Source: Thermodesulfovibrionia bacterium
GTDB taxonomy: Bacteria > Nitrospirota > Thermodesulfovibrionia > UBA6902
Assembly: GCA_945788685.1 (NCBI GenBank)
Contig: CALZMZ010000018.1
Location: 1-39,265, forward strand
Direction: 5' to 3'
DNA: 39,265 nucleotides
Positions within the stretch are counted from its first letter, which is position 1. Each line of letters starts with the position of its first letter. Shown in pieces: positions 1 to 39,265 of this stretch. The translations under genes and the position numbers were made by a program. A model generated the notes under the pieces. The model saw only the letters and a list, made by a program, of their open reading frames with translations, did no database searches and was not told the DNA's origin.

Positions 1-500
1 GGGTCATTCACCGGCATGATTGTCGCCTGGCTGAAGTTGTCGTTTTCATCAGAAGAATCTGCAAAATCAACAGAGAGATAATAGGTGTTCTCAGACGATT
101 CATCATCCATGAGGTCCCGAACAGCGATATAAATATCCTTGGGAGAATCAATATAAACGTTCATCGTTATATCTGCCGGAAGCTGACTCCCTTCAGGTGC
201 GTGGTCTGCGTAGAGCCTGACCTTTTCACCTTTCTCATTCTCCTCATACACTGTGACGAGGAGGTCCACGTCGGGCCTGTAGGTGTTACTTGAACAATTG
301 ACCTGCAGAACATTGTTCGCTTCAACCGCCTTAAAGTGATACCAGTCCACTTCACCCTGTTCTGCAATGCTCCCGGCAACACTGGAATTCAGAGACAATT
401 CTACTGTTCCTGTATCGCTGTCCTGTTCTTCAGGAACCAGTCCGCAGGCAATGAATAACAGGCTTGCTGCCATGCACATAAAAATATATATCCTTTTCAT
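1..500 (-). CDS. lipoprotein with PPC-like (pre-peptidase C-terminal-like) domain, truncated by window edge
   Basis: Reverse strand reads MKRIYIFMCMAASLLFIACGLVPEEQDSDTGTVELSLNSSVAGSIAEQGEVDWYHFKAVEANNVLQVNCSSNTYRPDVDLLVTVYEENEKGEKVRLY...; lipobox-like LLFIAC; AGAGGTGATAACA RBS before ATG; no stop before base 1. Confidence 0.75.
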   Translation of the reverse strand, partial: MKRIYIFMCMAASLLFIACGLVPEEQDSDTGTVELSLNSSVAGSIAEQGEVDWYHFKAVEANNVLQVNCSSNTYRPDVDLLVTVYEENEKGEKVRLYADHAPEGSQLPADITMNVYIDSPKDIYIAVRDLMDDESSENTYYLSVDFADSSDENDNFSQATIMPVND

Positions 501-635
501 TGTTATCACCTCTTTCATTGAATTAATGTAAAATCATGGGGCGTAAGAGTGATGTTTTTATTTTCATCCGCTATATTCACCATGACTTCTGCCATCCTGA
601 ACAGAGGGACGGCATCCGGATTATCCTCGGGTATT

Positions 636-2057
636 TCAGCAATATAAAAACGGATCAGATTGCTTCCCTCTCCGGACATAGGATTCCATCTCACTGCCCT
701 GATCAATAAGAACTAAACCGTTATCATGAACACTATAGTTGTAACTGTATCTTTCTCTGATTAAAGGATCATCCGATGTCAGGTTTGTATGTTGCTGTAC
801 CTCCAGCCAGTCCTCTGAACCATCAAAATCACTGTCAGTCGTATACTGGACCTCTAATGGATTCATACCTGTCAAAAACTCAATACCGTCAGGAATACCG
901 TCACTGTCTGTATCTACCAGATGACGGTTCGTACCTTTCACATACTCTTCGCAGTCTGTGAGACCGTCCATGTCTGAATCAGGCCACAATCCATCAACCG
1001 GCACATTACAGGGACTGTCCTGCGCCAGCGGGTCCAGCACATTCCCCGGAGAACTGAGCCGCACCTCAAAATAGTCACTCATTCCGTCATTGTCTGTGTC
1101 TTTAATACCCGGATCAGTGCCATGGGTCGCTTCATCATCGTCAATAAGACCATCTCCGTCACTGTCTCTGTAAATGATTTCTATACCGGGCCGCACATTG
1201 TAGTTATATGCGACCATGTATTTGATCTTATATTCAACCGTAAGCCTCATATCCACGACATTGATGAAATCAATGGCCTCGGCACTGTCAAAAAGGCGGA
1301 ACTGTCCTTTGCCTTCATCAGCCATACCCTGAAGCGTTTCTTCTGCCAGCTGTCTGGCCATCTGACCATTTGAGGTGGGAGGAAACATGCCCAGCAGAAG
1401 AAAGGTGTGGAAATTAAATCCCCCTACTCCTCTTTGTTCTGCCATATCATACAGATCACTCACACTATTCCATATGTCTGTATTCGGCTGGCTGCCGCCC
1501 TGGACATTGGACATGCCGTCGCTCAGGAACACAACAACGTATTTGGTACGGATCAGATTATCCTCATCTTCCCTGTTGATATCGCGTTGTATGTCTGTGT
1601 AAATCGCATCGAGGGTCCCGAGATAATCGGTCATCGTATCATTACGCGCCGCATCAAGCACGCGGTTAAGTTCATCAGGATCTTTGGTAAACCCACCACT
1701 TCCATCAATCGTCCTGGTCCGCTCAAACACATCATTGTTCCAGAGCATGATCTCAAATGACGTGTTTTCATTACTGTTATACTGGTCGATGAAATCTCTC
1801 ACCGCATCTATTCTCAGGAAATGAGGGTCTGAACCGGCCATCTGGCCATTGATCGTATCACCCATGCTCAGGGAACAATCAATGGCAAACAGGACCTTGA
1901 CCGGGAAGTTTATCTCATCAGGGCTTTCTGTCAGGAACGTGCCCTGCAGAGTGACTTTGCTCCGTGCCTGTGTCCGCTCAAGTTCATATCCACCGCACCC
2001 GGCAAGTACAAGTAGCAGAAGAGCGAGAACCGCAGCGCAGCATTGATTCCTATGCAT
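636..2057 (-). CDS. VWA-domain lipoprotein with Ca-binding TSP3/EF-hand-like repeats (probable frameshift near 700; intact gene would end at 515)
   Basis: MHRNQCCAAVLALLLLVLAGCGGYELE lipobox; VLFAIDCSLSMG MIDAS; repeated DSDGDGLIDDDE / DTDNDGMSDYFE / DSDMDGLTDCEE / DTDSDGIPDGIE; start ATG overlaps the upstream stop (ATGCATAG). Confidence 0.85.
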   Translation of the reverse strand: MHRNQCCAAVLALLLLVLAGCGGYELERTQARSKVTLQGTFLTESPDEINFPVKVLFAIDCSLSMGDTINGQMAGSDPHFLRIDAVRDFIDQYNSNENTSFEIMLWNNDVFERTRTIDGSGGFTKDPDELNRVLDAARNDTMTDYLGTLDAIYTDIQRDINREDEDNLIRTKYVVVFLSDGMSNVQGGSQPNTDIWNSVSDLYDMAEQRGVGGFNFHTFLLLGMFPPTSNGQMARQLAEETLQGMADEGKGQFRLFDSAEAIDFINVVDMRLTVEYKIKYMVAYNYNVRPGIEIIYRDSDGDGLIDDDEATHGTDPGIKDTDNDGMSDYFEVRLSSPGNVLDPLAQDSPCNVPVDGLWPDSDMDGLTDCEEYVKGTNRHLVDTDSDGIPDGIEFLTGMNPLEVQYTTDSDFDGSEDWLEVQQHTNLTSDDPLIRERYSYNYSVHDNGLVLIDQGSEMESYVRRGKQSDPFLYC

Positions 2058-2817
2058 TACAGGCATCCCCTTTCCCGTCCTGATCTGCATCAAGCTGCTC
2101 CGGATTAGCCTCTGAAGGACAGTTGTCACATGCATCACCGATTCCGTCGCCGTCAACATCATTGTTTTCATAGGTATGGGCGCGCGGACACAGGTCTGCA
2201 TTTACACTTCCGTCCTCAGGAAATCCGTCGTTATCAAGGTCATTGTCACACACGTCGCCGGCAGTGTCGTCAACCATATAGAAATCACTGTTTTCCTGCC
2301 CGGGATTATGCACCATGCTGCAGTTATCTACAGAATCCGGCACCCCATCATTGTCATCATCCTCATCACAGAGGTTGCCGAGACCGTTTCCATCGTAATC
2401 ATTCTGCAAGGGATTAAAAACCAGGATGCAGTTGTCCTGGGCATTCACAATATTATCTCCATCAATATCTCCGTCACATGCATCACCTGCACCATCGTTA
2501 TCCGTGTCTGACTGGTCATTATTTGCCATGTCAGGACAGTTGTCACAGGCGTCACCGTGATCATCACCGTCTGAGTTTTCACTCTGATCATTAGGGGTAA
2601 AGAAACAGTTGTCCCTTGTATCAACCACACCATCGGCATCCAGGTCTTCCTCAAGGGAGAAGACCGGTCCCAGATCATAATTCACGACAATCGGTCCTCC
2701 TCCGCCTCCTCCGCCGCCTGCACCGCCGGCCGGGGGAGCTCCGCACAGATCATCAGGGCATTCATTAAACCATTCATTTGGATCAAAATCCTGTGCCCCT
2801 GCCTCTTGACCACCCAA
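2050..2817 (-). CDS. thrombospondin type 3 repeat (calcium-binding) protein with poly-Gly linker
   Basis: Repeated DxDxDGxxDxxDNCP motifs (DADGVVDTRDNCFFTPNDQSENSDGDDHGDACDNCPDM...); start unclear (TTG at 2817, no clear RBS or signal peptide). Confidence 0.8.
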   Translation of the reverse strand: MGGQEAGAQDFDPNEWFNECPDDLCGAPPAGGAGGGGGGGGPIVVNYDLGPVFSLEEDLDADGVVDTRDNCFFTPNDQSENSDGDDHGDACDNCPDMANNDQSDTDNDGAGDACDGDIDGDNIVNAQDNCILVFNPLQNDYDGNGLGNLCDEDDDNDGVPDSVDNCSMVHNPGQENSDFYMVDDTAGDVCDNDLDNDGFPEDGSVNADLCPRAHTYENNDVDGDGIGDACDNCPSEANPEQLDADQDGKGDACNA

Positions 2818-2838
2818 TAATATAGATTAAAGCCGCTC

Positions 2839-4179
2839 TTATGAGCTGCCATCAGTTTTATAAAACATATAAATTGATGTGTCCGTTTTAGAGTATGAAG
2901 CAATCACCGGCGAGTCATTGTCATCAAACCAGAGATTATTATAGAGACCGATATCCCCTGTTGAAGCCACGAGTTCCCTGTCAGTCCATAAGTCGTCCTT
3001 AAACCGGGCAAGCTTCAGGTTCCTGAGGTCATATCCGCTGTGACTTTCTATCTCATAATATGCAACAGCAGGGAGCCCTGATGAATCAAAAGACAGGCTG
3101 GGATATTTCCCGCACAGGACCGAATCATCCACGGTCTGAACAGTCCATGAAGAACCTTCCTGTCCGGCGTACTTCAAATAATGCGTATCACTGCGCCCAT
3201 CATTACAGTCCGTAATATAGTAAGCCACGCCTAATACGCCCTGGTTGTTCATGCCGGCACTGATTCCCCCTATCTCACATCCGGTTTCTATCCACTCTTT
3301 CAACCATGTTCCATCTCCGTTCCTGTGAGCAACTCTCAATCCCTTTGTTAAATCCGGAAGTTCGGCATAGTAAAAAATTACCGGATTATCAGAGCCATCG
3401 ATTACAATGACAGGGAAATCTCCGGCACGATTCTGAATATTTGGACCGTCATACTCGTTTCCTTCCACGACTTCCTCAACCGTTCCGCTGTCACCCAGCG
3501 AACTCCTCTGCTTTTTCACGTAGTACATATCAGGATACTGAAAATTCATGGAGTCACAGCCTTCATAGAGAAACTGATATGCGATATGAACATCTCCATG
3601 GGAATCAAAGGCTACAGAAACCTCTGTCCCTGCGAGACCGTCTGTGAACACAGGATTTCTTTCTACAATTCCTGTTGCTCCCGTATACTCCTGCCACAGA
3701 CCATTTCCCCTTATGCTCAACATGGCGTCTGACTGCTGCTCAGAGCCGCACTCCCGGACCTCTCCTCCCTGATACACAATGACCGGAACATTATTATGAT
3801 CAAGGGCAAGATCCAGGTTTCTGCTGTTATCGATAGATGCGATGCTCTCAGTCTGAACGCCTGTCTGGATAATTCCCGTATGCGTGTCATGGACCAGATA
3901 ATGGACATCGTAGGGAGCACTGCTTCCCTGGCTATCAGTAAAGTACGTGATATGGACCTTCCCGTCACTGGCCGGAAATGCCTTCACCCTGGGACTCAGC
4001 AGCCCGCCGGCATTGAGCTGCTTAACCGGTGTTTTCTGCCACGTACTGCCGGGAGGGTCATTATCTGGTGGTTCTGAACCGCTGCTGTTCGGTCCGCCTC
4101 CGCATCCATAAAGGACAATCATGCTGATTGTTGCGGCAGCAAACAGGTTATAAAGAACTGGTCTGCATATACGTACCAT
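2839..4179 (-). CDS. lipoprotein with beta-propeller/sialidase-like repeats
   Basis: MVRICRPVLYNLFAAATISMIVLYGCGGG lipobox; recurring blades NNVPVIVYQ, HGDVHIAYQF, DNPVIFYYAE, QGVLGVAYYI, SGLPAVAYYE, DSPVIASYS. Confidence 0.75.
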   Translation of the reverse strand: MVRICRPVLYNLFAAATISMIVLYGCGGGPNSSGSEPPDNDPPGSTWQKTPVKQLNAGGLLSPRVKAFPASDGKVHITYFTDSQGSSAPYDVHYLVHDTHTGIIQTGVQTESIASIDNSRNLDLALDHNNVPVIVYQGGEVRECGSEQQSDAMLSIRGNGLWQEYTGATGIVERNPVFTDGLAGTEVSVAFDSHGDVHIAYQFLYEGCDSMNFQYPDMYYVKKQRSSLGDSGTVEEVVEGNEYDGPNIQNRAGDFPVIVIDGSDNPVIFYYAELPDLTKGLRVAHRNGDGTWLKEWIETGCEIGGISAGMNNQGVLGVAYYITDCNDGRSDTHYLKYAGQEGSSWTVQTVDDSVLCGKYPSLSFDSSGLPAVAYYEIESHSGYDLRNLKLARFKDDLWTDRELVASTGDIGLYNNLWFDDNDSPVIASYSKTDTSIYMFYKTDGSS

Positions 4180-7100
4180 TGATATAAGCACTATATAACT
4201 CCTTTGCTTTCGGATGAACAAGATCTGTTGACTCCTCTACGAGCAGTGTGTTGGGAAGGCTTTCGTAAATCATTCGGGCATGCTCTGCGTGTCCGTAATG
4301 CTGATAGAGTGCTGCAAGATTTATTTTTGCATCTATCAGTCCAGGGTCCAGTTTCAGGGCCTCTTTAAGTGCATGTTTGGCTTCTTCATCATGCCTGCTG
4401 TTCATCCGTGATATAGCGATGACATTATAAAAATTTGCCTTTAAAGGCTCATTCCCGTCCTGCAATTCTTCAATCGCCTTTTGTGCAATCAGCATGGACT
4501 GGAGATAATCACCCCTTTCAAGATACCCTCTGGCCAGAGCATGCAGTGTCTTTACATCCCTGGCGTTTTTCATCAGGGTGTCGTGAAGGACTTTCAGTTC
4601 AGCATCTACGAGGAATTCTATACCGATCTGAGATGGTGGATGAGAAACTGAAAAAGAGTTATTGTTCCCCTGTCCCCCTGACGTCATGGTGTACTGCGCA
4701 GGCTTCTGATCAAATATTTCCCATTTGTGAACAAGCTCATTAAATGTAGTTAAATACTGGTCAGCTTTCTCATCATAGCCCTGTGCTTTGTCATGTATGA
4801 GCTTCACGTACTGGGGCTTTTCTTCAGGTGATAATTCAGGAAGCGGCGCCTCCTGAAGAAAGCGGGCAAATTCCCTGTTTATTTCAGAGGCGCGATAAAA
4901 TGATTTCAGTGCCCAGACAGGTGATTTGAAAGCAACAACATCAAGGTACCCTTTTTCGAGCGTTGCAAGGAGTTTTGATTTGGCAGCTACAACCTTGTTG
5001 TCAATGTTGCGTTCAAGCTGCTTTTCCATGTAACTGCGGTATGTCGGGTCCAGAGCATTAAAGGCAATCTGTGTCATCAGGTCTTTCAGATACTCATCCC
5101 GACTTCCATACTTACTCTTGTAAGCTTTGCGGGCTTTTTTTCGATATTTGAGAGACTCTTTGTGGTTTCCTTTTTCAAAATACGCTACAGAGAGTAACGC
5201 ATCTGCCTTTATCCTTGCTGACACTGTGAGATCGCTTCTGATGTTTTTAAGAAAATCATAGGCGTCCGCACGTTTCCCGGACTGCCTGAAATTATCAAAC
5301 ATGGAAAAGGCAATCTTATCCTTCTCTTCCCCCTTCTTTTTCATGCGCTCCAGAATCCGTCTGTAATCCCTGTTCGAGAGGTCGTGCTGACCAAGTCCTT
5401 TTCTGATCTGTGCCGCCTTTATCAGAAAGTCACCGGCATTGTCATGGCCGGGAAACCTCTCTGTAAAGACTTCCAGATATTCTGCAAGCATCCGGAACTG
5501 TGAAATCTTTAATGAGGAGTCGATCATGATTCCAAGCATATCTTCTGTGTTTGAAGAGCCGGAAGATGCTGAAATGAGTTTCCCGCCTGTAGCAAAAAGT
5601 GTTTCGAGGTCTCCTTTCTCCCTGCTCGAGGCAATGAGTGTGTTAAGGACCTGCTCTCCGAGACCGGTTGATTTTTTCTCTTCAACATAATCAACCAGTG
5701 TTGATTTGCCCGTTTCCCAGTCATCCATTGCAGCAACTGTGAAGGAAGATACGATCTTTGATTCAGACGCATGTACAATCTTTCCTACCTCAGCTTTCAA
5801 CGTCTTATCATTGATGCTGCTGTCATTGAGTATCTTTTGACCGAAATTGATAAGTCCCTCATAATCTTCCTTAAGATTGTAGGCATCAAGGGTTAAATGA
5901 ATCGCGGCTTTGGCTGGTTTACCGTTCGGGTACTTTTTAATAAATGCAATGAATTTATTGATCGCTTCATCGTATTTGCCTTCATCATAGGAAATCCAGG
6001 CTACATTAAAGAGCAGGTCAGGGACTCTCGGGGATTGAGGAAACTGACTTGCATATTGAGTACCCACCGTTGTAATGCCGCCCCTTGCAAACGCTGCCTG
6101 ATAATAATTGAGCTCCTCTTTCTGTTTCAGGGCTTTATAGTAAGATGAGGCTGCGCTATAGAGCATCTCTTCTTTCTGTTCAGTCTTCAGCAGGTCTCTG
6201 TCCGCAATTTTTTCATACATCTTGCCTGCTTCAAGGTAGTGGCCGGATGAAAAAAGGGCCTCTGCATAATTGTCTTCCATTTCGTCGAATGCAGGACTTT
6301 CTTCAAAAAAAGACAGGTATACATCATAGGCATCTGCAGCCCGCCTGAATTCAGGGAGAGATTTCGTTTTCCTTGCCCGGTCATGCATATGCGTTACAAT
6401 GTTCCGTGCATAGAGCTCAAAGTCAGTCATGTTTTTTTCTTTTTCTGCATCGGGCGTATGTACAGAATATTTTTGACTCCTGAGTGCCATGACAATAGCA
6501 TGAATGTCCCTGTCAGCATTTTCATATGTATCGAGGGCCTGGACACAGTCAAATATATGGCGTGCATAGGCAAGCAGTTTATCCGCTGACTGTTGAAGCC
6601 CTGAAAGATGCCGGTAGAGCACGGCAGCATTGTCCCATTTCTTCTTTATGTAATATCTATAGGCAAGCTTCTCTAAGACCGCAGTATAGACCGGCCTTGA
6701 CCAGGCGAACTTTTTAAAATAAGCGATTGTCTCACCGGGTTTCTTATCCTTGTACACTTCTGTATAGCAGTAAGCCATATCAATCAGGGATGCAAACCGT
6801 ATATCTACCCGCTTATACGTATCAATTTCAAGATCACCGTCAGGAGCGCTTTTGATAGACTCTTCCAGAAGCCTGAGTGCCTCATTAAACTCTGAATTAT
6901 TAATATGGACCCATGCCAGTTTATAGCGGGCAACTGAGACAGCCGGGCTTCCGGGATGTCCGAGAACAGCCTTGTAATGTTTTTCCGCTGCCGGAAGGTC
7001 CATTTGATTTACATAATAATCGCCAAGTAACAGATGGGATTCAGGAACATAATCACTGTCTCTGTGCTGCTCAATGATGGATATATAATGCGTGACCATG

Positions 7101-7579
7101 CTATCGAGTTGTCCGGTTTCCCGGTATTCATGGGCCATAAAGAAGTGGACCTTGTCCCGTGATTCAAAATCCAGGAAGGTATCCAGGATTCTCTGGTATA
7201 TTTCAATTGCCTGGTTTTTGAATAACCTGGATTCGTACTGGGTCAGAGAGTTTTGCGGACTGTCTGATTCGCTGCTTCTGAGAAAATACGTGATACGTGA
7301 CCGTTCGATATACAGCTCTGCAAGACGAAGATAGAGTTCAGGGAGGTATGGCCTGTTTCTTGATCTGTCAATCAGTGTCTTTGTGTTCCTGATTGCCATA
7401 TCCGCCTTTCTGTTGTCCTGTCTGAGTTTCTCAACAAATTTCACCTGTTCTTCTGCTGTATTCTTTTCTTCATATCCATATGTGTCTTCGCTGGCACCCC
7501 TGGCAGCAAGAGCCAGGATGATGAGCAGCGTAAGGATGATGCTGCATGCTGTCTTTTTCATGAACTCCTTTTTAATCAT
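4148..7579 (-). CDS. large secreted tetratricopeptide-repeat protein (GltD/NfsD-like in size and context)
   Basis: 1143 aa with signal peptide MKKTACSIILTLLIILALAARGASE and many TPR-like helical repeats; ATGA overlap with upstream gene. Confidence 0.8.
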   Translation of the reverse strand: MIKKEFMKKTACSIILTLLIILALAARGASEDTYGYEEKNTAEEQVKFVEKLRQDNRKADMAIRNTKTLIDRSRNRPYLPELYLRLAELYIERSRITYFLRSSESDSPQNSLTQYESRLFKNQAIEIYQRILDTFLDFESRDKVHFFMAHEYRETGQLDSMVTHYISIIEQHRDSDYVPESHLLLGDYYVNQMDLPAAEKHYKAVLGHPGSPAVSVARYKLAWVHINNSEFNEALRLLEESIKSAPDGDLEIDTYKRVDIRFASLIDMAYCYTEVYKDKKPGETIAYFKKFAWSRPVYTAVLEKLAYRYYIKKKWDNAAVLYRHLSGLQQSADKLLAYARHIFDCVQALDTYENADRDIHAIVMALRSQKYSVHTPDAEKEKNMTDFELYARNIVTHMHDRARKTKSLPEFRRAADAYDVYLSFFEESPAFDEMEDNYAEALFSSGHYLEAGKMYEKIADRDLLKTEQKEEMLYSAASSYYKALKQKEELNYYQAAFARGGITTVGTQYASQFPQSPRVPDLLFNVAWISYDEGKYDEAINKFIAFIKKYPNGKPAKAAIHLTLDAYNLKEDYEGLINFGQKILNDSSINDKTLKAEVGKIVHASESKIVSSFTVAAMDDWETGKSTLVDYVEEKKSTGLGEQVLNTLIASSREKGDLETLFATGGKLISASSGSSNTEDMLGIMIDSSLKISQFRMLAEYLEVFTERFPGHDNAGDFLIKAAQIRKGLGQHDLSNRDYRRILERMKKKGEEKDKIAFSMFDNFRQSGKRADAYDFLKNIRSDLTVSARIKADALLSVAYFEKGNHKESLKYRKKARKAYKSKYGSRDEYLKDLMTQIAFNALDPTYRSYMEKQLERNIDNKVVAAKSKLLATLEKGYLDVVAFKSPVWALKSFYRASEINREFARFLQEAPLPELSPEEKPQYVKLIHDKAQGYDEKADQYLTTFNELVHKWEIFDQKPAQYTMTSGGQGNNNSFSVSHPPSQIGIEFLVDAELKVLHDTLMKNARDVKTLHALARGYLERGDYLQSMLIAQKAIEELQDGNEPLKANFYNVIAISRMNSRHDEEAKHALKEALKLDPGLIDAKINLAALYQHYGHAEHARMIYESLPNTLLVEESTDLVHPKAKELYSAYINGTYMQTSSL

Positions 7580-9069
7580 TTAAAAAAAATATCCCATTCT
7601 TCTGATTGATTGCATTTATCCGGCAGTATCACGTTGTAATCATCCAGTTCATCAGTCCAGAACTCTCCCTGAAACGGATACCCCACCCTGCTTCGCATGC
7701 CCGGACCATCATCTTTGGAAAAAGCTTTGTCTTCCCTGTAATGGAACTGGTTGACCCGTTGATACATGTCCAGACCTATCTCATATTCGATAAGATGGGC
7801 CTCTTCTTCATACTGCAACAGGTCATTGGCCATGTCTTCATATTCTTTTCTGACCAGGTCCTGAAGTTCCTTCACTGTTTCCTGAATCTGCAGGCTGTAG
7901 ATCTTATCGATATAATCAAAGAGGTCTTTTTGAGAAATCTGTTTTCCCTTTTCCCGTTCTTTTTCGAGCAGGAGAAGGAATCTCCATGTTTCATTGATCT
8001 GTTTTTTATTCAGAATGACCTGCAAAAGGTCCTCGTTGTCAGTTACCTTATCACGTGCATAAATCACTCTTAATGAATCGCTGTAGTGACTATTGAATTC
8101 TTCAACAACTGATAATGCCTTTTGATAGTGACAGACAGACTTGTAAATGAAAGACTTCAGTATGTAGTATTCGGGAGTGAAGAAATTCTGAAATGACGGG
8201 GCCTGAAATGCATAGAGCAGACCCATGGCCTTTTCATTATCTCCATTCCGGTAGTGGGTCCATGCCCTTTCCATAAGATTCCTGGCCTGGTCAAGCATGG
8301 GTTTGTCGATCTGCCCGTACATGAAATCAGCTTCCCTGAATTCTCCCTTTTCATAGAGAAGACGTGCAAGGGTCTTTCGCACATCATTTTTAAAATCATC
8401 TGACTCAAGCGGGCCTTTCAGGACCTCCTTCAGCAATACAATGGCATCATCGATCCTGTCCTGATATATGCTGTAGAGCGCCTTCTGGTACAGGTATTTG
8501 TAAAAGTAGTAGGACCCCGGTGTTATCTTTTTAAAATGGTCTGTTCCCCACTGATCAAAACCATGCTCCCAGTCAATCACTCCCTGGTGGAAATGAATGA
8601 AATCCGATAAATGCTGTTCAACGAACCCATATTCATGGCCGCTGAGGACCTTACGGGTGACAATCCCGCGGTCATATGGCAGAGTACGTGACACGTGCTC
8701 AATCATTTCCAGGGAATATGATACGATCTTCGGATCTGGTTTCCTGGCCACAAGATGTGAAAGGAGGTCAACCGAAGCATGGGAGAAGCCGAGCTTTCGT
8801 AATGAAAGACCAAAGAAAAACTCTGCCCATTCATAATCCAGTTGATCAGGAGAATTTACTTTCAGATATGCATAGAGCAGTTCACTGGCTTCCATGTACT
8901 GCTTGTCCTGAAAGAATGCATATCCTTTTCTGAATGCATCACTGTCACCGGCTTTGTCCGTCTGATCCAGGGTAATGATTAAAGCTGCCTCGTGCTGCAC
9001 GGCTTCGGTATGACCGGCACACAGGATCAGCAGCAATAAAACTGATAATAGTTGTTTCATTCTTATCAT
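7576..9069 (-). CDS. secreted tetratricopeptide-repeat protein (GltE/AglT-like)
   Basis: 497 aa with signal peptide, TPR-like repeats and C-terminal YPFQGEFWTDELDDY motif; lies between OM barrel and large TPR genes. Confidence 0.75.
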   Translation of the reverse strand: MIRMKQLLSVLLLLILCAGHTEAVQHEAALIITLDQTDKAGDSDAFRKGYAFFQDKQYMEASELLYAYLKVNSPDQLDYEWAEFFFGLSLRKLGFSHASVDLLSHLVARKPDPKIVSYSLEMIEHVSRTLPYDRGIVTRKVLSGHEYGFVEQHLSDFIHFHQGVIDWEHGFDQWGTDHFKKITPGSYYFYKYLYQKALYSIYQDRIDDAIVLLKEVLKGPLESDDFKNDVRKTLARLLYEKGEFREADFMYGQIDKPMLDQARNLMERAWTHYRNGDNEKAMGLLYAFQAPSFQNFFTPEYYILKSFIYKSVCHYQKALSVVEEFNSHYSDSLRVIYARDKVTDNEDLLQVILNKKQINETWRFLLLLEKEREKGKQISQKDLFDYIDKIYSLQIQETVKELQDLVRKEYEDMANDLLQYEEEAHLIEYEIGLDMYQRVNQFHYREDKAFSKDDGPGMRSRVGYPFQGEFWTDELDDYNVILPDKCNQSEEWDIFFK

Positions 9070-9076
9070 CTCAGCG

Positions 9077-9781
9077 TTACCTCAGATACTTCTTAAGTTT
9101 TTCCATGGTCTCATCTTTTTCTTCCTTGCGGGCAGACAGATTAAACCGGTATCCCAGGCTGAAACCAAACCAGAAGTTATTAATGGTCTTGTCTCCCCTG
9201 AAATTTACCCAGTCCCTTAATTCAACATTCAACGCAATATTTTTATTTACGAATATTTTCTGACCCAGTCCGAGACTTACGGATGGCGCGATCTCATTTT
9301 CCGGATCTCCTACGCTGAACTGTTTTTCATATATCACAGCACCGCCGCCTGCAAACAGATATGTCTCATGATTGATCACAGACCGGTCCCTGAAAATGTC
9401 CTTACCATAGAGGGGTTTTAATACAAGATGAGAATGGACAGCATACTTTGGCTCTCTTATGACCGTCGGTGTAACGCCAAAGCTGTCTTCAAGGTCCTGT
9501 TTCAGGTCTTTGTCCCGGTTGAAGACATAGTGACCTCTTGCAATTTCCCAGGCAAAGAGTTCGTTAAAATGAAGCGTATATCCGAGACTCAGCGGAAATA
9601 CATTATAGAAATCATCATTGGATATATAACCGGATCCCAGACTGATTTCATGGCTACGATGAAACACCCTGCTCTGAATTGCAGAGACATGACCTTCCCT
9701 GTTCTGCTTTTCACAAAAACCGTTATCAGCAAGACCGGCTATCAGTAACGTAACCAGGATTACTATATGCAATACTTTCAT
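9077..9781 (-). CDS. outer-membrane beta-barrel domain protein
   Basis: Signal peptide MKVLHIVILVTLLIAGLADNGFCE then alternating beta strands (SLGSGYISNDDFYNVFPLSLGYTLHFNELFAWEIARGHYVF ... WFGFSLGYRFNL). Confidence 0.75.
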   Translation of the reverse strand: MKVLHIVILVTLLIAGLADNGFCEKQNREGHVSAIQSRVFHRSHEISLGSGYISNDDFYNVFPLSLGYTLHFNELFAWEIARGHYVFNRDKDLKQDLEDSFGVTPTVIREPKYAVHSHLVLKPLYGKDIFRDRSVINHETYLFAGGGAVIYEKQFSVGDPENEIAPSVSLGLGQKIFVNKNIALNVELRDWVNFRGDKTINNFWFGFSLGYRFNLSARKEEKDETMEKLKKYLR

Positions 9782-9793
9782 TCAACGACCTCC

Positions 9794-12022
9794 TTAAAAT
9801 CCCACAATGTCAAAAACAAAGGGGTATGAAACAATAACTTCCGTATTTGTTGGTTTTGGAAACTGCCAGGATTTTATCGCCCTCTTGATACATGAGTGGA
9901 TGCTGTCTGACTTGACAGACGATGTCTTGATGCCCACCTCTCCGACCTTTCCTGACAGCATGATCTTCCATTCAAAGACAATACTGCCTGCCAAAGATGG
10001 ATTTCCCATAAGTGCATTTTCATAACAGTAGCTCACTTCATCCATGTGCTGGTCTATTACCCGTTTGACCGCTTCACGGCTCATACCACCGTGAATGCGG
10101 ACGTTATTATCAAGCGCTACCGACACCATACCCTTGACTCCCTTGTGTCCTGCTGTTCCTTCATTCAATTCCGCGATCCTGCCTTCGCCTTTTGTACCTG
10201 CACTTCTCAGCACCTGACTGGACCCCCGTGTCTTCAACAAATCACCGACAGGCAGTTCGATTTCCGGGCTGTCCAGTTTATCGGCAATACCGGACACCCT
10301 GAAATTATCTGCATTCATACGCGGTGAAGAAACAGTATCCAGATTGGTGACCGACGCCAGCGCTTCTTTCGGTTTGATGCCGGTGCTGGCACCGATCAGA
10401 CCAAGTATTCCTGCCTGCTTGATATTCCGTTTCTTAACATTTCCTTTTTGTGCTGCAGTCTTTGTTCTGGACTTTACAACCTTCTTCTGTTTTGGAGCCT
10501 TTTTCAATTTCTTTGCTTTCTTAATTACAGGCTTTTCTGTCTTAAGCTTCTTTTTTGGGGGCTTGGCTGGTTCCGGCCTGCTGAGTTTTGCTGTATCAAT
10601 ATGGACAAAGCGTGACTCAGGGGCTGTCTGGTTCTGCTTTTGGGGCAGTGAGACAAACAGTGCAACCAATAACATGAGAACAATATGAAACCCTGCCGAG
10701 TGTAAAAGGCTTTTGTGAAATCTCTTTTCCTGTTGCGGAGCGGCTGCAACGTTAGGACTTTTCGACCTGATTACTCTTCTGAGCAGATAGCTGTAGTGAT
10801 CATCAGTTAATATGACCGTACCTTTTTTTGGTACTGCCGATCGATAAATTTCCTTTCTCCTGTTATGCACATTTTCAGAAGTACATAAATCTGTAACATT
10901 AATGTCCGTTGCATCACTGCTGCAAAGCTGTCCCCTGAATCGATCTGTAAAATAGAAATAACATCCATGACTGTTTTTATTCTCTGCCAGGCAAAATTTT
11001 CTTTTGCCATTCATGGAATGATATTTCTCCTGCTCATCGAGAAAACAGATATCGTAAATATGGTCATCTCTGAACTTTATGATCTGAAGGGCAATAAGTC
11101 CGGTTACCGAATCAGTATTAACCTGTCTGGGTTCCATCAACCTGTCTCTGAGAAACAAAGGCAGATCTCCTTTGTCATCTTCGTCATCTTCGTCATCTTC
11201 TTCTGTTTCTTCCTCGCAAGCAAATGGTTCAGATTCAATCTGCTGAAATTGCGTTTCGATCTCATGCAGGTATTCTTCAGTAACAGTATTATTAGTTTCA
11301 GGGACTGCGGTCTGGTTCATCGAGATCGGTTTTTCATTTTGTTCCGGTTCGATCAGGATGTCATTTTGTGCTTTATCTCTTTCTAATATCTCAGGCTCAC
11401 TCTCTTCTTCAACGAACTCTGCAGAGTTTTTATCAGTAACAAAAGGAATGATCTCACTTTCTATCAGACGTTCCCTGTCCAGGGTACTCGCTTCTTCAGA
11501 ACGGCTTTCACTCTGACACAGAAATGAAGGACCGGTATATTCTTCTGCAGGCTCATCATGAATGTCCGCATCATGCTCTGATATCACATCCTCAGTAATC
11601 GATTCACTTTCTTCCAATGGAGTATTCCGTGAGAGATGATTGTCCGATGCAGTCAGAGCAGCGTTTAATGATGAGGGTTTCTGAATCTTTACTTTTATGG
11701 TATAGGAGCCTATCTTCACGAAATCAAGAGGCCCCAGCCTGCGTGTTGTTACAAGCTCTTCGTTTACGGTTACCCCCTCATTTACGCATATATCAAAGAC
11801 AGTAATTTCATTGCCGGTCAAATAAAAGACTGCCTGAACATCAGCAATTGTTTCATCTTCAAGGACTATATCTGCTTTTGCGTGCTTTCCTACGGAGACT
11901 GATTGTTGAGCAAAGCAGTCCCATCCAAGCAGTTTCTCCCCCTGATAAACAAAACATGCAACAACAGCACTTTCCCGGGTTATCGGCTGTTCTGTTTTGA
12001 GTTCTTTTGCTGACTCAAGCAT
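9794..12022 (-). CDS. FHA-domain / single TM / Lys-Pro-rich linker / AgmX-PglI C-terminal domain protein (GltG/GltJ-like)
   Basis: FHA-like N-terminus SVSVGKHAKADIVLEDETIADVQAVFYLTGNEITVFDICVNEGVTVNEE; TM SLLHSAGFHIVLMLLVALFVSLP; PEPAKPPKKKLKTEKPVIKK linker; C-term GGMSREAVKRVIDQHMDEVSYCYENALMGNPSLAGSIVFEWKIMLSGKVGEVGIKTSSV...IHSCIKRAIKSWQFPKP. Confidence 0.85.
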   Translation of the reverse strand: MLESAKELKTEQPITRESAVVACFVYQGEKLLGWDCFAQQSVSVGKHAKADIVLEDETIADVQAVFYLTGNEITVFDICVNEGVTVNEELVTTRRLGPLDFVKIGSYTIKVKIQKPSSLNAALTASDNHLSRNTPLEESESITEDVISEHDADIHDEPAEEYTGPSFLCQSESRSEEASTLDRERLIESEIIPFVTDKNSAEFVEEESEPEILERDKAQNDILIEPEQNEKPISMNQTAVPETNNTVTEEYLHEIETQFQQIESEPFACEEETEEDDEDDEDDKGDLPLFLRDRLMEPRQVNTDSVTGLIALQIIKFRDDHIYDICFLDEQEKYHSMNGKRKFCLAENKNSHGCYFYFTDRFRGQLCSSDATDINVTDLCTSENVHNRRKEIYRSAVPKKGTVILTDDHYSYLLRRVIRSKSPNVAAAPQQEKRFHKSLLHSAGFHIVLMLLVALFVSLPQKQNQTAPESRFVHIDTAKLSRPEPAKPPKKKLKTEKPVIKKAKKLKKAPKQKKVVKSRTKTAAQKGNVKKRNIKQAGILGLIGASTGIKPKEALASVTNLDTVSSPRMNADNFRVSGIADKLDSPEIELPVGDLLKTRGSSQVLRSAGTKGEGRIAELNEGTAGHKGVKGMVSVALDNNVRIHGGMSREAVKRVIDQHMDEVSYCYENALMGNPSLAGSIVFEWKIMLSGKVGEVGIKTSSVKSDSIHSCIKRAIKSWQFPKPTNTEVIVSYPFVFDIVGF

Positions 12023-12078
12023 GATTCGTATTCCACCGTACTATTTTTGAAGTTATATGTATGCCTGTCATGATCTGC

Positions 12079-12387
12079 TTATTCTTCAATATTGCTTCCC
12101 TTCAATGTTTCAACCGGGAAATCTTCCATAATTTCATCTCGAAAGTTTTCCCGGCTATTCAGCATGCTCTTGATCTCGCTTTTTTTCCGTTTAAGAAGAT
12201 ACACTGCCCCGGATTTAATTGTCTGTCCCATGATAAAGGCATTTCCAAAGTCAATCCGTTCCAGCAGCTCGGTGTTATCTCCCTGCAGATCGTTTTCCCC
12301 CTGCGATGTACCCTCCTGCACAATTCCTTCTGCCAGTGAGACAAACAGCATGGTTATTAAAATAAGTGTCCCGATGAAATATCTCAT
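12079..12387 (-). CDS. small secreted protein of the motor operon, unknown function
   Basis: 102 aa, signal peptide MRYFIGTLILITMLFVSLAEG; ATGA overlap with ExbD-2. Confidence 0.65.
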   Translation of the reverse strand: MRYFIGTLILITMLFVSLAEGIVQEGTSQGENDLQGDNTELLERIDFGNAFIMGQTIKSGAVYLLKRKKSEIKSMLNSRENFRDEIMEDFPVETLKGSNIEE

Positions 12388-12887
12388 TTCAGTACTCCTT
12401 CTTTCTTTAAAACTGCGAACTGAAAGTCAGGAAAGCCTGCCATAACAGCTGTCTTCATGATACTGTTGATGGTTTTGAAGGGAATATTCCTGTCACAGAA
12501 GAACAATATATGGTCTCCTTTTTTGCCATCTTCCAACACCCTGTCCATCTGCTCGCGGTAGAAACTGAGTTTCCTGTAAAGGTCAGAATCTTTCAGCCTG
12601 TCCTTCCTGAGCCCTTTTACCCTTCCGTTCTCCAGTTTCGCAACAACCGTGTCATTGAGTTTCAGGTTCTCTTTGGACAAAACCATTTTGATCGTCTCGT
12701 TATAATCCATCTTTGCCGTAGATTGAGGCAGGTCCAGCTCTTTGTCCAGGTTCATTGTCTCGGGCTTATCAGAGAACGAAAAAAGCAGGAATATTAACAC
12801 AATGGTAAACATGTCCATCATGGCCGTGATCTGCAGCTTTGGAGTCACAAACTTACTGGATTGTTTTTTCCTTTTTCCTAGTGCCAT
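12384..12887 (-). CDS. ExbD/TolR family protein (copy 2, Asp retained)
   Basis: Short cytoplasmic N-term, single TM LQITAMMDMFTIVLIFLLFSFS, periplasmic domain; downstream of ExbB/TolQ. Confidence 0.85.
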   Translation of the reverse strand: MALGKRKKQSSKFVTPKLQITAMMDMFTIVLIFLLFSFSDKPETMNLDKELDLPQSTAKMDYNETIKMVLSKENLKLNDTVVAKLENGRVKGLRKDRLKDSDLYRKLSFYREQMDRVLEDGKKGDHILFFCDRNIPFKTINSIMKTAVMAGFPDFQFAVLKKEGVLK

Positions 12888-12898
12888 TGAGATATCTC

Positions 12899-13408
12899 CT
12901 ACCCTACCCTTCCCGAAAGGACCACATTGGGGAACAAAGCAGGACTGGTTTGTGAATAACGTGCAGCATCCATTGCCTGAATAATTGTATCGTATACAAC
13001 ATCCTTGTCCGGGATAATGATGACCGTATCACTCTGAGGATAGCTTTCCTTGATTTTCTGAAGAACGAGAGTCATCTGATCAAACCGATACTCTTTTTGC
13101 TTTTCGTTCTTTATCTGATACTCCAACTTCTTTAGTTCTTCATTAAGAACAGCTTCTGAATTAGCAGTTAACTGGATCCTGTTTTTCTTTATCTCCGCAA
13201 TGACCGTGACTTTTCTATTTTTCTCCGCTGCATCACTCACTACTGATTCACCCTGAACAGGAGCTGATGTGTTAATAGCTTTCAGATGAAAAAAGGAGGC
13301 CGACATAAGTAAAAATGGAATGAGCACCAGAAACATGTTCATGATCGGTACCATATTTACCTCAATCTCTTCTTCTGTATGTCTTTTACGCCGCGTTAAT
13401 CTTGACAT
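12899..13408 (-). CDS. ExbD/TolR family protein (copy 1, Asp to Asn in TM)
   Basis: MSRLTRRKRHTEEEIEVNMVPIMNMFLVLIPFLLMSASF...; TolR-like layout with VVIIIPDKDVVYDTIIQAMDAA. Confidence 0.85.
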   Translation of the reverse strand: MSRLTRRKRHTEEEIEVNMVPIMNMFLVLIPFLLMSASFFHLKAINTSAPVQGESVVSDAAEKNRKVTVIAEIKKNRIQLTANSEAVLNEELKKLEYQIKNEKQKEYRFDQMTLVLQKIKESYPQSDTVIIIPDKDVVYDTIIQAMDAARYSQTSPALFPNVVLSGRVG

Positions 13409-14036
13409 AGTTTTCATCCCTTCTTTTCAAAGAGGAAAGAGCATTAAAGAGCCTGAGCGACTTCTCCTCAAACTGCTCAATCACGTGGTCACCCCTGTTG
13501 TTCAGCACGTAATAGCCAATGAGACAGGGAATCGCCACAATCAGGCCAAAGGCAGTCGTGAACATGGCCACGGATATGCCGTGGGCCAGTATCTCCTGTT
13601 TTGCTGCTGCATCGGCATTACTTACGCCCTGGAATGCTGTTATAAGTCCCACAATCGTCCCGAGCAGTCCGAGTAAAGTAGAAATATTGGCAAACAGGGT
13701 CAGATAATTTATCCCGGCTTTAACCCGAGGAATTTCTTTCATGATGTTTTCTTCAAGGGTCAGTTCTATCTCCCTGTCTCTTTTGTCTGACTTGAGCAGG
13801 CCTGCTTTGAGTATTCTCCCAAGAGGGTGTTTTTCAATTTTTGAACATTCCTCAAGCGCCCCGTGGTAATTGAACCTTTCAAGAAGAGTAATAATCTTTT
13901 GAAATGATTTATCAAAATTAATCTTGAGTCTCAGAAAGAGAAAGCTGGCCCGCTCCAGAAATAATGCCAGTGCGACAATGGACAGGGCCAGAATGATATA
14001 CATGAAAAAACCTCCGCTCTGAAGTAATGAAAACAT
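13386..14036 (-). CDS. MotA/TolQ/ExbB proton-channel family protein (AglR-like)
   Basis: GGFFMYIILALSIVALALFLERASFLF ... NISTLLGLLGTIVGLITAFQGVSNADAAAKQEILAHGISVAMFTTAFGLIVAIPCLIGYYV; AGGAGG RBS. Confidence 0.93.
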   Translation of the reverse strand: MFSLLQSGGFFMYIILALSIVALALFLERASFLFLRLKINFDKSFQKIITLLERFNYHGALEECSKIEKHPLGRILKAGLLKSDKRDREIELTLEENIMKEIPRVKAGINYLTLFANISTLLGLLGTIVGLITAFQGVSNADAAAKQEILAHGISVAMFTTAFGLIVAIPCLIGYYVLNNRGDHVIEQFEEKSLRLFNALSSLKRRDENYVKINAA

Positions 14037-14101
14037 GAATTGCCTCCTTTTAATTTGGTTTGTTAAATGTCATCGTCATAAAGACGGTTCGTTTCAAATC
14101 G

Positions 14102-14129
14102 ATTATAAAAATTTACAATCATTTCTCAA
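14102..14129 (-). promoter_or_regulatory. predicted sigma70 promoter of the motor operon
   Basis: Reverse strand TTGAGA - 16 nt - TATAAT, about 65 nt upstream of the ExbB start. Confidence 0.5.
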
Positions 14130-14417
14130 TTGCCGATGTGATTGAAATCACTGACTATTCAGAAATATATAAAAAACAGAGGGAAGTCATTAATTAAGTT
14201 GAAATTTCTTTATGAAAAAAAACATTATTTTTTTGATGGGACATGCAGGAAGTCAGGTCTGGAATCAGTTGTATAAATAGTTACTAAAATTCCGTTGTGC
14301 TTCAATTGTGAAATGACAACTTAAAATAATGCGATCATCTAACCAAATATTAATTACTGATAATTGATAATAACAATCCGGTATTTTATACTTGTCTTAA
14401 AAAGGACAAAGGCTATC

Positions 14418-15944
14418 ATGATAAAGGTCGCAACAGCAGAAGAAATGCAGAATATTGACCGGATTACGATTGATAAGTTCGGTATCGCCGGAACAGTGCT
14501 TATGGAGAGAGCCGGACTCGCTGTTGTAGAGAAAATAAATGAGCTTTATCCCGGAAAAAGAATAGTAGTTTTATGTGGCAGCGGTAATAATGGAGGTGAC
14601 GGTTTTGTTATCGCCAGGGAGTTACATAATCAGGGAAGAAAAGTTGAAGTCTATATCACTTCAAGCCCTTTAAAGTTAAAAGGAGATGCAAAGACCAATT
14701 ATTTTATCGCCAAGAAATTCGGGGTCACTGTGTTTCCCGCAAAAAAATTCCTGCGCAGACGTTTTTCAGCACATTACCTGATCATCGATGCCCTGCTTGG
14801 AACAGGTCTCAGTAAATCAGTTAATGCACCACTATCTGATGTCATAAACAAGGCAAACCGGCTTCCCTGTCCTGTTATTTCAGTTGACTTACCTTCCGGT
14901 ATTTCTTCTGATACAGGCCAGATAATGGGCACTGCGATCAAGACAAACACTACTATAACCTTTGGGCTGCCCAAAAGAGGCCACCTGATCTATCCGGGGG
15001 CAGAATGCACGGGTCAGTTATTTGTCGAGGATATCGGATTTCCTGGCTCTCTCATCAGTTCAGATAAAATCAAAATCAATTTATTCCAGTCAAAAGACGC
15101 AACTTCGCTTCTTCCTGCCAGATCACAATCTTCTCATAAAGGCATGTATGGCCATGTCCTTGTGGTTGCCGGTTCAAGGGGCAAAACAGGGGCAGCACTG
15201 ATGGCAGCTAAGGCATGTTTAAAGGCAGGTGCCGGATTGGTAACAATAGGGACCGCAGAAACAGTTGTTAACTCAATGCAGTCTCGAGTAACAGAAGAAA
15301 TGATAATGCCCCTTGATGATAAGGGAAATGGGACCATTTCATATAAAGCCGCCAGTACTGTATTAAATTTTCTGGACTCCAAAGGGAAAGTTCTCGTAGT
15401 AGGTCCAGGTCTTTCTGTTGATGATGAAATTACAAAATTAGTAATTGAATTGCTGGTTAATTCAAAGGTACCTGTTGTTATAGACGCTGATGGTCTGAAT
15501 GCATTGGCCCATAAGACAGGAATTCTCAATAAAAGTGAGGTTCCTGTCATCCTCACTCCTCATCCCGGTGAAATGCGCAGACTTGAGGGGCTGATCAACA
15601 AAAGCAGCCTGGACAGAATTACAAGAGTAATATCTTTCTCAAAAAAGCATAAGGTTTATCTGGTCTTAAAAGGTGTCCCTACGGTTACTGCAACACCTGA
15701 CGGAAATGCTTATATTAATTCGTCAGGTAATCCCGGAATGGCCACAGCAGGTTCAGGTGATGTACTGACAGGCATGATCGCATCTTTCCTTGCCCAGGGT
15801 CTCACTCCTCAAGATGCAGCTGCACTTGGTGTTTATATTCATGGTCATGCCGGTGATACGGCTGCAGTTAAAAAAGGCCAGCAGTCCATGGTTGCGTCTG
15901 ATATTATTAAAGAACTTCCCGGGGTTTTCAGATCAATAATGTAA
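14418..15944 (+). CDS. nnr: bifunctional NAD(P)H-hydrate epimerase / ADP-dependent NAD(P)H-hydrate dehydratase
   Basis: MIKVATAEEMQNIDRITIDKFGI...VLCGSGNNGGDGFVIAREL ... HKGMYGHVLVVAGSRGKTGAALMAAKACLKAGAGLVT ... LTPHPGEMRRL ... NPGMATAGSGDVLTGMIAS. Confidence 0.95.
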   Translation: MIKVATAEEMQNIDRITIDKFGIAGTVLMERAGLAVVEKINELYPGKRIVVLCGSGNNGGDGFVIARELHNQGRKVEVYITSSPLKLKGDAKTNYFIAKKFGVTVFPAKKFLRRRFSAHYLIIDALLGTGLSKSVNAPLSDVINKANRLPCPVISVDLPSGISSDTGQIMGTAIKTNTTITFGLPKRGHLIYPGAECTGQLFVEDIGFPGSLISSDKIKINLFQSKDATSLLPARSQSSHKGMYGHVLVVAGSRGKTGAALMAAKACLKAGAGLVTIGTAETVVNSMQSRVTEEMIMPLDDKGNGTISYKAASTVLNFLDSKGKVLVVGPGLSVDDEITKLVIELLVNSKVPVVIDADGLNALAHKTGILNKSEVPVILTPHPGEMRRLEGLINKSSLDRITRVISFSKKHKVYLVLKGVPTVTATPDGNAYINSSGNPGMATAGSGDVLTGMIASFLAQGLTPQDAAALGVYIHGHAGDTAAVKKGQQSMVASDIIKELPGVFRSIM

Positions 15945-15980
15945 TGTTGAAAATGTTAACTTGCTGTGATTACACAGCTC

Positions 15981-16013
15981 GGCACAAAGGCACAGAGGCA
16001 CAAAGGCACAGAG
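15981..16013. repeat. low-complexity GGCACAAAGGCACAGA tandem array
   Basis: ggcacaaaggcacagaggcacaaaggcacagag; inverse-complement-like array follows at 16053-16110. Confidence 0.7.
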
Positions 16014-16052
16014 TTTTAATAACAATATATGAGAATTTATTAATCTTTATTT

Positions 16053-16110
16053 CACTTTGTGCCTTTGTCCCTTTGTCCCTTTTTCCCTGTCTCCCATATC
16101 CCTTTGCCCC
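16053..16110. repeat. low-complexity (CTTTGTSCC)n array, roughly inverse complement of 15981-16013
   Basis: cactttgtgcctttgtccctttgtccctttttccctgtctcccatatccctttgcccc. Confidence 0.65.
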
Positions 16111-16124
16111 TGCAAAACTATAAA

Positions 16125-16817
16125 ATGGAACACATTATCCACTCTCCGAATATTAGTCAAACAGGTATCAGGGCTTTTTTTACTACAAGACATTTTTCCG
16201 AAAATCATAGAAGCATAAGAGAAGCCCTGCTTGGGGAACCAAGCATTGAAAATAATAAGCTTTACATGCCTGTACAAAAACATACAAGCAACGTCCATGT
16301 GCTTGAGATGAATCTTGATCCTGTTATTGCTGATGCAGTTATTACAGACAGAACAGATGTATTAATCGGAGTTATTGTCGCAGATTGCGTCCCTGTCCTC
16401 GTTTATGATCACGTCAGAAGAATCATTGGAGCTGTTCATGCAGGCTGGAGAGGAACAGCAGGCGGGATACTTCAGAAAACATTGCAAAAGATGAAAGATA
16501 GATTTAATACACAGCCTGAAAATATCCTGATCGCAATCGGACCGAGCATTGGAAAATGCAGTTATGAGGTTGCTATTGACGTTAAAGATGCAGTCGGGAA
16601 AATAACAGGACAAGGCAACTATTATGAGACCAGGGAAGATAAATTCATGATGGACCTTGCAGAAGCAAACAGGCTTCAGGCATTAAACTCGGGAATACCG
16701 GAAAGCAGCATCTGGAAGTCAGAAGACTGCACTTACTGTAATCCTGCCCAATATTATTCTTACAGATACTCAAAAGAAACTGCGGGAAGACAGGGCGGTT
16801 TTATCGGAATGTGGTAA
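16125..16817 (+). CDS. pgeF: peptidoglycan editing factor PgeF / YfiH-family polyphenol oxidase
   Basis: RAFFTTRHFS...MPVQKHTSNVHVLE...DVLIGVIVADCVPVLVYDHVRRIIGAVHAGWRGTAGGILQKTL...IGPSIGKCSYEV...CTYCNPAQYYSYR. Confidence 0.92.
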   Translation: MEHIIHSPNISQTGIRAFFTTRHFSENHRSIREALLGEPSIENNKLYMPVQKHTSNVHVLEMNLDPVIADAVITDRTDVLIGVIVADCVPVLVYDHVRRIIGAVHAGWRGTAGGILQKTLQKMKDRFNTQPENILIAIGPSIGKCSYEVAIDVKDAVGKITGQGNYYETREDKFMMDLAEANRLQALNSGIPESSIWKSEDCTYCNPAQYYSYRYSKETAGRQGGFIGMW

Positions 16818-16851
16818 TATATCGGAAGAATTATAACACTATGGAGGTCTT

Positions 16852-17298
16852 ATGCTTAATGCCAGAGATATTATGACAAAAGATGTAATAACAGCAAAAA
16901 ATGACACCACTATTGAGGAACTTGCCAGGCTTCTGATTGACCATAAAATCAGCGGTGTACCGGTCATTGATGATGATAACAAATTAATCGGAATCGTCAC
17001 TGAAAATGACCTCATTAAAAAGAACAAACGATTTCATATTCCTACGATAGTACGCCTGTTTGACGCATATTTCCTTCTTAACTCGGGTAAAGTTGAAGAT
17101 GAGATAAAGAAAATGGTGGCCACCACTGTCGGTGAGATCTGCACCAAAAAGGTCCTTACAATAGCGGAAGACACCACTCTTGAGGAAATCGCAACTATAA
17201 TGGCTGAAAAGCATATTCATCTATTACCTGTTTTAAGAGATAACGAAGTGGTAGGCATAGTCGGCAAGGCAGATGTGGTCAGGTCCATGACAGGATGA
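16852..17298 (+). CDS. tandem CBS-domain protein
   Basis: LNARDIMTKDVITAKNDTTIEELARLLIDHKISGVPVIDDDNKLIGIVTENDLI and a second CBS repeat. Confidence 0.93.
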   Translation: MLNARDIMTKDVITAKNDTTIEELARLLIDHKISGVPVIDDDNKLIGIVTENDLIKKNKRFHIPTIVRLFDAYFLLNSGKVEDEIKKMVATTVGEICTKKVLTIAEDTTLEEIATIMAEKHIHLLPVLRDNEVVGIVGKADVVRSMTG

Positions 17299-17714
17299 GG
17301 CTTCAGAGCAAAAGCGAAAATGAAACAATACATTTCGGGCGGCGATTGGGAAAGAAACTGAAAGCCGGAGATGTTGTCTGTCTTTATGGAGAGCTTGGAG
17401 CAGGTAAAACAACAATTACAAAAGGAATCGCTTCTTCTTTTGGTATAAAGGAACGGGATATAACAAGCGCCAGCTTTACCATAATCGCAGAGTATGATGG
17501 TAACATTCCATTCTATCACATAGATCTTTACAGGATAATAAACGGCGAGGCCCCGGAATTGGGACTTCATGAATATTTCAGAGAAGATAGTGTATCCGTG
17601 ATAGAATGGGCTGAGAAAGCTGATAATGAAATTCCGGATACGAGCATAAAAGTGAGGCTTAAACACACAGGAGATGATGAGAGGGAAATAGAACTGGAAG
17701 GTGTGGATCTTTGA
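17295..17714 (+). CDS. tsaE: tRNA threonylcarbamoyladenosine biosynthesis ATPase TsaE
   Basis: GELGAGKTTITKGIASSFGI Walker A; FTIIAEYDGNIPFYHIDLYRI; ATGA overlap with CBS gene. Confidence 0.93.
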   Translation: MRLQSKSENETIHFGRRLGKKLKAGDVVCLYGELGAGKTTITKGIASSFGIKERDITSASFTIIAEYDGNIPFYHIDLYRIINGEAPELGLHEYFREDSVSVIEWAEKADNEIPDTSIKVRLKHTGDDEREIELEGVDL

Positions 17715-18556
17715 AACGAATCGGAATTATTGTAAAAAGAGGCGAGCCCGCAACAGTCAAGGCAACAGGCGAGCTGATGAAAATGCTTAAAGGGAGGGAC
17801 GTCAAATTTTTCGTTGAAACAGAAGCAGCCACATCTCTGAACATGAAGGGCTATTCCAGGAAGAACATTCCTTCAAAGTCAGATATTATTATTGTATTCG
17901 GCGGAGACGGTACGGTCCTGAGTGCAGCCAGGCAAATAGGTGACAAAGGAATCCCTATTTTAGGCATTAATATGGGCGGCCTTGGTTTTATTACAGAGTT
18001 GAGAAAGAATGAAGTACGTAAAAATATTAATATGATTTTTTCCGAAAACTGCTGTTACGAAGAAAGAATCATGCTGCTTGCAGATGTTTACAGGGGAAGA
18101 AAAAGGATTATTCAACATAACGCTCTTAATGATGTTGTTCTCAATAAAAGCGCTCTTGCCCGGATGTTCAATCTGGACATTGATATCAATAAACAGCATG
18201 CGACAACTTTCAGACTTGATGGATTAATTATTTCATCGCCAACCGGCTCAACAGCTCATTCCCTCTCAGCAGGCGGCCCTATTCTTTATCCAACTCTTGA
18301 AACTTTTTTAATGACGCCCATATGTCCGCATTCACTGACAAGCAGGCCCATTGTATTGCCAGATACTTTTACAATCGATATTAATGTCAAGGATGGAGAT
18401 GATGTATATTTAACACTTGATGGCCAGGAAGGCTTTCCTTTAAAAGTTAAAGACAAAATACGAATAAGAAAAGCTGATTACAATACAAAATTTCTTGTCC
18501 TTCATGACAGGGACTATTTTAAACTGTTGAGAACGAAACTCAAGTGGGGTGAATAA
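17711..18556 (+). CDS. nadK: NAD kinase
   Basis: IIVFGGDGTVLSAARQIGDKGIPILGINMGGLGFITEL; DGLIISSPTGSTAHSLSAGGPIL; TTG start overlapping tsaE stop. Confidence 0.94.
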   Translation: MKRIGIIVKRGEPATVKATGELMKMLKGRDVKFFVETEAATSLNMKGYSRKNIPSKSDIIIVFGGDGTVLSAARQIGDKGIPILGINMGGLGFITELRKNEVRKNINMIFSENCCYEERIMLLADVYRGRKRIIQHNALNDVVLNKSALARMFNLDIDINKQHATTFRLDGLIISSPTGSTAHSLSAGGPILYPTLETFLMTPICPHSLTSRPIVLPDTFTIDINVKDGDDVYLTLDGQEGFPLKVKDKIRIRKADYNTKFLVLHDRDYFKLLRTKLKWGE

Positions 18557-19313
18557 ATCCGGGACAGACTATAGAATGGTAAAAAGAGAAATTACTGAAA
18601 AACTGATTAAGGCGATAGAAGTTTACGAAGAACTCGGCTTTACATATTTACCCCTGAAGCAGGACAGATTCATTGAACTTATCAAGAGCAAACCTGTCTA
18701 CGCTGTTTCTGAAACACATGCTGATACTGTTTCAGAACCTGAGTCTGCCCTTTCAATTAATAAGGACCAGGCTCTCACTCAGCTCAGGGAGAAAATAGGC
18801 GACTGCACAAGGTGCAAGCTTCATAAGGAGAGAAAGAACATTGTGTATGGTGAAGGGTCTTCTGACGCACGCCTGATGTTTATCGGCGAAGGACCTGGCA
18901 GAGATGAGGACATTCAGTCCCGCCCATTTGTTGGAGAGGCAGGTAAGCTTCTTACAAGACTGATAGAAAAAATGGGCATGAAACGTGAGGATGTGTATAT
19001 TGCTAACATAGTCAAATGCAGGCCGCCTTTTAACAGGGACCCGGAAGAGGATGAAATTGCCACCTGTAAACCCTTTGTGGAGCGACAGGTAGAGATAATC
19101 AACCCCAAAGTCATCATGAGTCTGGGCAGGGTATCTGCACAATCAATACTTGGCATGAAAATGCCCATAGGCAGAATGCGTGGGAATTTTTTCAGTATTA
19201 ATGATACTCCACTTATGCCTACATTTCATCCTGCTTACCTGTTGAGAAATCCCAAAGACAAATGGCTCGTCTGGGATGATGCACAAAAGGTATTGGAAAA
19301 ACTGAGAGATTGA
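18549..19313 (+). CDS. uracil-DNA glycosylase, type 4 (Fe-S)
   Basis: CTRCKLHKERKNIVYGEGSSDARLMFIGEGPGRDEDIQSRPFVGEAGKLL ... ANIVKCRPPFNRDPEEDEIATCKPF ... TFHPAYLLRNP. Confidence 0.92.
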   Translation: MNKSGTDYRMVKREITEKLIKAIEVYEELGFTYLPLKQDRFIELIKSKPVYAVSETHADTVSEPESALSINKDQALTQLREKIGDCTRCKLHKERKNIVYGEGSSDARLMFIGEGPGRDEDIQSRPFVGEAGKLLTRLIEKMGMKREDVYIANIVKCRPPFNRDPEEDEIATCKPFVERQVEIINPKVIMSLGRVSAQSILGMKMPIGRMRGNFFSINDTPLMPTFHPAYLLRNPKDKWLVWDDAQKVLEKLRD

Positions 19314-19325
19314 TATGGAGGTTTT

Positions 19326-19832
19326 ATGAAAAGATTATGGGCCCCGTGGAGAATGGAGTATATTCTTGATGATAACAAACATAACTCATGTCTGTTCTGC
19401 GATGTTTCAAAAAAAGAAAAAACCAGGGTCAATAAAACAAAAGACAAAAAAAACCTCATACTCCACAGGTCAAAAAATTGCTTTATTCTGTTAAACAAAT
19501 ACCCATACAACAGTGGTCACTTAATGGTCGTCCCCTACTTTCACACCTCGTCCTTTGAGGGTCTTGATGATGATGTTCTTTTTGATCTTATAAAAAATGT
19601 TGAAAAATCAACAGGCATTCTCAAGCAGGTCCTTCGCCCTGACGGTTTTAACATGGGTCTGAATTTCGGCAAGGTTGCCGGGGCAGGCATGGAATCTCAT
19701 ATGCATATACATGTGGTGCCGCGATGGACAGGTGATACCGACAGCATGCCTATCATTGCGGAGACCAGGGTTATGCCTGAACATCTCAAAAAGACATACA
19801 ATAAACTGGTCAAGGTCTTTGCAAAGGGGTAA
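19326..19832 (+). CDS. HIT-family nucleotide hydrolase/transferase
   Basis: MKRLWAPWRMEYI...CLFC...LLNKYPYNSGHLMVVPYFH...GMESHMHIHVVPRW HIT motif. Confidence 0.92.
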   Translation: MKRLWAPWRMEYILDDNKHNSCLFCDVSKKEKTRVNKTKDKKNLILHRSKNCFILLNKYPYNSGHLMVVPYFHTSSFEGLDDDVLFDLIKNVEKSTGILKQVLRPDGFNMGLNFGKVAGAGMESHMHIHVVPRWTGDTDSMPIIAETRVMPEHLKKTYNKLVKVFAKG

Positions 19833-19834
19833 AC

Positions 19835-19866
19835 ATCGGGAACTGTATTCTCCGGATTTTTTTTGA
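19835..19866 (+). terminator. possible intrinsic terminator after the nnr-HIT cluster
   Basis: atcgggaactgtattctccggat followed by T-tract; stem has bulges. Confidence 0.4.
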
Positions 19867-20106
19867 ATATATGGTTTTGTTCTTTATTCGCTTAAAGCTC
19901 TTTGATTAATTTTATTAGTTAATAATAGTTATAACCGACATCCATGTGCATCAGGTAAAAATTATACCCCATATTTCCACAATACCAGCGTGATTCTTAA
20001 AATTACAGTAACATTCCTTTTTTACCATGAATTTTTTTATTAATTTCTAGAATTCATATATAATTTATGTTATACTTATAAGTTGTATGTCCGGAGGATC
20101 AATTAT

Positions 20107-21537
20107 ATGAAAGAAAAAGACGTATTCGATGAATTAATCGAAATAGGTAAGAAACGCGGGATGCTTACCTATGATGAAATAAATGATGCACTGCCATCGG
20201 AATTTTTTACTCCTGATGAAATAGAAGAGTTAATGGATCTTTTAGGCGATATGGGCGTAAAAATAGTGGACAGTGATGAATCCGCTCCTCTTGAAGAAGT
20301 AGCTACTCCCGAATATGAAAAGACAGAGGATCTTGTACAGGCCTATTTCCACTCCATGGGAGATATCTCGATCCTTACAAAGAGTGAAGAAGTCGAGCTT
20401 GCTAAAAAACTTGAAGAAGGCAAGGAGATAATTGGAGAGATTATTAAAACCCTTGCTATAACAAAACGGATCGAAAAGGACCTTGTCGAAAACGAAGAGA
20501 ACCAGGATATGGAAGAAGACGAGAAAATGAATTATATTCTCGAATCCACCCTCTTCAGACTCGAAACAATGGTTGAAGTAATAAATGATTTCAATGATGA
20601 AATATTTCAATACGGTGAGTCGCTTGCTGAATTAAAGGTTCTTATCAAATATGAAAAAAGCAAAAAACGCGTCAGGGCCGCTGTGCTTTTGGAAATGGAA
20701 GAACTTTCAGACAGGGCCCAATCTGTTTTTAAAAGAATAGAGTCTGAAGTAGGCATAAAACCGGACCAGATCCTCTCAATGTGGGAGAGAATCAGCAGAG
20801 TACAGGCGTTTGTGCTTGAAGCAAAAAATGAACTGATCACACGTAACCTCAGGCTTGTTGTAAACATAGCAAAAAACTACGTAGGGAGAGGACTTCCCCT
20901 TCTTGACCTTATTCAGGAAGGCAATATCGGACTGATGAAGGCAGTTGATAAATTCAAGCATGAAAAGGGTTTCAAGTTCAGTACTTATGCAACCTGGTGG
21001 ATAAGACAGGCTATTACCAGGGCACTTATTGATCAGACTAAAACGATCAGGGTGCCTGTTCATATGATGGAATTTTATAACAGGGTCACAAAAGCGTCCA
21101 GGGAGCTTACCCAGGAACTGGGCAGAGAGCCTTCTGACGAAGAAATAGCCGGGAAACTCATTGTCCCAACCAAAAAGGTTGAAGAGGTATTCAGGGCTAT
21201 TCAGGACCCCATTGCTCTTCAGACTCCGGTTGGCGATGAAGATACAGAACTGGAAGACTTCATTGGTGACAAGAACAGCCCTTCTCCTTACACAGATGCA
21301 GAAAACAATGAAATATCCGGATATATTAAGAAGGTTCTCGGCACACTGACACCAAAAGAAGAAAAAGTGATCAGAATGAGATTCGGTATTGGCGTTGACA
21401 GGGACCATACTCTTGAAGAAGTGGGAAGACACCTGACAATCACAAGAGAAAGAGTTAGGCAGATAGAAGCCAAAGCTTTAAGAAAGCTGAAGCATCCCAG
21501 CAGGTTAAAGGCACTTAAGGCATTGGTCAGTACATAA
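20107..21537 (+). CDS. rpoD: RNA polymerase primary sigma factor (sigma70)
   Basis: NLRLVVNIAKNYVGRGLPLLDLIQEGNIGLMKAVDKFKHEKGFKFSTYATWWIRQAITRALIDQTKTIRVPVHM ... VIRMRFGIGVDRDHTLEEVGRHLTITRERVRQIEAKALRKLKHP. Confidence 0.97.
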   Translation: MKEKDVFDELIEIGKKRGMLTYDEINDALPSEFFTPDEIEELMDLLGDMGVKIVDSDESAPLEEVATPEYEKTEDLVQAYFHSMGDISILTKSEEVELAKKLEEGKEIIGEIIKTLAITKRIEKDLVENEENQDMEEDEKMNYILESTLFRLETMVEVINDFNDEIFQYGESLAELKVLIKYEKSKKRVRAAVLLEMEELSDRAQSVFKRIESEVGIKPDQILSMWERISRVQAFVLEAKNELITRNLRLVVNIAKNYVGRGLPLLDLIQEGNIGLMKAVDKFKHEKGFKFSTYATWWIRQAITRALIDQTKTIRVPVHMMEFYNRVTKASRELTQELGREPSDEEIAGKLIVPTKKVEEVFRAIQDPIALQTPVGDEDTELEDFIGDKNSPSPYTDAENNEISGYIKKVLGTLTPKEEKVIRMRFGIGVDRDHTLEEVGRHLTITRERVRQIEAKALRKLKHPSRLKALKALVST

Positions 21538-21827
21538 ATACTGAACCTGCATGATTAGACATACGTAAGTCCATTTCATGTTGCTTTTTAAGTATAAATT
21601 GTAAACACCACATAGATTGCCACTTATATAATAAATTATTACCATTAATTATCAATAAGTTAGCACAATCTCATACTGGACCATCTTATCCACTTGATAT
21701 TATTATCCTTTAAAAGCTATTATTGACAAGAAGTTCATGCTATTACTCGAAGTAATAATGCGAAAATAATTATCGTCAGGTGTAATCTCGGCACTTACTC
21801 CTGTTTTATCTGATTTTCACTAATAAG

Positions 21828-23162
21828 ATGATAAATCTTCTGAAGAGTCACATGATTTTGTACAGAAACGCTTTAATATCCTCAACTTGTATCGTCCTAT
21901 TATTATTATTTGTAACTACTGCAGCTGCTCAGCAATGCACTGACAATGATCTTGACGGCTATTTTAAGGAAGGCGGCATATGCGGTTTAATTGATTGCAA
22001 TGACAATGATAAGACCGTCTTTCCTGGTGCATCAGAATTATGTGATGCCAAGGATAATAACTGTGACGGAAAACTTGATTTCACAACTGATGTGGACAGG
22101 GATGGTGATGGTGTGCCCATGTGTGCTGAAGATTGTAATGATAATAATCCGCACATCTCACCTGAGGTACAGGAAGGTCCCTATGATCGTATTACCTGTA
22201 GTGACGGGATTGACAATGACTGTGATTACAGGATTGACATGGCTGATGAAGATTGTATAAAAGAGTGTAAGGATAATGACGGTGACGGTTTTGGAAACCC
22301 CGGATTGATCATCTGTGCTAATGGGCCTCTCACTGACTGTAATGATAGTGACGCCAGCATACATCCGGAAGCAGCGGATAATAGCTGCAATAATATTGAT
22401 GAAAACTGTGACGGGTATAATGATGAAGGCTATGTAAACAGCATAACTGAGTGTGGTCAGGGCATATGCTCATCTTCCGGATTATTGATATGTTCTGATG
22501 GTGTTGAAATTGATACCTGCTCTCCTGGAGAAGTTTTCTCAGAAGGACCTGCCGGCAATTCAACATGTTATGACAATGTTGACAATGATTGTGATGGTGT
22601 AATTGATTCAAATGACACTGATTGTGTAAGTCCTTGCATTGATAATGATGCTGACGGATATGGAAATCCCGGAGTGATAACCTGTGACAATGGTCCTCTT
22701 GCTGACTGTAATGATAATGATGCGTATATACATCCGCATGCCCTGGACAATAACTGCAACAATATTGATGAAAACTGTGATGGATATTATGATGAAGGCT
22801 ATATAATCACAGTTACCGAATGCGGTCAGGGTATATGCTCATCATCGGGATTATTGACTTGTTCAGGCGGTGTTGAAACTGATACATGCTTACCTGGAGC
22901 GGTTTTATCAGAAGGACCTGTTGGTGATTCAACGTGTTATGACACTGTGGATAATGATTGTGATGGTGTAACCGATTCAAATGACACTAACTGTGTAGGA
23001 CCATGTATTGATAATGATGGTGACGGATACGGCAGTCCGGGTAATATTAACTGTCCAAATGGTCCTATTACTGACTGCAATGATCAGGATCCGGCCATTA
23101 ATGCCCATAATATTTCATATTGTGATCCGGCACTTCGGAGAATACTCAAATATATATTCTGA
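21828..23162 (+). CDS. secreted MopE-like metal-binding-motif repeat protein, probably C-terminally frameshifted
   Basis: Repeated DCNDNDxxxxPGAxExCDxxDNNCDG motifs; out-of-frame FnIII-like tail (SCFTLTTYDIAGNESIYSNEVCY) continues to 23292 in another frame. Confidence 0.8.
   Translation: MINLLKSHMILYRNALISSTCIVLLLLFVTTAAAQQCTDNDLDGYFKEGGICGLIDCNDNDKTVFPGASELCDAKDNNCDGKLDFTTDVDRDGDGVPMCAEDCNDNNPHISPEVQEGPYDRITCSDGIDNDCDYRIDMADEDCIKECKDNDGDGFGNPGLIICANGPLTDCNDSDASIHPEAADNSCNNIDENCDGYNDEGYVNSITECGQGICSSSGLLICSDGVEIDTCSPGEVFSEGPAGNSTCYDNVDNDCDGVIDSNDTDCVSPCIDNDADGYGNPGVITCDNGPLADCNDNDAYIHPHALDNNCNNIDENCDGYYDEGYIITVTECGQGICSSSGLLTCSGGVETDTCLPGAVLSEGPVGDSTCYDTVDNDCDGVTDSNDTNCVGPCIDNDGDGYGSPGNINCPNGPITDCNDQDPAINAHNISYCDPALRRILKYIF
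22264..23100 (+). repeat. in-frame 369-bp tandem repeat (two full copies plus partial third)
   Basis: gataatga at 22272, 22641 and 23010, spaced exactly 369 bp; units share ECGQGICSSSGLL...DNDCDGV. Confidence 0.85.
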
Positions 23163-23307
23163 TACTATTGATATCGGTAATAGCACATGTTTTAAGATGT
23201 ATACTCAATCCCAGTCACAGTCGTGTTTCACGTTAACCACATATGATATTGCCGGGAATGAAAGTATTTATTCCAATGAGGTTTGCTACTAAATCAGTTA
23301 AGTAGTA

Positions 23308-24279
23308 TTATTTATTGGCCCATGTGGAGCCGATGGTTATCTCATTGCTGATATCAGTGATAACAGCTCCGGCAGTATGGTCTCTTAATGAAATAACCTG
23401 CATGTTTCCGATCGGTCTTCTTACCGGATTGTCTTTATATATCAAGAAAGCATCCCCTGTCATCAGTCCATCATTTGCGCCTTTATCCAGGAATATGATA
23501 TCGCCCCGTTTCAAAAGCCTCAGGTTCATGTGAGATTCTACTATATAACCGGAGTTATCAGGGGTCCTCGGGTTCTCTGTAACTGCGGGAAGCTCAATCT
23601 CTTTGTATGGAATAAGTCCGTCGCCTACATGGACATTTTCAAAGGATTTCAGCACCATCGCCCTGGTTTGACCACTGTCATCGCCAACTACCTTAATAAT
23701 TCCGGAAACTCGTATCTGGTGTCCGAGTTTTTCATTTGATTCAGGATGTAGGACCATCTTGACATCTTTTATAACAAGGTACTGCATTTCGATATCAGCT
23801 TTGTCCTGGGTGTCAATATAAACCATTTCATCCTGACCGACCATGACTCTTCCTGTAGGAGTAGAAACGATTTCTCCCTGTGCGGGGTATCTGTCATCAA
23901 TCCATCCACTGGCAATATAAAGATTCCTGTCAACCAAAAACTTTTTCTTATCAACTTTCGGAATAATAACAGCATCAGGCTTTTGCTTGCGCTTTTTTAA
24001 TTCAGGGGGCTTTCTCGGCGGCATTGTCATACGCATCAACTCTTCCCTGGAAGGAATTGTTATGCTTGTACCGGGATAAATAAGGTCCGGGTTTTCTATA
24101 TGGGGATTAACATTCCATAATTTGGGCCATAAAAAGTTATCTTCCAGTTCTGAATCAGAAATGCCCCACAGGGTATCTCCTCTCTCAATGACATATTCCC
24201 GAGATGATTGATCATCGGCATTGACAACAGCAATGGTAAATACTGAAAGTACGAACAGGAAAAAGAAGCTTTTTTTCAT
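23308..24279 (-). CDS. LysM peptidoglycan-binding domain protein
   Basis: Signal peptide MKKSFFFLFVLSVFTIAVVNA; YVIERGDTLWGISDSELEDNFLWPKLWNVNPHIENPDLIYPGTSITIP. Confidence 0.9.
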   Translation of the reverse strand: MKKSFFFLFVLSVFTIAVVNADDQSSREYVIERGDTLWGISDSELEDNFLWPKLWNVNPHIENPDLIYPGTSITIPSREELMRMTMPPRKPPELKKRKQKPDAVIIPKVDKKKFLVDRNLYIASGWIDDRYPAQGEIVSTPTGRVMVGQDEMVYIDTQDKADIEMQYLVIKDVKMVLHPESNEKLGHQIRVSGIIKVVGDDSGQTRAMVLKSFENVHVGDGLIPYKEIELPAVTENPRTPDNSGYIVESHMNLRLLKRGDIIFLDKGANDGLMTGDAFLIYKDNPVRRPIGNMQVISLRDHTAGAVITDISNEITIGSTWANK

Positions 24280-24434
24280 CTTGATACCCCCGAATTTGAT
24301 AAATAGTAATTCATAACAATATATACATTAACATAATGAATAAAATAAATTATGTGACCATGTTAACATTAATTAATCTAACGGCTTCCAGGCTATTTTA
24401 CTTAAACACTGGCCAGTAACTGTTTAAATAAAGA

Positions 24435-25640
24435 CTATGTTCTATATTCTGCATTTATAGCAATATACTTTTCTGTCAGGTCACAGGAGAGGGCCCTTGC
24501 CAACTTATCACCTGCACCAAGGTCGACAGTAATGACTACTGTTTTATTCTGGAGGGCACGTCCGGCCTGTTTCTCTTTATTAGTACCGATTCCATTTCTC
24601 ATGACCTTGACTCTGCCGATATATATATCAATTTTATTCTCATTAATCTTCACCCCTGAATACCCTGCTGCAGCTATAATCCTGCCCCAGTTAGGATCAT
24701 TTCCATATACAGCGGTCTTCACCAGCATAGAGCCTGATATGGCCCTTGCTACCCTGTCAGCGTCAGTCACAGACCTTGCCCCCTTTACTATGACCTCGAT
24801 AAGTTTTGTAGCGCCCTCCCCGTCCCGGGCAATCAATTTGGCCAGATCATAGGTCAGTTCGTTTAATGTAGAGCTGATTTCTTCGTACTCTTTTGAATCC
24901 CTGGTAACTGGATCATTACAGAGCAGTCCGTTTGCCATGGCAAATACCGAATCATTTGTGCTCATATCATTATCAACAGCCAGCCGGTTAAATGACCGGT
25001 CAACAGCATCTTTAATAGCACGGCCAAGCAGCCTGTGACTGATAGAAATATCTGTAAGAATATAACAGAGCATTGTTGCCATGTCAGGACAAATCATTCC
25101 TGCCCCCTTTGCAATACCTGCTATTGTCCCGGTCTTGCTTCCTATCCTTACTTTTTTTAATAATACCTTTGGAAAGCTGTCTGTTGTCATGATTGCTTCA
25201 GCAGCATCCATCAAGGAAGATGGGGAAACCTTTTGAACAAGGTCAGGGATGGCCTTTCTGATTTTATGTATCGGAAGCTGTTCACCTATTACTCCGGTTG
25301 ACGACACATTAACAAGATCAGATGATACACGCAGTATCCCCGCTGTTTGTACAATCATCTCTTTTGCATGTTTCATTCCCTCCGGACCGGTACACGCATT
25401 TGCATTGCCGCTGTTTATTATTATTGCCTGACTCTTATTCTGTACGGAAAGTCTTTTAATGGCCAGTTTTAAAGGGGCGGCCTTGATATTATTCTTTGTA
25501 AACAGTCCAATTGTTACTGACGGGACTTCAGAATATATAAGGGCGAGGTCCTTTTCCCCTGTCTTTTTTATTCCGGCAGATATGCCAGCAAACCGGAATC
25601 CATGAACAGCGGGCATTCGAGGGATGGAACTCTTTTTCAT
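24435..25640 (-). CDS. argJ: bifunctional glutamate N-acetyltransferase / amino-acid acetyltransferase ArgJ
   Basis: GFRFAGISAGIKKTGEKDLALIYSEVP...AIIINSGNANACTG...SSTGVIGEQLPI...GAGMICPDMATMLCYILTD...DNDMSTNDSVFAMANG...GNDPNWGRIIAAAGYSG. Confidence 0.95.
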   Translation of the reverse strand: MKKSSIPRMPAVHGFRFAGISAGIKKTGEKDLALIYSEVPSVTIGLFTKNNIKAAPLKLAIKRLSVQNKSQAIIINSGNANACTGPEGMKHAKEMIVQTAGILRVSSDLVNVSSTGVIGEQLPIHKIRKAIPDLVQKVSPSSLMDAAEAIMTTDSFPKVLLKKVRIGSKTGTIAGIAKGAGMICPDMATMLCYILTDISISHRLLGRAIKDAVDRSFNRLAVDNDMSTNDSVFAMANGLLCNDPVTRDSKEYEEISSTLNELTYDLAKLIARDGEGATKLIEVIVKGARSVTDADRVARAISGSMLVKTAVYGNDPNWGRIIAAAGYSGVKINENKIDIYIGRVKVMRNGIGTNKEKQAGRALQNKTVVITVDLGAGDKLARALSCDLTEKYIAINAEYRT

Positions 25641-26692
25641 CAGGGTGAGGGAGAGGAAGTCATCAGCCCGGCAGTCTCTTCAAAGTTGTACATTATGTTC
25701 ATATTCTGAACGGCTGACCCGGATGCTCCCTTAATAAGGTTATCTATTACACTGACAATAATCAGAGAAAATCCTTTGCCGGAACGTTTGTCAAGAAAGA
25801 CGGATATATCACAGAAGTTAGTGCCTTTCACTGCTTTTGTTGTTGGATAAAGACCGTTTTTCATTACCCTCACAAAAGGTTCCTTTTTATAATGTTCCCT
25901 GTACATTTTCTGAATTTCAGAAAGTTTCACCTTTTTATGTAACCTTACATATATGGTACTTAATATTCCCCGGTCCATGGGCATGAGATGCGGCGTAAAG
26001 ATAATCCTGACTTTCTTCTTTGAAAGACCGCTTAACTCCTGTTCAATCTCAGGGGTATGCCTGTGGACTGATATCCCATACGCCTTGACTGAGTCGTTTA
26101 CTTCACAGAACATAAAGGGCTGGGCAGGGTTTCGTCCTGCACCTGATGTCCCGGACTTGGAATCCACTATTATCGAATCAGTGTCTACATAGCCCAGGCC
26201 CATTATCGGTTCAAGCCCAAGAATTGCGCTGGTCGGATAGCATCCGGGATTAGCGATAATCGATGCTTTCCTGATCTTGTCCCTGTTTACTTCAGGGAGC
26301 CCATAAACAGCCTTTTTAAGAAATGCCGGAAACCGGTGAGGCGTTTTATACCAGGACTCATAAATGTGAGCGCTCTTCAGCCTGTAGTCTGCAGAAAGGT
26401 CTATTACTTTTTTTCCGGCTTTATGCAGGTCTGCAACTATCTTCTGGGAAGTCTTGTGGGGAAGACACAGAAAGAAAAGATCAGCTCTGTCAGTCAGGGT
26501 CTTAAGATTTAAAGATTCGAACTTTAATTCAGTATTACGGAAATGCAGAAATATATCAGAGATCCGTGATCCGGAAAGACGCTCTGATGTAACTGCACTT
26601 ACCTTTACTTCTGGATGTCCCAGAAGAAGCCTTAACAGCTCACACCCTGTATACCCACTTCCTCCTATGATTGCAACTTTTACCATATTCAC
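25640..26692 (-). CDS. argC: N-acetyl-gamma-glutamyl-phosphate reductase
   Basis: VAIIGGSGYTGCELLRLLLGHPEVKVSAVTSE...YGLPEVNRDKIRKASIIANPGCYPTSAILGLEP...SKSGTSGAGR. Confidence 0.96.
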   Translation of the reverse strand: MNMVKVAIIGGSGYTGCELLRLLLGHPEVKVSAVTSERLSGSRISDIFLHFRNTELKFESLNLKTLTDRADLFFLCLPHKTSQKIVADLHKAGKKVIDLSADYRLKSAHIYESWYKTPHRFPAFLKKAVYGLPEVNRDKIRKASIIANPGCYPTSAILGLEPIMGLGYVDTDSIIVDSKSGTSGAGRNPAQPFMFCEVNDSVKAYGISVHRHTPEIEQELSGLSKKKVRIIFTPHLMPMDRGILSTIYVRLHKKVKLSEIQKMYREHYKKEPFVRVMKNGLYPTTKAVKGTNFCDISVFLDKRSGKGFSLIIVSVIDNLIKGASGSAVQNMNIMYNFEETAGLMTSSPSP

Positions 26693-26821
26693 GTTACCAG
26701 TCCGGTAATTTAAAAAATACCATTATATATTATTGGCAAATAAAAAGGCCCAGGTTTAGAACCTGAACCTGCTCATTCAATAATTTTGAGTTTATACAAA
26801 CCTGAATCTTGGTCTGACTAA

Positions 26822-27214
26822 TTATCTCTTTGAGAACTGGAAACGTGCCCTGGCACCTTTGAGACCGTATTTTTTCCTCTCCACCGCTCTCGGGTCCCTT
26901 GTTAACAGCCCCTCTTTCTTAAGTTTTCCCCTGAAATCGGAATTCGCCATAACCAGCGCACGGGATATGCCATGCCTGATAGCAGATGCCTGTCCACTGT
27001 AACCTCCGCCCTTGACCCTGACACTAATATCATATTTTCCACTTACAGCAACTACATGTAATGGCTGCTGTACAATCATTTTCATGGTCTCATGAGGGAA
27101 ATACTGGGTCATCGGTTTTTTATTGATAACAATATTGCCTGTGCCGGCCTTCATGAAAACCTGTGCAATCGATGATTTTCTTCTGCCTGTTGCGTTATAT
27201 TCTATTTCTGCCAT
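26822..27214 (-). CDS. rpsI: 30S ribosomal protein S9
   Basis: [27 protein letters not shown] ... [19 protein letters not shown] ... [28 protein letters not shown]. Confidence 0.98.
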
Positions 27215-27227
27215 ATTTCAAGACTCC

Positions 27228-27665
27228 TTATTGGATATTTAAAGACAATTCTTCAGGGTTCTGCGCCTCATGCGGATGGTCCGCACCGCTATAGACTTTC
27301 AGTTTCTTGAACTGCTGTCTTCCAAGTGTGTTTTTTGGAAGCATGCCGCGGACCGCAGAATAGATTATCTTCTCAGGTGACTCTTTCATGATGTCTTTAG
27401 CTGTTTTAGACTTCAGACCGCCAGGATAACCTGAATGACGGTAATAAATCTTGTTCTCAAGCTTGTTTCCTGTGAATCTTACTTTGGCCGCATTGACTAT
27501 CACGACATAATCACCGGTATCAACATGAGGGGTAAATATCGGCTTGTTTTTCCCCCTTAAGATTGATGCTACCCTTGAGGCCAGTCTTCCCACTACAAGC
27601 CCGTCAGCATCTATGACATGCCATTTCTTAATAACATCTGTATTTTTTGCTGATATTGTTTTCAT
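27228..27665 (-). CDS. rplM: 50S ribosomal protein L13
   Basis: [56 protein letters not shown] ... [12 protein letters not shown]. Confidence 0.98.
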
Positions 27666-27707
27666 ATTTCCTCGCTATGTACATAATTATAAAGAATAGA
27701 ACATAAC

Positions 27708-27737
27708 ATGATAATGAAAAAATGCTTAATTTGTCAA
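27708..27737 (-). promoter_or_regulatory. predicted sigma70 promoter for rplM-rpsI
   Basis: Reverse strand TTGACA - 18 nt - TATCAT upstream of rplM. Confidence 0.5.
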
Positions 27738-27782
27738 CATTATGGGAAATAATAAATTAATGGGATACAATAAAGACTGAAA

Positions 27783-27968
27783 TTAAACCCTGTCACATGA
27801 GCGGTGAGCCAGCTTTTCCCAGAAGTTCATGTCCAGCTCGTCTACATACTCATCAATGGAATAACTGTTGCTGCAATCCATGCAGCGCAATTTAACACCC
27901 CTTCAACCTATTTTCAATTCCAACTTGCCACTGCATTGTCTGCATTTCATTCCTGACTTTGACTTCAT
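27783..27968 (-). CDS. candidate small dual-CXXC selenoprotein (one in-frame TGA)
   Basis: Reverse strand GGAGG RBS then ATG: MKSKSGMKCRQCSGKLELKIG-(TGA)-RGVKLRCMDCSNSYSIDEYVDELDMNFWEKLAHRSCDRV-TAA; two CXXC knuckles flank the TGA (27903-27905); absent from the ORF track because of the TGA. Confidence 0.7.
27868..27890 (-). promoter_or_regulatory. candidate bacterial SECIS hairpin
   Basis: Reverse strand TTGC GC TGCA TGGAT TGCA GCAA (or GCTGCA-TGGAT-TGCAGC); apical loop starts 22 nt after the TGA with G near its start. Confidence 0.55.
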
Positions 27969-28192
27969 CTATAAAACCTCCAATTATTTAACAGTATATT
28001 ATAGTTTAATTTTACATTAAAAGTGAATGCCCTGACATTCTTACCTGTATATTTTGTATATATTATGGGTTAGTAATTTATATTTAATATGCACTCTTTG
28101 CCGTTACAAAAATATCTGGTATTTTTTTGCGGTTAATAATTTTACCTCTTTTTATATTATATGGATTTTTATCAGGGCAAGGGTAGAATGAT

Positions 28193-30313
28193 ATGAATAT
28201 TAGTCAGCACCATTTAGTCGCTTTGCTGATTTCATCTGCTTCAATCTTAGTGTTGGCCCTTTTTGTTCTTTTTAAAGATCCCCGCAGGTATGTAAACAGG
28301 ATTTTTACTTTTTATTCCGTCTGTATTGTTCTGTGGAGCTTGGGGCAGGCTTACCTGATCAGTTCCACCGACCCTGTCGATATTAGTATTGCTGCTGTTT
28401 TACTTATTGCAGGAGCCATTTTAATTGCACCGGCCTTTGTCCATTTTGTATATTCATTACTTAAGCCTGATAATCCAGGAAACAGTCTGCTGACTGCACT
28501 ATATTCAGTCAGCATCATTTTTGTTGTTGCAACTGCATCTTCTTACATGCAAACGGGCCATCCTTCGGCTGAATTCAACATCAGCAGTTATCTTTTTTTT
28601 CCCTTGATTCTTTTCTGGACAGGATGCGTTGTTTACGCATTTAGTCAGTTGTTCAAGGCATATGTTCGCGCATCAGGCTTGCGAAGAATACAGCTGAAAT
28701 TCCTGATAACAGGATCTCTTATTGGATACAGTGGCGGGATGACGAACGTGCTGGCGGTTCTGGTGCCTGATATTACCCATATTAACCCGTTTGCTACATA
28801 TGCTGTTCCTGTCTATGGAGGTATCACAGCATATGCTATCTTCCGCTATCGTCTTATGGGCATCAACATTCCTTTGAAAAGGGGTATGGCATATTCTTTT
28901 TCAGCAGGTCTTCTTATGGGACTATTTGTAATCCTTGTTTTAACCGTAACAAATGCACTGTCAGTTTATACGCAGGTTGATTCTATTAAAATAAATTTAT
29001 TATCAGCAATTGTAATAGCCTTTCTTTTTAATCCTCTCAGGAACCGGTTCCAGATATTAATCGATAAAATATTTTATAAGAAAACGTACGATTATTATTC
29101 TATCCTTCAGAAAATCAGTTCCAGACTTTCTTCAATGTTTGACCTTCAGGAGATCTGTGACTTCATCGGAAATGAGGTCTGTACCGTCATGGGCCTCAGG
29201 AACATTTATGTGCTGTCATACGTTCCGGAAACAGGATACAGGGTTATTAGCAGAACCTCCATGAAACCCTCAATAAGACAGGGATACAAAGTTGGCAGTG
29301 ACAATAATGTTCATGAGCTGGATCTTGATCAGTCACTGGACATAGTAAGATACTATCTTAATTCCAGAGAAATTATTATTAAAGATGAGCTTTCCGGTCT
29401 GGAAAAAGATATTAAACCTGAACAGATAGAGTGCATAAACAGCACATTCAGGCTTTTTAACGGAGAGGTAATAGTCCCGGTACTGGTAGACCACAAACCC
29501 TCCTTTCTTCTGATGATCGGCGAGAAAATGTCCTGCGATATTTTTACAAGTGAGGATATTTCTTTGCTGGCCACCATATCAGAGCAAATGGCCATTGCCG
29601 TAAAGCATTCTGAGTTATATAAAGACAAGATACATTCAGAAAGACTGGCATCGATCGGTATGATGTCCGCTACTTTTGCACACGAAATCAGAAACCCTCT
29701 CACCTCACTGAAAACTTTTGCCCAGCTCATGCCCGAAAAATATAATGACAGAGAGTTCAGGAACACCTTTTCAAAAATCGTTGAAGGAGAGATCGAAAAA
29801 ATCGATGGACTTATCAAGGATTTACTCGATTTTTCCATACATAAGCAGGCATCACGCATGAACAATTTCAACCTTGTGTCTCTCGTAGATGAGACGGTTG
29901 AATATGTTAAGGGGAAAGCTCCCTATAATTTGGAAAAGATAACCGTGCAAAAAAAATATGATGACAACGAGATCCTCCTGACAGGTGATGCATCCAAACT
30001 TAACCAGGCGTTTGTAAACATAATAACCAATGGATATCAGTCAATGAACGGCAAAGGTCAGTTAACCGTAGATATTAATCCAAAAGGGAGAAATGTGGAA
30101 GTAATCATAACCGATACCGGAGAAGGCATTGAGCCGGATAGTATGTCAAAAATATTTGATCCTTTTGTGACAACCAAGGAGCTGGGAGTAGGTCTTGGGC
30201 TGGCCATCAGCAAGCGCATTATTGAAGACCATAATGGAGAGTTAAATGTTATAAGTTCTGTATCTGAAGGCACGAGCTTTACCATCACTCTCCCTGTACA
30301 GAACGGGTCATAA
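28193..30313 (+). CDS. membrane sensor histidine kinase (N-terminal 7TM-like, GAF-like, HisKA, HATPase)
   Basis: Multi-TM N-terminus; FAHEIRNPLTSLKTFAQL; NIITNGYQSM N-box; DTGEGIEPDSMSKIFDPFVTTKELGVGLGLAISKRIIEDHNG. Confidence 0.92.
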   Translation: MNISQHHLVALLISSASILVLALFVLFKDPRRYVNRIFTFYSVCIVLWSLGQAYLISSTDPVDISIAAVLLIAGAILIAPAFVHFVYSLLKPDNPGNSLLTALYSVSIIFVVATASSYMQTGHPSAEFNISSYLFFPLILFWTGCVVYAFSQLFKAYVRASGLRRIQLKFLITGSLIGYSGGMTNVLAVLVPDITHINPFATYAVPVYGGITAYAIFRYRLMGINIPLKRGMAYSFSAGLLMGLFVILVLTVTNALSVYTQVDSIKINLLSAIVIAFLFNPLRNRFQILIDKIFYKKTYDYYSILQKISSRLSSMFDLQEICDFIGNEVCTVMGLRNIYVLSYVPETGYRVISRTSMKPSIRQGYKVGSDNNVHELDLDQSLDIVRYYLNSREIIIKDELSGLEKDIKPEQIECINSTFRLFNGEVIVPVLVDHKPSFLLMIGEKMSCDIFTSEDISLLATISEQMAIAVKHSELYKDKIHSERLASIGMMSATFAHEIRNPLTSLKTFAQLMPEKYNDREFRNTFSKIVEGEIEKIDGLIKDLLDFSIHKQASRMNNFNLVSLVDETVEYVKGKAPYNLEKITVQKKYDDNEILLTGDASKLNQAFVNIITNGYQSMNGKGQLTVDINPKGRNVEVIITDTGEGIEPDSMSKIFDPFVTTKELGVGLGLAISKRIIEDHNGELNVISSVSEGTSFTITLPVQNGS

Positions 30314-30393
30314 ATATTATAATATATAACTAACCCCGGATTAAGGCTGGATGTCTGTCTGGTTTTTATCATACTGGTTGTGAAAGATACATC

Positions 30394-32334
30394 ATGGAGT
30401 TACTGGCATTACTGAGCAACAATGAAAAATTAATTCTTGCAGTGGATACAGACAGCCTTGCACTGTCTGAGCAAAGGGAATTCCTGGAGCGATTTGACGA
30501 TGGCATGGCCCTTATTATTACTCATGAAGATACGGGGAGTCATGTTCAGAGTCTGCCGGATAGTGTTATCGGACATATTTCAGAAAAGGCCACACCGGAT
30601 GAATTTCTTAATGCTGTTGATGTTGCACTTGAAAAACAAAAACTTAAACGCAGGCTGGAATTATTAAAGCACTCAGACAGAACCGTTGCCAGCTCATATG
30701 ATCAGGGTTTTCATTCAGAAAAACCGGACAGGTCAACGGGTTTCATTGAACCACTGACTGCCGGTAAACTGGTTAATGAAAAAATCATAGTAAACTTCGC
30801 AAGGATGTTGACCGCCAGTTTTGACATGAGAAAGCTCCTTGAAACTTTCATGGATTCAGTAATGGAAATAGCCAGGGTAAGCAGAATGTCAGTACTGCTT
30901 AAGAACAAACAGGGATTTTATGTCAAAACTCAACACGGCCTTGATCCCTATATTGCCGATAATATAATCATCTCCCGGGACAGCGCCCTTGCTTCCTGGC
31001 TGGCAAAGACAGGACGTATCATTCACAAGCCTTTAAGTTTTATAGATAATTCCGCTGTTGATATTAAGAGTGATATGGAGGCCCTGCAATGCATGGTATC
31101 ATTCCCCATGATGTACAAGGGGAAGTTAATAGGAATATTTAATATAGACAGCAAGGTTACTGAAGATCCATTTCATAAGGAAGAACTGGAAATGATCTAT
31201 GTGTTATGTAATTATCTTGGTGCCGCTGTCAAGGACATAGACGTCTATCATCAGATGTGGTACCAGAAGGAGTTTACAAAAAACATATTATTGAGCATGA
31301 ACAGCGGAATGGTTGCAATAGACAAAGATGAGAAAATTACTTTTTTTAATAACCAGGCCTCAGAAATCCTTCACATTGATTCTGAAAGAATGTCAGGGAA
31401 AGATGTCAGGGCCCTGCCCTATCCTTTGGGAGACATTCTTTTGCGGACCATGGTGGCAGGCACATCATATAACAGGCACGAAGTGGAAATGGGCCGCGGT
31501 GGACTTTTTCTTGGCATTAACAGTTACAGGTTACAGGATGAGCACCAGGTCCCGACAGGGGCCGGGATAATTTTTTCCGACATCTCTGATTCAAAGAAGC
31601 TGGCTGAACAGAATAACAGGTCTGCAAGGCTGGATGCGGTCAATAACCTTGTGGCGAAAATTGCTCATGAAGTTAGAAATCCTCTTACATCCATACAGAC
31701 ATACATACAACTTCTGAGTGATAAGCTTACCGATGATGATCTTAACAATTTCTATCTCTCAACTGTCAAGGACTCAATTAATAAACTCACCGGTTTAATT
31801 GATAAACTGGTGACCTTCTCAAGTTCACAAAACTACAACATGAAGTATTATGATATTAGTGTCTTTATCAATGATTCTTTTGATTTTCTATCAAAAAACC
31901 TTCCCATGTCTCACAGGTTGTCCAGGATAGTAATAGATAAGCCCCTGTTTATCAATGTCGATAAGAGACAGATGATAAAAGCGATCTACTATTTAATTTC
32001 AAGCATCATTGATATGACACCAGAGGGGAACCTGATCCGGTTAGGTACGTATGGTACTAAACCGGATGATCATTTCGTTGAAATATCTATTGAATTCAGC
32101 AATACTGGTAAAGCCATAAAAGACAAAAAAGCATTGTTAAAACCATTGCTTGATATTGAACATCTGGGAACTGAACTGAATATACCGATCAGTCATAAAA
32201 TTATTGAAGCACATGACGGCAGTCTTGATATACGGTCATTTGATAATATAAATTCATTTATCATCAAGCTGCCTCTGGTTGAGAATAAAAACGTGCAGGT
32301 TCCTTCTGAAGGAGGACGGGCAAGTGGACAATAG
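30394..32334 (+). CDS. GAF-PAS histidine-kinase-like protein with degenerate ATPase domain
   Basis: IAHEVRNPLTSIQTYIQLLSDKL H-box; GAF region DMRKLLETFMDSVMEIARVSRMSVLL; PAS region LLSMNSGMVAIDKDEKITFFNNQASEIL; ATPase lacks N-box Asn and DxGxG/GxGLG motifs. Confidence 0.82.
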   Translation: MELLALLSNNEKLILAVDTDSLALSEQREFLERFDDGMALIITHEDTGSHVQSLPDSVIGHISEKATPDEFLNAVDVALEKQKLKRRLELLKHSDRTVASSYDQGFHSEKPDRSTGFIEPLTAGKLVNEKIIVNFARMLTASFDMRKLLETFMDSVMEIARVSRMSVLLKNKQGFYVKTQHGLDPYIADNIIISRDSALASWLAKTGRIIHKPLSFIDNSAVDIKSDMEALQCMVSFPMMYKGKLIGIFNIDSKVTEDPFHKEELEMIYVLCNYLGAAVKDIDVYHQMWYQKEFTKNILLSMNSGMVAIDKDEKITFFNNQASEILHIDSERMSGKDVRALPYPLGDILLRTMVAGTSYNRHEVEMGRGGLFLGINSYRLQDEHQVPTGAGIIFSDISDSKKLAEQNNRSARLDAVNNLVAKIAHEVRNPLTSIQTYIQLLSDKLTDDDLNNFYLSTVKDSINKLTGLIDKLVTFSSSQNYNMKYYDISVFINDSFDFLSKNLPMSHRLSRIVIDKPLFINVDKRQMIKAIYYLISSIIDMTPEGNLIRLGTYGTKPDDHFVEISIEFSNTGKAIKDKKALLKPLLDIEHLGTELNIPISHKIIEAHDGSLDIRSFDNINSFIIKLPLVENKNVQVPSEGGRASGQ

Positions 32335-33346
32335 CGATAAAATTCTTGTTATTGATGATGAACTCGCTCCGCGAGAATCAATACGTATGGTATTGAAGGA
32401 CAACTATAATGTTTTGACCGCTTCAGGTGCAGCGGAAGGTCTGGATATAATGGTTAAGGACCCTGTTGATCTGGTAGTTATGGATATAAAAATGCCAAAA
32501 ATGGATGGAATAACTGCATTGCAGCAGATCAAGAGCATACATCCTGATACTGAGGTTATTCTGCTTACCGCATATGCAAGTCTGGAAACTGCGAGGGACG
32601 CTATCCGCTTTGGTGCTTTTGACTACCTTATTAAACCTTTTGATAAGGATGATGTCCTGATGATCGTTGAGAAGGGACTTGAAAAGAGACGCACCAATGC
32701 CGGACTCAAACTGGAAAGAGATAAACTGCTGGACAAAACATCCAGACTGGAAAGTCAGATCAGTGAGGCCCGGTCAAATATAATGAATTATTATGATGGG
32801 ACTGTTAAGGCCCTGATCTACACTATTGACGCCAAAGACCACTATACATTTAATCATTCCAACAGGGTTGCTGCGCTGGCATCAGCCATGGCTAAAGTAA
32901 TGGGTGTTCCCCAGCATACGATTAAGGGACTTGAGCATGCTGCCTCGATTCACGATATAGGGAAAATTGGTATTGAGGAAAGCATTCTCAGAAAGAAAGG
33001 ACGTCTCACACCTGAAGAATATGCAGAAGTGAAAAACCATCCTGCAATCGGGGCAAGGATAGTAAAGTCAGTTCCATTTCTGGAAGAAGCTGTTCCGGTT
33101 ATTCTGTATCATCATGAACGATATGATGGTACCGGATATCCTGAAGGGTTCAAAAAATCCCAGATCCCTCTTTCAGCCAGAATTGTTCTTGTTGCTGACG
33201 CGGTAGATGCAATGATGAGTGACAGGCCATATAGAAATGCACTTCCTGTAGAACAGGTTATGAGTGAACTCTTGCACTACTCCGGCACCCAGTTTGATCC
33301 GGAAATTACAAGCATTATTTTAAACGGTGATGTTCCTCTTCAGTAA
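32324..33346 (+). CDS. response regulator with HD-GYP domain (c-di-GMP phosphodiesterase-like)
   Basis: ILVIDDELAPRESIRMVL...LVVMDIKMPKMDGI...LLTAYAS...YLIKPF receiver; HDIGKIGI...HHERYDGTGYPEG; GGAGG RBS before GTG start. Confidence 0.93.
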   Translation: MDNSDKILVIDDELAPRESIRMVLKDNYNVLTASGAAEGLDIMVKDPVDLVVMDIKMPKMDGITALQQIKSIHPDTEVILLTAYASLETARDAIRFGAFDYLIKPFDKDDVLMIVEKGLEKRRTNAGLKLERDKLLDKTSRLESQISEARSNIMNYYDGTVKALIYTIDAKDHYTFNHSNRVAALASAMAKVMGVPQHTIKGLEHAASIHDIGKIGIEESILRKKGRLTPEEYAEVKNHPAIGARIVKSVPFLEEAVPVILYHHERYDGTGYPEGFKKSQIPLSARIVLVADAVDAMMSDRPYRNALPVEQVMSELLHYSGTQFDPEITSIILNGDVPLQ

Positions 33347-33421
33347 CTGAATAAATCCGGGGCATTCTTGCTGTTTATCAGACTCTCACGCACCAATCTT
33401 ATCTTTCCCGTTCAGAAATGC

Positions 33422-35569
33422 CTAATTTAACATACTGATGGCCTGATAATACTTCTGATTATTTATTGTGGTATTATAAAAATACTCACGCAAAACTGTA
33501 TGAAAGGGGTGGTCTATTTTTTGCGCAAGTTCCTTCCTTATATTCTTGCTTGTTTCCTTGTACGCGGGTAACTCAGCCAGTAATTTTTCAGCTTCTTCCA
33601 GATTTACAATGTCCTCTTTTACACGCTTCAGGGCTGAAATAAACTGTTCACTGCCTTTATCTCCTCGCTCTCCATCATCCGGACTTAACTCTTGAATTAA
33701 TTCATCCAGCCTGGATTTCAGGTCCGGATCATCATGCTGAAGGTTTGCCTTCACATCGTTGAAGTAACTGCCGCTTTCATCATTAATACTGTTCAGCCTG
33801 GACTGGATATCTTCCCTGACAATTTTGGCTCCATTGCCCTGGACAAAAATCAATGTATTGGCTCTCATTATTAAATTGGGTATTTCTCTCTGCAGGTCAT
33901 GCATTGATGTCATTAATGAATCCGGAATTTCTCCGTATTTCCACGGCTGCGCAAATTCACTATCCTTCAGCCTCTGTGCAATAGGAAAAACATACTTGAC
34001 ATATAGTCCCGGCTTCCCCATCTCATTTACCGTATGGGCCAATTCCATAACTGCATCCGGATTAAAAGGGAATATCTCCACGTACTGTAACAGACTGTTA
34101 AATGCTCGATTATAATTGGCCATTCCTTTGCTGTAAGGTGCCAGTCTGCTATTCAGGCTGGAATACTTGGCGGCAGCCTCAGCAGCATTGAAATAGGCAT
34201 TATCAGGAATTATGTCAATATATCCATTTTTCTGGTAATTCTCAAAAAACTCCAGATATTGAAGTAATGCTGCCTCGGTCTTGATGACCTTGTCCGAGTA
34301 ATCCCGGATGTCCGCCTCAGCAATTCCCTTTTCATAATAATATGCACTCCATAATGACAGTTCAACAACCGAGCTCCAGATACTGTGCATAGCAGACAAA
34401 TAATCATTCCGATTCGCAAAGCCATGTTTGCCCCACTGGTCTACCCTGATTTCAGAATCCGCCAGCTGATCATATAGTGAAATGGCCTTTTCAATAGTAA
34501 GGTTTCCGTTTGTTGCTGATAACATTGAGAATATACTGTCCTTCCTGATGTCCTTTGGTTCGGGCAATCGTGAATAAGCAAAACTTATCAGGTCAAGATA
34601 ATCACTCAGAACAGCTGCCTGTCCCTGACTGGTCTTTGCTGATTCATAAGCAAGGTTGTAATAGATGTTGGAATTCGTGTAAGCCTCTCCTGCTTTTTCT
34701 GACGGACCCTCGTCATTAAGGGCTTTTTGTGTTTCAAAACGATACTGTTCAGCTTCAAGGAAAATTACCGTATAAAAAAGGTTATTTGAGTCTGATTTAG
34801 GTCCTGACATGCGATTGACTATTGTATTTACTGTATCTGAGTACCCGTTCTCAAGAGAAAGTCTGTCCTGCAACGCACGAATGACCACCCCAAGAGAACC
34901 TATGTTACGCAGTTTGCACTGAATAATCGCCTTGGTTATAACCAGATTGGCAATATTTTCATACAGGTAGGGCAAGCTATACGCGAATTCCTTCATGGAT
35001 ACAGGGGTAGAGGGAACTTTCAGTACAGCATTTTCCTCTTCATGGGGCAGCACAATATTAAGCCAGATTTTAAAAATATTTTTTACGAACTTTCCGGTCG
35101 CAACATCCATATCAAGTCCTTCATCTGCAATAGCATCATAGGTATGAATAAAGTGATACCAGAAACCAATATCAGACTTCTCAATCTTTCCTTTAAGCAG
35201 TTCAATAACCCTGATAGCCTCATTTAATCTGATCCTGTCCCCGCTTGCAAGATACAGTAACAAGTCAGCAACTGCCAGACGTTTGTATCTGTATTCGTGA
35301 TATGGAAATCTGCTGTTTTCGTTTAGGACCTCACCGGTATTATCAGGTGTACCAAAGAGTGTATTGTTCCATTTATCAGCATATTGCGAGAGACTCTCAC
35401 CAAATTCCTTTTCCTGATCACTGATCCAGGACGTAAGTTCATCCTCATCCCAATAGGTCAGTTCATAGGCATGGTCAAGGTATACATCCCATTTTGACTG
35501 ATCATTATCAGTTTGAGCACACACATGACTACTGATTAACAGTAATAAAACAATTATTATTTTCTTCAT
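33422..35569 (-). CDS. secreted TPR/alpha-helical repeat-like protein of unknown function
   Basis: 715 aa; signal peptide MKKIIIVLLLLISSHVCAQ; long helical, weakly TPR-like; ATGA overlap with upstream TonB-like gene. Confidence 0.65.
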   Translation of the reverse strand: MKKIIIVLLLLISSHVCAQTDNDQSKWDVYLDHAYELTYWDEDELTSWISDQEKEFGESLSQYADKWNNTLFGTPDNTGEVLNENSRFPYHEYRYKRLAVADLLLYLASGDRIRLNEAIRVIELLKGKIEKSDIGFWYHFIHTYDAIADEGLDMDVATGKFVKNIFKIWLNIVLPHEEENAVLKVPSTPVSMKEFAYSLPYLYENIANLVITKAIIQCKLRNIGSLGVVIRALQDRLSLENGYSDTVNTIVNRMSGPKSDSNNLFYTVIFLEAEQYRFETQKALNDEGPSEKAGEAYTNSNIYYNLAYESAKTSQGQAAVLSDYLDLISFAYSRLPEPKDIRKDSIFSMLSATNGNLTIEKAISLYDQLADSEIRVDQWGKHGFANRNDYLSAMHSIWSSVVELSLWSAYYYEKGIAEADIRDYSDKVIKTEAALLQYLEFFENYQKNGYIDIIPDNAYFNAAEAAAKYSSLNSRLAPYSKGMANYNRAFNSLLQYVEIFPFNPDAVMELAHTVNEMGKPGLYVKYVFPIAQRLKDSEFAQPWKYGEIPDSLMTSMHDLQREIPNLIMRANTLIFVQGNGAKIVREDIQSRLNSINDESGSYFNDVKANLQHDDPDLKSRLDELIQELSPDDGERGDKGSEQFISALKRVKEDIVNLEEAEKLLAELPAYKETSKNIRKELAQKIDHPFHTVLREYFYNTTINNQKYYQAISMLN

Positions 35570-36861
35570 AATTCATTCCTTTCAAAAGTCAGACAGTTTA
35601 AAGCATGTTTCAGCTCTTCACAGCGATTGGACAGCTTCCTGCCAGCATGGGGAAGTATCTTCATGTCAAAAGAAGCGAATCTGGATGTACCCATAAACAT
35701 GAATTCACCCACTCCTTTACGATAACATCCCATATTGTCTCCAATTACATTTAATATTTTTTTCTTAAGCGTCCGCTCATCAAGCGCATTTGAACAGACA
35801 TGTAACTCATCAAGGGGAATTCCCTTTATCATGAGTTGTGACGTATTAATTTCTTCTTTAACATTTTTCTCATCGGCAATTTCCGTATTTTCCATAAATT
35901 GTTCTTTCTCAAGGTCATCACTGATCTTTCTTCTTTGGGGACTGGCCGCGGAAACACGTCTTTCAATAGACGGCACATCTGCATCTCCGGCCATTTGAGA
36001 AAGACCGTTATCGCCGGTAAAATCAGTTCCGGGATACTCAACAACATCTTCCTCAGACAGATCATTTTCAGATTCATCTGTAACCGGTTCATGCGATCTG
36101 GCAATAGCATACTGACTTCCATCAACTATTTCTCTTTCTTCTTCCTCATATATAGAATCCCTGGTCGCATTTTCCAGGGGAACATTGTCTGCTTCTACGT
36201 TTCTATCGCTTCTGGCTATCATGTGCTGATCATCAATGTGGTTCCCTGTTCGATTAAAGGACTGGTCTCTTACCCCTTTTTCTATATTTTTATGTTCTTT
36301 TTTTTGCGCAACTTCTTTGGCTGTGATCATTCCAATATTTCTTTTGGTATCGGCTTTTGCCATAAATGCTGGTCCTCCACGTGTTTTTTTCAGGGAAAAG
36401 GAACGATCCTGCTCTTTTCTGTGCTGTGGATCCTTTCTTTTAATGACTGCATTATTATTTAAAGATTTATTACTCTTTGCAAGTGGAAGTTCAGATTTTG
36501 ATAACTTCTTGTCGGCTTTATACCTTTTTTTAATACTTTTGCTTTTTATCGTTTTTATAATCTTTTTTGCAGGTTTTGGTTTCTGCACTTTTTTCAGAGG
36601 TTTAGATTTTTTTTCAGGTTTCACAGAGACGACAGGTTTTGTTTTTTTAATTTTTATTGTTTTTGGTTTCTGTTTTTGTTTCTGCACCACTTTAACAGGA
36701 GTCACAAGTTTCACAAAATATTTATCATCAATTTTTTCACGTTGCATATACGGATGGGATATCAGGGCTATGGCCAGGATATGCATTAATGCAGAAGCAA
36801 TCAGAATAATCTGAAAAACAGGTTCAGTTCCTGTCTTCATGATTGCTGAGGGACGATTCAT
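35566..36861 (-). CDS. TonB-like protein: N-terminal TM, Lys/Pro-rich spacer, diverged AgmX/PglI-like C-terminus
   Basis: ILIASALMHILAIALISHPYM TM; KLVTPVKVVQKQKQKPKTIKIKKTKPVVSVKPEKKSKPLKK spacer; tail LDERTLKKKILNVIGDNMGCYRKG...RCEELKHALNCLTFERNEL. Confidence 0.7.
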   Translation of the reverse strand: MNRPSAIMKTGTEPVFQIILIASALMHILAIALISHPYMQREKIDDKYFVKLVTPVKVVQKQKQKPKTIKIKKTKPVVSVKPEKKSKPLKKVQKPKPAKKIIKTIKSKSIKKRYKADKKLSKSELPLAKSNKSLNNNAVIKRKDPQHRKEQDRSFSLKKTRGGPAFMAKADTKRNIGMITAKEVAQKKEHKNIEKGVRDQSFNRTGNHIDDQHMIARSDRNVEADNVPLENATRDSIYEEEEREIVDGSQYAIARSHEPVTDESENDLSEEDVVEYPGTDFTGDNGLSQMAGDADVPSIERRVSAASPQRRKISDDLEKEQFMENTEIADEKNVKEEINTSQLMIKGIPLDELHVCSNALDERTLKKKILNVIGDNMGCYRKGVGEFMFMGTSRFASFDMKILPHAGRKLSNRCEELKHALNCLTFERNEL

Positions 36862-37553
36862 TTCTGATTACACATATAACTGAAATCAGTCATAACTATA
36901 TATGGATTTTCGTCAATCTCCAGTTTCTCACCTGCGACTCCCAGTTTTGCTGTTTCTTCATGATGGTCGGTGCGTTCCAGATCAGTGACTGTATCACAGG
37001 CGCTCTCCATATCATTTAGCTCGTATAGCAGATTTGCTTTGATATATTTAAGCTCTGTTAAGGCTTTTTGGATATAAGGGGAATGACTTTTCTTTCTGGC
37101 ATCCAGAAGAGGATCAATCCGCTTGTCAAGATAATCACGGGCAACCTCATTCAGAATTTCAAGGTCAAGATCCATTTTATTGTTCTTTAAACTACGGGCT
37201 GTAATAAAAAAAGTCTCAAGGTCTTTTCTAGCTGTATTAAGTACAGCATCATTTTCAGTATGAAGCACCACATCGGTTACAGTTTCCAGTGGGCCATGAT
37301 CATGAGACGATGAGCTCATTTTCTTCACATTCCCATCAAAGGGATCATGAGACGATGAGCTCATTTTCTTCTCATTCCCGTCAAAGTGATCACGTACCAA
37401 TAAGGCATAATTAATATCATTAGCAGCAAGTCTGCGCTGATATGCCTTCCTTTGGTTCTCTGGTTTCTCATTTAATAAGTATGACCTGAACTCGTTGTGA
37501 GAGCAGCCAGCGAGAAAAAAAAGCAGCATAATATATGTGATATTTCTTTTCAT
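36858..37553 (-). CDS. lipoprotein with 15-aa tandem repeat, unknown function
   Basis: MKRNITYIMLLFFLAGCSHNEF lipobox; internal DHFDGNEKKMSSSSH / DPFDGNVKKMSSSSH; ATGA overlap with next gene. Confidence 0.75.
   Translation of the reverse strand: MKRNITYIMLLFFLAGCSHNEFRSYLLNEKPENQRKAYQRRLAANDINYALLVRDHFDGNEKKMSSSSHDPFDGNVKKMSSSSHDHGPLETVTDVVLHTENDAVLNTARKDLETFFITARSLKNNKMDLDLEILNEVARDYLDKRIDPLLDARKKSHSPYIQKALTELKYIKANLLYELNDMESACDTVTDLERTDHHEETAKLGVAGEKLEIDENPYIVMTDFSYMCNQK
37298..37387 (-). repeat. 45-bp in-frame tandem repeat (two copies)
   Basis: gatcatgagacgatgagctcattttctt... at 37298 and 37343, offset exactly 45 bp; partial third start gatcacg. Confidence 0.85.
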
Positions 37554-37689
37554 ATGAACCTGCTTTGTATACCGACCTCAATTGTTCTTGAATGCCGTCC
37601 CTGGAAATACAGCATTCATAATATCCAGCACCTGCACATCATTAAAATTAAAGTAATAACTTAATACTCATTATTCGAAATTAGTATAA

Positions 37690-37718
37690 AGTATATGTAA
37701 CAACATATATATTTTCAA
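37690..37718 (-). promoter_or_regulatory. predicted sigma70 promoter for the second envelope operon
   Basis: Reverse strand TTGAAA - 17 nt - TATACT, ~140 nt upstream of the lipoprotein start. Confidence 0.4.
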
Positions 37719-38180
37719 CTTTATATACGGCTGATTTACTAATTTAAATAAGAGTAAAGCTATTATGCTTTTGTTACAATTGTTTTCTTTAATATTTTAT
37801 AGCAGTTATGACGAATATCACACTGGTTTTAAGGCCTGAACCGGAGATTTATTCCTGAATAACAAGCCACGAGATTTATACATATGATTATATAAATCCA
37901 CCATCATTTCGGATACATAGTGTACTTTTAAAAAAAAAGGCCAAGATGCCTGTACGAAAATTATACCATATAAAATGTATTTTGACCTCAGAAAAAAGAG
38001 ATTTTTGATTAGTGGTTTTTTGACCGTGATCTCCTCATGGGTGCCATAAGAACAGGGGCAGGTAAGGTTTTGTTGCCATCAGCAACGGAGGTGATTATGG
38101 TGGAAGCTGTTTTTCCATAATATTGCCTTAGTCCGTCGTTCGTTGCACGTTGTCCGGAATCTGTAATTCGTCAACTATTG

Positions 38181-38188
38181 TGTATAAT
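38181..38188 (+). promoter_or_regulatory. possible extended -10 promoter upstream of 38222 CDS
   Basis: TGTATAAT about 34 nt upstream of the ATG; no clear -35. Confidence 0.35.
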
Positions 38189-38221
38189 GTTATTAGGAGC
38201 ATGTGAGCATATAATATTGAT

Positions 38222-38923
38222 ATGAAAAATAACGTTAGCGAGAATGTATCATCACCGGACAGAAAATCCCGGATCGGGTGTCTGCAGATATTGGGAATTA
38301 CATTCATCGTATTAATCATTGTGGGTGTAATCATTGCCGGGTGGGTCAAATATAATGTGTATGCATCCCTCTTCACCCCGACAAAGCTCAGTACAAATGA
38401 ACAGAAAGCCCTTGACAGCAAACTGGTCGTTCTTCAACACTTTTCCGGAGGCGCAGGCGCAGATTATCTTCCATCCGGAAAAGACCGGGCAGTACCGCTT
38501 GAGCCGGAAGCATATTCAGAAGCAGGAGCGAGACGTGAAATAAGTCTCACTGAAAAGGAGCTTAACTCCCTGATCGCCAATGATCCTGAGGTTGCCAGCA
38601 GGGTAGCCATCGATCTTTCTGAAAATCTCGTAAGCCTGAAACTTGTCGTACCTGTTGATGATGATATCATTGTTTTTGGCGGCAAAACCATGCGTCTCAA
38701 TATGGGCCTTATACTTAATTATGAAAACGATAAACTGATTGTTGCTCTGAGAGGCATTTCACTTGGTGGTATTCCCATCCCCAATGCGTGGCTGGGTTAT
38801 ATAAAGAACAAAAACCTGGTTGATGAGTTCGGCGGTGAAGGCGGATTCTGGGACCTCTTTTCTGAAGGGGTAAAGGACCTTAAAGTCAGAGAAGGTCATC
38901 TGCTCATCAACCTGAAAGAATAG
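38222..38923 (+). CDS. single-TM membrane-anchored protein of unknown function
   Basis: 233 aa; TM CLQILGITFIVLIIVGVIIAGWVKY; extracytoplasmic domain with ISLTEKELNSLIANDPEVASRVAIDLSENLVSLKLVVPVDDD. Confidence 0.75.
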   Translation: MKNNVSENVSSPDRKSRIGCLQILGITFIVLIIVGVIIAGWVKYNVYASLFTPTKLSTNEQKALDSKLVVLQHFSGGAGADYLPSGKDRAVPLEPEAYSEAGARREISLTEKELNSLIANDPEVASRVAIDLSENLVSLKLVVPVDDDIIVFGGKTMRLNMGLILNYENDKLIVALRGISLGGIPIPNAWLGYIKNKNLVDEFGGEGGFWDLFSEGVKDLKVREGHLLINLKE

Positions 38924-39170
38924 TCCACCACAATCTGCACGTATTCATTGTCTGGGGGAACAGCCGTTTACCCATTTACTGAAACCAGATCAAATTTCAC
39001 CATTACTTCATAAATAAACGATATCAACATGCTGCTATTCTATTATGCAGGAATGCCATTTATGCTCACATCAAAGGGATTTTGTGTAGATTTATATATT
39101 GGATTTACAGTAATATATGACTTGAGCTAAATTTTACCGTCTTTTATTTTCCTGAAAACAAGTAATTATT

Positions 39171-39265
39171 ATGCATCCCGAACAGAAAAGTGAATTCCTT
39201 GGCACAGCATTCAGGGCTGCCATGCTTGCCGGTGAACTGATTCTTGAAAACCTCGGCAAATTGTC
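39171..39265 (+). CDS. inositol monophosphatase family protein, N-terminus only (truncated by window edge)
   Basis: MHPEQKSEFLGTAFRAAMLAGELILENLGKL resembles the N-terminal helix of the family. Confidence 0.55.
   Translation, partial: MHPEQKSEFLGTAFRAAMLAGELILENLGKL

Follow-up and report, generated by a model that had tools for sequence, protein, structure and literature searches.

The closest described relatives of the locus reported here include systems of Myxococcus xanthus. The Agl-Glt gliding machine of this species is split over clusters G1, G2 and M1, of which G2 comprises gltK, gltB, gltA and gltC (PMC3169522). It engages CglB, a VWA lipoprotein that acts as a surface adhesin and provides a precedent for such cargo (PMC12288465, PMC13104615). 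What a Glt "core" does in bacteria that do not glide is an open question (PMC3169522, PMC3858216). The window, the whole stretch of DNA analysed here, is an entire contig of a draft Nitrospirota genome (G000:C18, 39265 bp), and its Glt-type genes, unlike those of M. xanthus, lie in one operon.

Motor, transducer and envelope genes

The minus strand of positions 1-14036 carries twelve ORFs that code, in order, for ExbB, two ExbD proteins, a CglF/GltF-like protein, a GltG-like FHA-TM-AgmX-tail protein, an outer-membrane barrel, a GltC-like protein, a TPR protein of about 1140 aa (GltD-sized), a propeller lipoprotein, an MtsC-like TSP3 protein, an MtsD-like VWA and TSP3 lipoprotein and a PPC-like lipoprotein. 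An earlier note on this DNA had described a compact operon in this same order, and all of its ORFs are present. The gaps and overlaps between neighbours, in operon order, are -32, +11, -4 (ATGA), +56, +12, +7, -4 (ATGA), -32, +21, -14 and +135 nt. The note was mistaken in calling the machine "fused" to its lipoproteins, as motor and cargo genes are linked, not fused. A candidate promoter precedes the first gene; promoter-like sites of all scores number 11 in the region against 5.1 expected. No RNA elements and no tRNAs were found in the window. The features from the promoter to the large TPR gene are as follows.

14102..14129, minus strand: candidate sigma-70-like promoter, TTGAGA-16-TATAAT, 11/12 matches, 66 nt upstream of the first gene (a consensus match only)
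13386..14036, minus strand: ExbB/TolQ/AglR-like motor subunit (PF01618, MotA_ExbB, 4.7e-30), the first motor gene in relatives too
12899..13417, minus strand: ExbD-like subunit 1 (PF02472, 9.5e-14), with Asn at residue 27 in place of the usual transmembrane Asp
12384..12887, minus strand: ExbD-like subunit 2 (PF02472, 9.9e-9), with the transmembrane Asp retained (residue 25)
12079..12387, minus strand: small secreted protein, CglF/GltF-like (NF033764 CglF, 7.7e-6, residues 11-88 of 102, below cut-off)
9794..12022, minus strand: GltG-like force transducer (FHA 1.5e-6; AgmX/PglI tail NF033768 1.4e-31; GltG NF033760 1.9e-30)
9077..9781, minus strand: outer-membrane beta-barrel protein (TIGR04565, OMP_myx_plus, 5.1e-24, 85.1 bits, cut-off 60)
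7576..9069, minus strand: GltC-like TPR protein (NF033756 GltC, 2e-27 over aa 32-334, below cut-off)
4148..7579, minus strand: secreted TPR protein of 1143 aa (TPR families; candidate GltD counterpart by its length and place)

Three features that mark the Agl-Glt/Nfs class are present. The first is a motor of ExbB and two ExbD genes, in which the site of the first ExbD is Asn in 17/17 aligned homologues that cover it and that of the second is Asp in 18/18. The second is a GltG-type transducer with an FHA domain (aa 42-105), an acidic linker, a single TM helix, a K/P-rich stretch and a C-terminal AgmX/PglI domain (aa 648-737), a tail that occurs once in this genome. An SxxxH motif lies in the TM helix at aa 442-446 and is found in 16 of 17 homologues. 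The third is a GltC counterpart, matched over 300 residues but below the equivalog cut-off. The transducer scores 106 bits against a GltG cut-off of 650, and the CglF model matches homologues of the small secreted protein at 9.1e-5. Of the Glt-type models, two, the AgmX tail and OMP_myx_plus, score above the curated cut-off; most matches fall below it, so the part-by-part assignments are putative. The 1143-aa TPR protein is a candidate GltD counterpart by its place, its TPR repeats and its size (GltD of M. xanthus has 1191 aa; PMC3169522); it matched no model for GltD. No match in the operon was found to GltA, GltB, GltI, GltK, or GltJ beyond the shared AgmX tail, and the operon has no separate GltE-like TPR lipoprotein, the sole match being generic TPR in the 1143-aa protein.

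The ExbB and ExbD homology and the SxxxH helix are shared with Tol-Pal and TonB-ExbBD systems, and would also be expected of a generic member of that family. Such an assignment is very improbable and was rejected. The transducer bears an FHA domain and an AgmX/PglI tail, and the Glt-type partners accompany it: GltC- and CglF-like genes always occur with a transducer of this kind. In addition, no TonB-dependent receptor was found among the conserved operon genes, and Tol-Pal has a cluster of its own elsewhere in the genome, on C12. The claim of a Glt-related machine rather than a generic TonB operon is supported by the matches to GltC, GltG, the AgmX/PglI tail and CglF.

The putative surface module and its lesions

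The remaining four genes encode the candidate cargo.

2839..4179, minus strand: lipoprotein with beta-propeller (lipobox LYGC; AlphaFold2 pLDDT 81, pTM 0.83)
2050..2817, minus strand: TSP3-repeat protein, MtsC-like (NF047638 MtsC 8.1e-61; TSP_3 1.8e-34), start and signal peptide missing
636..2063, minus strand: VWA and TSP3_bac lipoprotein, MtsD-like (NF047639 MtsD 1.1e-31; TSP3_bac 3.1e-10; weak VWA match)
3..500, minus strand: PPC-like lipoprotein, truncated where the contig stops (57% identity to L011:2757-5075; 772 aa in L040)

The best PDB matches of the propeller model are the fucose-binding lectin propellers PLL and PHL (E 8.6e-10, TM 0.69 by target length), and the model also resembles sialidase-type folds. 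The TSP3 protein is a relative of MtsC and not an equivalog, with 206 bits here and 213 bits in locus L114 against a cut-off of 350; its TSP3 part is also matched by CglD (up to 6.8e-17). The same holds for the VWA protein and MtsD (110 bits here, up to 151 in L114, cut-off 800), the MtsD model matching homologues at 5e-39 in L033 and at up to 3.8e-44. A MIDAS is predicted in the VWA domain: the motifs are DCSLS and FLSDG here, and DCSLS or DCSGS with SDG (DxSxS and the distal Asp) are invariant in 12 homologues. No VWA relatives were found in viral contigs. The PPC-like gene stops at base 3 because the window is the entire contig. In the model of its L040 homologue, beta-sandwich domains follow one another in a row, and the best informative PDB match is the collagen-binding domain of ColG (5iku); since the fold as a whole matches poorly (TM by query below 0.2), the model is used for its beta-sandwich nature only. 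Judged by domains and homology, the cargo would be a surface-exposed, calcium-binding adhesin. A further acidic repeat protein in the window (21828-23162) has no MtsC match.

The domains described previously for the TSP3 and VWA genes are present, and TSP3 does have a gene of its own, but the VWA protein also bears TSP3_bac repeats, and neither gene is intact. The TSP3 gene lacks the ATG and signal peptide present in relatives. Relative to L040, 77 nt are deleted inside the VWA gene, which puts its 3' end out of frame. With both genes damaged in this genome, the machine may not work here. It is conceivable, if unlikely, that the locus is decaying in this genome and is non-functional here, whatever its role elsewhere, a reading compatible with the one favoured below. 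However, the remaining operon genes are all open, and both lesions lie close to a contig end in a draft genome, so that assembly error is possible. The contigs of the sister genome stop short of both genes and are uninformative on the lesions.

Conservation and probable transfer of the gene set

Other loci repeat this gene order with the same genes, and protein identities are mostly 30-75%. Loss of the VWA/TSP3 linkage in relatives was run as a refuting test of the earlier note, and the linkage was conserved instead: the propeller, TSP3 and VWA genes follow the motor genes in 14/14 related loci long enough to judge. In a divergent clade, TSP3, VWA and PPC genes are ahead of ExbB and the remaining genes are retained. 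Full-length VWA proteins also co-occur with GltC. Among 297 genomes of a relative's phylum, all seven with a full-length VWA protein have GltC, of eight GltC carriers there; among 396 genomes of the window's phylum, full-length VWA is found only in both sampled GltC carriers (2/2). Genome G418, which counts against the adhesion reading given below, has the motor genes and the GltC-TPR genes on two contigs, without a full-length VWA protein; its phylum appears to be Desulfobacterota, judging by the named loci, of which L046 is an exact match to G671 of that set. On the strength of conserved order and co-occurrence with GltC, we rejected a chance placement of the cargo genes next to the motor genes.

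A single clade for the two Nitrospirota copies under test was rejected (AU p=0.0002), so this phylum probably gained the module on two occasions. Congeners differ in whether they carry the operon and in its site. These results suggest that the twelve-gene set, present in some sulfate reducers as well as in this Nitrospirota bacterium, is passed between bacteria as a whole. Since motor, transducer, periplasmic and surface parts are kept together in one phylum-crossing unit, the full part list of one such machine can be read from synteny.

Proposed function and comparison with known systems

Gene content, homologies, conserved residues and linkage are direct observations; how the machine assembles, what it exposes and binds, and what it does are proposals drawn from them. 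It seems fairly probable that the operon encodes an envelope machine of the Glt type, powered by the pmf, whose task is to display or move an adhesion complex of the Mts type. The twelve genes would form a single envelope-spanning machine, in which the GltG-like protein would span the periplasm and act on the outer-membrane barrel by way of three partners, the CglF-like protein, the GltC-like protein and the large TPR protein. The barrel-side complex would bear the adhesion module of lectin-like propeller, MtsC-like TSP3 protein, MtsD-like VWA/TSP3 protein, whose MIDAS would bind metal, and PPC-like lipoprotein. The output would be motor-driven display, movement or release of this complex, most likely in cell-cell or cell-surface attachment.

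A true gliding machine, in which the adhesion complex would be moved along the cell body and push against the substratum like Agl-Glt with CglB, is an unlikely alternative. The closest characterised homologues are gliding proteins, the CglD match covers the TSP3 part, and MglA homologues occur in most carriers tested. However, at the threshold used, carrier G002 has no MglA and the non-carriers G004 and G054 do have it, and MglA was discarded as a diagnostic marker of gliding. The operon also lacks GltI and a full GltJ, which link the M. xanthus machine to the cytoplasm, and its cargo is closer to MtsC and MtsD than to CglD. MtsC (printed MstC) is a cell-cell cohesion and S-motility protein (PMC11980579), which was counted against gliding.

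The lectin-like propeller and sialidase-type resemblance would also suit a transporter like Nfs, a Glt paralogue that moves spore-coat polymer (PMC3858216), with propeller and PPC-like proteins binding polysaccharide and the motor moving or packing this polymer at the cell surface. This appears quite unlikely: a lectin-like fold is no proof of sugar binding, the conserved operon has no gene for polysaccharide synthesis or export, and the MtsD/VWA homology points to adhesion. Finally, several of the cargo proteins, as lipoproteins, would need a way to reach the surface, and they are encoded alongside a barrel; the motor might power export of the four proteins across the outer membrane, after which they would work without it. 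Export of lipoproteins is not known for motors of the TolQR/ExbBD type. Glt and Nfs work downstream of export (PMC3858216). Little probability is given to this proposal.

A bolder form of the favoured adhesion model is possible but doubtful: a horizontally transferred, proton-driven motor acting on a lectin-VWA-TSP3 junction between cells, which it would load, move or release, giving these anaerobes powered, reversible attachment. If powered adhesion is the true output, adhesion may be ancestral for Glt-type machines and gliding derived. The locus connects cohesion proteins of the Mts type with a Glt-type motor, which raises the question of whether Mts cohesion in Myxococcus is powered by an orphan Glt-like cluster (G4, G5, M2). 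A search of MXAN_1328-1336, neighbours of the G5 gene MXAN_1327, gave nothing.

The suggestion that the linkage may be undescribed holds in part. The one-operon arrangement was not found in the literature searched, which excluded Zhang et al. 2007, the mts paper, and mts may already lie next to a Glt-like cluster in myxobacteria. A VWA adhesin with a Glt machine, on the other hand, is known, and the TSP3 and VWA proteins have named relatives in MtsC and MtsD.

Compared with Myxococcus MtsC and MtsD, named cell-cell cohesion proteins, the window proteins match well below equivalog level (TSP3 at 206 bits; the VWA/TSP3 family at up to 151, over both domains), and they end in TSP3 repeats, with MYXO-CTERM not seen. 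With M. xanthus Agl-Glt (AglRQS, GltA-K, CglB, CglD, CglF) the operon shares the ExbB and two-ExbD motor, the FHA-TM-AgmX-tail transducer, the CglF/GltF-like, GltC-like and large TPR proteins, the barrel and a VWA lipoprotein. It differs in lacking GltI, full GltJ, GltK, the GltA/GltB pair and a separate GltE, and in its MtsC/MtsD-like, propeller and PPC-like cargo. The Nfs machinery (NfsA-H) likewise lacks GltI, J and K, but it borrows the AglRQS motor (PMC3858216), whereas the window operon encodes a motor itself, together with an adhesion module. In Gammaproteobacteria, Geobacter and Fibrobacter there is a Glt core (Luciano et al. 2011) that resembles the window operon in its single-region, horizontally spread AglRQS, GltG and GltC counterparts and in a GltD counterpart, for which the window has a candidate. 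That core, as described, has GltE and an extra gene and no gltF or gltH, whereas the window operon has a CglF/GltF-like protein, a barrel and a fixed four-gene surface module.

Organization of the operon

The window is one entire contig of a 2.6-Mb draft genome. The earlier note described a compact minus-strand operon with ATGA-type overlaps, and twelve genes in series were confirmed. Consecutive genes are separated by short gaps or overlap slightly, in two cases as ATGA, and a good -35/-10 match precedes the first gene by 66 nt. The features considered here are as follows.

14036 to 1, minus strand: the operon, encoding ExbB, ExbD1, ExbD2, a CglF-like protein, an FHA/GltG-like protein, an outer membrane (OM) barrel, a GltC-like protein and a TPR protein, then the cargo module (propeller lipoprotein, TSP3 protein, VWA lipoprotein and PPC-like lipoprotein)
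12899-13417, minus strand: first ExbD gene
12384-12887, minus strand: second ExbD gene
2050-2840, minus strand: region of the lesion in the TSP3 gene
500-780, minus strand: region of the lesion in the VWA gene
21828-23162, plus strand: gene for a secreted, cysteine-rich protein with acidic repeats
33422-37553, minus strand: three overlapping genes, whose products are a lipoprotein, a TonB-like protein and a secreted protein of 715 residues

Gene twelve (PPC-like) is truncated by the contig edge. In the Nitrospirae bacterium G051 (locus L040) it encodes 772 residues and is followed by an unrelated proS-like gene on the opposite strand, indicating that the operon terminates with gene twelve in that genome. 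Two cargo genes of the window carry lesions: the start and signal peptide present in relatives are absent from the TSP3 gene, and comparison with L040 shows a 77-nt deletion and a frameshift in the VWA gene. Both lie near the contig end, so that either assembly error or decay may account for them, and relatives contribute as much as the window to what is stated on the machine. The operon proteins of a sister genome (Thermodesulfovibrionia, Nitrospirota) are 71-90% identical to those of the window.

The machine proteins

The matches to NCBIfam profiles indicate that the machine belongs to the Glt group, as previously claimed. The C-terminus of the FHA protein is an AgmX/PglI C-terminal domain (1.4e-31) and the OM barrel is a member of OMP_myx_plus, both above cut-off. 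The FHA protein also matches GltG (1.9e-30), the 497-residue protein matches GltC (2e-27), and a match to CglF, also known as GltF (PMC4488436), was obtained for the small protein (7.7e-6); since these three scores are below the equivalog cut-offs, the operon proteins are best regarded as relatives and at most putative orthologues. The 1143-residue TPR protein is similar in size to GltD (1191 aa; PMC3169522) and may be its counterpart.

The transducer helix contains an SxxxH motif in 16 of 17 homologues. TonB and TolA helices also carry SxxxH, and a proton-binding Asp is usual at the transmembrane carboxylate site of ExbD/TolR proteins. The first ExbD has Asn at this site in all 17 homologues that cover it, and the second keeps Asp in 18/18. 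The asymmetry in these alignments points to a heteromeric pair of ExbD subunits, of which one would supply the single protonatable carboxylate.

The TonB-like protein encoded at 33422-37553 likewise has an SxxxH helix (aa 23-27), along with a K/P-rich stretch. The 715-residue secreted protein of this set has no family matches, and no ExbB/ExbD genes adjoin the three genes.

Linkage and distribution of the cargo module

A search for GltC relatives returned 24 loci, in the sister genome, G051 and others whose names nearly all denote sulfate-reducer or "Deltaproteobacteria" MAGs. Propeller, TSP3 and VWA genes immediately follow the TPR gene in all 14 loci with a long enough contig (L029, L030, L032, L033, L037, L038, L040, L041, L043, L044, L045, L046, L049 and L050), and the PPC gene does so in 13, the contig of L044 stopping within the VWA gene. 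In a GC-rich divergent clade (G420, G460 and G496; loci L114, L117 and L119), TSP3-VWA-PPC instead lie ahead of ExbB, in an unbroken run in G420 and G496; the propeller gene was seen in G460 only, 3' of the TPR gene. The proposed linkage of VWA/TSP3 genes to the motor operon is thus upheld, and retention of the genes despite rearranged order is a stronger sign of a functional unit than synteny alone. G496 also has a second, distant cluster (L139, C48, 1577-8996) that may be a plain Glt core, with genes for ExbB, two ExbD, an AgmX-tail protein and large TPR proteins.

The exception is L047 of G418, where GltC-TPR and ExbB-ExbD-ExbD-CglF-FHA are on separate contigs (loci L138 and L120 in this genome). 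A full-length VWA protein was not found in G418, which apparently has a related machine without the adhesion module. Of the 297 genomes from its phylum, 8 have GltC; 7 of these, and no others, have the full-length VWA protein. In the window's phylum (396 genomes), full-length GltC and full-length VWA protein occur in the identical 2, the remaining matches being repeat-only or weak TPR. G002, a congener of the window's genome, is also GltC-positive.

The module is rare and patchy. Within the genus, the window's genome and G002 are positive; it was not found in G001, G003 (78% complete) or other family members searched. In G001, unrelated genes occupy the site adjoining the window's right-hand neighbour. 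In G002, the operon is away from that neighbour and an IS3-type transposase precedes ExbB; a second operon copy or strain variant in this genome (L137, C207, 466-1296 and 1617-6504) has an IS3-type transposase just 5' of ExbB. A tree of seven concatenated proteins grouped both Nitrospirota copies with loci of Desulfobacterota type (the window next to L033, and G051 next to L041), and a single Nitrospirota clade was rejected (p-AU 0.0002). Independent acquisition of the entire unit is the simplest reading of this quick tree. Within the partial coverage of the literature searched, no description was found of the one-operon arrangement or of Glt-type machines from either Desulfobacterota or Nitrospirota; the word "Desulfo" is absent from the founding survey.

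Cargo proteins and proposed output

By profile match, the TSP3 protein is related to MtsC (8.1e-61) and the VWA protein to MtsD (1.1e-31 in the window, with 5e-39 and 3.8e-44 for relatives). MtsC and MtsD are annotated as Myxococcus cell-cell cohesion proteins. The CglD match was weaker than MtsD in all cases compared. The MtsC match reflects more than acidic repeats, since it begins in the N-terminal part of the protein, is 120 bits above the next TSP3 family and is absent from the other acidic repeat protein of the window. The latter, at 21828-23162, is unrelated to MtsC and weakly matches an acidic double-disulfide repeat. MIDAS residues of the VWA domain are kept in 12/12 aligned homologues. 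The propeller lipoprotein has no Pfam matches; its model is confident (pTM 0.83), with PLL/PHL lectin propellers as best solved relatives, followed by sialidases. The PPC-like protein is predicted to fold as a series of beta-sandwich domains, and its matches include the ColG collagen-binding domain. The cargo proteins may bind sugar or metal.

Beyond these homologies, we infer a mechanism in which proton flow through ExbB-ExbD would drive the GltG-like helix, and force would be relayed to the barrel by the periplasmic tail and the CglF-, GltC- and TPR proteins; the barrel complex would hold the adhesion module. The motor would thereby display or move this module. Cohesion seems a likelier role than gliding, since the cargo resembles MtsC/MtsD most and the operon has no counterparts of GltI and GltJ. 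The Glt machine provides a precedent, as it both engages a complex of the outer membrane and unmasks CglB, a VWA adhesin (PMC12288465).
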